Shown here piece after piece: positions 1-64,000 of a DNA stretch of 64,000 bases. Position 1 is the first letter of the stretch; every line of letters starts with the position of its first letter. The notes beneath the pieces were generated by a model, which searched no databases, was not told the origin of the DNA, and worked only from the letters and a program-made list of their open reading frames with translations. The DNA is from Pantoea sp. Lij88. GTDB taxonomy: Bacteria > Pseudomonadota > Gammaproteobacteria > Enterobacterales > Enterobacteriaceae. The stretch covers positions 2,170,001 through 2,234,000 of the forward strand of contig NZ_CP118269.1 of assembly GCF_030062155.1 (NCBI RefSeq), given 5' to 3'. The translations under genes and the position numbers were made by a program.

Positions 1-1
1 A

Positions 2-187
2 GTGGTTCATGGTCCGTCAGATAAAGCGTTTGCAGTTAAAAAAGATGGCGGCGACTTCGATCAATTTACCGGCGCTACCATTACTCCACGCGCGGTGGTC
101 AATGCGACGAAACGCACCGCGCTGTTGATGAAAACGCTTCCGGAGAGACTCTCTTCGTTACCGGCATGTGGAGACGCAAATGAGTGA
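2..187 (+). CDS. rsxG: RsxG, electron transport complex subunit G (3' end only)
   Basis: Only the last 61 codons are present; the gene enters from the left edge, and the GTG at position 2 is an internal Val codon, not a start. The family carries covalently bound FMN in the periplasmic domain of the Rsx/Rnf membrane complex, which keeps SoxR reduced. The fragment shows the flavinylation motif T-G-A-T (residues 23-26 of the fragment), in which the last Thr is the expected FMN attachment residue, followed by the usual short C-terminal tail. It overlaps the next gene, rsxE, by 8 bases, matching the rsxABCDGE operon order of E. coli. Confidence 0.88.
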
Positions 188-884
188 AGCTAAAAGTCTG
201 CTGGTAGGTGGACTGTGGAAGAATAACTCGGCACTGGTGCAGCTGCTGGGCCTCTGCCCGCTGCTGGCAGTCACGGCGACGGCGACGAACGCGCTGGGTT
301 TAGGTCTGGCCACCACGCTGGTGCTGACCCTGACCAACAGTTTTATTTCCGCCTCGCGCCGCTGGGTGCCGTCGGAAATCCGTATCCCGATTTATGTCAT
401 GATCATCGCCTCAGTGGTGAGCTGCGTGCAGATGCTGATCAACGCCTATGCCTATGGTCTCTATCAGTCGCTGGGGATTTTTATCCCGCTGATCGTGACT
501 AACTGCATCGTGGTCGGTCGTGCTGAAGCCGTCGCCTCTAAGAGCAGCATTCCGCTTGCCGCGCTGGACGGCTTCGCCATTGGTATGGGCGCGACCTGCG
601 CCATGGTGGTGCTGGGTTCGCTGCGCGAAATTATCGGCAGTGGCACGCTGTTTAACGGTGCCGATCAGCTGCTTGGTCCATGGGCGAAATCGCTGCGTAT
701 CGAAGTGGTCCACTTTGACTCGCCGATGCTGCTGGCCATGCTGCCGCCAGGCGCCTTTATCGGCCTAGGCATGATGCTGGCGTGTAAATACCTGATCGAT
801 CAGAAGATGAAACAGCGTGCAGCCCTGCGAGCGCAGGCCGCTGAAACCGCTGCGCCTCAGAACGCCGTCGGGAAGCCGGTGTGA
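180..884 (+). CDS. rsxE: RsxE, electron transport complex inner-membrane subunit
   Basis: 234-residue, highly hydrophobic protein with about six membrane segments, the size of E. coli RsxE. It is the NqrD/RnfE-type subunit of the ion-motive Rsx complex that feeds electrons towards SoxR. The ATG at 180 is preferred over the upstream in-frame GTG at 168 because GGAGACGC lies just before it and the protein then starts MSEAKSLL as in relatives. The start lies inside the end of rsxG and the stop overlaps the GTG of nth (GTGTGA), so rsxG-rsxE-nth are translationally coupled. The hydrophilic C-terminal tail (Lys/Arg/Ala-rich) is the variable part of the family. Confidence 0.95.
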
Positions 885-1513
885 ATCAGACCAAACGCAC
901 CGAAATTCTCCATCGGCTGCAGCAGAACAATCCGCATCCGACGACCGAGCTGAACTTCAGCTCGCCGTTTGAGTTGCTGATTGCGGTGCTGCTCTCGGCG
1001 CAGGCGACGGATGTCAGCGTGAATAAAGCCACTGCGAAGCTCTATCCGGTGGCGAATACGCCTGCCGCGATGCTGGCGCTGGGCGTGGATGGCGTAAAGG
1101 AATACATCAGGACTATCGGCCTGTTTAACAGCAAAGCGGAAAATGTGATTAAAACCTGCCGCATTCTGCTTGAGCAGCATAACGGCGAGGTACCGGAAGA
1201 TCGTGCGGCGCTGGAAGCGCTACCCGGTGTGGGCCGTAAAACCGCTAACGTGGTGCTGAATACTGCTTTTGGCTGGCCGACGATTGCCGTCGATACCCAT
1301 ATCTTCCGCGTCAGTAACCGGACGAAATTTGCGCCGGGTAAGAATGTGGAAGAGGTGGAGCAGAAGCTGCTGAAGGTGGTGCCAGCCGCGTATAAGGTTG
1401 ACTGCCACCACTGGCTGATTCTGCATGGCCGTTACACCTGCGTGGCGCGTAAGCCCCGCTGCGGCTCCTGCCTGATAGAAGATCTCTGCGAGTATCCCGA
1501 CAAGGTCGAGTGA
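881..1513 (+). CDS. nth: Endonuclease III (DNA glycosylase/AP lyase)
   Basis: 210 residues, collinear with E. coli Nth. Removes oxidised pyrimidines and cleaves the AP site in base-excision repair. The helix-hairpin-helix [12 protein letters not shown] carries the catalytic Lys120; Asp138 lies in the [10 protein letters not shown] segment. A C-terminal [4Fe-4S] cluster is given by Cys187-x6-Cys194-x2-Cys197-x5-Cys203. The start is GTG at 881, overlapping the rsxE stop by 4 bases; it gives the family's N-terminus ([10 protein letters not shown]). Followed by a clear terminator, so it closes the rsx operon. Confidence 0.97.
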
Positions 1514-1524
1514 TACGGCTGACT

Positions 1525-1546
1525 AACCCGCTGCGGCGGGTTTTTT
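1525..1546 (+). terminator. Rho-independent terminator after nth
   Basis: AACCCGC / GCGGGTT stem with a 4-base loop and a run of six T immediately after. It sits 11 bases past the nth stop and ends the rsx-nth transcript. Confidence 0.85.
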
Positions 1547-1716
1547 ATTGTCTGGTTAAAAGCTCCGCGCCCTCATTGCCTTCGCATCTCTTTTTCAGCG
1601 CACTCTCTGATTCATCTGAATAACACCACGGTTTGTCGGGTTGTTACATTGATGTTGATGATGGAAAATCGCCGCCCCTGACGATAAGAAAAAGTTATGA
1701 CACGGTGAGTAAAGTA

Positions 1717-2436
1717 ATGAACAAAGGTCCTTCTGCAGGGAGGCATTCGCTGCGCCTGTTTCTGGCACGATTCTGGCCGCATCCGCTGACAGTCAGTAAA
1801 AAGCATGTGGTCATCGCCGGCCTGGGTGCGGGCACGGGTCTGGTGCTGACCAGCCTGCTGAGCCACTGGATGCTGGGGGAACTGAATCTGTGGTTTGTCG
1901 CCCCGGTCGGTGCTTCGGCGGTTTTACTCTTTGGTCTGCCCGCCAGTCCGCTGGCTCAGCCATGGGCGATAGTCGGCGGCAACACTCTTTCTGCGCTGGC
2001 AGGCGTCACCGTCAGTCAGCTGATCCCCAATCCGGCCATCGCCTGCGGCGTTGCGGCCTGTGTAGCCATCCTGCTGATGTTCCAGCTGCGCTGTCTGCAT
2101 CCACCCGGCGGTGCAGTGGCCCTGACCGCTATTCTGGGCGGGCCTTCAGTACAGCAACTGGGTTATCACTTTGTCCTGACGCCGATCCTGCTCAACTCAC
2201 TCACCCTGGCGCTGCTGGCCCTGCTGTTTAACAATCTGGCCGGTCGTCGCTATCCGCATCCGCTGGCGCCCCAGGAAGTTAAACCCGAGCCGGTTGCCAT
2301 GCCGGTCCCGCTGACACGCGCCGATCTGCATCAGGCATTAGAGGGCGGTGAACTGCTGGATATTGACGAAGATGATCTGCAGGCACTGCTGCTGCGGGCG
2401 GAAGAGATTGCCCAGCGCCGTCAGTGTAGCGGCTGA
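1717..2436 (+). CDS. HPP family integral membrane protein
   Basis: 239 residues from ATG 1717 (GGTGAG 8-9 bases upstream). The reading frame opens earlier at a TTG (1633), but that N-terminus is poorly supported. The central part (about residues 30-185) is hydrophobic with four or so membrane segments and contains the family signature CLHPPGGAVALTA, so it belongs to the HPP family (PF04982). Some HPP proteins have been described as nitrite transporters; substrate here is unknown. The C-terminal hydrophilic tail ends about 45 residues after the last membrane segment; related proteins often continue into CBS domains, which are absent here. It lies convergent to the broken gene at 2500-3195. Confidence 0.8.
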   Translation: MNKGPSAGRHSLRLFLARFWPHPLTVSKKHVVIAGLGAGTGLVLTSLLSHWMLGELNLWFVAPVGASAVLLFGLPASPLAQPWAIVGGNTLSALAGVTVSQLIPNPAIACGVAACVAILLMFQLRCLHPPGGAVALTAILGGPSVQQLGYHFVLTPILLNSLTLALLALLFNNLAGRRYPHPLAPQEVKPEPVAMPVPLTRADLHQALEGGELLDIDEDDLQALLLRAEEIAQRRQCSG

Positions 2437-2465
2437 AATCCAGGGCTGGATGTGGGAAACAGGCA

Positions 2466-2492
2466 GCACGCCGTGACAGTGTCACAGCGTGC
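2466..2492. terminator. Inverted repeat between convergent genes, possible bidirectional terminator
   Basis: GCACGC / GCGTGC outer arms around a GTGACA-TGTCAC inner dyad, placed between the stop of the HPP gene (2436) and the stop of the convergent gene (2500). There is no T-run of useful length on either strand, so the terminator reading is tentative. Confidence 0.45.
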
Positions 2493-2499
2493 CGGGTCG

Positions 2500-3195
2500 T
2501 TAGCGTTGCGCCAGCGCCGCCTGTATCCAGGCAATCACCAGCGGAGAGTCTTTCTCCTGCAGCGCCGCGCGCTCCGACTGGAACAGCGTTGCGACAAAGA
2601 AAGGATGATCGGGCAACTCTACACCGCGTACGTCACCCGCTTCATCCCACGCAGTAATGCGCAGCGTGTTGTCGCCCAGCGCATTACTGAAGTCCGGGTT
2701 AACGCCAAAGTTACAGTGATAGCCCTCATCGCTTTCCAGCGTGCCATAGGCCTGAGCGATACGGGAACCCGCTTCAAACCTCACTTAGCCGCGCTGCTCC
2801 ACCAGCGAGCAACTCAGCGGAGCAATCACCATCCGCCCGCCGGTGTCGGTCTCTGCATGACTGGCATCGTGCCAGCCCAGTACGTTGCGCGCATATTCGA
2901 TCACCGCATACTGGAATCCCCCACAGGAACCCAGCAAAGGTTTGCCGCTCTCCCGCGCCCAGCGAAGGGTTTCAAACACACCGTTATCGTTAAGATAAGG
3001 ACTGCCAGGTACGACCCAGACCGCGTCACTGCGCGTCAGGTCTGTCTGGTCAAGCTGGTCGGTGGCAATCCATTCTGCTTCAACGGGGATGTTCAGCCAG
3101 CGGGCAGCACGTTCAATGGCAAGGGGTATGGCCTGATGAGCAACCGCATCGGCGTGGTAGTCACCAACGAGAGATAAACGCAGGGGAGACGACAT
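2500..3195 (-). pseudogene. CTP-synthase C-terminal-like glutamine amidotransferase, interrupted by an in-frame TAA
   Basis: Two collinear pieces in the same frame (3195-2788 and 2784-2500) are separated only by a TAA codon at 2787-2785. Together they would make a protein of about 231 residues. The first part has a class-I glutamine-amidotransferase look: VVPGSPYLNDNGVF then a nucleophile-elbow GSCGGFQYAVIEYARNVLG. The second has a plausible C-terminal HCNFGVNPDF segment. This resembles proteins annotated 'CTP synthase C-terminal region-related (seleno)protein' (from memory). Selenocysteine is encoded by TGA, so TAA cannot be explained that way. Start ATG 3195 has GGAAGGATC upstream. Downstream, a GTG immediately after the stop could restart translation. 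Most likely a recent nonsense mutation or an assembly error. Confidence 0.7.
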
Positions 3196-3863
3196 AAACA
3201 GATCCTTCCGGGGGAAATTGAGAGGTTACAGTAATGTTAATTTTCTGTCGAGGGAGAATTGATGCGGCGGCGTATTGATAAGTTTTACATCACGACTGGG
3301 CGGGTTTTGACCCGCTGACCGCGTCGATTTTATCTGCCTGCCAACACCGCCCACCCTCCACTTCCTCGCCAGACCGCGCGACGCAATCGGTTTCTTTTTT
3401 TTCTTTCAGAAATAAATCATCTGTTTGTGCGCCCGATCGCTATCTGGCTGTTTTTCCGGCAATGCCAGACCGGTAACGCCTGATAATTCGTCAGATTGAC
3501 TGTGAATTAGCCAGCAACCTGCCATTAGTGCTGCCTGAATATTATTCAACAAACGATTTATCTGGCTTACACCGCATTAGCAGTTAATGTTAATACTCTC
3601 CACCCAGGGGCACGGATACAGAGTATCTGTACTGATATTTTTCTCTTCCTCAACATTTAAAACCAATTAACAGTTTGTTATAAGTTTTTTAACCCAACAT
3701 TTTCGGGTCTGGTGGGTTGTCAGAAAATTCTTGCCCTGCCGCCCGTAATCAGCCAAATTAGTCGCCGCTTTTCCCTTCTAATAACAATCTTGCGCATGGA
3801 AAACTCACATGACGCGGACTTAATTCCTGTCCCGAAACAGGGTATGAAAAAACTGAGGTACAT
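3196..3863 (+). other. Long intergenic region upstream of dtpA
   Basis: 668 bases without a credible gene. It becomes AT-rich from about 3500 and contains several TTAAC/GTTTGTTA-like blocks near 3660-3690, where the dtpA promoter would be expected. E. coli dtpA (tppB/ydgR) is OmpR-dependent, so an OmpR site is plausible here but cannot be assigned by eye. The part next to 3195 must hold the promoter of the divergent broken gene. Confidence 0.5.
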
Positions 3864-5351
3864 GTGTCAACTGCAAACAAACACACTGATGAGGCTGTCA
3901 GTCTCAATGCGTTTAAACAGCCGAAGGCGTTCTACTTAATCTTCTCGATTGAGTTATGGGAACGTTTTGGCTTCTATGGCCTGCAGGCCATTATGGCGGT
4001 TTACCTGGTGAAGCAACTGGGATTGTCTGAATCAGACTCTATTACCCTGTTCTCTTCATTCAGTGCGCTGGTTTATGGCCTGGTCGCGATTGGCGGCTGG
4101 CTCGGTGACAAGGTGCTGGGCACCAAACGCGTCATCGTACTGGGTGTTCTGGTGCTGGCTCTGGGCTATGCACTGGTGGCGTTCTCCGGTCATAACGTCA
4201 GCATCGTCTATGTCGGTATGGCAACCATCGCGGTGGGCAGCGGCCTGTTCAAGGCTAACCCCTCTTCGCTGCTCTCTACCTGCTACGAAAAAGATGATCC
4301 GCGTTTAGACGGTGCGTTCACCATGTTCTATATGTCGATCAACATCGGTTCGCTCTTCTCGATGATGCTGACACCGTGGTTAGCAGCGAAATATGGTTAC
4401 AGCGTGGCGTTCTCGCTTTGCGTTATCGGTCTGATTATCACCCTGTTTAACTTCCTGTTCTGCAAACGCATGGTTAAAGATTACGGCTCTAAGCCGGACT
4501 TTGCGCCACTGCAGGTCGGCAAACTGCTGATGACTCTGGTCGGCGTCGTCGTCCTGATCGCGCTAGCCAACTGGATGCTGCATCACCAGTCTATTGCACG
4601 CCTGGTACTGGCGGTGATTGCACTGGGTATCGTGCTGGTGTTTGCCAAAGAGGCTTTCGCGCTGCAGGGCGCGGCGCGTCGTAAGATGATTGTTGCCTTC
4701 CTGCTGATGGTCGAAGCGATTCTGTTCTTCGTGCTCTACATGCAGATGCCAACGTCACTCAACTTCTTTGCTATCCGCAACGTTGAGCACACCATTCTCG
4801 GCATTACTTTTGCGCCAGAGCAGTTCCAGGCGCTGAACCCGTTCTGGATCATGCTGGCCAGTCCGCTGCTGGCAGCGCTCTATAACAAGCTGGGCGATAA
4901 GCTGCCGATGCCGCACAAGTTTGCCTTCGGTATGGTGCTCTGCTCCGCGGCGTTCCTGGTGCTGCCGGTGGGCGCGAAATTCGCCAGCGATGCCGGTATC
5001 GTGTCGGTCAACTGGCTGATCCTGAGCTATGCGCTGCAGAGTATCGGTGAGCTGATGATCTCCGGCCTCGGTCTGGCGATGGTCGCGCAGCTGGTGCCAC
5101 AGCGCCTGATGGGCTTTATCATGGGTTCCTGGTTCCTGACCACCGCTGGCGCAGCCGTGATTGCCGGTAAAGTGGCAAACCTGATGGCCGTGCCGGAAAA
5201 CGTCACCGACCCGCTGATTTCGCTGGCGACCTACAGCCGCGTCTTCAAAGAGATTGGTATGGTGACGGCGGTGATCGCCCTGCTGATGCTGATTACGGCT
5301 CCGTTGCTGAACCGTATGACCCAGGCGCAGGACAGCGACGCAAAATTATAA
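3864..5351 (+). CDS. dtpA: Dipeptide/tripeptide:H+ symporter DtpA
   Basis: 495 residues, POT/PTR family, closely matching E. coli DtpA (YdgR/TppB) from the start MSTANKHT onward. Fourteen membrane segments are expected. The family's proton-coupling motif is visible as E-L-W-E-R-F (about residues 30-35), and [10 protein letters not shown] lies in the first loop. The start is GTG at 3864 with GAGGT 6 bases upstream, the same unusual start used in E. coli. Imports di- and tripeptides across the inner membrane. Monocistronic, with a strong terminator at the end. Confidence 0.96.
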
Positions 5352-5383
5352 GACGCAGGCGTCATCGCCACCGCGTTTCAGCT

Positions 5384-5408
5384 AAGCCGGGCACTGCCCG
5401 GCTTTTTT
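5384..5408 (+). terminator. Rho-independent terminator after dtpA
   Basis: AAGCCGGGC / GCCCGGCTT stem with a 3-base ACT loop followed by TTTT on the plus strand, 32 bases past the dtpA stop. Confidence 0.9.
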
Positions 5409-5514
5409 ATGACCCGCCGCCGCACCCTTCACCGATCCCTGATCCTTATCACTGGTAATTCCACCCTGAGCCTTTACTATGCTGTGATCCCATTGCAACA
5501 AGGAGTACATGGTC

Positions 5515-6120
5515 ATGAAACTGTTTTGCAAAGCAGGAGCCTGCTCTCTCTCTCCCCACATTGTTATGCGCGAATGCGGGCTGGACTTCACTCAGGTGAA
5601 CGTTGATCTGGCAACAAAACTCACTGAACGCGGCGACGATTTCCGCCAGATAAACCCTAAAGGTCAGGTGCCCGCGCTGCAGCTCAGCGACGGCACCGTG
5701 CTGACGGAAGGCGTCGCGATTGTGCAGTATCTGGCGGATCTGAAGCCCGATCGTCACCTGCTGGCACCGGTCGGCAGCCTGACGCGTTATCACACCATAG
5801 AGTGGCTCAGCTTTATCGGCAGCGAGCTGCATAAGGGCTTTGGACCGCTGTTCCGCCCCGGTTACTCCGACGAGGTAAAAGCGCAGACACGTAGCCAGCT
5901 GGAAGCGAAATTCCGCTATGTTGATGAGTCATTGCGTGACAGACAGTGGCTGACAGGGATGCATTTCAGCGTGGCCGATGCCTATCTGTTCGTGGTGACA
6001 CGCTGGGCAAAAGCGCTGGGACTGGATTTGACCGACTTTACGGCGCTGGGCGCGTGGTTTGATCGCGTTGCGGAACGTCCTGCGGTGCAGGCGGCGCTGA
6101 AAGCGGAAGGCTTAGCCTGA
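5515..6120 (+). CDS. gstA: Glutathione S-transferase GstA (beta class)
   Basis: 201 residues, same length as E. coli GstA. N-terminal thioredoxin-like domain with Cys10 (KAGACS), the beta-class residue that contacts glutathione, and the cis-Pro turn GQVPAL; C-terminal helical domain with the conserved [10 protein letters not shown] segment. Two ATGs lie close together (5509 and 5515); the second is chosen because AGGAG at 5501-5505 is then 9 bases away and the protein begins [11 protein letters not shown] like the family. Gene order dtpA-gstA-pdxY is the enterobacterial one. Confidence 0.95.
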
Positions 6121-6126
6121 GTGAAC

Positions 6127-6149
6127 AGGGCCGGTTAACCGGCCCTTTT
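6127..6149. terminator. Bidirectional terminator between gstA and pdxY
   Basis: Perfect 20-base palindrome with arms AGGGCCGGTT / AACCGGCCCT followed by TTTT on the plus strand. Positioned between convergent stops at 6120 and 6153. Confidence 0.85.
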
Positions 6150-6152
6150 GCG

Positions 6153-7013
6153 TTACAGCTTCTCTGCTGCGAAGTGCTGCGTCGGACTGGCGATGGCATC
6201 CTGCGCTGCCACCAGCTGCAGTTCATACTCACCCATCTCGTGGGTTTTCAGCATCACCTCATAGACCGCTGCGGTCACGTGCTCCAGCGCATCCTGCAGT
6301 GATTTGCCGTGCAGCAGATTTACCAGCAGCAGACCACTGGTCAGATCGCCCACGCCGACCGGCTGACGGACACCGAAATCGACCAGCGGACGGCTGATGT
6401 GCCAGGCGTCATCCGCCGTCACCAGCAGCATCTCAAAACGATCGCTGCGACGACCGGCACGGGCCAGATGCTTCACCAGCACCACACGTGGTCCCTGGGC
6501 AATCAGTGCCCGCGCAGCGTCTACCGCCGCGTTGACGTCCGTGATAGTGCGCTCACTCAGCATCTCCAGCTCAAGCAGGTTCGGGGCGATAATGTCGCTG
6601 GCAGGCATCGCCATTTTGCAGTGAAACTCCGCCACACCCGGCGCCACGATGCAGCCTTTCTCCGGATGACCCATCACCGGGTCGCAGAAGTACCAGGCAT
6701 TCGGGTTGGCCGCTTTCACCTGACGAACAATCTGCAGAATCTGCTCACCCTGCTCTGCTGAGCCCAGATAACCGCTCAGCACCGCGTCACAGGTCTTCAG
6801 GCGGTCGATGTCCGCAATGCCTTTAACGATGTCGGTTAAATGCGTTGCAGGCATCACCGTGCCCGTCCAGTGGCCATACTGCGTATGGTTGGAAAACTGC
6901 ACGGTATTCAGCGGCCAGACGTTTGCACCCAGGCGGCGCATCGGAAACTCAGCCGCCGCGTTACCGGCGTGACCAAAAACAACGTGCGACTGAATCGCTA
7001 AAATATTTTTCAC
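6153..7013 (-). CDS. pdxY: Pyridoxal kinase PdxY
   Basis: 286 residues, ribokinase-like fold. Phosphorylates pyridoxal in the vitamin B6 salvage pathway. Seen: N-terminal [18 protein letters not shown], the VMGHPEKGC loop, and the anion-hole/catalytic motif GVGDLTSGL near the C-terminus, whose Asp is the catalytic base. It follows tyrS on the same strand as in E. coli, with a terminator-like hairpin between the two. Together with pdxH next door this makes a small vitamin B6 neighbourhood. Confidence 0.95.
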
Positions 7014-7038
7014 TTGTTTGCCCTGTCCTGCCTTGCCA

Positions 7039-7063
7039 TAAAAAAGGGCCGGAAACCGGCCCT
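7039..7063 (-). terminator. Rho-independent terminator between tyrS and pdxY
   Basis: On the minus strand AGGGCCGG-TTT-CCGGCCCT followed by six T. It lies just after the tyrS stop, 25 bases before the pdxY start, so it probably attenuates rather than fully separates pdxY from tyrS. Confidence 0.85.
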
Positions 7064-7069
7064 GAAATC

Positions 7070-8344
7070 TTACTGCCAGTTAATCAGGCAGTAATGTTTC
7101 TTGCCGCGACGCAGCAGCGTGTAGCGGTTAAACAGTTTGTCGCTGTCGCTGAAGCGATATTCCGCATCGGACTGCTTTTCACCGTTCAGCGAAACGGCAT
7201 TGGAGCCGATCATGGTGCGTGCCTGACCGCGCGACGGCACCAGCTCAGCTTTCACCAGCGCCTGCTGCAGATCATCATCAGCGCCCAGCACGATAGTTGG
7301 CATACCATCCTGCGCCAGTTGCTCAAAGTCAGCTTCGGTCATTTCGCTCACGGAGCCGGAGAACAGGCTGGCGGTGATGCGTTTCGCCGCCGACAGACCC
7401 GCTTCGCCATGCACCAGACGTGTCACCTGCTCAGCCAGGACATACTGCGCGCGTGGCGCGGTGCCGCTGTTTTTGTCCTCTTCTTCCAGTGCGTTGATCT
7501 CTTCGATGCTCAGGAAAGTGAAGAACCTCAGGAAGCGATAGACGTCAGCATCCGCGGTATTGATCCAGAACTGATAGAACTTGTACGGACTGGTTTTCTT
7601 CGCATCCAGCCAGACTGCGCCGCCTTCAGTTTTACCGAACTTGGTGCCGTCAGACTTAGTGATTAACGGAACGGTCAGGCCAAAGACCTGGTTCTGATGC
7701 AGACGACGGGTCAGATCGATGCCGGAGGTAATGTTACCCCACTGATCGGAGCCGCCAATCTGCAGCGACACGCCGTGCAGCTCATTCAGGCAGGCGAAGT
7801 CGTAACCCTGCAGCAGATTGTATGAGAACTCGGTAAAGGAGATGCCCTGATCGTCACGGTTCAGACGCTGCTTCACCGCTTCTTTGTTGATCATCTGGTT
7901 AACGGAGAAGTGCTTGCCGATATCACGCAGGAAGGTCAGCACGTTCATGCTGCCAAACCAGTCGTAGTTGTTGGCGGCGATCGCGCTGTTGCTGCCGCAA
8001 TCGAAGTCGAGGAATGGCGCCACCTGCTGGCGGATCTTTTCAACCCATTCGTTGACGGTTTCGCTGGTATTAAGTTTACGCTCTGCGGCTTTAAAGCTTG
8101 GGTCGCCAATCAGGCCGGTGGCACCGCCGACCAGCGCCACCGGCTTATGGCCGGCATCCTGAAAACGCTTCAGGCAGAGCAGCGGTACCAGATGGCCCAA
8201 ATGCAAGCTGTCAGCAGTGGGGTCGAAGCCGCAATAGAGCGAAATTGGCCCCTGCGCCAGTTTCTCTGTTAACGCGTCTTCATCCGTCACCTGGGCGATA
8301 AGGCCCCTCTCCTGCAATTGTTGTATCAGGTTACTGCTGGTCAT
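7070..8344 (-). CDS. tyrS: Tyrosyl-tRNA synthetase
   Basis: 424 residues, the E. coli length. Class I synthetase charging tRNA-Tyr. HIGH motif seen as HLGH (about residues 48-51), the KMSKS equivalent as KFGKT (about 235-239), the [10 protein letters not shown] tyrosine-pocket segment, and a C-terminal S4 RNA-binding domain (last ~70 residues). The ATG at 8344 is chosen over an in-frame upstream start at 8386: the protein then begins [14 protein letters not shown] as in other enterobacteria. Confidence 0.98.
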
Positions 8345-8484
8345 TACTGACTCCAAATTGATCAGACTGCACCTATGCTGGTACACAGCTTTCCGCTGAG
8401 TTGCGGAATCGAAAAAAAACAGGGCTATAGCATAAAGCGCTGACGTCTTCTGTGCCAGCGCTGATAGGGGGAAATCGTGCAGAT

Positions 8485-9141
8485 TCAGGGTGCCAGACGG
8501 TCAATTTTCCAGCCGTCGTGATCACGCTGATAGATGAAACGATCGTGCAGACGATGTTCGCCTCCCTGCCAGAACTCTACCGTGTGAAATTTCACCCGGT
8601 AGCCACCCCAGAAGCTGGGCAGCGGCACTTCGCCCTGCTGAAACTTCTGCTTGAGCTCAAGGAACTTCCCTTCCAGAATGCCGCGCGCCGAAATCCGGCT
8701 CGACTGCTTCGACACCCAGGCCCCAATCTGACTGTCGCGCGGGCGGCTGTGGAAATATTTCAGCACCTCAAGCGGCGACAGTTTTTCCACTTCGCCCAGC
8801 ACCATCACCTGACGTTCCAGAAAGTGCCACGGGAAGTGCAGGCAAATGCGCGGATTGTGCGCCAGCTGCAACGCCTTGCGGCTACCGAGGTTGGTATAGA
8901 ACACCATGCCCTGCGCATCGAAGTGCTTCAGCAGCACGATACGCTGCCACGGCTGGCCCTGCTCATCCACGGTGGCCACGGTCATGGCGGTAGGATCGGG
9001 CAGTTTTGACTCACAGGCCTGGCTCAGCCACTGTTCAAACAGCGCAATCGGATTGTCTGGCAGATCCTTACGACGCAATCCGCCGCGGGTATATTCACGC
9101 CGCAGATGGGCAATGGTGTGTAGGGTTTCGCTGTCGCTCAT
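8485..9141 (-). CDS. pdxH: Pyridoxine/pyridoxamine 5'-phosphate oxidase
   Basis: 218 residues, identical in length to E. coli PdxH. FMN enzyme that oxidises PNP and PMP to PLP, the last step of vitamin B6 synthesis and salvage. FMN/substrate segments visible: [30 protein letters not shown], and the C-terminal SFWGGYRV with RLHDRF. Sits between mliC and tyrS on the same strand as in E. coli. Confidence 0.97.
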
Positions 9142-9167
9142 TAATGCTCGCCTATTCAGATAAACAG

Positions 9168-9482
9168 TCAGCTGGCAGGTTGCAGCTCACAATCATTCAC
9201 GACAATTTTATCGTTACGTTCGATAAATGCGCCGTTTCCTTTGGACCAGAAAACATAGGTGTCATCGCTGTAGCGGGCACCGGAGGCAGATACGGTCTGC
9301 TTCAGCGTCAGGGGCTTGCCGTCCATGATGAAGCTCACCTGCTCCTTCGCCTCGTCGAGCGTCACGGTCAGCGGCAGGGTTCCGCAGCGATAGTGCAGGG
9401 TCTGCGGCGACGGCGGCTGTTTATGCATCAGACTACAGCCTGAAAGCAGCAGCACTGCGGCAACGGTTAATCCTTTCAACAT
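9168..9482 (-). CDS. mliC: C-type lysozyme inhibitor lipoprotein MliC
   Basis: 104 residues. Short signal peptide and lipobox LLLSGC, then the MliC domain with the paired-Cys pattern [10 protein letters not shown] ... VVNDC. The family protects the envelope by plugging the active site of host C-type lysozyme. The start is ATG 9482 with GGAGA 7-11 bases upstream; an in-frame start further out (9557) would put an odd hydrophilic stretch before the signal peptide. This is the last backbone gene on the left; in E. coli the next gene would be anmK, here 52 kb away. Confidence 0.9.
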
Positions 9483-9672
9483 AAGCGGGTCTCCTTCACG
9501 AGTGAAGCTGGCATTATAAGAAGGATTTGGCGCGAAGTAAGTGGGAATCCGCGCCAATCTGGTGGATGCTGTCAGGCAGGCTGAATTATTGCGCCTTTTC
9601 AGGCGGTTGTCTGAATGCGCAGGCCGCGTTCTCAGGCTACGCTCTATAGATTCTTAAGCGAGGAAGACAAAC

Positions 9673-9876
9673 ATGAAATTTGATAACGAAGATGCATTTA
9701 AGCTGGCAGTCGCGTTTATGAACCACAAAGAGAATGCCACCATTGCCAGTAGCTACTTTAAAACCTTTATCGACACCTACCAGAAATTTGATCGCTGGCT
9801 GAGCGCATCGGACCCGGTCAGCGCCATGAAAGCTGAAAAAGCGGCCGCCAAAGCGGGCGAAGACTCTGTCCTCTGA
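9673..9876 (+). CDS. Small hypothetical protein, unrecognised
   Basis: 67 residues, soluble and mostly helical, with a charged Ala/Lys-rich C-terminus. A good ribosome site (AGCGAGGAAG) precedes the ATG. No family is recognised. First gene to the right of the mliC border. A perfect inverted repeat follows it. Confidence 0.6.
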   Translation: MKFDNEDAFKLAVAFMNHKENATIASSYFKTFIDTYQKFDRWLSASDPVSAMKAEKAAAKAGEDSVL

Positions 9877-10222
9877 TCCCCTTCTCCACGGGTCCGATCG
9901 CTCTCCTGAGATCGGACCCGCGCATCCCGCCAGCTATTAACGCCGATACGGCGTTTTACCCTGCGTTTATTCTGGCTTTTACGGAAAGATCCGCCGGGCT
10001 TATTTCCCGCATCGGCCTCGATCTTATTTCGGGGCGGTGAAGAATGTCTGACACGAATTTTACATTTGCAATAAATGCTCTTTCCCGGCGTCATATCCGC
10101 TAATCATCCGCCTGCGCTCTGATTTTGTCTAAAAAACAGGCAACGAGACGCTGCAGCGCCAGCAAACTTTATAAAGCCGTCTATGCTGAAAACGTCTGGA
10201 TATACTTCATGGAGCAGAAAAA
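9877..10222. other. Intergenic region with an 11-bp perfect inverted repeat
   Basis: 346 bases without a gene. CGGGTCCGATC (9889-9899) and GATCGGACCCG (9910-9920) form a perfect 11-bp hairpin 13 bases after the preceding stop; it lacks a T-run, so termination would be weak or Rho-assisted. The last ~80 bases (TTTATAAAG and CTATGCT near 10170-10190) probably hold the promoter of the lipoprotein gene at 10223. Confidence 0.5.
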
Positions 10223-10456
10223 ATGAAATTGAAATCCCTGTCAGCCATTGCGTTGCTGGCCCTCTCTTTAGGTACGCTGGCAGGCTGCGCCTCAAATCAG
10301 TCGATTAAGACCACAGATGGCCGCACGATTGTGACTGATGGCAAACCGCAGATTGATTCAGATACTGGTCTGGTTTCTTACCGTAATGCTCAGACAGGAA
10401 AAACTGAGCAGATCAACCGTAATGAGATCAGTAATATGAGTGAACTCGACAACTAA
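10223..10456 (+). CDS. YgdI/YgdR-type small lipoprotein (DUF903)
   Basis: 77 residues. Signal peptide with lipobox LAGC (Cys about residue 22), then a compact SH3-like DUF903 domain recognised by TTDGRTIVTDGKPQ, DTGLVSY and Q(I)NRNEIS. Related E. coli proteins are YgdI and YgdR, of unknown function. The next gene is a close paralogue 15 bases downstream, so this is a tandem duplication transcribed as one unit. Confidence 0.85.
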   Translation: MKLKSLSAIALLALSLGTLAGCASNQSIKTTDGRTIVTDGKPQIDSDTGLVSYRNAQTGKTEQINRNEISNMSELDN

Positions 10457-10471
10457 TATAAGGTGAAGACG

Positions 10472-10702
10472 ATGAAAAAAGCGCTGATTTTACCTCTCGC
10501 CGCATTGATTGGTATGACCGTATTAACCGGCTGCACCCGTACCAGTTATGCAATTCAGACTAACGATGGACGCACCATTATTAGTGATGGCAAGCCTTCT
10601 GAATCGGATGCCGGCCTGCTGGCATATACCGATGCAAATGGCGTGAAGCAGCAGATTAATAAAGCAGACGTTAAAGCCGTCTCTGAAGTTCCGCACAAAT
10701 AA
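10472..10702 (+). CDS. YgdI/YgdR-type small lipoprotein (DUF903), second copy
   Basis: 76 residues from ATG 10472 (AAGG 8 bases upstream; an in-frame GTG lies 9 bases earlier). Lipobox VLTGC, then the same domain: TNDGRTIISDGKPS, DAGLLAYTDANG and QQINKADVKAVSE. Clearly paralogous to the preceding gene but divergent in the signal peptide. Ends in a strong terminator. Confidence 0.85.
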   Translation: MKKALILPLAALIGMTVLTGCTRTSYAIQTNDGRTIISDGKPSESDAGLLAYTDANGVKQQINKADVKAVSEVPHK

Positions 10703-10724
10703 ACAGTGTGCTGTTATCCAGTTA

Positions 10725-10755
10725 ATAAAGCCGCCTGAGGGCGGCTTTATTTTTG
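10725..10755 (+). terminator. Rho-independent terminator after the DUF903 pair
   Basis: AATAAAGCCGCC / GGCGGCTTTATT with TGAG loop, then TTTT. Confidence 0.9.
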
Positions 10756-11143
10756 CCTGCGATATCGGTGTTTCCTGGCCTGAGAACGCCGTTTTTATCG
10801 GCCTCATTTAAATCAGAACTATCCGGTTTGGTCTGGCAATAATATTGCTAAGCCCGGTCAGATAGCGCCCCACAAATATGACAAAATATGACGCGGGCAG
10901 ACGCTCCTGTTATCTGAATTTCAGGCTAGTCCCCTCTTTTTTAACCAGCATTATAGTTCAGTCATTTTCTGACAAATCAAAGCGCGCTGCTTTTATCAGC
11001 TACTATCAGAAGGTTATGGCTTCGCTTAAAGGTTCATTTTATTTACGGTATTTTTAACTGTCTTTAGCCGGGCTTTCAGACCTTTTCGTCCAGAGCACCT
11101 TTAACTAGAATATTTATATCGCTATTTAATCAGGAGGGTACAG
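10756..11143 (+). other. AT-rich intergenic region
   Basis: About 390 bases without a gene between the terminator and the ORF at 11144. It is distinctly AT-rich and presumably holds the promoter of the next gene; no specific site could be assigned. Confidence 0.5.
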
Positions 11144-11416
11144 ATGGTTTATCACGACAAAACAACCGGTCATATGATTCTTGGTGAGGCAGCAATTAAT
11201 CTGGCGTTTGAAGAGCAGGAAATCACCCTGGTTTCACTGATTCGCCAGCTGGGCGAAATGGCTGAGAATGAGCACAGCGATGAGCGGGTAGAGCAGATTG
11301 CGGATGCGCGAAACTGGCTTAAAGGTTTCATTGAAGCCTCAACCCGCGACCGCGCGGAACTCAACTGGCTGGTTGAGACCGGACAGGCTCCGGTTTCCCT
11401 TAAAGATTATCGTTAA
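11144..11416 (+). CDS. Small helical protein, weak YmgA-like resemblance
   Basis: 90 residues with a strong ribosome site (AGGAGG) before the ATG. Predicted all-helical and acidic. The segment ILGEAAINLAFEEQEITLVSL and the following IRQLGEM faintly resemble E. coli YmgA (a small protein of the BluF/BluR regulon) in spacing and hydrophobic pattern; this is by eye and uncertain. A YcgZ-like gene lies 232 bases downstream on the same strand, which makes the idea more attractive. Confidence 0.6.
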   Translation: MVYHDKTTGHMILGEAAINLAFEEQEITLVSLIRQLGEMAENEHSDERVEQIADARNWLKGFIEASTRDRAELNWLVETGQAPVSLKDYR

Positions 11417-11648
11417 TCATGTACGGGTTACTGCTGTTCATTTGTTATGGCGCCGGACGCCCGTCCGGCGCCTGTCAGCCTGATCGTTCGTCCCTCTGCG
11501 TCTCCCTTCAGCCCGTCCGGCTTTGACCCGGTGTCCGCAATAATCAACTCATTTACCATCACGGCTGAAATAGCTGTACAGATGCACTGCTTTTGTATAA
11601 CTTCGCGGCTATCTGATCGCTTTTACACCACCCTCCAGGAAATCACCC

Positions 11649-11888
11649 ATGTACCCGACCCAGAGACTGCCGCGGACGGCAGACGACATTGCCCGTTATT
11701 TCAATGCGGCAAGCCTGCCGTCGCAGCAGGAGACGCTGGGACAGGTGGTGGTGGACATCCTGAATGCCGGTGGGAACGTGAATCGTAAATCGATCTGCAC
11801 CAAACTCCTGCGTCGCCTTGAAACGGCGTCCACTGAGGAAGAAGAGCGCCATTACCGCGCGCTCATCAGCCTGCTGTTTGGGCGTTAA
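11649..11888 (+). CDS. ycgZ: YcgZ-like small regulatory connector protein
   Basis: 79 residues. Closely resembles E. coli YcgZ along its length: a segment DIARYFNAASLPSQQETLG, then VNRKSICTKLLRRLETA, then EEERHYRALISLLF, which pairs with the E. coli protein as recalled. YcgZ, YmgA and AriR are small proteins made under BluR/BluF control in the cold and under blue light and feed into the Rcs phosphorelay and biofilm matrix. A BluF homologue lies at 59801 and an AriR homologue at 36942. Ribosome site CCAGGAAA upstream. Confidence 0.8.
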   Translation: MYPTQRLPRTADDIARYFNAASLPSQQETLGQVVVDILNAGGNVNRKSICTKLLRRLETASTEEEERHYRALISLLFGR

Positions 11889-11906
11889 TCTTCCCCACTC
11901 CCCCCA

Positions 11907-12047
11907 TCAGCGCGTCAGCGGCTCCCCGCTTTCCGTCACCCGCTGTGCCTGTGGATGTTTCGCTGTCTGGGTTTCAAACCCACCCCGGGCGGCAAAAACA
12001 GAACAGCTAATCGCTGCTACGAGTGTCAGTAAGATTGAAGTTTTCAC
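11907..12047 (-). CDS. Possible small secreted peptide
   Basis: 46 residues from a GTG at 12047 with AAGG 8 bases upstream. It would have a typical signal peptide (KTSILLTLVAAISCSVFA, cleavage after AFA-like SVFA) and a short polar remainder ending SGEPLTR. The frame is open for 40 more codons upstream, but that part looks untranslated. Not recognised; the signal-peptide pattern is the main support. Confidence 0.4.
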   Translation of the reverse strand: MKTSILLTLVAAISCSVFAARGGFETQTAKHPQAQRVTESGEPLTR

Positions 12048-12233
12048 GAGACAGGCCTTAATTTTCCACGCTAAAGAATAAAGCGTGAAAGCCTGGCACA
12101 GAATCCCAGGTGGGGAAAGGAAACTGCAGCATTTCTCTTTACTGAACAAGTGAGGCCAGGCTGGCCACATAAGCCGAAATAGCGCGCTACCACGCTGAGT
12201 CAGCAGGAACAGGCGATGAAACTGTTACGCCCT

Positions 12234-13667
12234 TCACAGCAGGTGATGCTGCATGAGGAAATTCCACCAGGGAAGACCGAGAGTCATGTGCAGAATAAAG
12301 GTTAATAGCGTAATCACCGTTCCCGCGATCCACCACGATTTAATATCGTTATAACCTGCAGCAAAGATGATGGGCCCCGCTGCGCCCCCATAGTGGGTCA
12401 GGCTGCCGCCATAAGAGTTAGAAAAAAGAATCGCCAGCGCAAGAAGGACCGGCGCGGTTCCGGTCACCAGTCCCACGGTGGCTAATACCGGCACCATGGC
12501 AGCCACATAGGCACCGCCTGAAGCGAACAGATAGCGCACAGCCAGACTCAGAAAGACGATGATCACAATCGTGCTGTTGCCTGAACCGAGAAACGTGAGG
12601 TGGGACGACATGACCTCTGCCAGCCAGATGAATATCCCCTCTTTGCTTAACGTCGCGCTGAGTCCGATAATCCCTCCGTACCAGACCAGCGTATTCCAGC
12701 CGCCTTTATTCTGCAGAACATCATTCCAGCTGATGATATTAAAGATAAGTGCAGCCACCATCGCGATAACGGCCACCGCGGATTCGTTCAATCCCAGATC
12801 GTGAGAGAAAATCCATCCCAGCAACGCCGCAATAAAAACAATAATCAGCCCCTTCTCTTTGGGGCTGATGGGGCCCAGCGCGTTCAGTCCGTCAGTCGCA
12901 ATTTTAACGTTGTCTAATGCTTTTAATTCAGGACGCACGACGTTGTAGGTAATACAGGGGATGAGCGCAAGCATCACAAGCCCCAGCGGTACCCCAGCCA
13001 GCGCCCAGCCTGCCCAGCTGATCTGAATCTGGAAAATGTCAGAAATTAACTGAAGAGCTAAGGCATTTCCCGCAAAAGCCGTTAAAAACATATAGCTGGT
13101 GGTTTTGGTGATCATATAAACATTCACCATCAGAAACCGCCCGGCTTTACGCGGCGTCTCGCCAGGCGTTGAGCCCAGAGCCAGTGCAATGCTGTTGATG
13201 ATAGGAAAAACGACGCCACCTGCACGTGCGGTGTTGGAGGGGGTCGCCGGAGACAACATTAAGTCCAGCAGAGCGGTGACATAACCGAGCCGCAAAGTAG
13301 TAGAGCCAAACTTCAGAATAAACCCGTACGCCAGTCGTTTCCCTAATCCGGTCGTCACAAAAGCCGCACTCAGGGTAAATGCGCTAAAAACCAGCCATGT
13401 TGTTCCGGAGGCATAACCGCTCAGGACATCCAGCGATTTCAGCGGTGAATCATCAAATCTGGCTATCACACAACATGATAACGCCATAGCCACCAGCATG
13501 ATCACTGGCTCCGGGTAAGGCTTGCTCACCAGCCCGGCAATAGCCGCCAGATAGATGCCTGCCAGTATTGCCGCTTCTTTCGTTAATCCTGTGGGTGGCG
13601 GAAAAATGATGGGTAAAACGATAATCAAAAGAAGAAACGCTATTTTTGTTTTTTTTGCTGTCAACAT
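12234..13667 (-). CDS. DASS-family (CitT/TtdT-type) di/tricarboxylate transporter
   Basis: 477 residues, about 12 membrane segments, divalent anion:Na+/antiporter family. Family marks include LSPATPSNTARAGGVVFPI (the SNT motif of the first clamshell half) and NSYGGSLTHYGGAAGPI in the second half. The ATG at 13667 follows GGGGGATGT. It is the last gene of the twelve-gene operon, 100 bases after the aconitase gene. CitT, the E. coli relative, exchanges citrate for succinate; E. coli YbhI, next to the PrpF-like YbhH, is another. Likely imports the tricarboxylate used by this operon. Confidence 0.9.
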   Translation of the reverse strand: MLTAKKTKIAFLLLIIVLPIIFPPPTGLTKEAAILAGIYLAAIAGLVSKPYPEPVIMLVAMALSCCVIARFDDSPLKSLDVLSGYASGTTWLVFSAFTLSAAFVTTGLGKRLAYGFILKFGSTTLRLGYVTALLDLMLSPATPSNTARAGGVVFPIINSIALALGSTPGETPRKAGRFLMVNVYMITKTTSYMFLTAFAGNALALQLISDIFQIQISWAGWALAGVPLGLVMLALIPCITYNVVRPELKALDNVKIATDGLNALGPISPKEKGLIIVFIAALLGWIFSHDLGLNESAVAVIAMVAALIFNIISWNDVLQNKGGWNTLVWYGGIIGLSATLSKEGIFIWLAEVMSSHLTFLGSGNSTIVIIVFLSLAVRYLFASGGAYVAAMVPVLATVGLVTGTAPVLLALAILFSNSYGGSLTHYGGAAGPIIFAAGYNDIKSWWIAGTVITLLTFILHMTLGLPWWNFLMQHHLL

Positions 13668-13767
13668 ACATCCCCCAGTTAGCCGCACGTCCCTTGTCCG
13701 CAGACACCTCAGAAAGTCTTCTGCGGAACAGGAATGCGGTTCACTCTTCTCGGGTTAAAAGTCTTAA

Positions 13768-16377
13768 TTAAACGTTATGCCCGGCGAATTTTTTAATAAT
13801 CTTATCTTCATCCTGCGCTGACTGATATTGCGTCAACTGGTCGAAATTAAGGTAGCGATAGGTTTCGTCGCGGCTGCTATTCATTTTCTCCATGTGCCGC
13901 AGATACTCTTCAACCGTTGGCATTTTACCCATAATCGCCGCGACCGCGCTCAGTTCCGCTGAAGCCAGAAAAACGTGCGCATTTGTTCCTAAACGATGCG
14001 GGAAATTACGGGTTGAGGTGGAGACAACATGACTTCCCGGCCGCACGCGCGCCTGGTTACCCATGCAAAGCGAACATCCGGCAGGTTCGATTCTGGCTCC
14101 GGCCTGAATAAACTGACTAAAGTAGCCTTCGCTGGAGAGCTGCTGAGCATCCATTTTCGTTGGCGGCGCCAGCCAGAGTCTGGCAGGGAGCTCGGTGACA
14201 TCCGACAGAAGTTTACCGACGGCGCGAAAATGGCCAATGTTAGTCATGCAGGATCCCACGAACACTTCCTCAATCGGCGAACCTGCCACCGCGGAAAGCA
14301 GACGGGCATCGTCCGGGTCATCCGGCGCACAGACAACCGGTTCGGTAATCTCAGTCAGATCAATCTCAATCACAGCCGCATACTCAGCATTGTTATCCGC
14401 AACCAGAAGCGACGGGTTCGCCAGCCATGCCTCCATTTCCGCAATACGCCGCGCCAGCGTCGCGGCATGCTGATATCCCTGGTTTATCATCCAGCGCAAC
14501 AGCACGATATTAGAGCGCAGATACTCCGCCACATTCTCTTCCTCAAGACGGAGGACGCAGGCCGCCGCAGAACGTTCAGCAGAGGCATCGGCCAGCTCAA
14601 ACGCCTGCTCTGCTTTCAGGCTGTTCAGCCCTTCAATTTCCAGAATCCGGCCGGAGAAAATATTGACCTTATTTTTTTTCTCAACGGTCAGTAATCCCTG
14701 TCTGATGGCATAAAGCGGGATGGCGTGAACCAGGTCACGCAGGGTTATCCCTTTTTGCATTTCGCCGGTGAAACGTACCAGCACCGACTCCGGCATATCC
14801 AGTGGCATAATGCCGGTTGCGGCCGCGAAGGCGACCAGGCCGGAGCCGCCCGGAAAAGAGATCCCCAATGGGAAACGCGTGTGGGAGTCTGCGCCGGTGC
14901 CTACCGCATCGGGAATAAGCATACGATTGAGCCAGGAGTGAATGATACCATCGCCCGGCTTCAGCGCGACGCCCTTACGCTGGCTGATGAAATCAGGCAG
15001 CGTCTCATGCAGCAGGACATCGACCGGTTTAGGGTACGCGGAGGTGTGGCAAAAAGACTGCATAACCAGGTCGGCGGAAAAGCTCAGACAGGCCAGATCG
15101 GTCAGCTCGTCGCGCGTCATGCCGCCGGTGGTATCCTGCGAACCGACCGTTGAGACTTTCGGTTCACAATACTGGCCGGGCCGCACGCCATCCACGCCGC
15201 ATGCCCTTCCCACGATTTTCTGCGCCAGTGTAAATCCGGCTGCAGACGGTGCGGGTACCTGAGGCTTACAGAAGAGATCAGACGGAGGCAGTCCCAGCGA
15301 TTCACGCGCCCTCGCCGTCAGGCTTCGGCCAATGATCAACGGAATACGCCCCCCGGCGCGCACTTCATCAAGCAGCACTCCGGTCTTCAACGCGAATCGG
15401 GTAATCAGCTGCTGGCTGTGGGTGTCACGAATCTCTCCCTGATAAGGACAGAAGTCGATCAGCATGCCCGTTTCCAGCGCAGACACATCCATTTCAACCG
15501 GCAGCGCCCCCGAATCCTCCAGGGTATTGAAGAAGATCGGGGCAATTTTTCCGCCAAAAACAAAGCCCCCATTACGTTTATTCGGAACCCAGGGGATGTC
15601 GCTACCGATGTGCCACAAAACCGAGTTGGTCGCCGATTTGCGCGACGACCCGGTGCCTACCACATCCCCCACGAAGACCAGTGGATAGCCCGCTTTCTTC
15701 AGTTGCTCCAGTTGCCCGATGGGTCCCCGGCGTCCAGGCTCATCCGGTTCCACGCCGTCGCGCGGATTGCTCAGCATAGAGAGCGCATGCAGAGGAATAT
15801 CCGGACGTGACCAGGCCTCAGGCGCAGGTGACAGGTCATCCGTATTCGTTTCGCCTGTGACCCTGAAGACGGTAAGCGTAATAACATCAGGCAGCGCAGG
15901 ACGCCGCGTAAACCACTCCCCGCTGGCCCACGAATGAATAACGTCCTGCGCCCGGATATTACCCTGCTGCGCTTTTTCGACAACGTCGTTAAATTTTTCA
16001 AAAATAAGCAGCGTATGGCTTAACTGTTCCGCCGCGCACTCCGCCCATTGCGGATCGTCCAGCAAGTCGATGAGCGGTTGAATATTATATCCGCCCTGCA
16101 TGGTGCCCAGCAGTTCAATCGCTTTTTGTGGCGCAATCACTCCGCCTGCATTGCTGTTTTCGATCTGCTGATAAAGAAACTCTGCTTTAATTTTTGCGGC
16201 CGGATCAACACCCGGTGGAACGCAATGCGCTAACAGTTCAATGAGCCTGTTTTTATCCTCACCCTTTTCGCCCGTCAGCGCGGTAATTAACGCCCGGACT
16301 TGCTCAGCATTCAGAGGCTCAGGGGGAATGTTTTTTAAAGCACGCGCCTGCACATGCTTATTATAGTTTTCTAACAT
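13768..16377 (-). CDS. acnB: Aconitate hydratase B, operon-specific paralogue
   Basis: 869 residues, full-length AcnB architecture: N-terminal HEAT-like domain (1-160), swivelling domain with GDVVGTGSSRKSATNSVL (about 230-260), and the iron-sulphur domains. The [4Fe-4S] ligands are visible as GSCMTN and GCSLCMGNQ near the C-terminus; SDIPWVPNKRNGG and ADSHTRFPLG are conserved active-site stretches. Interconverts citrate, cis-aconitate and isocitrate. Because it sits within a citrate-lyase operon and differs noticeably from E. coli AcnB (for example in the N-terminal 60 residues), it is probably an extra copy beside the housekeeping acnB, which is not in this window. Confidence 0.93.
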   Translation of the reverse strand: MLENYNKHVQARALKNIPPEPLNAEQVRALITALTGEKGEDKNRLIELLAHCVPPGVDPAAKIKAEFLYQQIENSNAGGVIAPQKAIELLGTMQGGYNIQPLIDLLDDPQWAECAAEQLSHTLLIFEKFNDVVEKAQQGNIRAQDVIHSWASGEWFTRRPALPDVITLTVFRVTGETNTDDLSPAPEAWSRPDIPLHALSMLSNPRDGVEPDEPGRRGPIGQLEQLKKAGYPLVFVGDVVGTGSSRKSATNSVLWHIGSDIPWVPNKRNGGFVFGGKIAPIFFNTLEDSGALPVEMDVSALETGMLIDFCPYQGEIRDTHSQQLITRFALKTGVLLDEVRAGGRIPLIIGRSLTARARESLGLPPSDLFCKPQVPAPSAAGFTLAQKIVGRACGVDGVRPGQYCEPKVSTVGSQDTTGGMTRDELTDLACLSFSADLVMQSFCHTSAYPKPVDVLLHETLPDFISQRKGVALKPGDGIIHSWLNRMLIPDAVGTGADSHTRFPLGISFPGGSGLVAFAAATGIMPLDMPESVLVRFTGEMQKGITLRDLVHAIPLYAIRQGLLTVEKKNKVNIFSGRILEIEGLNSLKAEQAFELADASAERSAAACVLRLEEENVAEYLRSNIVLLRWMINQGYQHAATLARRIAEMEAWLANPSLLVADNNAEYAAVIEIDLTEITEPVVCAPDDPDDARLLSAVAGSPIEEVFVGSCMTNIGHFRAVGKLLSDVTELPARLWLAPPTKMDAQQLSSEGYFSQFIQAGARIEPAGCSLCMGNQARVRPGSHVVSTSTRNFPHRLGTNAHVFLASAELSAVAAIMGKMPTVEEYLRHMEKMNSSRDETYRYLNFDQLTQYQSAQDEDKIIKKFAGHNV

Positions 16378-16453
16378 GGTTTCTCCGAAACAGACATGAT
16401 TTATCCTACCAGGGGTTATGTAGTAACCTGTTTAATCCTGCTTTTAATTATCC

Positions 16454-17002
16454 TTAAAGACTTTCGCAAAATTCGGCCAGTTGCATCAGACCATATTCCC
16501 ATTCCCCGAATCCGGCCGCGGTATTAATATGTCCTGAATCGCCCGTATCAATAAGACGTGCGCCCCAGCATTCCGCCCAGAATTGCGCGCGTTTAAATGA
16601 CATAAGCGGATCGTTACGGCTCACCAGCATCACGCTGGGCGTATTCAGTTTTTCCGGCAGAACGCTATCCTCCAGTTCGAAAAGCGCGGGTTCTGCGGGG
16701 GCGACCAGGATGAGGCCTGCGATAGCCAGCTTTTGAGTCTGAACCAGCCGACATGCGGCAAGCGCCCCAAAACTATGCCCGACCAGAATAGCCGGATGCT
16801 GAGAGGTAAAGTGTTCACGACGGATAGCAGAGATCCAGCCATCAATATCGGGCTCCAGCCAGTTTCGCTGACGTATCCGTTTCCAGAGCGGAAAGCGCCG
16901 ATGCCAGCAACTTTGCCAGTGATCCTCATCGCTGTCTCTCAGTCCTGGCACCAGAATAACGGTGAGCTTTTCATCGATCTGTTCCAGACGATCTGTCGTC
17001 AT
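16454..17002 (-). CDS. RBBP9/YdeN-type alpha/beta hydrolase
   Basis: 182 residues, a short serine hydrolase. Nucleophile elbow GHSFG (Ser77), acid in SRNDPLM, and catalytic His in GDSGHINTAAGFG, matching the RBBP9/YdeN family (DUF1234). Substrate unknown. Located 29 bases after citG and 76 before acnB in the operon, so it may act on an activated intermediate, an ester of the carboxylate or a by-product. Its place in the proposed pathway is unexplained. Confidence 0.85.
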   Translation of the reverse strand: MTTDRLEQIDEKLTVILVPGLRDSDEDHWQSCWHRRFPLWKRIRQRNWLEPDIDGWISAIRREHFTSQHPAILVGHSFGALAACRLVQTQKLAIAGLILVAPAEPALFELEDSVLPEKLNTPSVMLVSRNDPLMSFKRAQFWAECWGARLIDTGDSGHINTAAGFGEWEYGLMQLAEFCESL

Positions 17003-17031
17003 TCCGCTTTACTCTCCATGTGCACGCTATC

Positions 17032-17904
17032 TCATGACGCCGGATAATGAGAAAGTAACCATCCAACCGCCAGAAGATCTGCGCTTCCTCCCGGACTCAG
17101 GTTTTTTTTAATAAAGGCGTGGTCCATATTTTTCAGCGCCGTTCTGAGCCTTTCGTCGGACAGATTTTTTATTTTCATCAGCCTTGTCGCGTAACGCCGG
17201 ACATATTCCAGGCCCGCTATTCCCCCGCGTGAAATCAGATTGGTATCGGAATTGGCGGCCATTAATGCCAGCAGCATCTTCAGCAACGCCTCTTCTTGTG
17301 TTCCCCCTTCACGCAGGGTTTTGTTCCACTGCGGCAGACCATAGCGCCTGACGGTCTCAAAGCCCCTCTCCGCCTCGCCGCGTGCGCCCGTGAAGCCAAA
17401 GGCCTGAAAAAATTCCTCTCCCCTGGTTTTTGCCCGCTCGTTTCTGCTGAGTTCTCTGTCGACCAGACCTGCGCACATTGCACGAACTTCCTGACAAAGC
17501 GTCTCCTGGCTGAGCCTGACGTTGTCTTTGGCGAGCCGCCCCGCAGCCGCGCACAGGAGACCCAGAGAAAAAATCCCGCCTTTGTGTGTATTGATGCCGC
17601 CGGTGGCTTTAAACATCGCCTGTTCACACGCCAGCCCTGTTGGTCTTATCGCCAGTAAGGTCTGGCGAGCAGGTAAGCCGGCAGTGGCGAATCCCTGATC
17701 ATAAAAACGGGGAAACCAGGGTGAGATAGCGCGAAGACTGACCATAAAGTGCATGATAGTCATGTCACGATGCGCCCCGTTATTTTCGCTATCCACCAGG
17801 CCCGGCTTAGGGGTTAACTTAACTTCTCTGTGCATCGCCTGGGCTGCCAGCCACGCGATATTCCGGTCACGCTCAGACTTAATGCTGACCGCTGAAATAG
17901 TCAT
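17032..17904 (-). CDS. citG: Triphosphoribosyl-dephospho-CoA synthase CitG
   Basis: 290 residues. Makes 2'-(5''-triphosphoribosyl)-3'-dephospho-CoA, the precursor of the citrate lyase prosthetic group. Family segments: LTPKPGLVDSENNGAHRDM near the N-terminus, GGINTHKGGIFSLGLL in the middle, and NLSPGGSADLLAVGWLL at the end. A separate gene here, overlapping citX by 26 bases (in some bacteria the two are fused). Confidence 0.95.
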   Translation of the reverse strand: MTISAVSIKSERDRNIAWLAAQAMHREVKLTPKPGLVDSENNGAHRDMTIMHFMVSLRAISPWFPRFYDQGFATAGLPARQTLLAIRPTGLACEQAMFKATGGINTHKGGIFSLGLLCAAAGRLAKDNVRLSQETLCQEVRAMCAGLVDRELSRNERAKTRGEEFFQAFGFTGARGEAERGFETVRRYGLPQWNKTLREGGTQEEALLKMLLALMAANSDTNLISRGGIAGLEYVRRYATRLMKIKNLSDERLRTALKNMDHAFIKKNLSPGGSADLLAVGWLLSHYPAS

Positions 17905-18427
17905 AGGTTAAATCCTCTATCACCTGCGCAAGTTCATTCTGAGAATGGCGGCGCATACGCGAGCAGACGTGCGCAGGTTCATGACAAATGAAGCACCTGC
18001 GCATGGGCTGATGTATCGCGCTGCGCTTGAGTAAGCCCGACGTGGGACAAAACACATCAATGTCCCACAGCCGCCCAAGCGGATGGTTATCCTCCAGATG
18101 GGCCATAACATGCTTAATCATCCAGGCCGGTGACGAAATGGACCACCGCGCCTCGGGGCCGGTGCAGAGAAAGTCGGTTTCATGCCGGGTGACCGGCCAT
18201 CGGTGTTTCAGCAGCGACTGATTGATGGCCTCATTCGCCTCGGCCATGACACGTCGGGCAAGAGGGGTATCTTTTATCTCCCCTGGCCAGACGAGGGTCA
18301 CAGAGACCATCGTCTGGCCATACTGGCCCAGCCACTGTTGCTGCAGGCGCGCGCGTGCCTCTCTGGCTTTCAGCACATCCTCAAGAGCAAGACGCATACA
18401 CGATGCCTCTGCCGTTTCCCGGCTCAC
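17879..18427 (-). CDS. citX: Holo-ACP synthase CitX
   Basis: 182 residues. Transfers the phosphoribosyl-dephospho-CoA group to the citrate lyase acyl carrier protein CitD. Visible family stretches: LEDVLKAREARARLQQQWL, the LWDIDVF segment and CFICHEPAHVCSRMRRHS near the C-terminus. Its start overlaps the citF stop by 4 bases and its end overlaps citG, so the three are translationally coupled. Confidence 0.95.
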   Translation of the reverse strand: MSRETAEASCMRLALEDVLKAREARARLQQQWLGQYGQTMVSVTLVWPGEIKDTPLARRVMAEANEAINQSLLKHRWPVTRHETDFLCTGPEARWSISSPAWMIKHVMAHLEDNHPLGRLWDIDVFCPTSGLLKRSAIHQPMRRCFICHEPAHVCSRMRRHSQNELAQVIEDLTYDYFSGQH

Positions 18428-19944
18428 TCTTTCACCTGCCTGACCACATCAATGACGCTGCCATCGCGATACCGCACAACGCCCACGATGCGGGAAGTAA
18501 ACGCAATCGGCTTAGGTTCACCCGAAATGAGCAGCGCTTTCTGATAGAGTGTCCCGATATCCACCACCGGCAGACCGGCGGCGATCAGGCGCGCTTTCAC
18601 CTCCTGTCGGGCAGGATTTACAGCAATACCGTGGTCGGTAACCAGTACGTCAACGCTCTCGCCTGGGGTGACGCGCGTGGTGACCTGCCTGACTACGGTA
18701 GGAATGCGGCTGCGGATAAGAGGCGCCACCACGATGGTCAGATTAGCTGCGGCGGCCACGTCACAATGTCCGCCAGAGGCGCCGCGCATCACCCCGTCGG
18801 AGCCGGTCAGCACGTTCACATTGAAGTCGGTATCGATTTCCAGCGCGCTTAAGATGACGATATCAACACGATCGCAGCAGGCAGCTTTCGCGGCAGGATT
18901 GGCATAAACGCTGGTGGAGATTTCAACATGATCAGGATTTTTCGCCAGCGAAGCTCCCGCAGCCCCGTCAAAACTCTGGGTATCCAGCAGCTTTTTAATC
19001 AGCCCTTTTTCATGCAGATCCACAATGCTGCCAGTGATGCCGCCCAGGGCAAAGCTGGCCACAATGTTCTGTTTCCGCATCCGTGATTCCAGAAAACGGG
19101 TGCAGGCCGTTGAGGCCGCACCGGAACCCGTTTGCAGCGAAAAACCGTCGCGGAAAAAGCCGGAATGCTCGATCACATCGGCGGCAGAACGCGCAATCAT
19201 CAGCTCACGCGGATTACTGGTGACGCGCGCCGCACCGACGCTGATCTTTGCCGGATCGCCTACGCTGTCGATTTTGACAATGTAATCCACCTGATCCTGA
19301 ATAATGCTGGCGGGCATATACGGGAACGGCTCAATGCTCTCCGTCAGCAGCACCACCTTTCTGGCATATTTTGCATCAACCATCGCATAACCCAGCGAAC
19401 CGCAACGGGACAGGCCGCCGCTGCCGCTGGCATTGCCATATTCATCGCAGCAGGAGACGGCTAAAAAGGCGACATCAATAGTGATTTCGCCCTTTTCAAT
19501 CAGGTTGACTCTGCCGCCATGCGAGTGGATCTCTACCGGCTCTGCCATCAGGCCATGTGAAATCGCTTCGGCTAATTCACCCCGCATGCCGGAGGTGTAG
19601 ATTTTGGTGATGACGCCGGCTTTGATGTGTTCAATCAGTGGCGCGTTGCAGGTCATTAACGAGCTGGATGCCAGCGTCAGTCCCTTAAGGCCCTTTTCTG
19701 CCAGCTTCGCCATGACGTAATTAATGACTTTGTCACCTTCACGGAAGGCGTGATGAAAGGAGACCGTCATACCATCACGTAATGCGCAGCGGGCCAGAAC
19801 CTCATCAACCGTGTCAAAAAGTTTGCGCTGATATTTCTGGCGGCGATCTGCAAGATAAGGGGTCTGCGTGTTGGCACCGGTAAAAGGTTCATACTGCCGT
19901 GCGTTGCCGGACAGCGTCTGCAGGGCTTCAATTAAATGGCTCAT
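18424..19944 (-). CDS. citF: Citrate lyase alpha subunit (citrate:acetyl-ACP transferase)
   Basis: 506 residues, E. coli length about 510. CoA-transferase-like subunit that exchanges the acetyl on CitD for citrate. Family segments: MTVSFHHAFREGDKVINYVM, EIHSHGGRVNLIEKG, and the glycine-rich GSDGVMRGASGGHCDVAAAA near residue 390. Third enzyme gene of citCDEFXG, 32 bases after citE. Confidence 0.97.
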   Translation of the reverse strand: MSHLIEALQTLSGNARQYEPFTGANTQTPYLADRRQKYQRKLFDTVDEVLARCALRDGMTVSFHHAFREGDKVINYVMAKLAEKGLKGLTLASSSLMTCNAPLIEHIKAGVITKIYTSGMRGELAEAISHGLMAEPVEIHSHGGRVNLIEKGEITIDVAFLAVSCCDEYGNASGSGGLSRCGSLGYAMVDAKYARKVVLLTESIEPFPYMPASIIQDQVDYIVKIDSVGDPAKISVGAARVTSNPRELMIARSAADVIEHSGFFRDGFSLQTGSGAASTACTRFLESRMRKQNIVASFALGGITGSIVDLHEKGLIKKLLDTQSFDGAAGASLAKNPDHVEISTSVYANPAAKAACCDRVDIVILSALEIDTDFNVNVLTGSDGVMRGASGGHCDVAAAANLTIVVAPLIRSRIPTVVRQVTTRVTPGESVDVLVTDHGIAVNPARQEVKARLIAAGLPVVDIGTLYQKALLISGEPKPIAFTSRIVGVVRYRDGSVIDVVRQVKE

Positions 19945-19976
19945 GGTTTAATCCTGTTGTTCTGGGCTGAATGCAG

Positions 19977-20855
19977 CTACTGACGAACGCCGGAAGCGTT
20001 TTTACGTTCAATCACGACACGGGCATGGTTAATGATTGGCGCATCGATCATTTTTCCGTTCAGTGAAATCACCCCCAGCCCATGACGATCCCCCTCTTCG
20101 GCCGCTGCAATCACGCGCTCTGCGTAATCGACCTCTTCCTGAGTGGGCGCGTAGGCATTGTGCAGAATTTCAATCTGTCGTGGATTGATCAGCGATTTGC
20201 CGTTAAAGCCCATACGCTTAATCAGATCGACCTCTTTTAAAAAACCCGCTTCATCGTCAATGTCGGCATACACCACATCAAAGGCATCAATCCCTGCGCC
20301 GCGCGCAGCATGCAATACCGCGCAGCGCGCATAAAAAAGCTCGGTGCCGTCGCCACGTTCCGTCTGCATATCCATCACGTAATCAAATGCCGCCAGCGCA
20401 ATACCCATTAATCGCGGCGACGATTTAGCAATAGCCACCGCATTAATAACGCCGACCGCCGATTCAATCGCCGCCATCAGTCTGGTCGAACCGACAGGAC
20501 GTCCACACTCCGCCTCAATGCGGGCAATTTCCCCTTCAAGCTGATAAATATCATCCGGCGTGTCGGTTTTAGGTAAGCGAATAACGTCGACGCCCGCGCG
20601 TACCGCTGCTTCGGTATCTTTCAGCCCAAAAGGCGTATTCAGCGGATTAATCCTGACCACCGTTTCAATATCTTTATACATGGGATGCTGTAACGCATGA
20701 AAAACCAGCAAACGTGCGCTGTCTTTTTCTTTTAGTGAAACGGCATCTTCCAGATCAAACATAATGGAGTCAGGGCGATAGATAAAAGCTGTTGAGAGCA
20801 TTGCGGCACTTGAACCGGGTAAAAAAAGCATGCTGCGACGTAATTTCTTCATCAT
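19977..20855 (-). CDS. citE: Citrate lyase beta subunit (citryl-ACP lyase)
   Basis: 292 residues from ATG 20855, which overlaps the citD stop as ATGA. The frame extends further upstream inside citD, but the overlap start gives the family N-terminus [15 protein letters not shown]. Cleaves citryl-ACP to oxaloacetate and acetyl-ACP. TIM-barrel marks: MFDLEDAV (Mg ligands), [26 protein letters not shown], and [10 protein letters not shown]. The protein is a little shorter than E. coli CitE because the N-terminal extension is missing. Confidence 0.96.
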
Positions 20856-21142
20856 AGTTTTTCCCACGCAATTTCTTTGCTCTCTGTTCCACGCAATATC
20901 GCCGTCTGCATTCTGGCCCGGATAACACAATTCAGCGCGCCTTTATCTTCGACAATAATTTCTCCCTGCGTAATATTAAAAGCAGAAAGTGTTTCTTTCA
21001 CCACGGCAGTAATCTGCTCGCCAAATTGTTTGTAAACTTCGCTGTTAACAGTAATATCCAGCCCGTCTTCAGCCGGGCTGACTTTGACAACCAGATCGCT
21101 GGATTCAAGCGTACCGGCTATGGCCGCCTTAACTATTTTCAT
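20852..21142 (-). CDS. citD: Citrate lyase gamma subunit (acyl carrier protein)
   Basis: 96 residues. Carries the phosphoribosyl-dephospho-CoA arm; the attachment Ser14 is in AGTLESSD. The acetyl thioester is made by CitC. Ends 4 bases into citE and lies 21 bases after citC. Confidence 0.96.
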
Positions 21143-21163
21143 TTTAATTTCCTGGACAGTAAA

Positions 21164-22243
21164 TTATCCGACGTTTGCCAGATTGTAGTCTGACTGTTTA
21201 AAGGGGTGACGTGACAGCCATCGGATTAAAAATGGCAGCGTGGTGGCTGGCACCATTCGTGTAACCGCCTCCATATCATTTCTCTCTAATGACTTTCTTA
21301 CCGCAGAGGCCGATATCGGAAGGTTATTCTCATCCGTCACTCTGGTTATTTCGTTAACTTTAATCGGGGCTTCTGCCATTATCGTTTCATCTTCCAGCCA
21401 GTGATGCATCGCAAAATTATATTGCGCGGTGACTTTACAAAAAGGCTCGGTTCCCACAAAGCGCTGCCGGATATTTAACGCAGGCGCGATGTGGCGACGG
21501 AACAGCATTAAATCGATAGCGGCATAGACCTCATTAACAATCTGCTTTTCTTTGAGAAAGTAGCCAGGAAAGGTTCCCCGCGAAATAATATATCGGGAGC
21601 CGGGATGAACCGTGACATTAGGTAAATGACGTGAGCCCTCCTTTACCATGGCTAAACGATCCTGAAAGGAGAACGTCGACAAATCTTCCTCGACCACAAA
21701 GATATGAAGCCAGTCGCAGGCTTTTGCCGCCTGCTCAATCAGATAAAAATGCCCGGAGGTAAACGGATTGGCATTCATCACAATCGCGCCAACGTTGCTG
21801 ACGTTAACCTGGTGATGTTTACGCAGCTTCCTGCAGTAGTGATGGATGCCCACAGGCGTGTTCTCCATCAGTGTGGCCCGGTTATCGAGTGTCACCAGAG
21901 GATAAAAACCGCATCCCCGGAAGGCTTTCACATTGCAGGGCGTGGTCAGGAGAAAAAGCTGATGCTCGCCATTCTGAATCGCCTGCGCCTCCGCTTCGTG
22001 AATCACTTTCAGACCCAGCGAGGTGCTGCGCCAGGCGGCATCCACAGCGATGCACTTTAACGTACTCCCGGCAATCCCTGCACAGGCCACCAGATGGCGT
22101 TTACAGCGCGCAATGACGAACTGTTCGATATCATCATCCATACCCAGTCCATTACTCTTAAGAAACAGGGCAATCTCTTCTCGCAGAGTCCCGCTGTGCG
22201 TTTCAACCGTTTCAAACGTCAGCGACGGGTCGCTATACATCAT
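21164..22243 (-). CDS. citC: Citrate lyase synthetase (acetate:citrate-lyase ligase) CitC
   Basis: 359 residues. N-terminal GNAT-like domain (about 1-140) and C-terminal nucleotidyltransferase domain with IVMNANPFTSGHFYLIEQAA, holding the H-x-G-H-like nucleotide motif (here SGHFYL), and a late ISASAVRKSL equivalent to ISSTxVR. Activates apo-lyase by acetylating the prosthetic thiol with ATP and acetate. First gene of the cit set proper, 50 bases after the FAH-family gene. Confidence 0.95.
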   Translation of the reverse strand: MMYSDPSLTFETVETHSGTLREEIALFLKSNGLGMDDDIEQFVIARCKRHLVACAGIAGSTLKCIAVDAAWRSTSLGLKVIHEAEAQAIQNGEHQLFLLTTPCNVKAFRGCGFYPLVTLDNRATLMENTPVGIHHYCRKLRKHHQVNVSNVGAIVMNANPFTSGHFYLIEQAAKACDWLHIFVVEEDLSTFSFQDRLAMVKEGSRHLPNVTVHPGSRYIISRGTFPGYFLKEKQIVNEVYAAIDLMLFRRHIAPALNIRQRFVGTEPFCKVTAQYNFAMHHWLEDETIMAEAPIKVNEITRVTDENNLPISASAVRKSLERNDMEAVTRMVPATTLPFLIRWLSRHPFKQSDYNLANVG

Positions 22244-22293
22244 GTTTCTCCTGAAAATATCTGATGATCACCTCCTCCCGTACCTGCCGGAAA

Positions 22294-23157
22294 TCAGGAT
22301 GCCTGCAGATCGTGCTGCGGATCTGACTCCACAATCGTATTGGTTAAGTGCCCGATATTTTCAATCACGACGTCGACCTGGTCGCCTTCGTACATAAAGA
22401 GTGGCGGCGTACGTTTTTTGCCGACGCCCCCCGGAGAGCCGGTAATAATGACATCACCGGCATTGAGTGAAGTGAAGGTGCTGATGTAGCTAATCAGGTC
22501 GGCAACCTTATGGATCATACTGCCGGTGGAATCATCCTGAACCAGCCTGCCATTGAGCCAGGTCTGAATCGACAGCGCATGGGGATCCGGGATTTCATCC
22601 GCCGTCGTCATGCAGGGCCCGAAAGCGCCAGTATGGGGCCAGTTTTTCCCGGCGGTGAACCAGGCATGCTGCCAGTCCCGCACAGAGCCATCCATGTAGC
22701 AGCTGTAGCCAGCCACATGCTGCATGGCATCACTTGCGGCGATATTGATACCCGGCTTGCCAATAATGACGGCCAGCTCTCCTTCATAATCAAATTCGTT
22801 TGATAAGGCGGGTTTGACGACCGGTGTCGCATGACCCGTCTGCGAGTCAGGAAAACGAATAAACAGCGTGGGGGCATCACAGGTTTCCGCAAACTCCCTG
22901 CGTTTCTCCGCATAATTCATGCCGACACAAAATATCTTCTCTGGCACTTCAATGACGGGCAGAAAAATAATATCACTCGCCATGACATCGACAGGATAGT
23001 CCTGATATTGCCGGGCAATGTCGATCGCATCCTGCTGAAGCAAGGCTTTCAGGTCAGGACAGAGATGACCCATTTTCTCACCCAGATCGATAATGCCGTT
23101 CTCAGTAAAAATACCGTAGCTTTTATGACCGTGATGGCTGTAGCTGGTTAATTTCAT
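22294..23157 (-). CDS. Fumarylacetoacetate hydrolase-fold enzyme, possible oxaloacetate decarboxylase
   Basis: 287 residues. N-terminal small domain, then the FAH catalytic domain (about 75-285). Metal-binding acids are visible in NEFDYEGELAVIIGK and MDGSVRDWQ; the C-terminal ITGSPGGVG and YEGDQVDVVIENIGHL are typical. The superfamily includes acylpyruvases, decarboxylases and hydratases; FAHD1-type members decarboxylate oxaloacetate. Directly upstream of citC in an operon that makes oxaloacetate, and with no OadGAB pump genes nearby, an oxaloacetate decarboxylase role is an attractive inference; hydrolysis of an acylpyruvate is the alternative. Confidence 0.85.
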   Translation of the reverse strand: MKLTSYSHHGHKSYGIFTENGIIDLGEKMGHLCPDLKALLQQDAIDIARQYQDYPVDVMASDIIFLPVIEVPEKIFCVGMNYAEKRREFAETCDAPTLFIRFPDSQTGHATPVVKPALSNEFDYEGELAVIIGKPGINIAASDAMQHVAGYSCYMDGSVRDWQHAWFTAGKNWPHTGAFGPCMTTADEIPDPHALSIQTWLNGRLVQDDSTGSMIHKVADLISYISTFTSLNAGDVIITGSPGGVGKKRTPPLFMYEGDQVDVVIENIGHLTNTIVESDPQHDLQAS

Positions 23158-23235
23158 AATAAAACCTGCTTGTCGTATTTAATGCTTTCGGGTTCACGCC
23201 GTGTAATACGGCGTGAACAATCGTTTATTCTGCTG

Positions 23236-24477
23236 CTATTTCAGCGGTGCGACGGGGACCAGCTTCTTTTGTTCATTGCCGGATAGTGATGTCGCGACAA
23301 CCGCAGCCACCACAAGCAGTGTAATAATAAAGCCGGTCATTCCATGCCAGCCGGTGGCGTGGAAAACAAGGCCATTGACGAAGCCAATCAGTGAACCGCC
23401 CATGTAGTAGAAGAAAAGATAGAGCGCAACGGCCTGACCACGGGCGTGGGTGGCATTCTTACTGACCCACCGCAGACCAATAGAGTGACAACCAAAGAAG
23501 CATCCTGTGAAAATGACCGCGCCGACAATAAAGACGACAACGTTATCCACCAGCGTCAGCAGCATCCCCAGGGCCATGATGGCGAAGAGCGTTCTGAGCA
23601 CATTCATGCTGCCATATTTTTCGGCAAAGCGGCCGGCCTGAGGCGCAGTAAAGAAACTCAACGCAAAGCTGAAGGAGATCAGGCCCGCATTGGCATGAGA
23701 GATATTGAACGGTTCGCCTTTCAGGAAGAAGGCCAGATAGTTATAGAGCGACGTGAAGACACCAAAGATGATGAAGCTGATAATAAATACCCGGGAGAGA
23801 TTTTTGTTTTTAAAATGCTCAGCCGCGCCCTTCACGACACACAGAACGTTGAGGTTTTCCGTCGGCTTAAAGTTTTTGGAGGCTGGCAGCAGAAAGTTAA
23901 CCAGAATCGCGACGACGATCAGGCTGACGGCAAAACCGTAGAAAATGGTATTGATTGAAATATGGTCAATCAGCTGGCTGGCAATAATACGACCGGACAT
24001 GCCGCCCATCGAGTTCCCAAACACAAAGTAGCCGGTGACCACTCCCGCGACAACGGGCGCGACCTCCTCACTGATATAGGCGGTTGCCGCTGCAGCAATG
24101 CCACTGAGTGCCAGCCCGATGACTGCACGCAGTGCCACTAACAGTGTCCAGGATTGCGCCAGCGGACAAAGCAGGGTCAATATCCCGCCCAGTAGCAGAG
24201 AAACGATAATCAGTTTTTTTCTGCCATAGTGATCGGCTAAGGTTCCGGTAAATAGCAGGCCGAACGCCAGCATTGCCGTCTCTGCGGAGAGAATGATACT
24301 GACCTGACTGACAGGAATATCATATTCAATCGCCAGAACCGGCAGCAGCGGCTGAATAAAGAACAGAGAGGCTAATTCGGCCAGTCCGGATAAAGCCAGT
24401 GCCAGAATAATACGAATGTAAGCACTGGCTTTAATCTCACCCGCGGGTTTGGTTTGTTTATCGGTAGTTATAGTCAT
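23236..24477 (-). CDS. MFS transporter, YnfM-like
   Basis: 413 residues, 12 membrane segments. MFS motif A is visible as GTLADHYGRKK after segment 2. General resemblance is to the YnfM-type drug/metabolite permeases. Second gene of the operon, 83 bases after the PrpF-like gene and 78 before the FAH gene. Together with the DASS protein at the far end this gives the operon two transporters, one plausibly for uptake and one for product or substrate exchange. Confidence 0.88.
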   Translation of the reverse strand: MTITTDKQTKPAGEIKASAYIRIILALALSGLAELASLFFIQPLLPVLAIEYDIPVSQVSIILSAETAMLAFGLLFTGTLADHYGRKKLIIVSLLLGGILTLLCPLAQSWTLLVALRAVIGLALSGIAAAATAYISEEVAPVVAGVVTGYFVFGNSMGGMSGRIIASQLIDHISINTIFYGFAVSLIVVAILVNFLLPASKNFKPTENLNVLCVVKGAAEHFKNKNLSRVFIISFIIFGVFTSLYNYLAFFLKGEPFNISHANAGLISFSFALSFFTAPQAGRFAEKYGSMNVLRTLFAIMALGMLLTLVDNVVVFIVGAVIFTGCFFGCHSIGLRWVSKNATHARGQAVALYLFFYYMGGSLIGFVNGLVFHATGWHGMTGFIITLLVVAAVVATSLSGNEQKKLVPVAPLK

Positions 24478-24560
24478 AACATCCTCATTACTATTTTGGG
24501 TACAGGGCGCTATAGCCCGTATGACCTAAATTTTTTATTTAATAGTTCAGGAGGGGGTAA

Positions 24561-25649
24561 TTAAATTGCTTCTGAAATAGCCGCATCCGGAACGCAGACG
24601 ACGCCTTCAAAAAGTTTCCGGCACGTTCTGATGACAGCGGCCCGTGTCTTTTCAATTTCATTGCTCTCGTTGGTTAACGAAACAGAAATTTTTCCGCCGG
24701 GATGTTCAATATCAATAATACTGGTGTACGTTGTCTTAGGCTGTCCTGAAATAATCTTCCAGGCTACAGAGCCTTCAATCCGTGTTGCTGTAGAAATACC
24801 AATGGATCCGGTAATCGCCAGCGATCGGTGGCAGGCATGCGGCATAAAGTAACGGACGTTAATGGTACCACCCGCCTGGGGTTTGCTCAGAAGGACCGGC
24901 TTAGGGATCACTTTGTCAGAGACGTCACCGAACCCCATCGCTCTGCCAGCCTGACGACGGATATGCTCCAGACGCGTCATAAATGCGCGGTCAGATTCCA
25001 GCTCTGCCGGTTGCTCAAAACCCGTTTTACCCAGCTGTGCAGCCTCGATAAGTACCATTGGCATGGCCATATCAATGCAGGTCACCTCTGCCTCGTCGAT
25101 GCGATCGATGACGTTACCGGTTGGCAGTAGTTTTCCGGTCTTACAGCCGGCAGAATTAAGGAATGTAAGTCCTACAGGGGCTGCAGCACCCGGCACGCCA
25201 TCAATGTGGGTGTCGCCTTCATAACTCACAAGAAGATCCGGTGTCTGGACTTCAGCATCAACCAGAGTACCGGTGTTGAGGTTGCGAATACGCACGGTGG
25301 TGACGGGACTTTTTGCGCTGACCAGCCCCTTTTCAATGGCGAAAGGTCCTACAGCACACAGCATGTTTCCGCAGTTGGGTGTGGTATCAACACGTCGCTC
25401 GTTGACCATGACCTGTACGAACAGATAGTCAACATCTGCATCGGAACAGGTTGACGGGCTGACGATAGCGACTTTGCTGGTCTGGGGACTTCCTCCGCCA
25501 ATCCCATCAATTTCGAGTTCATGACCTGCACCCATCAGACTAAGCAGCACGGCATCGCGCTCCTCAATGTTATCGGGCAAGTCGCTGGCCAGAATAACCG
25601 GTCCTTTAGATGTACCGCCACGCATTAGTACGCAAGGAATCTTCAGCAT
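24561..25649 (-). CDS. PrpF/GalD-family isomerase (candidate aconitate isomerase or 4-oxalomesaconate tautomerase)
   Basis: 362 residues, two-domain diaminopimelate epimerase-like fold. Family marks: LMRGGTSKGPVI at the N-terminus, TPNCGNMLCAVGPFA with one likely catalytic Cys, and SAGCKTGKLLPTGN with the other. Close relatives isomerise C=C bonds of carboxylates: GalD (4-oxalomesaconate), PrpF (2-methylaconitate; trans-aconitate has been bound in its structure). E. coli YbhH sits beside YbhI (DASS) and YbhJ (aconitase-like) with divergent LysR YbhD, a parallel arrangement. In this context trans- to cis-aconitate isomerisation is the preferred inference. First gene of the operon. Confidence 0.9.
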   Translation of the reverse strand: MLKIPCVLMRGGTSKGPVILASDLPDNIEERDAVLLSLMGAGHELEIDGIGGGSPQTSKVAIVSPSTCSDADVDYLFVQVMVNERRVDTTPNCGNMLCAVGPFAIEKGLVSAKSPVTTVRIRNLNTGTLVDAEVQTPDLLVSYEGDTHIDGVPGAAAPVGLTFLNSAGCKTGKLLPTGNVIDRIDEAEVTCIDMAMPMVLIEAAQLGKTGFEQPAELESDRAFMTRLEHIRRQAGRAMGFGDVSDKVIPKPVLLSKPQAGGTINVRYFMPHACHRSLAITGSIGISTATRIEGSVAWKIISGQPKTTYTSIIDIEHPGGKISVSLTNESNEIEKTRAAVIRTCRKLFEGVVCVPDAAISEAI

Positions 25650-25733
25650 GTTGTTTTCTCATTTCGCCTGGTGATAAGAACAGCGTCAAGATTCCACAGC
25701 ATGATCAGGAATTCTAATGTCTAATTTCACGTC

Positions 25734-25756
25734 ATTAATACGCTTTACGCATAAAT
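25734..25756. promoter_or_regulatory. Candidate LysR operator in the divergent region
   Basis: Imperfect dyad ATTAATACG-N5-CGCATAAAT (7 of 9 arm positions pair) in the 159-bp gap between the isomerase gene and the LysR gene. Position and AT-rich interrupted dyad fit a LysR-type recognition site, but no experimental consensus for this regulator is available. Confidence 0.4.
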
Positions 25757-25808
25757 ACCCGCTGGGTTAGTGTGGGTGAAATAAAATAACGATAAGGCGT
25801 AAAATTTA

Positions 25809-26735
25809 ATGCAGCATGAACTTCAGGGCATACAAGCTTTTGTTAAAATTGCAGAAATCGGATGTTTTACAAGAGCATCTCACTTCCTTCACATTTCACA
25901 ACCTGCGTTAACACGCAGAATTAAAAAACTTGAGGAAAGTCTGGGGACGGTATTATTTGAACGTTCAACAAGAAAGATAAAACTCACCGCGGTTGGCAGA
26001 GAGTTTTTACCTAAGGCAAAGAATTTAATCGATTTCTATGAAAGTTCGATTCTGAATATTAAGGAGATGGCCACACACCAGAGCGGGTTTATTACGTTAT
26101 CCTGTCTGCCTACCGCCGCATTCTACTTTCTGCCTTCCGCGATCAAAGATTATAACAATCACTACCCTAACATTCGTATTCGAATTCTGGAGCACACTGC
26201 CAGCGACTGTCTTGAAGCAGTGCTAAATGGCGATGCAGATTTCGGCATAAATATGATAAACATCACACATCCAAATATCGATTTTACTGCGCTGGTGAAT
26301 GAACCCTTTGTTCTGGCCTGCCGTCGCGATCACCCACTGGCACAAAAGCAGCTGGTTTCGTGGCAGGATCTGGCGGGTTTAACGCTGATTGGTGTCCGGC
26401 GTTCAAGCGGTAACCGGTCGCTGATTGACCAGGCGCTGGAGGAGGTGGCGTTTAAGCCAGACTGGTTTTACGAAGTCAGGCATCTCTCCACCTCGCTCGG
26501 CATGGTAGAAGCAGGTCTGGGGGTTGCGGTGGTGCCGAATCTGGCGATGCCACTGAATGAACACCACATTCTGGTCAGTCGTCCGCTGGTTGAGCCGGTT
26601 ATCCGGCGAACGCTGGGTCTCGTTCAGCGGCGGGAAACGGTGCTCAGTCCGGCCGCTGAAAAGTTCAGAGAACGACTCTTACAACTCTGGTCTCAGGAAG
26701 CCAACAGCCCCTGGATTGGTAAGTTCACTAACTGA
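25809..26735 (+). CDS. LysR-type regulator of the tricarboxylate operon
   Basis: 308 residues. N-terminal winged HTH (IAEIGCFTRASHFLHISQPALTR then RIKKLEESLG), C-terminal effector-binding domain with the GLGVAVVPNLAMP segment. Divergent from the twelve-gene operon with a 159-bp shared region, the standard arrangement for a LysR activator responding to a pathway substrate. E. coli YbhD occupies the equivalent place next to ybhH. The 5' third is visibly more AT-rich than the rest of the gene. Confidence 0.9.
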   Translation: MQHELQGIQAFVKIAEIGCFTRASHFLHISQPALTRRIKKLEESLGTVLFERSTRKIKLTAVGREFLPKAKNLIDFYESSILNIKEMATHQSGFITLSCLPTAAFYFLPSAIKDYNNHYPNIRIRILEHTASDCLEAVLNGDADFGINMINITHPNIDFTALVNEPFVLACRRDHPLAQKQLVSWQDLAGLTLIGVRRSSGNRSLIDQALEEVAFKPDWFYEVRHLSTSLGMVEAGLGVAVVPNLAMPLNEHHILVSRPLVEPVIRRTLGLVQRRETVLSPAAEKFRERLLQLWSQEANSPWIGKFTN

Positions 26736-26747
26736 AGTCGCCTTCGT

Positions 26748-26774
26748 CAGAAATCAGGCATGACCTGATTTCTG
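26748..26774. terminator. Inverted repeat between convergent genes
   Basis: Perfect 11-bp arms CAGAAATCAGG / CCTGATTTCTG with a 5-base loop between the LysR stop (26735) and the MFS stop (26779). Likely bidirectional terminator, though without a clean T-tract. Confidence 0.55.
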
Positions 26775-26778
26775 TGAA

Positions 26779-28020
26779 TTAGTGGCGTTTTTCCATCTGT
26801 ATCCAAAATACCGCGATGCTCAGCAGTAAACAGATAACCGCACTGACGCTGAACAGCAAATCCACGGCCAGATTCAGACTGGCATGATCCACCACCACAC
26901 CTGACAGCACAGGCACCCAGTTAGCGATATAGGCAAGGACATAGAACAACGAAATCAGTTTTGCGTGACTGGCAGCCGGGGAGATCATATTTACCAGGGT
27001 CGCGCTTCCCACAAAGATCGCGCCATAGGAATATCCGGCCACGAGCAGTCCTGAGCATGCCCATACTAAAGAGTGGGTGCTGATAGCCCAGGTAAAAAAC
27101 ACAATCGAAATGGCCTGAGTAAGACAGCCGGCAGCCAGAGACGTGCGAGCGCTAATGCGGCGGCTCAAAATCTGACTGATACCGGCCACCACTAAATAGA
27201 CCGCAATCACGTAGCCATACACACCCTGACTATGAATGCCGAGCAGATGCTCCGATACCGCCGGTCCAATCGACAAAATACTGGCGGCAAACGCCCAACT
27301 CATAAACAGAGCGCCAGCACACAGGAAAAAACGTCTGCCCGTCGCTTGCAGCCCGGCTTTAAGTGTCGTATCCGCTGAAATGGCAGACGAGGATGGCGCA
27401 ACCCTGGGTTGGTCGTGATGGCGCGCTGGCCAGCTAAAACGTAATCCGATAAGGGCAATCGCAGCCGTGATCATAATCAGCAGAAACGGCAACGTCTGGC
27501 TGTGGAAATTTGCCTGAATCGCCACGCCACTAAAAACTGGCCCCAGAGCCAGACCGGTGGTGAAAGAAAGCGTTGCGAGTAGAGCTGCAGCTTTACCGCC
27601 ATCTTTAGGGCCAAAACGCAAAAGGGCAATATTAGCTGCACCGGTTAATGCCCCGGTACCTACGCCCGCCAGCAGGCGTGCCATAAACAGGCAGGCAAAT
27701 GAATCGGCGAGGGAAAACAGCAAGGCTCCCGCGAAGACGGCCAGTAGCGCAGGCATCATCAGGCTGCGCAGGTCGGCAACTTTCCCTGCAAGATTTCCTA
27801 CGCTGAACAACGCAATCAAAACGCCTGCCGCATACGCGCCATAGATAATCGTCAGGCTGACGGCGGTTAAGCCCAGTTGCTGTTGATAGAGAGGATAAAG
27901 CGGCGTTGGCGCACTGCTGTTTAATAAGGCAGCGACCAGAGCCAGTGCAATGAAGCATAAAGCGCGCGTCTTTGACCTGGCGTTATTTGATCTGTCTGCC
28001 ACGTAATTAACTTCTGACAT
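26779..28020 (-). CDS. MFS transporter
   Basis: 413 residues, 12 membrane segments; start ATG 28020 has AGGA 9 bases upstream and is preferred over the in-frame ATG at 28047. Motif A is degenerate (GNLAGKVADLRS). General MFS drug/metabolite exporter type; substrate unknown. Divergent from a LysR gene 347 bases away, which is its probable regulator. Confidence 0.85.
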   Translation of the reverse strand: MSEVNYVADRSNNARSKTRALCFIALALVAALLNSSAPTPLYPLYQQQLGLTAVSLTIIYGAYAAGVLIALFSVGNLAGKVADLRSLMMPALLAVFAGALLFSLADSFACLFMARLLAGVGTGALTGAANIALLRFGPKDGGKAAALLATLSFTTGLALGPVFSGVAIQANFHSQTLPFLLIMITAAIALIGLRFSWPARHHDQPRVAPSSSAISADTTLKAGLQATGRRFFLCAGALFMSWAFAASILSIGPAVSEHLLGIHSQGVYGYVIAVYLVVAGISQILSRRISARTSLAAGCLTQAISIVFFTWAISTHSLVWACSGLLVAGYSYGAIFVGSATLVNMISPAASHAKLISLFYVLAYIANWVPVLSGVVVDHASLNLAVDLLFSVSAVICLLLSIAVFWIQMEKRH

Positions 28021-28367
28021 GTTTATTATCCTGAGCGCATGCCACATGATTAGGCGTGAGCCACATTGATGTTTGATAGCGATGAGATGCGCGCATCATA
28101 GGGCCTGACGGAGAACAGGTACATCGACATTCCTGCATCACAGGTCTTCATTAATGCAGCTTGTTGTGCCCGGCGAAGTATGCATAAGTTGTAAGGCAAA
28201 TCAGCCTGTTATACACGTGCAGTCTGACGACGCCAGGACGACAATGATATTACGTACTTCGCACAGTGCGGGCAGACCACTCTGCTGTTAAATGATTGAT
28301 ATTCAATCCGGTAACGTTGACACTTGTCGCAGCAATAAAGAGTCCGTGTTAAGGAAGAGAGCAAGAG
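28021..28367. other. Divergent promoter region between MFS and LysR genes
   Basis: 347 bases without a gene. It must contain both promoters and the LysR site; several AT-rich stretches are present but no operator could be assigned with confidence. Confidence 0.5.
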
Positions 28368-29252
28368 ATGAACTGGGATGATGTCCGTTTTTTCCTCGCG
28401 TTAGCGAGACAAAAAACGTTGCGGGGTGCCTCAAAATCGTTGAACGTCGATCAGGCGACAGTCGGACGCCGTATCGCAGCGTTCGAAAGCGCGCTCGGCT
28501 CCCGATTGTTTATCCGCACGCCCCGCGCTTTTACGCTGAGCGAGTCTGGCGAACAGGTGATGACCGAAGCCATTGCGATGGAAAGCGCCATGCAGGCGAT
28601 GAGTCGTAAAGCCGCCTGCGGCGATAACATTCCGGCAGGTAACGTGCGCATCGCCAGCACAGACACGCTTGCCACTGTGTTTATCCTGCCTGCCATTCAG
28701 CGCCTGCGCGAACAATATCCGGATATCACCGTAACCTTACTGACCGGAATAGGTTTTTCCGATATCTCGTACCGCAGCGCGGATATAGCCATTCGTGCTG
28801 CCCGACCCGATTCTGAAGAGTTAATCGTTAAACGTATGGCGACCATTGATATGGGGCTTTACGCCAGCCAGCGTTATTTTGATCGGCTCGGAGAACCGAA
28901 CCAGGAAGACGGATTAAGCAGCCATCAACTGGTCATGTTTCCGGCAGACATGGTGCCACGTCATCGACAAAACCTGTGTGGCTTTGCAGTAAACAGCAAG
29001 CAAGTCGTGCTGGAATGTAATACGCAACTGTTGATGCAATCCGCGATCAAACGCGGGATTGGCATCGGCCTGCTTTCGACATTTTTAGCTCACGGCGATC
29101 CGCAATTAATCCCGATTTTTCCTGAAAAACGCGACCCGGTTGATATCTGGCTGGTGCTTCATCCAGATCTGCAAAAAGTCGCACGCATCAGGGCAGTGAT
29201 TACGGCGCTGGAGCAGTGCTTTGCGGAAGAAACCAGGGTAAGAGAAATTTAG
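28368..29252 (+). CDS. LysR-type transcriptional regulator
   Basis: 294 residues. HTH region FFLALARQKTLRGASKSLNV with VDQATVGRRIAAFESALG, typical of the subgroup whose members begin MNWDDVRFFLALAR and often regulate a divergent transporter. Effector domain ends around GIGIGLLSTFLA. Ribosome site AAGGAAGAGAG precedes the ATG. Convergent with umuC. Confidence 0.9.
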   Translation: MNWDDVRFFLALARQKTLRGASKSLNVDQATVGRRIAAFESALGSRLFIRTPRAFTLSESGEQVMTEAIAMESAMQAMSRKAACGDNIPAGNVRIASTDTLATVFILPAIQRLREQYPDITVTLLTGIGFSDISYRSADIAIRAARPDSEELIVKRMATIDMGLYASQRYFDRLGEPNQEDGLSSHQLVMFPADMVPRHRQNLCGFAVNSKQVVLECNTQLLMQSAIKRGIGIGLLSTFLAHGDPQLIPIFPEKRDPVDIWLVLHPDLQKVARIRAVITALEQCFAEETRVREI

Positions 29253-29292
29253 CAGACCTCGCGGTTTCAGTAGCTGAAGAAAATTACCTGGC

Positions 29293-30561
29293 CTACTTAA
29301 CCGCCGCCACCGGCAAATCCGTTACCCGTGTGGTATAGGCAGGCGACAGCATTTCGCGCTTCATCGACCAGGCTTTGTTGATCCCCTGCCCGGCAAACCA
29401 CAGCTTTCCGCTGCCGGTTTTGTTAATTTTATCCATCAGCTGCATCAGCTCTTCGCTATTGCGGCGTGGCTGATGCTCATCAAACAGATCAAGCTGGGCC
29501 ACGCCCTGACTGAAAAAATCCCCCAGCACGATGCCCGCCTTCATGTAGCGGTGTCCCTCAATCCAGATGTTATCCAGACATGCCATCGCGACACTGATAA
29601 TGTCGCGGGTGTCCTGCGTCGGGATCAGCAGCTGGCCCGTGGACTGATTGCCATAAAAGGGTTCGTCAGTCGCATGCGGACTGGTGCGCACAAACACCCC
29701 TATCTGACGACAATATTGTTTCTCACGACGCAGCTTTTCTGCCGCGCGCTCAGCATAGGCGCAGACGGCTTCACGCATCTGATGATAATCAGAGATACGG
29801 CTGCCAAACGAGCGTGAACACATGATTTGCTGTTTTACCGGCGTCACCGACTCCAGCTCCAGACAGGACTCGCCGCGCAACTCTCTGACCGTGCGTTCCA
29901 GCACCACGCTGAACTGTTTGCGAATGGCCTCGGTGCTTTGATCGGCCAGATCTTTCGCCGTCATGACGCCCATGGCATTGAGTCGTTTGCCGATCCGGTG
30001 ACCCACACCCCAGACTTCAGCTACATCAATCAGCGCCAGCAGCTTTCTTTGCCGTTCGGGGTCCGACAGATCGACAATGCCGCCGGTTTTGCTCCACTTT
30101 TTGGCCGCAAAATTCGCCAGCTTGGCCAGCGTTTTCGTCTGGGCAATGCCGACACCAACGGTCAGATGGGTCTCTTTGCGTACCCGTTCTCTGACCTGGC
30201 GACCAAAGGTCTCCAGCGCCATACAGTTCTGCACGCCGGTGAGATCCATAAAGGCCTCGTCGATCGAATAGATCTCCACCGACGGCGCCATCTCTTCCAG
30301 TATGGTCATCACCCGCTGGCTCATGTCGGCGTAGAGCGCGTAATTTGAGCTGAAGACGTGCACCGCATGACGCGTCAGCTCTTCACGCATTTTAAAATAG
30401 GGTGCGCCCATTTTGATGCCGGCTTTCTTTGCCTCGGCGCTGCGCGCAATCACGCAGCCGTCGTTGTTCGACAGCACCACCACTGGCTTGCCTCTGAGAT
30501 CGGGCCGGAACACGGTCTCACACGACGCATAAAAGCAGTTCACATCGACCAGTGCGAACAT
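29293..30561 (-). CDS. umuC: DNA polymerase V catalytic subunit UmuC
   Basis: 422 residues, full length for the family. Y-family translesion polymerase. Catalytic acids are in DVNCFYASCE (Asp6) and SIDEAF (Asp101, Glu102); a fingers/thumb segment VGVGIAQTKTLAKLAN follows; the C-terminal little-finger domain and the beta-clamp-binding QLDLFDE are present. Normally umuC follows umuD directly, but here umuD is 4.5 kb upstream and the gene is preceded by an unrelated small ORF. The 44 bases spanning its start recur after umuD. Confidence 0.95.
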   Translation of the reverse strand: MFALVDVNCFYASCETVFRPDLRGKPVVVLSNNDGCVIARSAEAKKAGIKMGAPYFKMREELTRHAVHVFSSNYALYADMSQRVMTILEEMAPSVEIYSIDEAFMDLTGVQNCMALETFGRQVRERVRKETHLTVGVGIAQTKTLAKLANFAAKKWSKTGGIVDLSDPERQRKLLALIDVAEVWGVGHRIGKRLNAMGVMTAKDLADQSTEAIRKQFSVVLERTVRELRGESCLELESVTPVKQQIMCSRSFGSRISDYHQMREAVCAYAERAAEKLRREKQYCRQIGVFVRTSPHATDEPFYGNQSTGQLLIPTQDTRDIISVAMACLDNIWIEGHRYMKAGIVLGDFFSQGVAQLDLFDEHQPRRNSEELMQLMDKINKTGSGKLWFAGQGINKAWSMKREMLSPAYTTRVTDLPVAAVK

Positions 30562-30570
30562 GATCAGTGT
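30527..30570. repeat. 44-bp direct repeat, copy 1 (start of umuC)
   Basis: Covers the umuC start and 9 bases upstream. Matches 35037-35080 at 42 of 44 positions (mismatches at 30545/35055 and... in the GTC-GAT and GCA codons), exactly 4510 bases apart. It marks the left limit of the segment separating umuD from umuC. Confidence 0.9.
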
Positions 30571-30800
30571 CGGGTACGGTAGATAAAATCAATAGCCACG
30601 TCGGCGATATCGGGTTCATCCGGGCATGCATAAAGAGCCTGATGGGGAGAGGCGAGGAAACGCAGTGAAAACGAGAATCGCAGCAATCGTTGTGGAACCA
30701 GGCACTCAGCCTCAGCGGTGGCAACGATAGTCGTGCCATGAGAGTATGTCCGCTTCTGCGGGTCATCAACTGACAGTGACAATGTGGAAGACGCGATCAT
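30564..30800 (-). CDS. Unrecognised small gene with its own LexA box, upstream of umuC
   Basis: 78 residues from ATG 30800; the frame is open further up to 30851, but a LexA box lies inside that part, so the inner start is preferred. Its stop ends 2 bases before the umuC ATG, so the two are certainly co-transcribed. Not UmuD: no cleavage site and no Ser/Lys dyad. Not recognisably DinI-like. Composition is mixed, with a central LLRFSFSLRFLA hydrophobic/basic stretch and an acidic PDEPDIADVAIDF tail. Function unknown; expression should be SOS-induced. Confidence 0.6.
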   Translation of the reverse strand: MIASSTLSLSVDDPQKRTYSHGTTIVATAEAECLVPQRLLRFSFSLRFLASPHQALYACPDEPDIADVAIDFIYRTRH

Positions 30801-30820
30801 ACGTTTGCCTGAAGCTATAC

Positions 30821-30836
30821 CTGTATTTATATACAG
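30821..30836. promoter_or_regulatory. LexA box (SOS operator) of the small gene-umuC unit
   Basis: CTGTATTTATATACAG fits the CTGT-N8-ACAG consensus exactly. It lies 20 bases upstream of the proposed start at 30800 and has the same core as the umuD box (reverse complement). Confidence 0.9.
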
Positions 30837-30954
30837 TAATATAGACAGCATGATTTTTCCAGTTGCTACTCTGTAAAATTTTTAATGACAGATTCTCTGA
30901 CCCGATAGCCATCGATCGGCATGCAGAAGCACATTTTCGGTGACATGTGCTCGT

Positions 30955-31959
30955 TTATGCAGACTCTCGCTCAATCAAATGAAAGCCTATATCCACAATG
31001 GCTTCTGCACCCGATTTTTGTTCAATACGATCGGCCAGCAGCGTGGCGGCACGCTGACCAATAGCGTGTCTGTCAACACTGACGGTCGTAATTGAAGGAC
31101 GATTACAGGCGGCAAAATCGAGATCGCCAAAGCCAATAACGGCGATATCCTGCGGGATACGTAAACCCCTGCTCTCGGCTTCCATGATCGCCCCTTGTGC
31201 CAGCGTATCTGAACTGCAGACAATGACGTCAAACTCACCTTTGCCAGAAAGCTGTGTTAAACCGCTACGCCCTAATGCAAGCGATGCCGGAAGGGGCACA
31301 TCCACCTGATGTACAACATCAATTGCATTGCGTTGAAGAACATCGCATAACCCCTGCTTACGCTGCGCGGCGCGGCGATCGTCGGTCCATAACAGACCCG
31401 GGCGACGATAGCCTTTACTCAGAAGATATTTACCGATTGCCTGTCCGACCTTTTCATGGGAAAAGCCCACCAGCATATCGAGCGGTGTCGGCGTTAAGTC
31501 CCAGATTTCCACCACCGGAATCATTGCGTTCAGGATGACCTTTTTCAGTTCTGTCGAGTGATGGATCCCGGTCAGTACCACGCCGTCGGGACGACGGGAA
31601 AGCAGAGTTGCCATCAGCTCCGCTTCTGTTTGTTCGGTATACCCTGCTACGCACAGCAATATGTGATACCCGCGTCGTGCCAGCTCATCGCTCAGCGACT
31701 GGATGGTATCAACAAACATGTTGTTGTTTATTTGTGGCACCAGAACCGCAATTAATTTACTCCGTCGCGACGCCAGACTGCCCGCTAACGCGTTAGGTAT
31801 GTAGCTTGTGGCATGAACCGCCTGCATGACTTTCTCAACCGTTTTGGGGCGAACCAGTTGCGGTGAATTCAACGCCCGACTCACTGTCATCGGAGACAAT
31901 CCCGCGCGACGTGCGACATCTTCCAGCGTCGGTGCGCGAGGTGGTTTAGTGCTCTTCAC
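30955..31959 (-). CDS. LacI-family repressor of the galactarate/talarate genes
   Basis: 334 residues. N-terminal HTH TLEDVARRAGLSPMTVSRALN plus hinge helix, then a periplasmic-binding-protein-like effector domain. Resembles the GntR/IdnR subgroup of sugar-acid regulators. Divergent from the dehydratase gene with a 317-base gap, so it very probably controls that operon in response to galactarate, talarate or a breakdown product. Confidence 0.9.
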   Translation of the reverse strand: MKSTKPPRAPTLEDVARRAGLSPMTVSRALNSPQLVRPKTVEKVMQAVHATSYIPNALAGSLASRRSKLIAVLVPQINNNMFVDTIQSLSDELARRGYHILLCVAGYTEQTEAELMATLLSRRPDGVVLTGIHHSTELKKVILNAMIPVVEIWDLTPTPLDMLVGFSHEKVGQAIGKYLLSKGYRRPGLLWTDDRRAAQRKQGLCDVLQRNAIDVVHQVDVPLPASLALGRSGLTQLSGKGEFDVIVCSSDTLAQGAIMEAESRGLRIPQDIAVIGFGDLDFAACNRPSITTVSVDRHAIGQRAATLLADRIEQKSGAEAIVDIGFHLIERESA

Positions 31960-32276
31960 TGCCGGTACCCCTGCCAGATTGGCTGATTTATCTGCACATT
32001 ATTCATTATGACTGTGGCTATTGCCAGCCTCTATCCAGGGAATACGACAAAGAACACGGCTTACTGACACCGGTTCTTCAGATAAATGATTGCGCAAACA
32101 TTTTGTATTGTGCGTTTACCCAAAAATTTGCATAACGTGATCGATTTTCCGAAAAAAATGCGCTTTCATGCGACTTATGTGATCAATTGTTCAAATAATC
32201 ATCCGTCATCTGGCTTCCTGAATGCCATAACAATAATAATGATATCGCAATCATTTATCGCTTTCAGGAGAGTAAT
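31960..32276. other. Divergent control region of the galactarate/talarate cassette
   Basis: 317 bases between the LacI gene and the dehydratase gene. A CRP-like half site TGTGATCAATTG...TCAAAT lies at about 32179-32197, and a related CGTGATCGATTTT is 43 bases upstream. CRP dependence would suit a sugar-acid operon; both sites are weak matches. A strong ribosome site AGGAGA precedes the dehydratase ATG. Confidence 0.4.
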
Positions 32277-33473
32277 ATGTCTTCAGGTACAAACTCAAGT
32301 GCCGTCACCTACGCAAAAGCGGCCCATACCGGAACGGCAGCAGAAACGGGTGACCGTATCGAATGGGTAAAACTTTCACTGGCCTTTCTGCCGCTGGCAA
32401 CGCCGGTGAGCGATGCGAAAGTGCTGACTGGCCGACAAAAGCCCCTGACCGAAGTGGCGATCATTATTGCCGAGATCCGCAGCCGTGATGGTTTTGAAGG
32501 TGTCGGTTTTAGCTACTCCAAACGCGCCGGTGGCCAGGGTATTTATGCTCACGCTAAAGAGATAGCCGATAATCTGCTGGGTGAAGATCCCAATGATATT
32601 GATAAGATCTACACCAGACTGCTCTGGGCCGGTGCCTCCGTAGGTCGCAGCGGGATGGCGGTTCAGGCTATCTCCCCCATCGATATCGCCTTATGGGATA
32701 TGAAATCCCGGCGTGCCGGTCTGCCGCTGGCAAAGCTGTTAGGTGCGCACCGTGACTCCATTCAGTGTTACAACACCTCAGGCGGATTCCTGCATACACC
32801 GCTCGACCAGGTGCTGAAAAACGTGGTGATTTCCCAGGAAAATGGCATTGGCGGCATTAAGCTGAAAGTAGGACAACCTGACTGTGCCGAAGATCTTCGC
32901 CGGTTAACCGCAGTACGTGAAGCGCTTGGCGATGATTTCCCGTTAATGGTTGACGCTAACCAGCAGTGGGATCGCGAAACGGCTATGCGTATGGGACGCA
33001 AAATGGAGCAGTTCAATCTCATCTGGATTGAAGAACCTCTCGATGCTTACGACATCGAAGGTCATGCTCAGCTGGCTGCCGCGCTGGATACCCCTATTGC
33101 GACCGGGGAAATGCTGACCAGTTTCCGTGAGCATGAGCAACTGATTCTGGGCAATGCCAGCGATTTCGTGCAGCCTGACGCGCCGCGTGTCGGCGGGATT
33201 TCGCCCTTCCTGAAGATTATGGATCTGGCGGCGAAGCATGGCCGTAAACTGGCACCGCACTTTGCGATGGAGGTGCATCTGCATCTCTCCGCGGCTTACC
33301 CACTGGAGCCGTGGCTGGAACACTTTGAATGGCTGAACCCCTTGTTCAACGAGCAGCTGGAGCTGCGCGATGGCCGCATGTGGATTTCTGATCGACATGG
33401 TCTGGGCTTCACACTGAGTGAGCAGGCACGCCGCTGGACACAATTAACCTGTGAATTTGGCAAACGCCCTTAA
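32277..33473 (+). CDS. L-talarate/galactarate dehydratase
   Basis: 398 residues, mandelate racemase/enolase superfamily, very similar along its length to the characterised Salmonella L-talarate/galactarate dehydratase as recalled. Catalytic residues fall at the expected positions: Lys195-x-Lys197 (IKLKVG), metal ligands Asp226, Glu252 and Glu278, and His328 (KLAPHFAMEV). Dehydrates galactarate and L-talarate to 5-keto-4-deoxyglucarate, and also epimerises them. Followed by the probable galactarate transporter. Confidence 0.93.
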   Translation: MSSGTNSSAVTYAKAAHTGTAAETGDRIEWVKLSLAFLPLATPVSDAKVLTGRQKPLTEVAIIIAEIRSRDGFEGVGFSYSKRAGGQGIYAHAKEIADNLLGEDPNDIDKIYTRLLWAGASVGRSGMAVQAISPIDIALWDMKSRRAGLPLAKLLGAHRDSIQCYNTSGGFLHTPLDQVLKNVVISQENGIGGIKLKVGQPDCAEDLRRLTAVREALGDDFPLMVDANQQWDRETAMRMGRKMEQFNLIWIEEPLDAYDIEGHAQLAAALDTPIATGEMLTSFREHEQLILGNASDFVQPDAPRVGGISPFLKIMDLAAKHGRKLAPHFAMEVHLHLSAAYPLEPWLEHFEWLNPLFNEQLELRDGRMWISDRHGLGFTLSEQARRWTQLTCEFGKRP

Positions 33474-33550
33474 CACGACAGGCGGGAATCATTCATTCCC
33501 GCGCCTCTTACCTTACACAATGCATTCTGCCCTTGTCTGAGGAGTAGATA

Positions 33551-34861
33551 ATGAAAAAAATAATAAAGCGCACAAAAGTGCGTTACACCATTCTTATGTT
33601 TTTATTTATTGCTACAGTATTTAATTACGCAGATCGTGCAACCCTGTCGGTGGTTGCCCCAATAATAAGTAAAGAATTAGGCTTTGATCCGGAATCGATG
33701 GGTCTGGCCTTCTCCTCATTTGGTATTGCCTATGTCATTATGCAACTACCCGGTGGCTGGCTACTGGATCGCTACGGCTCACGACTGGTTTACGGTTGCG
33801 CATTAATTGGCTGGTCGCTGGTCACCATGTTTCAGGGAACCATTTATCTGTACGCTAGTCCCTTGTTTGTCCTCATTATTCTTCGTCTGCTGATGGGTGC
33901 GATTGAGGCCCCTGCTTTTCCAGCGAACAGTCGCTTAAGCGTACAGTGGTTTCCCAATAATGAACGTGGCTTCGTGACGTCGGTTTATCAAGCCGCGCAA
34001 TATATCTCGCTGGGTATTATTACTCCGCTGATGACCATTATTCTGCATAATTTAAGCTGGCATTTTGTCTTCTATTACATTGGCGCGACTGGCGTGATCC
34101 TCGGTATATTCTGGTTAATTAAAGTCAAAGACCCCATGCATCATCCAGAAGTTAACCAGGAAGAGATTGACTATATTCGTCATGGTGGTGGAGAACCGAT
34201 GCTGGGCAGTAAAAAGGATCCTCAGAAAATAACGTTCGCACAGTTCAGAACCGTCTGTATTAACCGGATGATGATCGGCGTTTACATCGGACAGTTCTGC
34301 GCCACCTCCATCACCTGGTTCTTCCTGACCTGGTTCCCGACTTATCTGTACCAGGCGAAAGGAATGTCAATTCTGAAAGTTGGCTTTGTGGCCAGTATTC
34401 CGGCCATTGCGGGTTTCACTGGCGGCCTGCTGGGTGGGGTCTTCTCTGACTGGCTGCTCAAACGCGGCTGTAGCCTGACCATGGCGCGTAAATTGCCTGT
34501 CATCTGCGGCATGTTACTCTCCTGTGTGATTATCATCGCCAACTACACCTCTTCAGAATTTGTCGTTATTGCTGCGATGAGCCTGGCTTTTTTTGCAAAA
34601 GGATTTGGTAACCTGGGCTGGTGCGTACTCAGCGACACTTCACCGAAGGACGTTCTGGGTCTGGCTGGCGGTGTATTTAACATGTGCGGCAATATGGCAA
34701 GCATCGTGACCCCTTTGGTTATCGGTGTGATTCTCGCCAATACCCAGTCGTTCGACTTCGCCATTTTATATGTCGGTTCAATGGGACTCATTGGCCTGAT
34801 TTCGTATCTGTTTATCGTCGGTCCGTTAGAACGGATTACGCTGGCCGCGTCTGCAGCCTGA
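33551..34861 (+). CDS. MFS sugar-acid:H+ symporter (GarP/GudP type)
   Basis: 436 residues, 12 membrane segments, anion:cation symporter family (hexuronate/galactarate/glucarate carriers). Characteristic FNYADRATLSVVAPIISKELG near the N-terminus and GWLLDRYGSR motif A. Follows the dehydratase by 77 bases, so it is presumably the galactarate/talarate importer. Starts with ATG preceded by GAGGAG. Confidence 0.9.
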   Translation: MKKIIKRTKVRYTILMFLFIATVFNYADRATLSVVAPIISKELGFDPESMGLAFSSFGIAYVIMQLPGGWLLDRYGSRLVYGCALIGWSLVTMFQGTIYLYASPLFVLIILRLLMGAIEAPAFPANSRLSVQWFPNNERGFVTSVYQAAQYISLGIITPLMTIILHNLSWHFVFYYIGATGVILGIFWLIKVKDPMHHPEVNQEEIDYIRHGGGEPMLGSKKDPQKITFAQFRTVCINRMMIGVYIGQFCATSITWFFLTWFPTYLYQAKGMSILKVGFVASIPAIAGFTGGLLGGVFSDWLLKRGCSLTMARKLPVICGMLLSCVIIIANYTSSEFVVIAAMSLAFFAKGFGNLGWCVLSDTSPKDVLGLAGGVFNMCGNMASIVTPLVIGVILANTQSFDFAILYVGSMGLIGLISYLFIVGPLERITLAASAA

Positions 34862-34887
34862 TTGTCTTTACAGGGAACGCTTCGCCC

Positions 34888-34926
34888 GCTGTTCCGGCAG
34901 TGTATTGCGTCGGAACAGCGATTTTT
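34888..34926 (+). terminator. Rho-independent terminator after the sugar-acid transporter
   Basis: Perfect 9-bp arms GCTGTTCCG / CGGAACAGC with a 14-base loop, then GATTTTT. Confidence 0.8.
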
Positions 34927-35011
34927 ATTGGTATGGCCTGAGATCAGATCTCCTTACTCGCGCCACATCCTGCAGATGAATAGCATCGAATCAGCCCACG
35001 CTTCTCATCAC

Positions 35012-35071
35012 TCACATCGGTGTCTGACAGCGCCAGGCATAAAAGCAGTTCACACCGACCAGCGCGAACAT
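35012..35071 (-). pseudogene. umuC: Relic of the umuC 5' end, directly after umuD
   Basis: Following umuD's stop, ATG at 35071 opens a 19-codon frame beginning MFALVGVNCFYA, nearly identical to the true UmuC N-terminus (MFALVDVNCFYA), then diverging to WRCQTPM and a stop. The catalytic Asp6 codon has become Gly. It shows that umuC once followed umuD here. Confidence 0.85.
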
Positions 35072-35080
35072 GATCAGTGT
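35037..35080. repeat. 44-bp direct repeat, copy 2 (umuC relic)
   Basis: 42 of 44 bases match 30527-30570 in the same orientation; it covers the end of umuD and the start of the umuC relic. Marks the right limit of the inserted or rearranged segment. Confidence 0.9.
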
Positions 35081-35493
35081 GTCGCTTTAATGACAAAGGT
35101 CACCACGCCAAACACCTCCAGCGCATCTTCGGTCTGGATAGCGATCGGTTTAAATTTGTTGTTCATCGGCATCAGTTGCAGGCAGGGATGAAGCTGGAGA
35201 CGTTTAACGGTGAATTCGCCATCGACGGCGGCGACCACGATGTCGCCGTGTGAGGCGGTGAGGGAGCTGTCGACCACCAGCATGTCACCATCGTTAATGC
35301 CCGCCTCAATCATCGACTCACCGCTGACCCGGACAAAATAGGTGGCGCTGGGGTGCTGAACCATCAGCGCATTGAGATCGATACGTTGCTCGACATAATC
35401 CTGCGCCGGGGAGGGAAATCCACAGGGCACACGTTCGATATAAAGCGGTAACGGCATAACGGCGCGAATGTCCGCAGGTTTAATGAATTCCAT
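35074..35493 (-). CDS. umuD: UmuD, SOS mutagenesis protein and Pol V accessory subunit
   Basis: 139 residues, standard length. RecA-stimulated self-cleavage site Cys24-Gly25 (RVPCGF), and the Ser60 (SGESM) and Lys97 (FTVKRL) catalytic dyad are all at canonical positions. Processed UmuD' pairs with UmuC. Its LexA box lies 24 bases upstream of the start, with ribosome site GGAGTG. Now separated from the functional umuC by the galactarate cassette. Confidence 0.96.
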
Positions 35494-35516
35494 AATATCA
35501 CTCCTTTTTCAAATTA

Positions 35517-35532
35517 CTGTATATAAATACAG
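35517..35532. promoter_or_regulatory. LexA box of umuD
   Basis: CTGTATATAAATACAG, an exact CTGT-N8-ACAG SOS box flanked by TTA/TAA so that the dyad extends further. Confidence 0.93.
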
Positions 35533-35830
35533 TAATAGCTAATCCCTCTTTTAATCAAGTCACAGAAAAGTTTTTTAAGCGAAGGGGTTGATGGTAATGC
35601 ACTTTTTTTTAACCGCTTTTTTCGCATTGCCGCCAGAGTAAGCGGAAACGGGTTACTTTTGCCGCAGCACGGGAATATCCGCGTTTTTTTCTTCCAGTAG
35701 CTGACCTTATAAATTCAGCCGCTGATTATTCTGACTTAAGGAAAATCTGACAACGCCCCTCTGGCCATCGCGGAGGTTTGAATATTCAGCGCGGGCTGGT
35801 TATTCTGCTTTTTTTAAGCATGGAGGGGTT
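35533..35830 (+). other. Intergenic region between umuD and the ORF at 35831
   Basis: About 300 bases, AT-rich, no gene seen. Presumably contains promoters in both directions. Confidence 0.5.
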
Positions 35831-36082
35831 ATGGCAGACGACGATCGAATCAAACATCTGGAAGAAGCCGTCGCGCAGCTGAAGGTTGAGACCACGGTAT
35901 TAAAAGCGATACTCGGCCAGCAAATAGCGCTGAATAATCTCAATTACAAAGGGAAATTTGACGATGTGCTGGCGGCGCTGGCGAAAGAATATGCCGAACG
36001 GGGGCTGGAGGAAGGCAATAATCAGGCCATCCATGATGTCCTGCGTGAATATATTAAATATGAGCCGCCTGCAGTGGAATAA
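35831..36082 (+). CDS. Small coiled-coil hypothetical protein
   Basis: 83 residues, strongly charged. Residues 5-35 (IKHLEEAVAQLKVETTVLKAI) have a coiled-coil heptad look, followed by a short acidic region. Ribosome site GGAGGGG before the ATG. Not recognised. Convergent with the gene at 36179. Confidence 0.65.
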   Translation: MADDDRIKHLEEAVAQLKVETTVLKAILGQQIALNNLNYKGKFDDVLAALAKEYAERGLEEGNNQAIHDVLREYIKYEPPAVE

Positions 36083-36092
36083 GCGACTTTCT

Positions 36093-36136
36093 GGCAGCGT
36101 CCGGTTGCCGGACATGACCGGCTCCTGAACGCTGCC
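36093..36136. repeat. Inverted repeats between convergent genes
   Basis: GGCAGCGT...ACGCTGCC arms enclose a GTCCGG-TTG-CCGGAC hairpin. Probably a transcription stop for the two flanking small genes. Confidence 0.45.
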
Positions 36137-36178
36137 ACTTTCCAGACCTGCCCCGCCTCAGGCGCTGCGGGTCAGTGG

Positions 36179-36403
36179 TCAGGCCTGGCTGTCACTCTCC
36201 AGCGCATCCTGAATCGCATCGGCCAGATTACCAATTTCATTCGCCACAGCCTGCAGGTCCCAGGAGGTTTTTGAGCCAGTCGCCGACGTAGAGGCACTGA
36301 CGGACTCCTTTGCCACTGACAGCGCAGCTGCCACAGCCACTGAACGTTTATGTTGTTCCTGCGTCACGCCCGCAGGCGGAATCGCGAAATAGTCGTGAAC
36401 CAT
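36179..36403 (-). CDS. Small Ala/Ser-rich hypothetical protein
   Basis: 74 residues from the ATG at 36403 (AAGGA 7 bases upstream; the ATG two codons earlier is too close to it). Ala/Ser-rich with a likely helical C-terminal half (LQAVANEIGNLADAIQDALES). Not recognised. A helix-rich low-complexity composition suggests a small structural or regulatory protein. Confidence 0.55.
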   Translation of the reverse strand: MVHDYFAIPPAGVTQEQHKRSVAVAAALSVAKESVSASTSATGSKTSWDLQAVANEIGNLADAIQDALESDSQA

Positions 36404-36758
36404 GATCATTTCCTTGTGATGAGTAAGGGCTCAACCTTAGCCTTCTGCATCAGGCGTGGGAAGTGAATTATGCGACGCAGGCTGTCAGACGGCCAGGATT
36501 GCAGCAGTACTGTTGCACTATGCGTTTTTTCTGCGCTAAAACCTGTACAGCTTTTGCAGGAATGCCCCAAAAAAAGCCGTTTTAGCGCTTTGTGGTGTCA
36601 TCAGCAAAACTCTCTGCCTTTTCATCTGAAAACCCTGATTGCCCTGAAAATAACTTCAACGTCCTGTATTTAATGACTTAATCGGCAACAATCCCTTTGT
36701 ACACCTTAAACATGCATTTCTGATACACCACCAACCAGTTAAATTTTGTCAAATTTCA
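36404..36758. other. Intergenic region without a recognised gene
   Basis: About 355 bases. A 67-codon open frame exists on the plus strand (36470-36673) but has no ribosome site or protein-like composition. The right end carries the promoter of the candidate small RNA. Confidence 0.5.
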
Positions 36759-36786
36759 TTGTACAACTTTGCAATTCTTGTATAAC
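36759..36786 (+). promoter_or_regulatory. Sigma-70-like promoter of the candidate small RNA
   Basis: TTGTAC (36759-36764), 16-base spacer, TATAAC (36781-36786). It would start transcription near 36793. Confidence 0.55.
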
Positions 36787-36792
36787 TTTGTC

Positions 36793-36880
36793 TCGTGATG
36801 TTCAATCACTTGTAACGAAAGGTGCTTTGCACCGCATCTGAAGGTGTTGTGGATTTCCACCTTCAGATGCATTTTTTTTG
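36793..36880 (+). ncRNA. Candidate small RNA with three hairpins and an intrinsic terminator
   Basis: A promoter-like sequence is followed by three stem-loops in 88 bases. The first is GTGA-TGTTCAA-TCAC, the second GGTGC-TTT-GCACC. The third is a perfect 13-bp stem with arms GCATCTGAAGGTG (36834-36846) and CACCTTCAGATGC (36858-36870), followed by A and eight T. This is the shape of an Hfq-type sRNA. It could instead be the leader and attenuator of the AriR-like gene, which starts 62 bases after the terminator. No match to a known sRNA is claimed. Confidence 0.5.
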
Positions 36881-36941
36881 CGTCAGCCGACAACCGGATC
36901 TGAATCGACGCATTCTCCCCCAATTTCTTATGAGGCCTGAC

Positions 36942-37199
36942 ATGCAAACAACGATGAATACAGAGTCTCAGATTTCTGATTACTTCATGAACTCTGGCAC
37001 CGCTTTGACCACCGAAAAAGAGGTTATCGCGGCGGTCCACGCTGAACTTGCCCATTCAAAATCGCATGTCTCAGATAAAGACATTGTGCTGGGCCTGATT
37101 CACCGCCTGGAGAGCGAGCGTGACGTGGTTAAGCAGGATATTTACCGTCAGGCGCTGGAACATGTTCTGCAGCGTGCAACGGCCACCAGCGAAAGCTAA
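36942..37199 (+). CDS. ariR: AriR/YmgB-family small regulator of acid and biofilm response
   Basis: 85 residues from ATG 36942 (GAGG 8 bases upstream); the frame is open upstream but that part is the hairpin leader. Shares the family pattern ISDYFMNSGTALTTEKEVIAA, SDKDIVLGLIHRLE, RQALEHVLQ with E. coli AriR (YmgB), a small helical dimer that affects biofilm and acid resistance and belongs to the BluF/BluR regulon. Ends in a strong terminator. Related small protein YcgZ is 25 kb to the left and BluF 23 kb to the right. Confidence 0.8.
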   Translation: MQTTMNTESQISDYFMNSGTALTTEKEVIAAVHAELAHSKSHVSDKDIVLGLIHRLESERDVVKQDIYRQALEHVLQRATATSES

Positions 37200-37259
37200 A
37201 AACCTGTGTCTGATATGACGGAACGCGAATTAGCACGGATGCTTTTCCGGTACGGAATC

Positions 37260-37282
37260 AGCCCCTTTTAAGGGGCTTTTTT
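37260..37282 (+). terminator. Rho-independent terminator after ariR-like gene
   Basis: AGCCCC / GGGGCT stem with T/A-rich loop and six T. Confidence 0.85.
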
Positions 37283-37487
37283 GTTTCTGCTTCTCTGAAT
37301 CACTCCTCTCTTTCTTATCTCCCGCATTGCCTGCTCTGCCGGGCCAGATATAGCTCCGGAAATCACCTCTTTTGCCGCTTATTTGACCGCAAATCCCGGT
37401 TAATTGCTCTCGTTTCGCTTTATTTATCCGATATCTGTGTCCAGGCTTTTCCTGCATCTACTGCAAACACAGACGAGGAAAATAACT

Positions 37488-38336
37488 ATGTTTCATCATT
37501 CATCAAAACTTCAATTCCCGGTTCGTGTAGAGAAGCCCGATCCAGAGTTTGCCATGCTGTTACAGCAGGCCATCGGCGGCGTCGAAGGTGAGATTCGTGT
37601 AGCGATGCAATACTTTTTCCAGGCGATGGGCGCGCGAGGTGATGTGCGGATTCGGGATCTGCTGATCTCCACCGCCACCGAAGAGCTGAGCCATATCGAA
37701 ATGCTGGGCTACGCCGTGGCGCTGAACCTTGAAGGCGCACCGCTCTCTTACCAGGAAGCGTCAGCCAAAGATCCGGTGGTTAATGCCATTCTGGGCGGCA
37801 TGAACCCACGCCACATCCTCTCTTCCGGTCTGGCTGCGATGCCGGTAAACGCCAACGGCATGCCGTTCGACATGAGCCACATCTACGCCTCCGGCAACGT
37901 GGCCGCCGATATGCTGGCTAACGTCACCGCAGAAGCTACCGGTCGCGTCCTGGCTACCCGCCTCTACAACATGACCGAAGACAAAGGCATGAAGGATTTC
38001 CTCTCCTTCCTGATCGCCCGTGACACCATGCACCAGCAGCAGTGGCTGGCCGTGATCGAAGAGATGGGCGGACTGAACGCGTCGCTGCCGATCCCGAACA
38101 GCTTCCCGCAGGAACATGAAGCGCAGGAGCACTCTTACTACTGCCTGAATACCTCGCTGGATAAACCGCTGCCGGAAGGTCGCTGGAGCAGTGGCCCGGC
38201 TTACGATGGTCATGGTCAGTTCAGCGCGAAACAGCAGCCCGATATTCTGGGTGATGAACCGGTGCTCGGCAATGCCCGTCCCGGTTCCGGTGCGCAGTCA
38301 GAACAGATCGACGGCGTTACACCACCCAAACCTTAA
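37488..38336 (+). CDS. Manganese catalase
   Basis: 282 residues, ferritin-like dimanganese catalase family. Metal-ligand helices visible: GGVEGEIRVAMQYFFQA (Glu), TATEELSHIEMLG (Glu-x-x-His), TAEATGRVLATRLYN (Glu), FLIARDTMHQQQWLAV (His). C-terminal tail rich in Gly/Pro. Decomposes hydrogen peroxide without haem. The ATG at 37488 follows GAGGAA; an upstream open frame (37404) is leader sequence. Adjacent to the SDR gene and near katE, so peroxide defence is doubled here. Confidence 0.93.
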   Translation: MFHHSSKLQFPVRVEKPDPEFAMLLQQAIGGVEGEIRVAMQYFFQAMGARGDVRIRDLLISTATEELSHIEMLGYAVALNLEGAPLSYQEASAKDPVVNAILGGMNPRHILSSGLAAMPVNANGMPFDMSHIYASGNVAADMLANVTAEATGRVLATRLYNMTEDKGMKDFLSFLIARDTMHQQQWLAVIEEMGGLNASLPIPNSFPQEHEAQEHSYYCLNTSLDKPLPEGRWSSGPAYDGHGQFSAKQQPDILGDEPVLGNARPGSGAQSEQIDGVTPPKP

Positions 38337-38398
38337 TCCCTCCCCTGTCAGGGTCCGATGCCCTGGCAGGGTTGTCTCATTTTTACGGAGGAAAAGTC

Positions 38399-39262
38399 AT
38401 GTCATCCACTCAGCGTCCACAACCCCCTTTTGCCGCGCAGCAGCAGACGTGGCCAGGCAGCACGGCCGCGATGCAGCCCCAGCCCGATCATGGCGAAGAG
38501 AGCTATCAGGGTTCCGGCCGTCTGGCGGGTAAAAAAGCGATTATTACCGGCGGGGACTCCGGCATTGGCCGCGCCGTCGCCATTGCCTTTGCCCGGGAAG
38601 GTGCCGATGTGCTGATCTCTTATCTTGATGAGCATGAGGATGCGCAGGATACCGCCCGGCTGGTCGAGGCCGCCGGTCAGAAAGCTATTCTGGTGCCAGG
38701 CGACATCACCGATGCGTCACACTGCAACGCCCTGGTCGATAAAGCCGTCGAAGCCTTTGGTGAGATTAACATTGTGGTCAATAACGCGGCGTATCAGATG
38801 ACGCGCGAGTCGCTGGATGAGATCAGCGACGACGAGTTTGATCGGACCATGAAGACCAACCTTTACGCGATGTTCTACATCACGAAAGCGGCCACGAAGC
38901 ATATGCCGGCGGGCGGATCGATCATTAATACCGCCTCGATCAATGCTGACCAGCCGAAACCGAAGCTGCTCGCCTACTCCGCCACCAAGGCCGCCATCGT
39001 TAATTTCTCTGGCGGCCTGGCCGCCCTGCTGGCTGAAAAAGGCATCCGTGCCAATGCCGTCGCACCCGGCCCTATCTGGACACCCCTGATCCCGTCGACC
39101 ATGCCGGTTGAACAGGTGAAGAGCTTTGGCAGTGAAGTGCCGATGCAGCGTGCCGGTCAGCCTGCTGAGCTGGCGCCCACCTATGTGATGCTGGCCAGTG
39201 ATGAAGCCAGCTACATTTCCGGGGCGACCATTGCCGTCACGGGCGGCGTGGCCATTATTTAA
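38399..39262 (+). CDS. YghA-like short-chain dehydrogenase
   Basis: 287 residues from ATG 38399 with GGAGG 8 bases upstream. N-terminal extension of about 45 residues then a classical Rossmann SDR: TGGDSGIGRAVAIAF, NNAAYQM, Ser in NTASINADQP, Tyr-x3-Lys in AYSATKAAIVNF. The extended N-terminus with DHGEESYQGSGRLAGK matches the YghA/YdaD subgroup, often co-located with manganese catalase as general-stress genes. Overlaps the convergent uvsE stop by 8 bases. Confidence 0.9.
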   Translation: MSSTQRPQPPFAAQQQTWPGSTAAMQPQPDHGEESYQGSGRLAGKKAIITGGDSGIGRAVAIAFAREGADVLISYLDEHEDAQDTARLVEAAGQKAILVPGDITDASHCNALVDKAVEAFGEINIVVNNAAYQMTRESLDEISDDEFDRTMKTNLYAMFYITKAATKHMPAGGSIINTASINADQPKPKLLAYSATKAAIVNFSGGLAALLAEKGIRANAVAPGPIWTPLIPSTMPVEQVKSFGSEVPMQRAGQPAELAPTYVMLASDEASYISGATIAVTGGVAII

Positions 39263-40265
39263 CGTTCGCCGATTCCCTGGTCTCTTCGGCCAGGGGATGA
39301 CCGATCAGTTTCTGCGCAATCCCCCACTGATAGAGCGGCTCCCGCGCCAGATTCTTCATTTTTACTTCGCACATGATGTCGAAATCCTGGAACGACAGCG
39401 CCCACCCATTCAGGGTCGGATTAAAGAAGTAGTCGGAGTGCGCCCGCAGTTTGCTTTTGCTCACGCCCAGCTGCTGCTGATCGGGCCAGCCCTCCTGCGG
39501 AATAATCCCTTCCTGTGAAATCGAATAGTGCAGCACTGGCCGCACGCCGCGCCACGAATCGATGACTCTGGCAACGCGCGCGTCATCCGGCTGAATAAAC
39601 TCACTCTCTTTGACCCAGTGGTGATGGATATCCAGCACCACCGGACAGAGCGGTGCCGCCTGCAGCACGTCATCCAGCGAGCAGGAGATCTCATCATTCT
39701 CCACCGTCAGCATCCGTCGCGCTTCCGGGCTGAGCTGATTAAACGATCGTTTAAAACCGTCGAATCCCGCCTTGCCGTTCATATGGATGTTGATTTTAAA
39801 ATCCTGGAAGGTCTTGCCGTAGCCCATCAGACAGGCGCAGAGCGTGTGATACTCCACATCCTCCAGCGCGCGCACCACCACATCCGGATTATCGGAAGCC
39901 AGCACCGTATATTGTCCCGGATGGAAAGAGAGCCGGATCTGATTTGCCCGCGCCAGTTCGCCACAGCGGGTAAACAGCGGATAGAGCTCAGGCAGAAACT
40001 CCGCAAACAGCGGCGTGGCTTCCGGCACCGTGTAGAGTGGCAGCAGATCGCTGCCGATACGCATCATCCTGAGTGGCTCAGGTAACGTGGCCAGATGCTC
40101 AAGCGTCAGGTAGAGATTATTAAGGTTGATAACGGTAATCTCATGAACCAGCTGATGACGTTCAGCCTGCGGTAAACTCAGAAATCGTTTACGGGTGGTC
40201 GCGCGAAACGGGAAAAACTGTTTGCCGTCGCTATTGAGATACTTACATGCAAAGCCTAATTTCAT
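39255..40265 (-). CDS. uvsE: UV damage endonuclease UvsE/UvdE
   Basis: 336 residues. Metal-dependent TIM-barrel endonuclease nicking 5' of UV photoproducts, an alternative to UvrABC. Family segments: MKLGFACKYLN start, LSFHPGQYTVLASDN with metal ligands, INIHMNGKAG, LTVENDE, and VLDIHHHWV, all with the expected His/Glu/Asp. Uncommon in most enterobacteria. Its last 8 bases overlap the SDR gene tail to tail, so each may run through the other's end. Confidence 0.92.
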   Translation of the reverse strand: MKLGFACKYLNSDGKQFFPFRATTRKRFLSLPQAERHQLVHEITVINLNNLYLTLEHLATLPEPLRMMRIGSDLLPLYTVPEATPLFAEFLPELYPLFTRCGELARANQIRLSFHPGQYTVLASDNPDVVVRALEDVEYHTLCACLMGYGKTFQDFKINIHMNGKAGFDGFKRSFNQLSPEARRMLTVENDEISCSLDDVLQAAPLCPVVLDIHHHWVKESEFIQPDDARVARVIDSWRGVRPVLHYSISQEGIIPQEGWPDQQQLGVSKSKLRAHSDYFFNPTLNGWALSFQDFDIMCEVKMKNLAREPLYQWGIAQKLIGHPLAEETRESANVK

Positions 40266-40366
40266 GTCTGCTCCTGGTTTATGCTTATCAGAAGTGTAAC
40301 AGGCCTCTGGCGACCAGCCAGTCGCGGGCCTGAGAGATCCGATTAATCATGACAGGGAGAATCACT

Positions 40367-40732
40367 ATGCAGGGTCACGCGATCCAGCGCATCGCTATCG
40401 ACGCGGCTGAACGGCTGCCCGCCGCGGAATCCGGCTATCCGTTCGGGCCGGAACATCAGGTTTTTAAAGTGTGTGGAAAAGTGTTTTTACTGCTGACTGA
40501 GCTGCGGGGCGTGCCGATTATCACGCTGAAGTGCGAACCGCAGCAGGCGGAGTTGCACCGGGTGATCTATCCCTCGATCACCGCGGGTTATCATATGAAT
40601 AAGCGTCACTGGATCACGGTGCATCCCGGCGACGGCCTCTCGCCCGGCCTGATTCAGCAGCTGGTTGAGGAGTCATATCAGCGGGTGGTGCGCGGCATCC
40701 CCGCCTCACGCCGCCCGGTGTGGGTGGGATGA
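40367..40732 (+). CDS. MmcQ/YjbR family protein
   Basis: 121 residues from ATG 40367 (AGGGAG 7 bases upstream). DNA-binding/CyaY-like-fold MmcQ/YjbR family: N-terminal helical segment, WP-like PFGPEHQVFKVCGKVF, and C-terminal KRHWITVHPGDGLSPGLIQQLVEESY. E. coli YjbR is of unknown function. Single gene. Confidence 0.9.
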   Translation: MQGHAIQRIAIDAAERLPAAESGYPFGPEHQVFKVCGKVFLLLTELRGVPIITLKCEPQQAELHRVIYPSITAGYHMNKRHWITVHPGDGLSPGLIQQLVEESYQRVVRGIPASRRPVWVG

Positions 40733-40837
40733 AGGCGGTGGATGGAATAGGTGTTATCCCGCGCCGGAGAGAAGATGCGTTTGATGGCAGGAATAATAAA
40801 TAGCAGGAGCAGAATCACCCCTGCCATCATGTGTCAG

Positions 40838-41122
40838 TCAGAGGAAGATCTGAGGATTTTCAACGCCACAGACGCGGGCATAACGGGCGAGTGTTTCAAT
40901 GGTGGCTTTATCTGCGCGACGCTCGGTACGTGACACTGCAGACGGACTGACACCGAGGGCCTCCGCGACCTGAGCGCTGGTCATTCCCGCGCTTTCCCGC
41001 CATCTGGCTAACTGCTCGCGCAGATGCTCAGCCCGAACTTCTGCCTCGTAATGTTCGCGAACAACCGGATCAGATAAAATTTCTTTGCGGGCCGTCGTCC
41101 ACGCAACTGATTTCTTACTCAT
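40838..41122 (-). CDS. Antitoxin-like XRE-family HTH protein, no toxin neighbour seen
   Basis: 94 residues. Helical N-terminus (RKEILSDPVVREHYEAEVRAE) followed by a Cro/CI HTH (WRESAGMTSAQVAEALGVSPSAVSRTE), as in HigA/YefM-like antitoxins and DNA-binding regulators. No open frame of toxin size lies on either side in the correct orientation (40733-40837 and 41123-41230). Either an orphan antitoxin or a free regulator. Confidence 0.8.
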   Translation of the reverse strand: MSKKSVAWTTARKEILSDPVVREHYEAEVRAEHLREQLARWRESAGMTSAQVAEALGVSPSAVSRTERRADKATIETLARYARVCGVENPQIFL

Positions 41123-41230
41123 CGTTTAACATCTCCTCTAAACGGTGCGCCCGGCTATCCCACCGGATGAGCTGAGCATAACCGCTATGTACCCGCCCTC
41201 ACCAGCACGTCATCAGCCCCGCCCCGGCAC

Positions 41231-41881
41231 TCAGTGGTGCAGCATCTCCTCCACGACGTCTGAGTTCGTCATCTGGTAAGGGTAATAGGTCGGCCAGTTG
41301 TCCATTTCAGCCAGCAGCGCCTGCTGAGACTGGTTGCCCATAAAGATATGGAAGTGGGCGGACTTACGTGGCCCGATGGTATGATCGCTGAACTGCACAT
41401 ATTTCGGGGCGTTGCTGCTGGCGTCCTGACACTCAAACAGATAGCGCACCCCTTTTTTACCCGAGGTATAGGTCAGGATCTTGTGGCCGGCATAACGATA
41501 CTGGCAGGCACTGACCCGATCGCCGACATGGAACTCCATCACCCCATTTTCGATACCGATGGTATCGACGTCGGTGGCGTAGCCTTTACGATAATAAGCT
41601 TTAACCTGCTCTGCCGTTTTACGCTTATCCTGCTGCGCTTTCTTCTGCCAGACCGGATCCAGCTCGCCGCTTTGCAGCAGCGGATAGACCGACTGCCACA
41701 GTCCGTCCCAGTCAGAGAGCGGACGGTCTTTCACGTCGCTGTCAGCAAAGACGCCTTCTGCTGCTTTCTGCTCCATCGCTGACAGCGGTTTACCGTGTGT
41801 ATGCGTGCCGTGCGCCAGCGACGACTGGCTGATTAACAGCGCGCCCAGCATCCCAATCCATTTACCTGCGTGATTCGTCAA
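41231..41881 (-). CDS. zinT: Periplasmic zinc-binding protein ZinT
   Basis: 216 residues from the TTG at 41881, the same length as E. coli ZinT. Signal peptide [23 protein letters not shown], His-rich GTHTHG right after the cleavage site, and the lipocalin-like domain with zinc-site His in [10 protein letters not shown] and elsewhere. Hands zinc to ZnuA during zinc starvation. An upstream in-frame ATG (41935) is rejected because it lies within the Zur box. GAGG 9 bases before the TTG supports the start. Confidence 0.92.
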
Positions 41882-41910
41882 AGCCTGATCCTCAGTTAAA
41901 GATACAAAGC

Positions 41911-41933
41911 GAAATGTTATGATATAACATTTC
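41911..41933. promoter_or_regulatory. Zur box upstream of zinT
   Basis: 23-bp palindrome with arms GAAATGTTAT and ATAACATTTC. This is the zinc-uptake-repressor consensus of enterobacteria. Centre 41922 is 41 bases from the TTG start, overlapping the expected -10/start. Confidence 0.92.
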
Positions 41934-42268
41934 ACACTTCAACCTGAGATGTCATCTGTCGATATTAATTTTATTTATTGATTATCACCCTCTTCCGGAA
42001 CGTCCCTCGCGCCTGCGGCGGGCAAATCTGACGGGAGAGTAAAGCGGGTTGCCAGCATAGCGGGCGCGGGCTGACGCACCGCTAAGCCAGACGGCACAAG
42101 GCCTGGATAAGCGAAGCGATAACGGACATTCAGCGATAAGTCTGGTTTTTATGCCGGACAAAAAAGGCGCAGTCACTGCGGTTAAATAGCCGGTTTACCC
42201 TCAGCATTGTTCAGGTTGTTCTATATTTAGTGTCGTCGAAAGTAAAATAACAGCTGGAGCATGGATTA
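41934..42268 (+). other. Intergenic region between zinT and katE
   Basis: 335 bases without a recognised gene; contains the katE promoter near its right end. A 63-codon minus frame is present at 41985-42176 but is Ala/Arg/Ser-rich, lacks a ribosome site and is not called. Confidence 0.5.
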
Positions 42269-44533
42269 ATGTCGAAAGAAACAGAGAAGAAACCCCTGAG
42301 TGAACGCGCGCCCACCACCGGTCCGGAATCATCAGAGCCGGGTCTGGGATCGCTGGCACCGAAAGATGGTTCGCATCAGCCCCCAGCCGAACCAACACCG
42401 CCAGGCAAACAGCCTACCGCGCCGGGCAGCCTGAAAGCGCCTCAGACGCACAACGCCAAACTTGACCAGCTTGAAGCCAGCCGCAAAAACGGCACCGGCA
42501 GTGCCCTCACCACCAACCAGGGCACACGCATCGCCAACGATCAGAACTCACTGCGTGCCGGTACGCGTGGTCCGACGCTGCTGGAAGACTTTATTCTGCG
42601 TGAGAAGATTACGCACTTTGACCATGAGCGTATCCCGGAGCGTATCGTGCACGCCCGTGGCTCCGCCGCCCACGGCTATTTCCAGCCTTACCGCTCCCTG
42701 AAAGATCTGACCAAAGCACAGTTCCTGAGCGATCCGGAGCAGACCACCCCGGTGTTCGTGCGTTTCTCCACGGTTCAGGGCGGAGCGGGCTCTGCAGATA
42801 CCGTGCGTGATATCCGCGGTTTTGCCGCCAAGTTCTACACCGAAGAGGGTGTGTTTGACCTGGTCGGCAACAATACGCCGGTGTTCTTTATTCAGGATGC
42901 GCATAAATTCCCTGACTTTGTGCATGCCGTTAAGCCTGAGCCGCACAACGAAATCCCGCAGGGCCAGAGCGCCCATGACACCTTCTGGGATTATGTCTCT
43001 CTGCAGCCGGAAACCATGCATAACGTCATCTGGGCGATGTCTGACCGCGGCATTCCGCGCAGCTACCGCACCATGGAAGGGTTTGGTATTCACACCTTCC
43101 GCCTGATTAACGCCGAAGGCAAAGCGACCTTTGTCCGTTTCCACTGGAAGCCCGTCGCCGGGAAAGCCTCGCTGCTGTGGGATGAGTCGCAGAAACTGAC
43201 CGGTCGCGATCCCGATTTCCATCGCCGCGATCTGTGGGAAGCGATTGAAGCCGGTGATTTCCCGGAATATGAACTGGGCCTGCAGCTGATCCCGGAAGAG
43301 GACGAGTTCAAATTCGACTTCGATATTCTGGATGCCACCAAGCTGATCCCGGAAGCGCTGGTGCCGGTAGAAATTGTCGGCAAGATGGTGCTGAACCGTA
43401 ATCCGGACAACTTCTTTGCCGAAACCGAGCAGGTGGCGTTCCACCCGGGTCATATCGTGCCGGGCCTCGATTTCTCCAACGATCCGCTGCTGCAGGGACG
43501 TCTGTTCTCCTATACCGACACGCAGATCAGTCGTCTGGGCGGACCGAACTTCCATGAGATCCCAATCAACCGTCCGACCTGCCCGTACCATAACTTCCAG
43601 CGTCAGGGCATGCACCGTCAGGATATCGATACCAACCCGGCGAACTATGAGCCGAACTCGATCAACGACAACTGGCCGCGTGAAACCCCGCCGGCGGCCA
43701 AAGGCGGCGGCTTCGAGAGCTATCAGGAGCGTGTTGAAGGCCACAAAGTGCGCGAGCGCAGCCCGTCATTCGGTGAATATTATTCCCAGCCGCGCCTGTT
43801 CTGGAACAGCCAGACCGAGGTCGAGCAGCAGCACATCATTGGTGCCTACTCGTTTGAACTGAGTAAAGTGGGCCGTACTTACATCCGTGAGCGCGTGGTG
43901 GATCATCTGGCACGCATCGATACCAAACTGGCGCAGGGCGTGGCGGATAACCTGGGACTCGCGCTGACCGATGAGCAGCTCAACATCCAGCCACCTGCTG
44001 CGGTGAACGGCCTGACTAAAGATGACAGTCTGAGCCTCTACGCGATTCCGGATGGTGAGATCAAAGGCCGTCAGGTCGCGCTGCTGCTGAGCGATGGCGT
44101 GAAGGCGGCGGATGTACTGGCGATTCTGCAGGCGCTGAAAGCGGAAGGCGTGCACGCCAAACTGCTGGCACCGCACATGGGCCAGGTGCGCGCGGATGAC
44201 GGTTCGGTACTGCCGGTTGATGCCACTTTCGCCGGTCTGCCTTCACTGACCTTTGATGCGGTGATGGTACCGAATGGCAATATCGATGCCCTGCTGTTAA
44301 GTGGCGATGCCCGCTACTTCCTGCTGGAAGCCTACAAGCACCTCAAGGTGATTGGTCTGGTGGGCGATGCGCGTCGCTTTAAAGCGCAGTTCGGTCTGGA
44401 AGATGCCGATCAGGAAGAAGGTATTGTGCAGGGCGACTCGGCGGAGAGCGCACTGATGTCTGAGTTTACTCAGGCGATGAAAGCGCACCGCGTCTGGTCC
44501 CGTAGCCAGAAAGCACAGTCCGTTCCGGCCTGA
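42269..44533 (+). CDS. katE: Catalase HPII (KatE), large-subunit haem catalase
   Basis: 754 residues, E. coli 753. Long Pro/Gly-rich N-terminal extension (1-75), catalytic His in [13 protein letters not shown], Asn in [12 protein letters not shown], haem Tyr in [14 protein letters not shown], and a C-terminal flavodoxin-like/class-I-amidotransferase domain (from about residue 600). The start ATG lies 11 bases after GGAG. In E. coli it is RpoS-dependent, which would fit its stress-rich surroundings. Followed by a strong terminator. Confidence 0.97.
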
Positions 44534-44550
44534 TGCGTTGAGTAAATAAA

Positions 44551-44577
44551 AAACCGCCCCTGGGGGCGGTTTTTTTA
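44551..44577 (+). terminator. Rho-independent terminator after katE
   Basis: AAACCGCCCC-TG-GGGGCGGTTT stem and T-run. Confidence 0.92.
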
Positions 44578-44630
44578 TGCCGGAAAGCGGCGCACTGTCG
44601 CGTGCGGGGTGATCCGTCAGACCTCCGTTA

Positions 44631-46289
44631 TCAGAAGGTCTGCCAGTTCTCATTGTCCGTCACGGCCACAGGCTGACGTTTTGGCACGGCGATCGCCTTC
44701 GCAACCGGTGCGGCGGAGAAGGCCGTATGCAGACTGCCGGTTTTGAATACCGATACCGTTTTACGCAGGTAGCTCGCCTGCTCTTCCAGTGAAGCGGCGG
44801 CACTCGCCGACTCCTCCACCAGCGCGGCGTTCTGCTGCGTCACGCCATCCATCTCAGAAACCGCAATGCAGACCTGCTCAATGCCACGGGTCTGTTCGGT
44901 TGAGGAGGCGGCGATCTCTTCGATCAGCTGCGTCACACGGCTCACCGACTTCACGATGCTCTCCATGGCGATGCCCGCCTGAGAAGCGTGACCGGCACCG
45001 GTTTTGATGCGCTCGGCTGAGCGGTCGATCAGTCCACGGATCTCCTGCGCGGCGCTGGCGCTGCGTCCGGCCAGCGAGCGCACTTCACCCGCGACCACTG
45101 CAAATCCACGACCCTGCTCACCGGCACGTGCGGCTTCAACGGCGGCGTTCAGCGCCAGGATATTGGTCTGGAAGGCGATGCTGTCGATAATGGCGATAAT
45201 ACCGGCGATCTGATTCGAGCTTTCGCTGATCTGATCCATGTTGGCGATAACCCGGGCAACCGTTTCGCCGCCCTGCTGAGCTGTGGCTGATGCCTCTTTC
45301 GAGACCGAAGTCGCCTGCTGCGCATTGTCTGCATTAAGTTTCACCGTCGAGGTGAGCTGCTCCATGCTGGCGGCGGTCTGTTCCAGCGCGGCAGCCTGCT
45401 GCTCGGTGCGGGAAGAGAGATCGGTGCTGCCAGCGGAAATTTCCGCGGCGCCGGTAAAGATAGAGCGGGTCGCGTCATCGACTGAGGTAATCGTCACCAC
45501 CAGCGCATCGCGCATCTGCTGCAGTTCCTGAATCAGCAGGCCCATCTCATTTCGGCCCTCGTGCTGAATATCAGAGGTTAAATCGCCCGCCGAAATGGCG
45601 CGCATATAACCGGTCAGTCGGCCCAGCGGGTTAATCAGCAGCTTCTGCAGTCCCATCCAGACCGCCACGCCAATCACAGCCGTAATCAGGCCGATTGTCA
45701 GCAACGCCCAGAGCGCATCCGTCAGGCTGCGCTGGTTATGTTCAGAGGTATCTTTCATCAGCTGCATGTTGACCGCACGCCAGGCTTCATAGGCCGAGTC
45801 GAGCTGATCCTGTGCCGCCTGCGCTTCAAGGTTGCCGTAGGCCGCATAGTTACCCTGCTTCAGAAAGGTAATGGAGGACAGCATGGTGTCACGCATCTGC
45901 TGATAGGCAGTCTGAAATTGCGTCGCCTGGGCTTCGCCCTGCCCCTCTTTGCGCGGCATCGCCTGCCACGCTTTAAAGTCGGCATCGGCTTTGTCCGCAG
46001 ACTGACCCGCCTGCTCCAGCAGCGTGGCGATGGCCGCCAGTGATTTAGGATCCTGCTGGTTTTTCAGGAAACGGATCGCCACACGGTTGATCGTCACGCG
46101 GGTTTTGATCAGGGTTTTCACCGCATCGCTCAGGTGCTGCTGCTGCAGTGTCAGCTGTTCGGCTGCCACGAAGTTTTTATCGGCTTTTGAAACGCCGTTG
46201 TAGAACAGAAATCCGGTCAGTGTCAGTAACGTAATAAAGACGGTAAGCACCGCCAGAATACCGTGGGTTATTTTAAGATTTTTAAGCAT
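44631..46289 (-). CDS. Methyl-accepting chemotaxis protein
   Basis: 552 residues. Membrane segments about 10-30 and 190-212 bracket a periplasmic four-helix sensor of the Tar/Tsr type; HAMP domain then the cytoplasmic coiled-coil hairpin whose tip is [17 protein letters not shown] and [19 protein letters not shown]. The C-terminus ends NWQTF, a variant of the NWETF CheR/CheB-docking pentapeptide, so it is a major-type receptor that recruits the methylation enzymes. Ligand unknown. Divergent from the MscS-like gene. Confidence 0.93.
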
Positions 46290-46513
46290 GTCCAGAGGCT
46301 CATATCAGAAGAGATAGAGTGTTTATCGGCCAGCTTAAGATTTATCTGAGTGTGGTAGCAAAGAAGTTAAAAAATCGCAACCCGCCGGGTGCAGCCTGCG
46401 CGCCCTTAAACGGCAGAAAAATAATAACGGCTTCGCCTGAACGCATTCGGCGCTTAACAACCGACCCCGTGCTGTGGTTGAATTCGCCCCTTACTTTTTC
46501 GCTCGTGGTTAAC

Positions 46514-47770
46514 ATGCATTACATTCAGAGTCTGATGAGTTTTATTGAGGGAAACCGGGTGCTGTCGATCAGCTTCAGCCTGTTGCTGCTGATCGTGGCC
46601 GGGATGGTCACTCACCTGATCTGCAAATTCTTTATCGTCAAAGTGATCAGGAAGGTCTTTTTCAGCAGCCACAAAAAAGGCGTTCCGCTGGATAAGGACA
46701 TCCGCCTCTCTCAGAAGCTGTCAAATTTTGTGCCGGTGATTGTGGTCTACAACTTCCTGCAATTTATGCCGGGCCTGCCTGAAAATCTTAAAGTCGCGAT
46801 TCAGACCATCTGCGGCATCCTGTTTTTTGTCTATCTGTCGATCTTCTTCAACGAAGTGCTGGAGATTGTTAACAACTCCTATACGCGCAAATCCAAACGC
46901 AAGAATCACTCGATCAAGGGCTATATCCAGATTGGCAAAATCCTGGTGCATATCATCGCCGCGATCATGATTCTGGCGATTATGTCCAACAAATCACCCG
47001 CGATCATCATCTCTTCGCTGGGTGCGGTCGCCGCGGTGCTGATGCTGATCTTCCAGCATACGCTGCTGTCGCTGGTGGCGAACATTCAGCTCTCCTCCAA
47101 CGATGTCCTGCAGCTGGGCGACTGGATTGAGATGCCGGACAGAAACATCAGCGGCGAGGTGATCGATATTGCGCTGCATACCATCACCATCCGCAACTGG
47201 GACAACACCATTTCGCGCATTCCGACCAAGAACTTCCTGACCGAGACCTACACAAACTGGCAGGCGATGTTCTCGTCGGGCGCGCGCCGCATCATGCGCA
47301 GCTTTTATCTGGATCAGAAGTCGATCACCTTTGTGAATCAGGAGATGCTGCAGTCGATGAGCCAGATCCGCCTGGCGGGCGAAACGATCACCGAGCTGCT
47401 GGATGGACGTGATATCAGTGCCGTCGGCGAACGCTGGTTTATGGAGAACGGCATCACCAATCTGATGGTGTTCCGTAAATTCCTGAGTGCCTGGCTGGCC
47501 CAGCGCGATGACATTATGAAGGAGATGTATATCGTGGTGCGGCCGCTGAAGCCGTCGCCGGATGGGTTGCCGGTGGAGATCTACTGCTTTACCTCATCGA
47601 TTTTCTGGGCCGATTATGAAAATACTCAGGCGGCGATTTTTGAGTATATCTATGCGATGGCCCGCCTCTTTGAGCTGCAGATCTATCAGCATCCGGCAGG
47701 TTCCGATTTCGCCCGGCTGGCTCAGCCGCGGCCCGACAGCCGGGATACACAGCAGAACGGCGTGCAGTAA
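46514..47770 (+). CDS. YbdG-type mechanosensitive channel (MscS superfamily)
   Basis: 418 residues from ATG 46514; the frame is open to 46319, but the upstream part is not membrane-like. Four or five membrane segments, then the MscS pore/beta domain: SPAIIISSLGAVAAVLMLIFQ pore-like helix, NDVLQLGDWIEMPDRNISGEVIDIALHTI, and TTIRNWDNTISRIPTKNFL equivalent. Closest recalled relative is E. coli YbdG (415 aa), which gives MscM-type activity. Relevant to hypo-osmotic shock, next to the trehalose genes. Confidence 0.88.
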   Translation: MHYIQSLMSFIEGNRVLSISFSLLLLIVAGMVTHLICKFFIVKVIRKVFFSSHKKGVPLDKDIRLSQKLSNFVPVIVVYNFLQFMPGLPENLKVAIQTICGILFFVYLSIFFNEVLEIVNNSYTRKSKRKNHSIKGYIQIGKILVHIIAAIMILAIMSNKSPAIIISSLGAVAAVLMLIFQHTLLSLVANIQLSSNDVLQLGDWIEMPDRNISGEVIDIALHTITIRNWDNTISRIPTKNFLTETYTNWQAMFSSGARRIMRSFYLDQKSITFVNQEMLQSMSQIRLAGETITELLDGRDISAVGERWFMENGITNLMVFRKFLSAWLAQRDDIMKEMYIVVRPLKPSPDGLPVEIYCFTSSIFWADYENTQAAIFEYIYAMARLFELQIYQHPAGSDFARLAQPRPDSRDTQQNGVQ

Positions 47771-47827
47771 CCGGTGACGGCGGTGGCGATCGCCTGCCCC
47801 CGCCGCGATGAAGCGTTGCTCAGCGAA

Positions 47828-48124
47828 TTAGCTCTTGCTCAGCGCATAGTTCAGCACTTTGTCATTTTTCATCTGCACGGTCAGCGTCTGCCCCTCGGTA
47901 GTGTTCAGGGTGCGCGCCTCGCTGTAAGTCCACTTCAGCAGCCGCTGCCCGTCCGGGTAAGGCGTTTCACTGTCCGGCTGACCAAACAGCGCGATCAGCT
48001 GAGCTTTGGTGGTCTGACCGGTGTGAATGTGCTGCAGATTACTGTTGTCCAGCCGGTGCCCGACCTGATTAGAACAGGCGGCGAGCAGCAACAGCAGCGC
48101 AGCTAACAGAACGCGTTTCGTCAC
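47828..48124 (-). CDS. Small SmpA/OmlA-like lipoprotein
   Basis: 98 residues. Signal peptide with lipobox LLAACSN, then a short alpha/beta domain reminiscent of BamE (SmpA/OmlA): the TGQTTKAQLIALFGQPD helix-turn and the YPDGQRLLKWTYSEA strand. Role unknown; outer-membrane association is inferred only from the lipobox (residue +2 is Ser, allowing Lol transport). Convergent with the YbdG-like gene. Confidence 0.8.
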   Translation of the reverse strand: MTKRVLLAALLLLLAACSNQVGHRLDNSNLQHIHTGQTTKAQLIALFGQPDSETPYPDGQRLLKWTYSEARTLNTTEGQTLTVQMKNDKVLNYALSKS

Positions 48125-48542
48125 GTAACATCCTATTGAAGTATTCAGCGCCGCAGGTCATTGAGCGCAATCGCGCTTAAGCTTATAGCGAATCCCTGCC
48201 ATCCGGCAGGCTTTTCTGCGCCTGCACCTCTTCCTTTCCCCCGTCAGAGTATGTTTCACGGCAATTAACGCAAATTAATGCCGCCAGAAGCCCCGCCGCC
48301 CTGCGATTGCAACATCTTAGTCTATGATTACTCTCTGTATGCCGCGTGGAAGCGGTCTCACGCCTTCCTCCCCGCCGCATCACGCTGAATATCAGTCCAG
48401 CTTCCTGGCTGAAGAGACGCGCCAGCCCACCTGGCATCCTGGTCTCGCTGCAAGGTTTTTGATTTTTGACGCTTGCGTCATCGACATCCTTTTCGCGCGG
48501 TGGCGAGCCATCGCGTATTTCCAGGCTAAATGAGGCAACTGA
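48125..48542 (+). other. Intergenic region upstream of treZ
   Basis: 418 bases. A 69-codon plus-strand frame ending at 48533 has no ribosome site and an unlikely composition and is not called. The treZ promoter should lie in the last ~200 bases. Confidence 0.5.
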
Positions 48543-50327
48543 ATGGAATCCAAATCTTTTTTTAAAAGTTGGGGCGCTGAACGGGTTGCCAGTGATGAGG
48601 TGCGTTTCCGCCTCTGGGCGACCGGTCAGCAACGCGTGACGCTGCGTCTCTCCGGCAAAGACATTGAAATGACCCCGCAGGCAGATGGCTGGTTTGAAAC
48701 CCAGGTCACCGGTGTGGCGGCCAATGCCGAATATGATTTTGTGCTGGCGGATGGCACGGCCGTGCCCGATCCCGCCGCCCGTGCCCAGAAAGCCGAGGTT
48801 AACGGCCCGTCGCTGGTGATCGATCCTGAGGCGTATCAGTGGCAGAACACAGACTGGAAGGGTCGTCCGTGGCAGGAGTCGGTGGTGTATGAACTGCACA
48901 TCGGCACCTTCACGCCTGAAGGCACCTTCCGGGCGGCGATTGAAAAGCTGCCGATGCTGGCCGAAACCGGCATCACCATGATTGAAGTGCTGCCGGTGTC
49001 GCAGTTTGGCGGCAATCGCGGCTGGGGCTACGATGGCGTACTGCTCTATGCGCCGCATGCGGCCTACGGTACGCCCGATGATTTCAAAGCCTTTATCGAT
49101 GCGGCACACGGCCACGGTCTGTCGGTGGTGCTGGATATTGTGCTGAACCACTTCGGCCCGGAGGGCAACTATCTGCCGCTGCTCGCGCCAGACTTCTTCC
49201 ACAAAGAGCGCCAGACGCCGTGGGGCGCGGGTATCGCCTATGACGTTGATGCAGTGCGCCGCTACATCGTGGAAGCGCCACTCTACTGGCTGCAGGAGTT
49301 TAATCTGGATGGCCTGCGCTTTGATGCCATCGATCAGATTGATGACCCAAGCGAAAAGCATGTGCTGACTGAGATTGCTGAGCGCATCCGCGCCACCATT
49401 ACCGATCGCCCGGTTCATCTGACTACCGAAGATTGCCGTAACGTCACCTTCCTGCATCCGCGTGACGAAAACGGGGACGCCCCGCTGTTTACCGGCGAAT
49501 GGAACGATGACTTCCACAACGCCGTGCATGTGCTGGCAACCGGTGAAACCCACGCCTATTACCAGGATTTCGCCGATCAGCCGGAACAGCGGGTAGCACG
49601 CGCGCTGGCAGAAGGCTTTGTCTATCAGGGCGAAGTGTCGCCGCAGTCGGGCGAGCCACGCGGCGTGAAAAGCAGCAGCCAGCCGCCGGTCGCCTTTGTC
49701 GACTTTATCCAGAACCATGACCAGACGGGCAACCGTGCGCAGGGCGAAAGGCTGGTCTCGCTGGCTGGCGCAGAGCGGACGCAGGTGCTGCTGGCCATGC
49801 TGCTGGTCTCACCGCACATCCCGCTGCTGTTTATGGGCGAAGAGTATGGCGAAACCCGGCCGTTCCTGTTCTTCACCGATTTCCACGGCGATCTGGCCAA
49901 AGCGGTGCGTGAAGGTCGCGCCCGTGAGTTTGAAGGCCATGCCGGTCACGGCGAAACGGTGCCGGATCCCAACGATGTCACCACGTTTGAACAGTCGAAA
50001 CTCAACTGGCCGCGCACAGAAACGCCGGAAGGTCAGCAGTGGCTGGCGCTGACGCGTCATCTGCTGGCACTGCGTCAGGAACATATCGTGCCGCTGCTGC
50101 ACACTGCCGGGGGAGATGCCGGCCAGATAGTGAAAACGGCAGAAGGTTTCCTGGCGGTGCGCTGGGACTTCCCGCAGGGCACGCTGTCACTGGCGCTGAA
50201 CGTTGGCGACAGCACGCAGCCGATCCCCGATTTGCCGGGCGAGACCCTGTTTTCCTGGCCGCAGACCGCAACCGAACTGATTCCCAACGCTATCGTGGTG
50301 CGTCTGGCTAAGAGAGAAGCAGAATGA
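48543..50327 (+). CDS. treZ: Malto-oligosyltrehalose trehalohydrolase TreZ
   Basis: 594 residues, GH13. N-terminal CBM48-like domain (1-105), then the catalytic barrel: VVYELHIGTFTPEGTF, DGLRFDAIDQI with the nucleophile Asp, the acid in TTEDCRNV, and FIQNHDQTGNR with the transition-state Asp. Releases trehalose from maltooligosyl-trehalose. The ATG is preceded by GAGGCA. Overlaps treY by 4 bases. Confidence 0.95.
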   Translation: MESKSFFKSWGAERVASDEVRFRLWATGQQRVTLRLSGKDIEMTPQADGWFETQVTGVAANAEYDFVLADGTAVPDPAARAQKAEVNGPSLVIDPEAYQWQNTDWKGRPWQESVVYELHIGTFTPEGTFRAAIEKLPMLAETGITMIEVLPVSQFGGNRGWGYDGVLLYAPHAAYGTPDDFKAFIDAAHGHGLSVVLDIVLNHFGPEGNYLPLLAPDFFHKERQTPWGAGIAYDVDAVRRYIVEAPLYWLQEFNLDGLRFDAIDQIDDPSEKHVLTEIAERIRATITDRPVHLTTEDCRNVTFLHPRDENGDAPLFTGEWNDDFHNAVHVLATGETHAYYQDFADQPEQRVARALAEGFVYQGEVSPQSGEPRGVKSSSQPPVAFVDFIQNHDQTGNRAQGERLVSLAGAERTQVLLAMLLVSPHIPLLFMGEEYGETRPFLFFTDFHGDLAKAVREGRAREFEGHAGHGETVPDPNDVTTFEQSKLNWPRTETPEGQQWLALTRHLLALRQEHIVPLLHTAGGDAGQIVKTAEGFLAVRWDFPQGTLSLALNVGDSTQPIPDLPGETLFSWPQTATELIPNAIVVRLAKREAE

Positions 50328-52852
50328 ATATTCCTACCGCAACGTACCGCATCCAGTTCCGTAACGGCATGACCTTTGACCGTGCGGCGGCGCTGGTGCC
50401 CTATCTGAAACAACTGGGTATCAGCCATCTTTACGCCTCGCCGATCTTCAGTGCGACCGCGGAGTCGACCCACGGCTATGACGTCACCGACGTTAACCAG
50501 ATCGAGCCGTCGATTGGCGGCCGTGAAGGCTTTGACCGCATGGCTGCCGCGCTGAAAGCGGCCGGGCTGGGGCTGATCCTCGACATCGTGCCGAACCATA
50601 TGGCCGCGTCGCTGGAGAACCCGTGGTGGCGCGACGTCATTGAGCATGGCGAACAGAGTCGCTATGCCCGTTATTTCGATATCGACTGGTCACGCCGCCT
50701 GACGCTACCGTTCCTCGGTGACACCTTTGAGGCGGTGCTGGCAAACGGTGAAATCAGCGTGAAGCGCGATCCGCAGACCGCTAAACCGGCGCTGGCCTAC
50801 TTCGACAATTTCTATCCGCTGAAACCGGAGACCTGGCAGGATCGGGAAGAGGCGGTGCTCGCCCTGCGCGATGCCGCACAGATTGCCGAGCTGCATGATC
50901 AGCAGCCGTGGCGACTGATGTCCTGGCGCGATGCACCCAATGACCTCTCCTACCGCCGCTTCTTCGAAGTAACCGGTCTGGTGGGCGTGCGCGTGGAAGA
51001 CAAGGCCGTCTTTGATGCCGCGCATCAGCTGATCCTTGAGCTGGTCCACAGCGGCGCGGTTCAGGGATTGCGCGTCGACCACGTGGATGGCCTGGCCGAT
51101 CCGCGCGGCTATCTGGAGCAGTTACGCCAGGCCGCCGGTCCCGACTGCTATCTCACCGTGGAAAAAATCCTCGGCGACAATGAACAGCTGCCTGATGAGT
51201 GGCCGGTTTCCGGCACCACCGGTTATGAGTTTATGGCCGCGCTTGCCAATCTTCTGGTCGACAGCGATCGCCTGAGCGGACTGCGCAAGGCCTATCAGGC
51301 CGTCATCGGCAAAACCGTCAACATGAAAGCAGAGCTGCGTGCCGCCAAGCTGTTGATGGCGAACCGCAACTTCGCCGGTGAATTTAACCGGTTACAGCAG
51401 CTGGCACTGAAGATTGCCGAAGCCGAAGGCGCACCTCAGCCGGAAGCGGAACTGAAAAATGCGCTGCGTGAGCTATTGGTGGCCTTCCCGGTTTACCGCA
51501 CCTACGGCACACCGCAGGGCCTGACGCCTGCCGACACCGCGTTGCTGCAACAGGTCGTCAGCGAGGTCAAAGCCAGCGACTCTGCACCGGATACCCAGGC
51601 GCTCGACTTCCTGACGCGTATTCTGCGTGCTGACGTTGCCGACGCTGCCCGCGACGATGCGACACAGTTCCGCACCCGCTTCCAGCAGCTGACCGGCCCG
51701 CTGATGGCGAAATCGGTCGAGGACACCCTCTTCTTCCGTCAGCACATGGCGCTGGCGCTGAATGAAGTCGGCGCTGAACCGCTGGCGCGTCACTTCTCGC
51801 TGGATCAGTTCCATGCGGAGATGCAGGCGCGGCGCGAACATCAGCCCGATGCGCTATCCGGCACTTCAACGCACGACACCAAGCGCGGGGAAGATGCCCG
51901 TGCGCGTCTCTATACGCTGACCGAAGCGCCACAGCGCTGGGCGGAGTGCGTCAGCCGCTGGCGGGAGATGAACAAAGATCATGTCGTTCGCCTGAAAGAT
52001 GGTCCGGCACCGGAGCCGGCCGTCGAGTGGATGCTGTATGAAGCGCTGGCAGGCGTCTGGCCGACGACTCTGCAGCCGCAGGATGCCGAGGGTCTGGCGG
52101 CGCTGGAAGCCCGCTTTGTGGTTTATGTCGAGAAGGCGCTGCGTGAAGCCAAACTGCGCACCGACTGGGCCGACAACAACGACGCCTACGAAGAGGCGGT
52201 GCTGGGTTATGCCCGTCATCTGCTCGCGCCCGCGAATAGCGCCTTCCTCAATGATTTCTGCCAGTCACTGCAGCCCTTTATGCGTGCCGGACTGGTCAAC
52301 AGTCTGACCCAGACCGTGGTGAAACTTACCGCGCCTGGCGTACCCGATATTTATCAGGGCAGCGAGGCGCTGGACTTCAGCCTGGTCGATCCCGATAACC
52401 GCCGCGAGCCTGATTTCGACGCGCTGGCGGCAATGCTTAACGCGCCACAGCAGGACGGCAGCGAGGCGCACTGGCTGCGTGGTCAGGTCAATCAGCAGGC
52501 GATTGTGAAGCTGCTGGCGCTGCGTCAGCAGCAGCCCGCGCTGTTCCGCCACGGTGACTATCTGGCGCTGTCGGCTGAGGGTGAACAGCAGGATAAGGTA
52601 CTCGCCTTTGCCCGCACCCATCAGGATCAGGCGGTGATCGTGATTGTGTCACGCCGTGTCTTTAACTCGCTGCCCGAGAATCTCGATCAGCCACCTGCGG
52701 CACGCTGGGCTGATACGGTCATCGCCCTGCCTGCCTCGCTGAGTCAGCGCAAGTATCAGGATGTGCTGAGCGGTCAGACTATCGCCGCAGACGACCAGCT
52801 GCCGCTTACCGCGCTGGCATCGCAGTGGTGCGCCGTGCTGGTGGCACAGTGA
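50324..52852 (+). CDS. treY: Malto-oligosyltrehalose synthase TreY
   Basis: 842 residues, GH13. Turns the reducing end of malto-oligosaccharides into a trehalosyl unit. Family segments: NIPTATYRIQFRNGMTFDRA at the start, LYASPIFSATAESTHGYDVTD, LIDIVPNHMA-like segment, nucleophile Asp in GLRVDHVDGLADP, LTVEKILG, and TSTHDTKRGEDARARL near residue 515. The ATG lies in the overlap with treZ (ATGA), so the two are coupled. Confidence 0.95.
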   Translation: MNIPTATYRIQFRNGMTFDRAAALVPYLKQLGISHLYASPIFSATAESTHGYDVTDVNQIEPSIGGREGFDRMAAALKAAGLGLILDIVPNHMAASLENPWWRDVIEHGEQSRYARYFDIDWSRRLTLPFLGDTFEAVLANGEISVKRDPQTAKPALAYFDNFYPLKPETWQDREEAVLALRDAAQIAELHDQQPWRLMSWRDAPNDLSYRRFFEVTGLVGVRVEDKAVFDAAHQLILELVHSGAVQGLRVDHVDGLADPRGYLEQLRQAAGPDCYLTVEKILGDNEQLPDEWPVSGTTGYEFMAALANLLVDSDRLSGLRKAYQAVIGKTVNMKAELRAAKLLMANRNFAGEFNRLQQLALKIAEAEGAPQPEAELKNALRELLVAFPVYRTYGTPQGLTPADTALLQQVVSEVKASDSAPDTQALDFLTRILRADVADAARDDATQFRTRFQQLTGPLMAKSVEDTLFFRQHMALALNEVGAEPLARHFSLDQFHAEMQARREHQPDALSGTSTHDTKRGEDARARLYTLTEAPQRWAECVSRWREMNKDHVVRLKDGPAPEPAVEWMLYEALAGVWPTTLQPQDAEGLAALEARFVVYVEKALREAKLRTDWADNNDAYEEAVLGYARHLLAPANSAFLNDFCQSLQPFMRAGLVNSLTQTVVKLTAPGVPDIYQGSEALDFSLVDPDNRREPDFDALAAMLNAPQQDGSEAHWLRGQVNQQAIVKLLALRQQQPALFRHGDYLALSAEGEQQDKVLAFARTHQDQAVIVIVSRRVFNSLPENLDQPPAARWADTVIALPASLSQRKYQDVLSGQTIAADDQLPLTALASQWCAVLVAQ

Positions 52853-52907
52853 CATCCGAATGAATTTTTTTTACGCGTCAATCTGTTCATTGAATAACGA
52901 GGCATAA

Positions 52908-54983
52908 ATGTCAAACAGTCAGCGTTTTGAAATTACGGCGGGTTACAGCCATTTGCTGGGGGCCAACTTTGATGGCCAGGGCGTGAACTTCGCCCTGTTC
53001 AGCGCCCACGCCGAGCGGGTTGAACTCTGTCTGTACGATCCCAGCGGTAAAACGGAAATTGCCCGTCTGGAGCTGCCGGAATATACCCATGAAGTGTGGC
53101 ACGGCTACATTCCGGGCCTGAAACCTGGCGCACTCTATGGCTATCGCGTCTATGGCCCTTACGACCCGGAAAATGGTCATCGCTTTAACCCGAACAAGTT
53201 GCTGCTCGACCCGTACGCCCGGGAACTGGCGGGCGACATCGCCTGGAACGAGGCGCACTTCGCGTACGATCTCTATCACGATGATAAAGATCTGACGTTC
53301 GACACCCGCGACAGCGCGCCGTTTACGCCAAAGTGCCGGGTGATCGACCCGAATGAATTCGACTGGCAGGATAAAAACCGCCCGAATGTGCCGTGGCCGA
53401 AAACCGTCATCTATGAAACCCACGTGAAAGGCTTTACGCAGCTCAACACGGCGCTGCCGCCGGAGTTGCGCGGCACCTTTGACGGGATGGGACACAAAGC
53501 GACCGTTGACTACATCAAAAGTCTGGGCATTACCTCGGTTGAACTGCTGCCGGTGCACTGGTTCCCGGACGATCAGCACCTGCTCGATAAGGGGCTGAAA
53601 AACTTCTGGGGCTACAACACGCTGGGCTTCTTTGCGCCCGCTACCCGCTACTTCGGGCCGCGCGGCATTCAGGGCTTCCGTGACATGGTGCGCGCTTTCC
53701 ATGATGCCGGTATCGAGGTGATCCTCGACGTAGTCTACAACCACACTGCCGAGGGCAATGAGCTGGGGCCGACGCTGTCGTTTAAGGGCATCGATAACTT
53801 CTCCTATTACCGCACGATGCCAGACCAGCATCGTTACTACATCAACGATACCGGCACCGGTAACACCGTGAATACCTCGCATCCGCGCGTACTGCAGATG
53901 GTGCTTGATTCGCTGCGTTACTGGTCGGAGTCGATGCATATCGACGGTTTCCGCTTCGACCTCGGCACCATTCTCGGTCGTGAACCCGATGGTTTCGACC
54001 CGCGCGGCGGCTTCTTCGATGCCGTGATGCAGGACCCGATCCTGTCGCAGAAAAAGCTGATTGGCGAACCCTGGGATATCGGTCCGGGCGGCTATCAGGT
54101 CGGCAGCTTCCCGCCAGGCTGGGCGGAATGGAACGATCAGTACCGCGATACGGTGCGTGACTACTGGAAAGGCAACAACGTCTCCACCGACTTTGCCGCC
54201 CGCCTGCTGGGGTCCGGCGACCTCTACGATCAGCACGGGCGTCGTCCGTGGGCCAGCGTCAACTTTATTACCGCGCACGATGGCTTCACCCTCAACGATC
54301 TGGTGTCGTACAACGACAAACATAACGCGGACAACGGCGAAGATAACAACGACGGTCACAACGATAACCGCTCGTACAACTATGGCGTCGAAGGCCCGAC
54401 CGATGACGAAGGCATCAACGCGGTGCGCGAGCGTCAGAAGCGCAACTTCCTCGCCACGCTGATCTTCTCCCACGGCACGCCGATGCTGCTGGCAGGCGAT
54501 GAGTTTGGCCGCAGCCAGATGGGTAACAACAACGGCTACTGCCAGGACAGCGAAATCTCCTGGGTGCACTGGGATAATCTGCCGGAATCCGCTGAGGCGC
54601 TGCGCGAGTTCACCCGCCAGATCCTGACACTGCGTGCGCAGCAGCCGTTGCTGCGCCGTGAAAACTGGCGCGACGGCATGGATATCAAATGGTTTAACGC
54701 CGGTGGCGGCTTCCAGCAGGCTGAGCAGTGGGATGAAGGCTCAACGCTGGGCGTCTATATCGGCCGGCCGGATCTGCAGACCGAGGAAGGCATCTGGCAT
54801 GACGTACTGATGCTGCTTAACCCGTTTGAAGGCAATGTGCCATTCCGCATTCCACAGTTCGGCGAAGGTGGCTGGGTGCTGGAGCTGACCACCAGCGATG
54901 TGGCGAAACGCGGTCTGGTGATCACCAAAGAGAAGGATTTCGAACTGGAAGGACGCAGCTTCGCCCTGTTCAGACGTCCCTAG
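52908..54983 (+). CDS. glgX: Glycogen debranching enzyme GlgX (TreX-type isoamylase)
   Basis: 691 residues, GH13_11. CBM48 domain, then VIYETHVKGFT, VVYNHTAEGNE, nucleophile Asp in IDGFRFDLGTILG, acid in KLIGEPWDIGPGGY, and FITAHDGFTLNDLVSYN. Debranches glycogen to give the linear malto-oligosaccharides used by TreY. Follows treY by 55 bases on the same strand, making a TreX-TreY-TreZ pathway from glycogen to trehalose. A separate glg operon is not seen in this window. Confidence 0.94.
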   Translation: MSNSQRFEITAGYSHLLGANFDGQGVNFALFSAHAERVELCLYDPSGKTEIARLELPEYTHEVWHGYIPGLKPGALYGYRVYGPYDPENGHRFNPNKLLLDPYARELAGDIAWNEAHFAYDLYHDDKDLTFDTRDSAPFTPKCRVIDPNEFDWQDKNRPNVPWPKTVIYETHVKGFTQLNTALPPELRGTFDGMGHKATVDYIKSLGITSVELLPVHWFPDDQHLLDKGLKNFWGYNTLGFFAPATRYFGPRGIQGFRDMVRAFHDAGIEVILDVVYNHTAEGNELGPTLSFKGIDNFSYYRTMPDQHRYYINDTGTGNTVNTSHPRVLQMVLDSLRYWSESMHIDGFRFDLGTILGREPDGFDPRGGFFDAVMQDPILSQKKLIGEPWDIGPGGYQVGSFPPGWAEWNDQYRDTVRDYWKGNNVSTDFAARLLGSGDLYDQHGRRPWASVNFITAHDGFTLNDLVSYNDKHNADNGEDNNDGHNDNRSYNYGVEGPTDDEGINAVRERQKRNFLATLIFSHGTPMLLAGDEFGRSQMGNNNGYCQDSEISWVHWDNLPESAEALREFTRQILTLRAQQPLLRRENWRDGMDIKWFNAGGGFQQAEQWDEGSTLGVYIGRPDLQTEEGIWHDVLMLLNPFEGNVPFRIPQFGEGGWVLELTTSDVAKRGLVITKEKDFELEGRSFALFRRP

Positions 54984-55014
54984 TCACTAAACCCGGTTAA
55001 AAAGCCGTCACCTG

Positions 55015-55042
55015 GCGCAGCGCATTTCGCGCTGCGCTTGTG
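55015..55042 (+). terminator. Hairpin after glgX, possible terminator
   Basis: Perfect 9-bp arms GCGCAGCGC / GCGCTGCGC with ATTTC loop; followed by TTGTGTTT, a poor T-run. Confidence 0.6.
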
Positions 55043-55110
55043 TTTCTGGCCATGGCTGCCAGGCTTAACCGGTTGTTAACAGTGAGAATTGATGCTGATA
55101 AGGAGGCATA

Positions 55111-55875
55111 ATGTCCAGATTTACGCAGAAAGTTGTGGTTGTGACAGGCGCCGGGTCCGGCATTGGCGAAGCCAGCGCAAAGCGCTTCGCTGAAGAAGGG
55201 GCATCAGTCGTCCTGGTGGGACGTACCGCGCAGAAACTGGAAGAGACGCTGGCCGGCATGACGCCGGGCGATCACCTGGTAGCCGCGTGCGACGTCTCAG
55301 AAGCCGGACAGGTTAAGCAGCTGTCCGAAACCGTACTAAACAAGTATGGTCGCGTTGACGTGCTGGTGAATAACGCGGGCGTCATCGTACAGGGCCGCGT
55401 CCATGAAGTCGGACTCGACGCCTGGAAAACCCTGATGAAAACTGACCTTGATGGCGTTTTCCACGGCGTACACTACTTCATGCCTGCTCTGTTAAAGAGC
55501 AAAGGTAACGTGGTCAACATCTCTTCCGTTTCCGGCTTAGGCGGCGACTGGGGCATGAGCATCTACAACGCCGCTAAAGGGGCGATCACCAACTTCACCC
55601 GTGCGCTGGCGATGGACTACGGCGCCGATGGCGTGCGGGTTAATGCGGTCTGCCCGGGCTTTACCCTCACCGATCTGACCGAAGATGCCAGTCAGGATCA
55701 GGAGCTGATGGAACGCTTTTACGATCGTATTCCGCTGCGCCGTGCCGGTGAAGCAGATGATATCGCCCGAGCCATTCTGTTTATTGCCAGTGAGGAAGCC
55801 AGTTATATTACCGGCGTCAATCTGCCGGTCGATGGCGGCATTACCGCCTCTAATGGCCAGCCTAAACAGGCATAA
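55111..55875 (+). CDS. Short-chain dehydrogenase/reductase
   Basis: 254 residues, classical SDR. TGAGSGIGEASAKRF cofactor motif, NNAGV, catalytic Ser in SSVSGLGGDWG, Tyr-x3-Lys in YNAAKGAITNF, and the C-terminal GVNLPVDGGIT. NAD(P) preference and substrate not determinable; Asp after the second strand is absent in VVLVGRTAQ, suggesting NADP. Ribosome site AAGGAGG. Monocistronic with a strong terminator. Confidence 0.92.
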   Translation: MSRFTQKVVVVTGAGSGIGEASAKRFAEEGASVVLVGRTAQKLEETLAGMTPGDHLVAACDVSEAGQVKQLSETVLNKYGRVDVLVNNAGVIVQGRVHEVGLDAWKTLMKTDLDGVFHGVHYFMPALLKSKGNVVNISSVSGLGGDWGMSIYNAAKGAITNFTRALAMDYGADGVRVNAVCPGFTLTDLTEDASQDQELMERFYDRIPLRRAGEADDIARAILFIASEEASYITGVNLPVDGGITASNGQPKQA

Positions 55876-55882
55876 TGATCAG

Positions 55883-55909
55883 GGCAGCGTCTTTACGCTG
55901 CCTTTTTTT
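55883..55909 (+). terminator. Rho-independent terminator after the SDR gene
   Basis: GGCAGCG / CGCTGCC stem, TCTTTA loop, seven T. Confidence 0.92.
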
Positions 55910-55993
55910 ATTCTGAACGCCCCGCCCGGTTAATTCGCTTTATTCTCTTTTTTATGCGGCACTATTTTGCCAGCGAATCAGCCTGCCAGTGAA

Positions 55994-56269
55994 TTAATGT
56001 TTTGGCGTATGACGGGTTGGCGTTGCTGCGCGCGCCGGTTTAATTGCCGTGCTATTACTGGTCGGGCAAATAAACGTGCTCAGACAGGCATTACAGAGTA
56101 TGGCATTAGCGTGATGGACTTTCGCCACCGCCAGCGCCTGCTGCCGGGTATAAAGCGAACCAATAAAGACGCGTTTGTCGTTCTTTGACAGATTAACGCA
56201 ACCTTCTTTGTGTAAAATCCATCCACCCATGGGACGCGGGCACAGATAATAATAGCTGGCTTTGAGCAT
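55994..56269 (-). CDS. Small cysteine-containing hypothetical protein
   Basis: 91 residues from ATG 56269 (TCAGGA 8 bases upstream; another ATG lies 3 codons earlier). Contains YYYLCPRPMGGWILHKEGC, FIGSLYTRQQALAVAKV, and a late CNACLSTFIC cluster; the four or five Cys could bind a metal. The C-terminal ~20 residues are Thr/Ala/Pro-rich. Not recognised. Confidence 0.65.
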   Translation of the reverse strand: MLKASYYYLCPRPMGGWILHKEGCVNLSKNDKRVFIGSLYTRQQALAVAKVHHANAILCNACLSTFICPTSNSTAIKPARAATPTRHTPKH

Positions 56270-56649
56270 GGTAGTCATCCTGATAGTTGCTGTATGTATC
56301 GTAAAAAACGAACCAAAATTCGTAAGAGGTTTTTTTTGTAATCTGAAGCGTTATTAAACTAACTGAGAATTTACCCTAAAACCACTTTATTGCGTAACTC
56401 AAACTGACTTTGAGAATATGCCCTTTTTTGCCGCTGACGTCGCTTCAGGCATTCGGCCCGCTGAAACCCATCCACCCGTTTGGCAGCCTCGCTTGTATTT
56501 ACGCGTCTAATGCATCAATAAAACAGCATTAATCGCTATAAGCCATTAAAAACAGCAGGTTAAACATTTAAATGCCACATCATAAAGGCAAGTACCCTCC
56601 GTTATGATTAGAGTCACAACTAACAACGTTAGCCTCCACAGGGGTAAGT
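56270..56649. other. AT-rich intergenic region
   Basis: 380 bases between a leftward small gene and the start of the tetR leader. TAATGC...GCATTA near 56510-56535 is a loose inverted repeat. No gene seen. Confidence 0.5.
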
Positions 56650-56808
56650 ATGAGTATTGATAAACTGAGACTGAAAAAGAGTGAAAGCGGCTTGCCGCGC
56701 GCCTTTAAGCGAAGCGCCGGGATGCCCGGCGTCAGGGATTTATCAATACCGCCGTGTGCACAGGATAGGAATGGGCTTGAAAAAGTAAAACGATCGGTTT
56801 ACTTTTGA
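56650..56808 (+). CDS. Possible 52-codon leader frame, in frame with tetR
   Basis: ATG 56650 with GGGGTAAG upstream opens 52 codons that end TGA exactly before the tetR ATG (TGA-ATG-ATG), in the same reading frame. Product is basic and unrecognised. tetR has no ribosome site of its own because that region is occupied by a palindrome, so termination-reinitiation from this frame is possible. It could also be simple untranslated leader. Confidence 0.3.
   Translation: MSIDKLRLKKSESGLPRAFKRSAGMPGVRDLSIPPCAQDRNGLEKVKRSVYF
56781..56806. promoter_or_regulatory. Palindromic operator directly before tetR
   Basis: 26-bp near-perfect palindrome, arms AAAAGTAAA and TTTACTTTT around a central CGATCG (one A/G mismatch pair). 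It ends 2 bases before the TetR start, where an autorepressed TetR-family gene carries its operator. Confidence 0.75.
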
Positions 56809-57354
56809 ATGATGAAAAAGAGAAACGATATCATCCAGGCTGCCGAGCGGCTCTTCTACACACATGGCTTCCACGCCACCAGCACCGATCAACTCTGTCG
56901 GGAAGCGGGCGTCTCGACACGTACGCTTTATCATCACTTCGCCTCACGTGAAGCACTGACCGCTGCCGTGCTGAGTGCTCGCGAACAGCGTTTTATGGCT
57001 GACCTGCTGCCACCGCAGCAGCCAGAGGCAATAGCGCAGCTGTTTGTGGTGCTGGGCGACTGGACAAAGGCAAACGGTGCTCGTGGCTGTTTCTTCCTGA
57101 AAGCGTGGGGCGAGTATGCGGAACGCGACAGCGAGCTGGCCGCTCAGGCGCTGGCCTTCCGGGCCACCCTGCGCCACTACATAACAGAGTGTGTGACACA
57201 TCTGAACGGGGCTGAAGATCGGCCCCTGAGTGATGCCATCTGGATACTCTTTGAAGGTGCAATCACCACGGCGCTACTCACCGGCCCCGCGGCGGCCCGG
57301 CAGGCGGCTCAGGTCGCCCGTCAGCTGCTGCGTCAGAATGGCGCAACCGGATGA
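56809..57354 (+). CDS. TetR-family repressor
   Basis: 181 residues. N-terminal HTH IIQAAERLFYTHGFHATSTDQ and LCREAGVSTRTLYHHFASREAL; C-terminal ligand domain with a conserved GCFFLKAWGEYAERD. Shares ATGA overlap with the MFS gene, so it regulates that exporter and itself through the adjacent palindrome. Resembles the subgroup controlling YjiJ/YbfB-like MFS proteins. Confidence 0.9.
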   Translation: MMKKRNDIIQAAERLFYTHGFHATSTDQLCREAGVSTRTLYHHFASREALTAAVLSAREQRFMADLLPPQQPEAIAQLFVVLGDWTKANGARGCFFLKAWGEYAERDSELAAQALAFRATLRHYITECVTHLNGAEDRPLSDAIWILFEGAITTALLTGPAAARQAAQVARQLLRQNGATG

Positions 57355-58499
57355 GATCGTCTGCAGCGCTGGCGCTGACCGGTTTTAGTCTGATCGCCGT
57401 CACTTACGGCATGGCCCGCTTTTCATGGGGATTGATGCTGCCCGCTATCTCGTCAGAGATCCCGCTCAGCCCACAACAGGCGGGGTTGCTGTCGGCATGC
57501 AGCTTTGCGGCTTACTGCTTCACTATTCTCACTTCAGCAGCACTGACAGACCGCTATGGCGCAAGAGTGACCGCGCTGATGGCTTTAGTAAGTGCCACGG
57601 CAGGTCTGCTTCTGCTTGCGAGTGCCTCTTCATCACTGATACTGGCGGCCGGACTGTTTATCGCCGGAATGAGTTCCGGTCTGGCTTCACCCGCACTGGC
57701 CGCGGCGGTCAGTCAACGGATTACTACAACACGTCAGCCGCGCATAAATACGCTGATCAATGCAGGGACCAGCGCGGGTATCATGCTGACGGTGGTCATC
57801 CTGAGCCTGCTCCCTGGCGGCTGGCGCGCTGCCTGCGTGCTGTTTGCCCTGCTGTCTCTGGTCTGTGTGCTGCCCGTCATGCGCGTGTTAAAGGGTCAGG
57901 CTGCTGAACGCGCCTCCAGAATGCATCACTGGTATCAACGACTTTACCGCCGCTCAATGCGCCAGCTGATGGGTATCGCGCTGACGTCGGGTCTGATCAG
58001 TGCGGCATGGTGGAGCTTTGGATCGGCACTTCTGCGTCAGCATGTCGGTGTTGATGCAGAGACGGCCCGCTTACTCTGGCTGATTGCCGGGAGTGCAGGC
58101 ATTGCGGGTGCGGCAACCGGCCTGCTCGCTGCCCGTATCGGGCTGAATGGGGTTTACCGGCTGTCACTGTGCGGGATGGCTCTGCCGCTGCTGGTGCTGG
58201 CTTTTAGTCATGGTGAATCCATCGGCTTAATGGTCGCGGTTGCCTGCTGCGGCGCAGGTTACGTCACGCTGTCAGGCGTACTGCTGGTGTGGGGCGCTCG
58301 CGCCACCGCAGAAGACCCGGCGACCGGCGTTGGCATCCTGTTTTTTATGCTGGCGGCAGGTCAGGTTGTGGGATCGCTGCTGTTTGGTCAGCTTTACGCC
58401 TGCTGGGGTGCCACTACGGCCTTAACGCTTTTTACTATCGCGGCCCTGCTGTTACTGTTTGTGGCGCCCGCACAGAATAGCGGAGAGGCAGTTAAATAA
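57351..58499 (+). CDS. MFS exporter, YbfB/YjiJ-like
   Basis: 382 residues, about 12 membrane segments. GMARFSWGLMLPAISSEIPLS at the N-terminus is typical of the YbfB/YjiJ subgroup. Coupled to tetR by a 4-base overlap. Substrate unknown; a TetR-controlled exporter of a small toxic compound is the usual case. Confidence 0.9.
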   Translation: MRSSAALALTGFSLIAVTYGMARFSWGLMLPAISSEIPLSPQQAGLLSACSFAAYCFTILTSAALTDRYGARVTALMALVSATAGLLLLASASSSLILAAGLFIAGMSSGLASPALAAAVSQRITTTRQPRINTLINAGTSAGIMLTVVILSLLPGGWRAACVLFALLSLVCVLPVMRVLKGQAAERASRMHHWYQRLYRRSMRQLMGIALTSGLISAAWWSFGSALLRQHVGVDAETARLLWLIAGSAGIAGAATGLLAARIGLNGVYRLSLCGMALPLLVLAFSHGESIGLMVAVACCGAGYVTLSGVLLVWGARATAEDPATGVGILFFMLAAGQVVGSLLFGQLYACWGATTALTLFTIAALLLLFVAPAQNSGEAVK

Positions 58500-58651
58500 G
58501 CAGGCGTGGACGAAGGGAATAAAATAGCCGAAAAAAAAACAGATGGACGCAAATGCGTCATGCCAGACAGTCAGGAAATAAGTGCCCGACTCATCATGGT
58601 TAATAATGTCATCCGGCAGATTATCTGCGATATAAGAATTTCCAGCGCAAA

Positions 58652-58885
58652 TCAGATCGCGCGGATATTTTTAATGCGGGGATTAACTTTCTGCTGAAGT
58701 AAATCTTCTTCGGGACCCAGATAATAAGGCACAGCACACTGCTTACCATCTTTGGTAAAAATAATCTGGTTATCCTGCAGGAATAAGGCCGTGAAATGAC
58801 CCAGCACCACCCCATTTAATTCAAAGCAGTGATTTCTTGCTGCACGCAGCCCCTGCTTACTATTCAGAAAATCAACAAATCGCAT
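58652..58885 (-). CDS. Small hypothetical protein
   Basis: 77 residues from ATG 58885 with GGAGG 9 bases upstream (a GTG lies one codon earlier). Begins MRFVDFLNSKQGLRAARN and contains GHFTALFLQDNQIIFTKDG. Compact, soluble, mixed alpha/beta. Not recognised. Confidence 0.55.
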   Translation of the reverse strand: MRFVDFLNSKQGLRAARNHCFELNGVVLGHFTALFLQDNQIIFTKDGKQCAVPYYLGPEEDLLQQKVNPRIKNIRAI

Positions 58886-59178
58886 CACGCTGCGCCTCCA
58901 GATAATTAATCACCCCAGCCAGAATCGCAAAGATAATAGCCTTAACCCCGGCACGATTCATCCGGCTGAGGCTGTTTTCAGAATAGGCTTAACCGCCATT
59001 CAGTAGTGGCACTAAACCAACGTGTTTTTTATCCGTGTTTTTCCAGGAATATTCCTGGATAACAGGACAGAAATGAAATGGTGCAGGCACGTCATATTTA
59101 TATTGCGCCCTCTCCCCGCCCGCTATACCGTTGTTTTTCCACCAGGTGCAGATTTTCAGGTAAAAACCGGAGCAGGTT
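58886..59178 (+). other. Intergenic region with a perfect 18-bp palindrome
   Basis: 293 bases. TCCAGGAAT-ATTCCTGGA at 59042-59059 is perfectly palindromic and lies about 120 bases upstream of the GNAT gene. Purpose unknown; an operator is one possibility. Confidence 0.55.
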
Positions 59179-59700
59179 ATGGAAATTTTTGAGGCAGATG
59201 AACGCCACATCGCAGCGATTCAGCAAATCTACGCCTGGCATGTCCTTAACGGCACCGGCTCCTTTGAGACCGTGCCGCCCGACGCCGCAGAAATTGGCGA
59301 GCGGATGCGAAAGATTCAGCAGGCGGGCCTGCCGTGGTTCATCGCCGTCAGCGATGGCGAAGTCCGTGGCTTTTGCTATCTGGCCCCTTATCGTCCCCGC
59401 CATGCCTACCGGCATACGCTGGAAGACTCTATTTATATCGATCCCGGATTTCAGAAGCGCGGTGCCGGTTCACGGCTGCTGGAGCATGCTATCCGGTGGG
59501 CTGAGCAGAAAGGATACCGCCAGCTGATCGCTAACGTCGGCGACAGCGAGAACCAAGGGTCAATTGCCGTGCACCGCGCCGCGGGCTTTGAAATGACCGG
59601 CATCCTGCGATCGGTGGGGTTTAAACAGGGACGCTGGCTGGATACCGTTTTTATGCAGCGTTCTCTGGGAACGGGCGATACTGCGCTGCCGGTAGACTAA
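59179..59700 (+). CDS. GNAT N-acyltransferase, MnaT/phosphinothricin-acetyltransferase type
   Basis: 173 residues. Features: N-terminal EADERHIAAIQQIYAWHVLNG-like start, FCYLAPYRPRHAYRHTLEDS, acetyl-CoA loop QKRGAGSRLL, ANVGDSENQGSIAVHRAAGF and GRWLDTVFMQ. Acetylates the amino group of small amino acids such as Met derivatives or phosphinothricin analogues. Ribosome site AGGT. Single gene. Confidence 0.9.
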   Translation: MEIFEADERHIAAIQQIYAWHVLNGTGSFETVPPDAAEIGERMRKIQQAGLPWFIAVSDGEVRGFCYLAPYRPRHAYRHTLEDSIYIDPGFQKRGAGSRLLEHAIRWAEQKGYRQLIANVGDSENQGSIAVHRAAGFEMTGILRSVGFKQGRWLDTVFMQRSLGTGDTALPVD

Positions 59701-59800
59701 AATAGAATCAGAGTGAGAAAGACGTACTGGCCCTCGTTCTCCTCAGGAGAAGCTTCTGGTAAGGTGCCTTAACAAAAAATAAAAAATTCCGGAAACCTTT

Positions 59801-61012
59801 ATGTTGTCGACAATCATCTATCGCAGCCACATTACCGAACATGTGCCGCTCGAGACCCTGAATGATTTGGCGCTGAAAGCGAATAAAATTAACAAATCCT
59901 CCAGCGTCACCGGAATTTTATTGTTCAATGGCACACATTTTTTCCAGCTGCTGGAAGGCCCGGAAGCCGCGGTAAAGTCTGTCTACAGCCGCATTTGCCA
60001 GGATCCACGCCACCATAATCTGGTCGAACTGCTGCGCGATTACGCCCCGGCGAGACGTTTTGGTCACGTCGGGATGGAGCTGTTCGATCTGCGACTGCAT
60101 GATCAAGAGACGGTGCTGGAGGCGGTGCTGGCAAAATGCACCACGAAATATCAGCTGACCTATGCCGATCGCGCTCTGCAGTTCCTGCGCACATTTATCG
60201 AAGCGCGGGAAAAAGAGAACTATTTCGAGATCCCTGCCGCCAGCGGCTGGACGTTTATCCGTAATGAGTCACAGCAGCGCGAAGGTAACGCGGCGATGGT
60301 GGCAACCGATGAAGTCAGCTTTGCCTTTCAGCCGATCGTTGATCCCTTTGCCTGCGAAATCGTCTCACTGGAGGCGCTGCTGCGCGGCCCGCAGGGGGAA
60401 CCGCCGCTGGAGTACTTTGCCCGACTGTCACGTGAGCAGCTCTATCAAATCGATCTGACATCAAAAAGGATCGCCTTCGCGCAGGCTAAGCAGCTGGGGA
60501 TTGAGGGGATGACCCTGTCGATCAATCTGCTACCGATGACGCTGGTGGAAGTGCCCGATGCCGTCCCGTTTTTACTGAATGAGATTGCAGCACAGGGGCT
60601 GGTGCCGGAGCAGATCATGGTCGAGTTCACCGAGAATGAAATTATCTCGCAGCCGGAGGCCTTTGAAGCCGCTATCCGGCAGCTTAAAGCGGCCGGTATC
60701 AGTCTGGCGCTGGATGATTTCGGCGCGGGGTTCGCCGGGCTGTCGCTGCTGACCCGCATTCAGCCCGACAAGATTAAGATCGACCGGGCCATTATCTCTG
60801 ATGTGCATAAAAGCGGGCCGAAGCAGGCGATTGTTCATGCCATTCTGAAATGCTGCGCCTCGCTGGAAATTGGCGTTATCGCCGAAGGCATTGAACAGCC
60901 GGAAGAGTGGATGTGGCTTGAAGCGGCCGGTGTGACGCAGTTCCAGGGTTTCCTGTTCTCAAAACCTCAACTCAATGGCATCGCCGCCGTCGCCTGGCCG
61001 GAACTGATTTAA
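59801..61012 (+). CDS. bluF: BluF, blue-light sensor with degenerate EAL domain
   Basis: 403 residues, the same length as E. coli BluF (YcgF). N-terminal BLUF domain (1-95) with the flavin triad Tyr7, Asn31 and Gln49; short linker; C-terminal EAL-like domain (about 155-400). EAL motif present as EALLR, but DDFGAGFAGLSLL and KIDRAIIS deviate from active PDEs (DDFGTGYS), and ENEIISQPEAF also, so c-di-GMP hydrolysis is doubtful, as in E. coli. E. coli BluF antagonises the MerR-like repressor BluR on ycgZ-ymgAB. No BluR gene is seen within the window. Confidence 0.92.
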   Translation: MLSTIIYRSHITEHVPLETLNDLALKANKINKSSSVTGILLFNGTHFFQLLEGPEAAVKSVYSRICQDPRHHNLVELLRDYAPARRFGHVGMELFDLRLHDQETVLEAVLAKCTTKYQLTYADRALQFLRTFIEAREKENYFEIPAASGWTFIRNESQQREGNAAMVATDEVSFAFQPIVDPFACEIVSLEALLRGPQGEPPLEYFARLSREQLYQIDLTSKRIAFAQAKQLGIEGMTLSINLLPMTLVEVPDAVPFLLNEIAAQGLVPEQIMVEFTENEIISQPEAFEAAIRQLKAAGISLALDDFGAGFAGLSLLTRIQPDKIKIDRAIISDVHKSGPKQAIVHAILKCCASLEIGVIAEGIEQPEEWMWLEAAGVTQFQGFLFSKPQLNGIAAVAWPELI

Positions 61013-61238
61013 CCCCTGCGATTTGGACGAATTTGCGATCCCCTGCCTTGCTGGATCCTCCGGCTGCTGCTAAATAATTAACAGCGCCGGGGGATCATCT
61101 TTCTGTCATCTTCCCGCGTCACAGTCAGTCATAACAAAATCAGTGATTAAATGTTTAGCAGTCAGATGTTCAGTGTTTAGGCCAGCGCTACGCGCCATGC
61201 AGGCGACGTGACTCCAGGGACAGCATTTGAGGAACTGA

Positions 61239-61472
61239 ATGAAGCAAATTATTCGCGGTGATAAAGAACCCTCCCATATCCTGGCAGCGACCCGTGCGCT
61301 TGAAGCGCACTACTCCCGCTACGGAGAAGGTAATAAGTACCATCCCATTATCTATTCCATCGCCTACCGCAGCCGTTTCTATCAGGTAGAGGTGATTACC
61401 CGACGTGAAACGATGGTGGCTACGGTGATAACCGGGGTTCGTAACCTGACGCATCTCTCTGGCGCCGCCTGA
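61239..61472 (+). CDS. DUF4060-like small protein
   Basis: 77 residues. The pattern ATRALEAHYSRYGEG, IIYSIAYRSRFYQVEVITRR, MVATVITGVRNL fits the DUF4060 family as recalled (moderately sure). Function unknown. ATG preceded by GAGGAA. A 226-base gap separates it from bluF on the same strand. Confidence 0.65.
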   Translation: MKQIIRGDKEPSHILAATRALEAHYSRYGEGNKYHPIIYSIAYRSRFYQVEVITRRETMVATVITGVRNLTHLSGAA

Positions 61473-61518
61473 CGGCCACCTGCTCTTCTGCGGGGGCAGA
61501 CTGCCCCCGCCTCCCCGC

Positions 61519-62640
61519 TTAACGTCGGTAGAGTGAATTGGCCGGATAGATTGCGCCAATCACGCTCTGTTCCCGTGCGCCCGTCACCGCAGGCAGATTA
61601 CCCGGCAGGCCCGAGAGTGTGCGGAACGCCAGCCAGGCAAATGCCAGCGCTTCCATATCGTCACCGCTGATACCCGCCGCATCGGTAGTGGTCACTTCCG
61701 TGCCGGGAAGATGCGCCGCCAGACGCGCCATCAGCTGCGGATTGCGACTCCCGCCGCCACACACCAGCAGACGGTCACAGCCATCATTGAGTAACACCTG
61801 CTGCGTGATGGTGATAGCGGTCAGTTCGACCAGCGTGGCCTGCACATCCTGCGGTGCCAGACCCGGGAAATAGCGCAGGTGCTGTTCCAGCCAGCCCAGG
61901 TTAAAGTGTTCGCGACCGGTGCTTTTCGGCGACGGCAACGCAAACCACGGCTCACGCAATAGCGCCTCCAGCAGCGCCGGAATCACCGAGCCGCTGCGCG
62001 CCCACTGCGCATCTTTGTCATAAGGCTGCCCCTGATTACGCCAGATCCAGGCATCCAGCAGCATATTGCCTGGCCCGGTATCAAATCCACGCACTGGCTG
62101 ACCGGGGATCAGCACGGAAAGATTGGCGATGCCGCCAATATTCAGCACCATGCGACGTTCAGTGGCATCCATCAGCAGCGCCTGATGAAAGGCGGGCACC
62201 AGCGGCGCGCCCTGCCCGCCCAGCGCCATGTCACGACGGCGGAAATCGCCCACCACGGTGACGCCAGTTGCGGCCACAATCTGGTTGTTATCGCCAATCT
62301 GCAGCGTATTGGGTGCGTCACTCTGTGGCTCATGCCAGACGGTCTGACCATGACAGCCAATCGCCGTGATATCGCTGGCCTCCAGCGACTCGCGCTTCAT
62401 TAATGTCACCACGGCCTCAGCAAACAGCTGGCCGAGGCGGGTATCGAGCTGGCCGAGCTGTGACAGCGTCAGGGATTGTCCCTGACACATCCCCAGAATC
62501 GCCTGACGCAGTTCTGGTGGCATCGGATGGCAGTAGCTCGCCTGCTGGGCCACCATATTCTCATCAATGGCGGCCAGCACCACATCCACCCCATCCAGGC
62601 TGGTGCCTGACATTACCCCGATATAGCGTCCTGATTTCAT
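61519..62640 (-). CDS. anmK: Anhydro-N-acetylmuramic acid kinase AnmK
   Basis: 373 residues. Phosphorylates 1,6-anhydroMurNAc from peptidoglycan recycling, with ring opening. ASKHA-type fold; segments [80 protein letters not shown] at 62640 (AAGGA 6 bases upstream) rather than ATG two codons earlier, matching [14 protein letters not shown]. Right-hand backbone gene whose E. coli neighbour is mliC. Confidence 0.96.
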
Positions 62641-62922
62641 AGCCATTCCTTACTTCCGGCGGGAAGTGCGATTCATCTGCGGCTAGCCTGACAAATAATG
62701 ATCGCTAATTCTATGATTAAATTGTTTTTATCCAATCGTGCTCACCGATAACGCAACGGGACTATTTTTAATCCGCGATTGAATTATTGTTGATCCTGCA
62801 TAGTCTATGCTTCGTTCAACCGTGTTTTATTCGGACAGGGATTAATTTGCCAGGTTTGTGTCTTATACTGAGTGCAGGATACAGCGGTAAACGTGGCGCC
62901 TTCTCGACTAAAGGAGTTTCAA

Positions 62923-63390
62923 ATGATCAAGCGTGTAATTGTGGTCGCTCTGGCCGGTGCTATGCTGGCAGGTTGTAGCAATACCAGTACGCTGTCGGGT
63001 GATACCTACAGTGCCAGTGAAGCGAAACAGGTGCAGAGCGTGTCGTACGGTACCTTAGTCTCCGTTCGTCCGGTGAAAATCCAGGGCGGCGATGAGAGCA
63101 ACGTTATCGGTGCAATCGGTGGTGCGGTGCTGGGTGGCTTCCTGGGTAACACCATTGGTGGCGGTACCGGACGTAGCCTGGCGACAGCCGGTGGTGCAGT
63201 TCTGGGTGGCGTAGCCGGTCAGGGCGTACAGGGCGCAGTTAATAAAACAGATGGTGTTGAGCTGGAAATCCGCAAGGATGATGGCAACACCATCATGGTG
63301 GTTCAGAAACAGGACGCCTCGCGTTATTCCGTTGGCCAGCGTGTCGCGATGGCCTCTAACGGCAGCCAGGTGACGGTTTCACCTCGCTAA
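62923..63390 (+). CDS. slyB: Outer-membrane lipoprotein SlyB
   Basis: 155 residues from ATG 62923 with AAGGAG 6 bases upstream (an in-frame start 17 codons earlier is rejected). Signal peptide with lipobox MLAGCSNTS, then the glycine-rich 17-kDa antigen-like AIGGAVLGGFLGNTIGGGTG and GGAVLGGVAGQGVQG repeats predicted to insert in the outer membrane, and a C-terminal SH3-like domain. PhoP-dependent in Salmonella and E. coli; a PhoP box could not be assigned here. Confidence 0.96.
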   Translation: MIKRVIVVALAGAMLAGCSNTSTLSGDTYSASEAKQVQSVSYGTLVSVRPVKIQGGDESNVIGAIGGAVLGGFLGNTIGGGTGRSLATAGGAVLGGVAGQGVQGAVNKTDGVELEIRKDDGNTIMVVQKQDASRYSVGQRVAMASNGSQVTVSPR

Positions 63391-63403
63391 CGCTGTAAAA
63401 CAA

Positions 63404-63433
63404 AAAACCGACGCCCTGGCGTCGGTTTTTTTA
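63404..63433. terminator. Bidirectional terminator between slyB and slyA
   Basis: Stem CCGACGCC-CT-GGCGTCGG with A-run before and T-run after, so it serves both convergent genes. Confidence 0.93.
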
Positions 63434-63868
63434 TTTCTCTTTGTTCTGAAGTTCGAGAATGTTTTTCTCAAGCCGGGCAATCAGCGTCACCATCTGACTG
63501 ATCTCTTCCCGACTGATGCCGGACAGAATGTCGTCCCGCGTTTCATCAATCACACTCTCAACCTGTTCGATAATCGGCTCCGCCTGCTGCGTCAGCTTAA
63601 TGCGCTTGGCACGACGATCGTTGGCGCAGGTCGAACGGGTAATGAGTCCTTTCTCTTCCAGCTGGTCCAGCGTGCGCACCAGCGACGGCTGTTCAATACC
63701 GATCGCCTTGGCTAACTGAATCTGCGACTGTTCGGGCGGCAGTTGATGAATATTGTGCAACGTCACCCAGTGAGTCTGAGTCAGCTCAAGCGGCTTGAGC
63801 CGCTGATCAATCAACGCGCGCCAGATGCGCACCAGGCGAGATAAATCCGTTCCGAGGGGCGTATCCAT
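63431..63868 (-). CDS. slyA: Transcriptional regulator SlyA (MarR family)
   Basis: 145 residues, nearly the E. coli length. MarR winged HTH with [48 protein letters not shown] and [16 protein letters not shown] wing. Antagonises H-NS at many virulence, haemolysin and envelope genes. A near-consensus SlyA site lies just upstream, fitting autoregulation. Ribosome site AAGGAG. Confidence 0.96.
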
Positions 63869-63883
63869 TTCATCTCCTTATAA

Positions 63884-63895
63884 TTAGCTTGCTAG
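63884..63895. promoter_or_regulatory. SlyA-binding-site-like palindrome upstream of slyA
   Basis: TTAGCTTGCTAG, whose reverse complement matches the SlyA consensus TTAGCAAGCTAA at 11 of 12 positions. Lies 15-27 bases upstream of the ATG, consistent with autoregulation. Confidence 0.7.
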
Positions 63896-63940
63896 CTATC
63901 AAGCCAGATTTTACACTATTCTGCGAGTTTACAGGACAAA

Positions 63941-64000
63941 TTACAAATCCCCGACCAGGGCATGATAACGGGGCAGCGCTTCCACTCTGCCGTTTGGGTT
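63941..64000 (-). CDS. 3' end of an unidentified gene
   Basis: The last 20 codons of a minus-strand frame run off the right edge and end with TAA at 63943-63941 (tail NPNGRVEALPRYHALVGDL). Too short to identify. The C-terminal look is soluble. Confidence 0.4.
   Translation of the reverse strand, partial: NPNGRVEALPRYHALVGDL

Follow-up and report, generated by a model that had tools for sequence, protein, structure and literature searches.

The fermentation of trans-aconitate is known from Acidaminococcus fermentans, which, according to the available part of PMC3035267 (citing Hartel and Buckel 1996), converts the acid first to citrate and then by way of oxaloacetate to pyruvate. That source lists genes for citrate lyase and aconitase, and the proposed order of steps is the same as the one considered below. 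The pathway is already known from that organism and the operon presented here is a new variant of it; A. fermentans is a Firmicute, its genes lie at several loci and, in the available part of that report, the isomerase is not named and no such operon is described. A second described system, the tar operon of Bacillus velezensis (tarR opposite tarA-tarB), shares with the present locus a divergent LysR gene, a PrpF-family aconitate isomerase and an MFS importer, but it has three genes, passes its product to the TCA cycle and, as far as the available text of PMC11495376 goes, contains no citrate lyase, AcnB, FAH or DASS gene. In Escherichia coli, ybhD and ybhH-ybhI-ybhJ likewise provide a LysR gene, YbhH, a DASS-type carrier and an aconitase-family protein, the genes for the last two following ybhH; this locus, for which a link to L-malate use has been suggested (PMC9068703), has neither citrate lyase nor FAH, and its aconitase is of the YbhJ type. 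Finally, the citrate fermentation clusters of Klebsiella aerogenes (by annotation, carrier-FAH-citCDEF beside citA/citB) and K. pneumoniae (citS-oad genes with citDEFG) share the cit core, and the former also the FAH gene, but such clusters lack PrpF, AcnB and DASS and have CitAB-type regulators and CitS-type carriers.

Isolates of Pantoea, Serratia, Enterobacter, Citrobacter and Providencia are reported both to use and to produce trans-aconitate, and one P. anthophila strain isolated from Bermuda grass does both (PMC13188880, available part). Isolates of P. agglomerans and Serratia marcescens use it without a TarA homologue, and Providencia rettgeri isolates use it as well, a TarA homologue of that species (“AI-79”) having very low activity (PMC11495376, available part). 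A convincing enteric isomerase gene is absent from the available text of both reports. The operon described here offers a candidate enzyme, carriers and regulator for this enteric trait. It lies in the window (the whole stretch of 64,000 nucleotides that was analysed), with the following features.

25809..26735, + strand: LysR-type regulator, divergent from the twelve-gene cluster; 56% identity to E. coli YbhD
25733..25757, no strand assigned: AT-rich conserved element between LysR and PrpF, ATTTATGCGTAAAGCGTATTAAT in operon sense; candidate LysR site
24561..25649, - strand: PrpF-superfamily YbhH-like protein; predicted aconitate isomerase
23236..24477, - strand: MFS carrier; predicted trans-aconitate or tricarboxylate importer
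23192..23218, - strand: conserved covarying hairpin in the MFS-FAH gap, without a T-run after it in operon sense
22294..23157, - strand: FAH-fold protein; predicted oxaloacetate decarboxylase/tautomerase, of a subfamily mostly associated with citrate lyase
21164..22243, - strand: citC, citrate lyase ligase; NCBIfam equivalog score 379.3, cut-off 262.1
20852..21142, - strand: citD, citrate lyase acyl carrier protein; 109.4, cut-off 63.5; Ser14 present
19977..20855, - strand: citE, citrate lyase beta subunit; 462.7, cut-off 443.4
18424..19944, - strand: citF, citrate lyase alpha subunit; 730.7, cut-off 501.45
17879..18427, - strand: citX, holo-ACP synthase; 174.2, cut-off 105.25
17032..17904, - strand: citG, triphosphoribosyl-dephospho-CoA synthase; 337.1, cut-off 272.3
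16454..17002, - strand: RBBP9-like alpha/beta serine hydrolase (PF06821); Ser77, Asp131, His158
13768..16377, - strand: second AcnB; predicted to convert cis-aconitate to citrate; Cys710, Cys768, Cys771
12234..13688, - strand: DASS-family anion carrier; predicted tricarboxylate import or exchange

The original prediction, of twelve head-to-tail genes with small gaps or overlaps opposite a LysR gene, holds for the layout: open frames run along the - strand from 25649 to 12234 in the order PrpF, MFS, FAH, citC, D, E, F, X, G, RBBP9-like, AcnB, DASS, and the LysR gene is on the + strand. From PrpF to DASS the intergenic gaps are 83, 78, 50, 21, -4, 32, -4, -26, 29, 76 and 82 bases, computed with the ATG at 20855 as citE start and 13685 as DASS start (in the list of frames DASS starts at 13688), and the twelve genes probably form one transcript. 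A tRNA scan and an Rfam search of the window at gathering thresholds gave no matches, and counts of consensus promoters and terminators showed no excess over shuffles. The complete citCDEFXG set that had been proposed is indeed present, all six products exceeding their equivalog cut-offs and CitD retaining Ser14, which we take to be the prosthetic-group serine; from these matches, citrate cleavage by the encoded enzyme is predicted. A divergent LysR gene with the PrpF-family gene first and the MFS gene next is the tar-type layout, TarA being likened here by description. The locus departs from the CitAB-controlled type, with LysR and MFS/DASS in place of citAB and a CitS-type carrier.

The first gene had been labelled PrpF, which is correct for the superfamily but not for the family model: the protein scored 185 bits against TIGR02334 (PrpF), below the cut-off of 440.55, and 512.5 bits against NF033377 (4-oxalomesaconate tautomerase), above the cut-off of 440. 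Among proteins of solved structure, E. coli YbhH (6otv; 62% identity) is its best relative. The PrpF protein SoPrpF interconverts cis- and trans-aconitate and requires K73 (PMC5690661, available part); on alignment, Lys59 and Cys93 match K73 and C107 of SoPrpF, but the catalytic lysine and cysteine are kept in all 44 aligned PrpF rows, GalD-like ones included, so these residues do not point to aconitate.

The NF033377 score raises the alternative that the protein is a 4-oxalomesaconate tautomerase in an operon handling an aromatic-derived tricarboxylate, and the aromatic-acid MFS and HpcE-type FAH scores, both below cut-off, lean the same way. The GalD/LigU tautomerases indeed share with the isomerase the PrpF fold, the catalytic pair and this NCBIfam model, but they form a separate tree group: the isomerase falls outside the LigU and gallate-cluster PrpF group (support 97/94, in a tree with long-branch warnings). 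Moreover, the neighbours at the five LigU/gallate loci examined are of gallate type, including RraA-like aldolase, PIG-L, amidohydrolase, DUF1932 or tannase genes, and those at this operon are citrate genes. We know of no role for citrate lyase or AcnB in the 4-oxalomesaconate route. GalD function was rejected as the main reading on its separate tree group and different neighbours, and we consider a tautomerase operon very improbable.

The genomic company of the YbhH-like proteins argues further against the tautomerase. In 295 family-level genomes, 16 of the 29 YbhH-like PrpF genes (at least 58% identity) lay within 10 kb of citF, as against 0/26 of the less similar PrpF genes (Fisher p 2.5e-6); these counts, like those on the citF tree and for FAH and citF below, are of related genomes and not of independent events. 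The starred branches of the citF tree require two or more changes for the operon label and three or more for the remaining PrpF-linked clusters (five rows, of which two have a distant PrpF type), so that the pairing of PrpF and citrate lyase arose or re-formed several times; the “citAB” label in that tree was checked by profile for L123 only and by annotation for L138. At the only Pseudomonas locus annotated (PrpF 69%), the next genes encode DctA- and CitMHS-type carriers. We propose the YbhH-like enzyme as a candidate for the aconitate isomerase of Enterobacterales.

The FAH gene is tied to one group of citrate lyases. Of 138 citF genes (139 rows, less one for the second piece of a citF that is split in G393), 65 of the 66 with at least 71% identity had an FAH gene within 10 kb and none had oadB within 20 kb; among the remaining 72, one had FAH (together with oadB) and ten had oadB. 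FAH, oadB, DASS and PrpF were searched at strict E-values, so that distant relatives near citF would be missed by these counts. By neighbourhood, FAH thus replaces the Na+-pump oxaloacetate decarboxylase in this citF group, and in the window genome no oadB was found at E 1e-60 and no other citF at E 1e-100. Since 45 of 111 FAH loci are not near citF and 4 are near a GalD-like PrpF, the FAH family at large also keeps other company.

The FAH protein keeps Glu125, Glu127, Asp156 and Lys171 (metal-site acids and catalytic lysine), the acids being placed by what we take to be the metal-site positions of FAHD1. The histidine of the His-Glu pair, presumably a FAHD1 feature and present in HpcE and 8sky, is replaced by Lys85, and the protein was therefore not filed as FAHD1-type. 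Lysine occupies this position in 30/34 aligned FAH rows, but the change is not specific to citrate-linked proteins, as three plasmid FAH genes away from cit genes share it. The role of the catalytic lysine in FAH enzymes has been described (PMC12176266). We infer that the protein is an oxaloacetate decarboxylase; the pairing of its subfamily with one citrate lyase group suggests how oxaloacetate derived from citrate may be disposed of in bacteria without the Na+-pump enzyme.

The assignment of a second AcnB also stands: the operon protein scored 1387.7 against TIGR00117 (cut-off 1287.2), and the housekeeping acnB lies elsewhere in the genome (G000:C3:3267074-3269641) and is 67% identical to it. 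Both copies have the same motifs and Cys710, Cys768 and Cys771, presumably the cluster ligands. The AcnB of the Prodigiosinella operon is closer to the window genome's housekeeping copy (80%) than to its operon copy (67%), yet the AcnB tree forces no more than one origin of operon acnB.

Taken together, the cluster is on balance probably a trans-aconitate catabolic operon, leading from the substrate to pyruvate via citrate. The MFS and/or DASS carrier would import the substrate and the LysR protein would sense it; the YbhH-like protein would convert trans- to cis-aconitate, the second AcnB would form citrate, citrate lyase would cleave this into oxaloacetate and acetate, and decarboxylation of the oxaloacetate by the FAH-fold enzyme would yield pyruvate. 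The proposed pathway could run without oxygen. The aconitase and citrate lyase steps would follow from established family functions, and the route, as first proposed, fits the enzymes, the presence of YbhH-like PrpF by citrate lyase in several citF lineages and FAH in place of the Na+-pump decarboxylase; its substrate, direction, FAH reaction and carrier specificity are what we infer. Against the route, citrate lyase usually serves anaerobic metabolism, whereas cis-aconitate could instead pass straight into the TCA cycle.

Alternatively, the operon may serve citrate, isocitrate or cis-aconitate, the isomerase only rescuing trans-aconitate formed as a side-product and so shielding aconitase, which trans-aconitate inhibits (PMC11495376, available part). 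Citrate lyase, AcnB and the carriers would be enough for citrate and cis-aconitate, and FAH-cit clusters without PrpF exist. Against this, PrpF is the first gene of the operon and adjoins the divergent LysR gene, and 7/11 operon genomes hold another citF with FAH elsewhere, apart from PrpF, so that the PrpF version looks specialised; such rescue is, in our judgement, rather unlikely. The flow might also be reversed, with AcnB and PrpF making trans-aconitate from citrate and the MFS protein exporting it as an antifeedant or nematicide, in the manner of the tbr operon of B. thuringiensis. PrpF and the carrier gene do resemble tbrAB (PMC11495376, available part), and in medium with citrate trans-aconitate is released by isolates of P. 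anthophila and of other enterics (PMC13188880, available part), but in the same part of that report assimilation performance and yield are uncorrelated. Citrate lyase and FAH would drain the citrate, and the DASS and LysR genes suggest uptake and substrate sensing, which makes production improbable. A substituted relative such as 2-methylaconitate or hydroxycitrate is still harder to accept as the true substrate: the AcnB and PrpF families also handle methylated analogues (PMC5690661, available part), but CitE, CitF and AcnB exceed the citrate/aconitate equivalog cut-offs (the AcnB model also covering 2-methylisocitrate) and there are no propionate-type genes in the cluster.

A search of genomes for the same gene set, suggested with the original prediction, found the same order in many enteric genera. 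Within the scope of loci L004-L030 it recurs in 17 of 27, as far as each stretch reaches, and it recurs in L050; none of the 17 stretches extends to DASS, three of them (L007, L008, L022) ending at contig ends, and DASS was detected in 7/11 operon genomes at the threshold used. In P. anthophila LMG 2558 the operon is present over at least the part between PrpF and acnB, both included, but within the window's genus, Pantoea, a PrpF of at least 81% identity occurs in only 4 of 61 genomes. In G197 a different citF lineage carries LysR opposite PrpF-citX-DASS-citCDEF-citG-AcnB, and in G388, G317, G279 and G461 PrpF adjoins citrate lyase. A dedicated acnB is not constant, as none was seen in the two mapped clusters of this last group (L124, L125) and G461 has one acnB in its whole genome. 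The RBBP9-like gene is missing from L021 and L050, and a relative comes after FAH-citCDEFXG in Azospirillum. To our knowledge no gene has been reported for citrate lyase deacetylase, and speculatively the RBBP9-like protein is a candidate.

A broader reading, which we regard as doubtful, is of a self-contained catabolon for trans-aconitate, assembled more than once. Here YbhH-type proteins would be the aconitate isomerases so far missing from Enterobacterales and Pseudomonas, and a distinct FAH subfamily would replace the sodium pump as the soluble oxaloacetate decarboxylase when bacteria ferment citrate; the RBBP9-like protein would be the citrate lyase deacetylase, and E. coli ybhHIJ a form of this pathway without citrate lyase. 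A distant-mode search with the PrpF/LysR stretch matched 5334 of 5426 complete E. coli genomes, the five matches listed being annotated ybhH and ybhD, and the operon suggests a testable function for YbhH, YbhI and YbhJ. Among the ten papers that a literature search for trans-aconitate tests of operon-bearing species listed, none contains the word trans-aconitate. Cronobacter is positive or negative by species (PMC4179279), and K. pneumoniae groups range from 0 to 100% positive, with five of the seven groups reaching at least 88% (PMC2656620). Although this species is thus mostly positive, the single K. pneumoniae record that was searched has no operon and only one PrpF, which is GalD-like, so the trait does not require the operon.

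Among its best 25 matches the MFS carrier reached no NCBIfam cut-off. The AT-rich element came from an alignment of 14 intergenic regions, its coordinates being counted by hand; LysR sites typically take the form T-N11-A. The hairpin in the MFS-FAH gap was rejected as an intrinsic terminator for want of a T-run in operon sense.

The twelve genes lie on one strand with intergenic gaps of -26 to 83 bases and the LysR gene on the opposite strand, bearing out the head-to-tail layout that the original prediction had described; the operon observation is confirmed. Its components are as follows.

25649 down to 12234, - strand: PrpF-like, MFS, FAH-fold, citC, citD, citE, citF, citX, citG, RBBP9-like, acnB and DASS, in that gene order
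23192-23218, - strand sense: hairpin in the MFS-FAH gap, also found in L004-L007 and L009-L018 (operon loci of other genomes)
within 25650-25808, the LysR-PrpF intergenic region: AT-rich element, conserved in 14 aligned intergenic regions

The acnB and all six cit genes of the window passed the NCBIfam curated cut-offs. In the 4.74 Mb genome the operon citF is the single copy (search at E 1e-100 or better), the sole other acnB is 67% identical to that of the operon, and oadB gave no match at E 1e-60. From gene spacing only, we infer that the twelve genes are probably one transcript; consensus promoter and terminator counts in the window were no higher than in shuffled sequence. The operon is a variation on citrate-lyase and aconitate-isomerase systems that are already known. 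The pathway proposed earlier, from trans-aconitate through cis-aconitate, citrate and oxaloacetate to pyruvate, is likely in outline, but its substrate and the FAH step are only predicted.

The genome search for the same gene set that had been proposed as a check found the layout again. In a named-genome scan with gene mapping, PrpF was followed by an MFS gene in 17 of the 27 loci L004-L030 (Pantoea anthophila, Enterobacillus, Mixta, Klebsiella michiganensis, three Enterobacter, two Phytobacter, three Kosakonia, strain LSJC7, Citrobacter werkmanii, Raoultella, Prodigiosinella and Dickeya), and 14 of these continue as far as acnB, the others (L007, L008 and L022) ending at contig ends. The same layout is present in Celerinatantimonas. 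The closest PrpF in that scan, from which near-identical records may have been omitted, was that of P. anthophila (90%). A PrpF of at least 81% identity occurs in only 4/61 genomes of the window's own genus, and the operon is therefore patchy within it. In longer stretches the DASS gene is the operon end in L133-L135 and not in L136 or L137; by coordinates it is present in 7/11 operon genomes. The RBBP9-like gene is missing from the Prodigiosinella and Celerinatantimonas operons.

Linkage of PrpF to citrate lyase was quantified in an even sample of 295 genomes across the family, in which a search at E 1e-60 gave 55 PrpF loci in 52 genomes. Where PrpF identity was at least 58%, citF lay within 10 kb in 16/29 loci and within 20 kb in 17/29, and a DASS gene within 15 kb in 24/29. 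Below 58%, none of 26 loci was near citF (p 2.5e-6 against 16/29) and an FAH gene lay within 10 kb of four. The FAH-bearing operon makes up 11 of the 16 PrpF loci near citF, and three further layouts of PrpF-family genes with citrate lyase were mapped.

G197: LysR / PrpF-citX-DASS-citCDEF-citG-AcnB, LysR divergent
G388 and G317: citCDEFXG-DASS-PrpF, no acnB seen
G198 and G423: citCDEFXG, then a 36-37% PrpF and DASS

The starred branches of the citF tree require two or more changes for the operon label and three or more for the remaining PrpF-linked clusters. In Prodigiosinella, the citF of the operon belongs to the stock of FAH-cit clusters without PrpF (99/99), a placement for which recombination with the other cit cluster in that genome is an alternative explanation.

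The operon PrpF-like protein scores above the NCBIfam cut-off for 4-oxalomesaconate tautomerase and far below that for PrpF, and among solved structures E. coli YbhH is the closest to it. In a tree of 44 rows, which carried long-branch warnings, one branch (96/92) sets apart the 16 operon PrpFs, along with six ungrouped rows (Pseudomonas, Providencia and an uncultured bacterium). LigU clusters with the gallate-type proteins (97/94), and the YbhH proteins make up a further group (97/94). The catalytic lysine and cysteine of SoPrpF (PMC5690661) are present in 44/44 rows and therefore do not discriminate between substrates. Genes near the five gallate-type loci examined include those for an RraA-like aldolase, PIG-L, an amidohydrolase, DUF1932 or tannase. 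A LysR gene and an operon-type PrpF (77%), with no adjoining cit genes, occur on a Providencia sp. R33 plasmid (L097, 7918-10089) and on Providencia chromosomes (L019, 8919-11089); this pair resembles a relocated piece of the operon. In Pseudomonas chlororaphis (L024, 8940-13901), the one Pseudomonas locus with downstream genes annotated, a YbhH-like PrpF (69%) lies opposite LysR, with DctA- and CitMHS-type carriers downstream; this may be a trans-aconitate locus that lacks citrate lyase.

The trans-aconitate pathway was already reported in A. fermentans (PMC3035267). Growth on trans-aconitate is described for 219 isolates, 19 of which also produce it, including three Pantoea isolates (P. anthophila and P. 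dispersa are named), six Serratia, two Providencia and one each of Enterobacter and Citrobacter (PMC13188880). The tar operon is described in PMC11495376, where P. agglomerans and S. marcescens isolates without TarA homologues still use trans-aconitate and a P. rettgeri TarA homologue has very low activity. Enterobacter pasteurii is positive (PMC10783019), Cronobacter species differ (PMC4179279), and positives range from 0 to 100% across K. pneumoniae groups (PMC2656620). In the one K. pneumoniae record that was searched, the only PrpF is GalD-like and the cit cluster is of the oad type; other routes therefore exist. Deletion of ybhD raises ybhH, and a link to L-malate has been suggested (PMC9068703). 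Among the papers listed by the literature searches, none describes this operon in its title or the start of its abstract, most subscription journals lying outside the search.

The FAH gene accompanies one group of citF genes. For citF of at least 71% identity, FAH lay within 10 kb in 65/66 cases and oadB within 20 kb in 0/66, and for other citF genes FAH was found in 1/72 (together with oadB) and oadB in 10/72, counts that reflect shared cluster descent and not 65 separate events. On the citF tree, the FAH-linked rows are separated from the rest by a branch at 89/80, below starred support. Conversely, 66/111 FAH loci are near citF, and 62/64 among those of at least 64% identity. The subfamily retains the metal-site acids and the lysine used by FAHD1 (PMC12176266), and lysine replaces the histidine of NYxxHxxE (HpcE, 8sky) in 30/34 rows, as in three FAH relatives away from cit genes. 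The protein would thus be an oxaloacetate decarboxylase or tautomerase and not a hydrolase.

In FAH-cit clusters without PrpF (L118-L123, L138), FAH comes immediately ahead of citC, a position occupied by oad genes in K. pneumoniae. The presence of a CitA-like kinase and a CitS-type carrier was verified only in L123 and, by annotation, in L138. By annotation, a citrate carrier and FAH gene precede citCDEF beside citA/citB in K. aerogenes, and in strain NCTC10006 (L138, 2656-4022) citA is annotated as several pieces. On a K. pneumoniae plasmid (L152, 2576-8766), IS elements flank an MFS-leuC-leuD-FAH-alpha/beta hydrolase-LysR cassette; this relative, in which a different aconitase-family enzyme adjoins FAH, is unexplained.

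A citrate lyase deacetylase activity is known, for which the RBBP9-like hydrolase is a speculative candidate. Among the 20 best matches to the RBBP9-like gene, only two plasmid records exceeded 50%, both from Azospirillum and both also containing a close citF. In A. thermophilum, where malic enzyme, FAH and citCDEFXG precede it, the hydrolase gene directly follows citG.

L140 (A. thermophilum plasmid), 2158-13317: malic enzyme-FAH-citCDEFXG-RBBP9-like-2-hydroxycarboxylate carrier

This plasmid is alphaproteobacterial, and the FAH-cit-hydrolase unit therefore crosses classes. Two acnB genes are present in 9/9 genomes carrying either the operon (8 genomes) or the layout of G197 (1 genome), because the cluster itself carries one; 3/3 other genomes examined have one. 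One of them, G461, carries a citrate-lyase-DASS-PrpF cluster together with its single acnB, so that a dedicated acnB is not constant. The acnB tree left unsettled how often acnB joined the cluster.

In the hairpin of 15 operons, 97.8% of 135 cells pair, with two-sided changes in 17 cells. On four of five measures 0/500 shuffles scored as high, and on the fifth (further pair types) 92/500 did. No T-run follows it in the operon sense in the window. The hairpin may set the ratio of the upstream isomerase/importer part to the FAH-cit part, and is possibly an mRNA processing or stabilising element. The AT-rich element is a candidate LysR operator.
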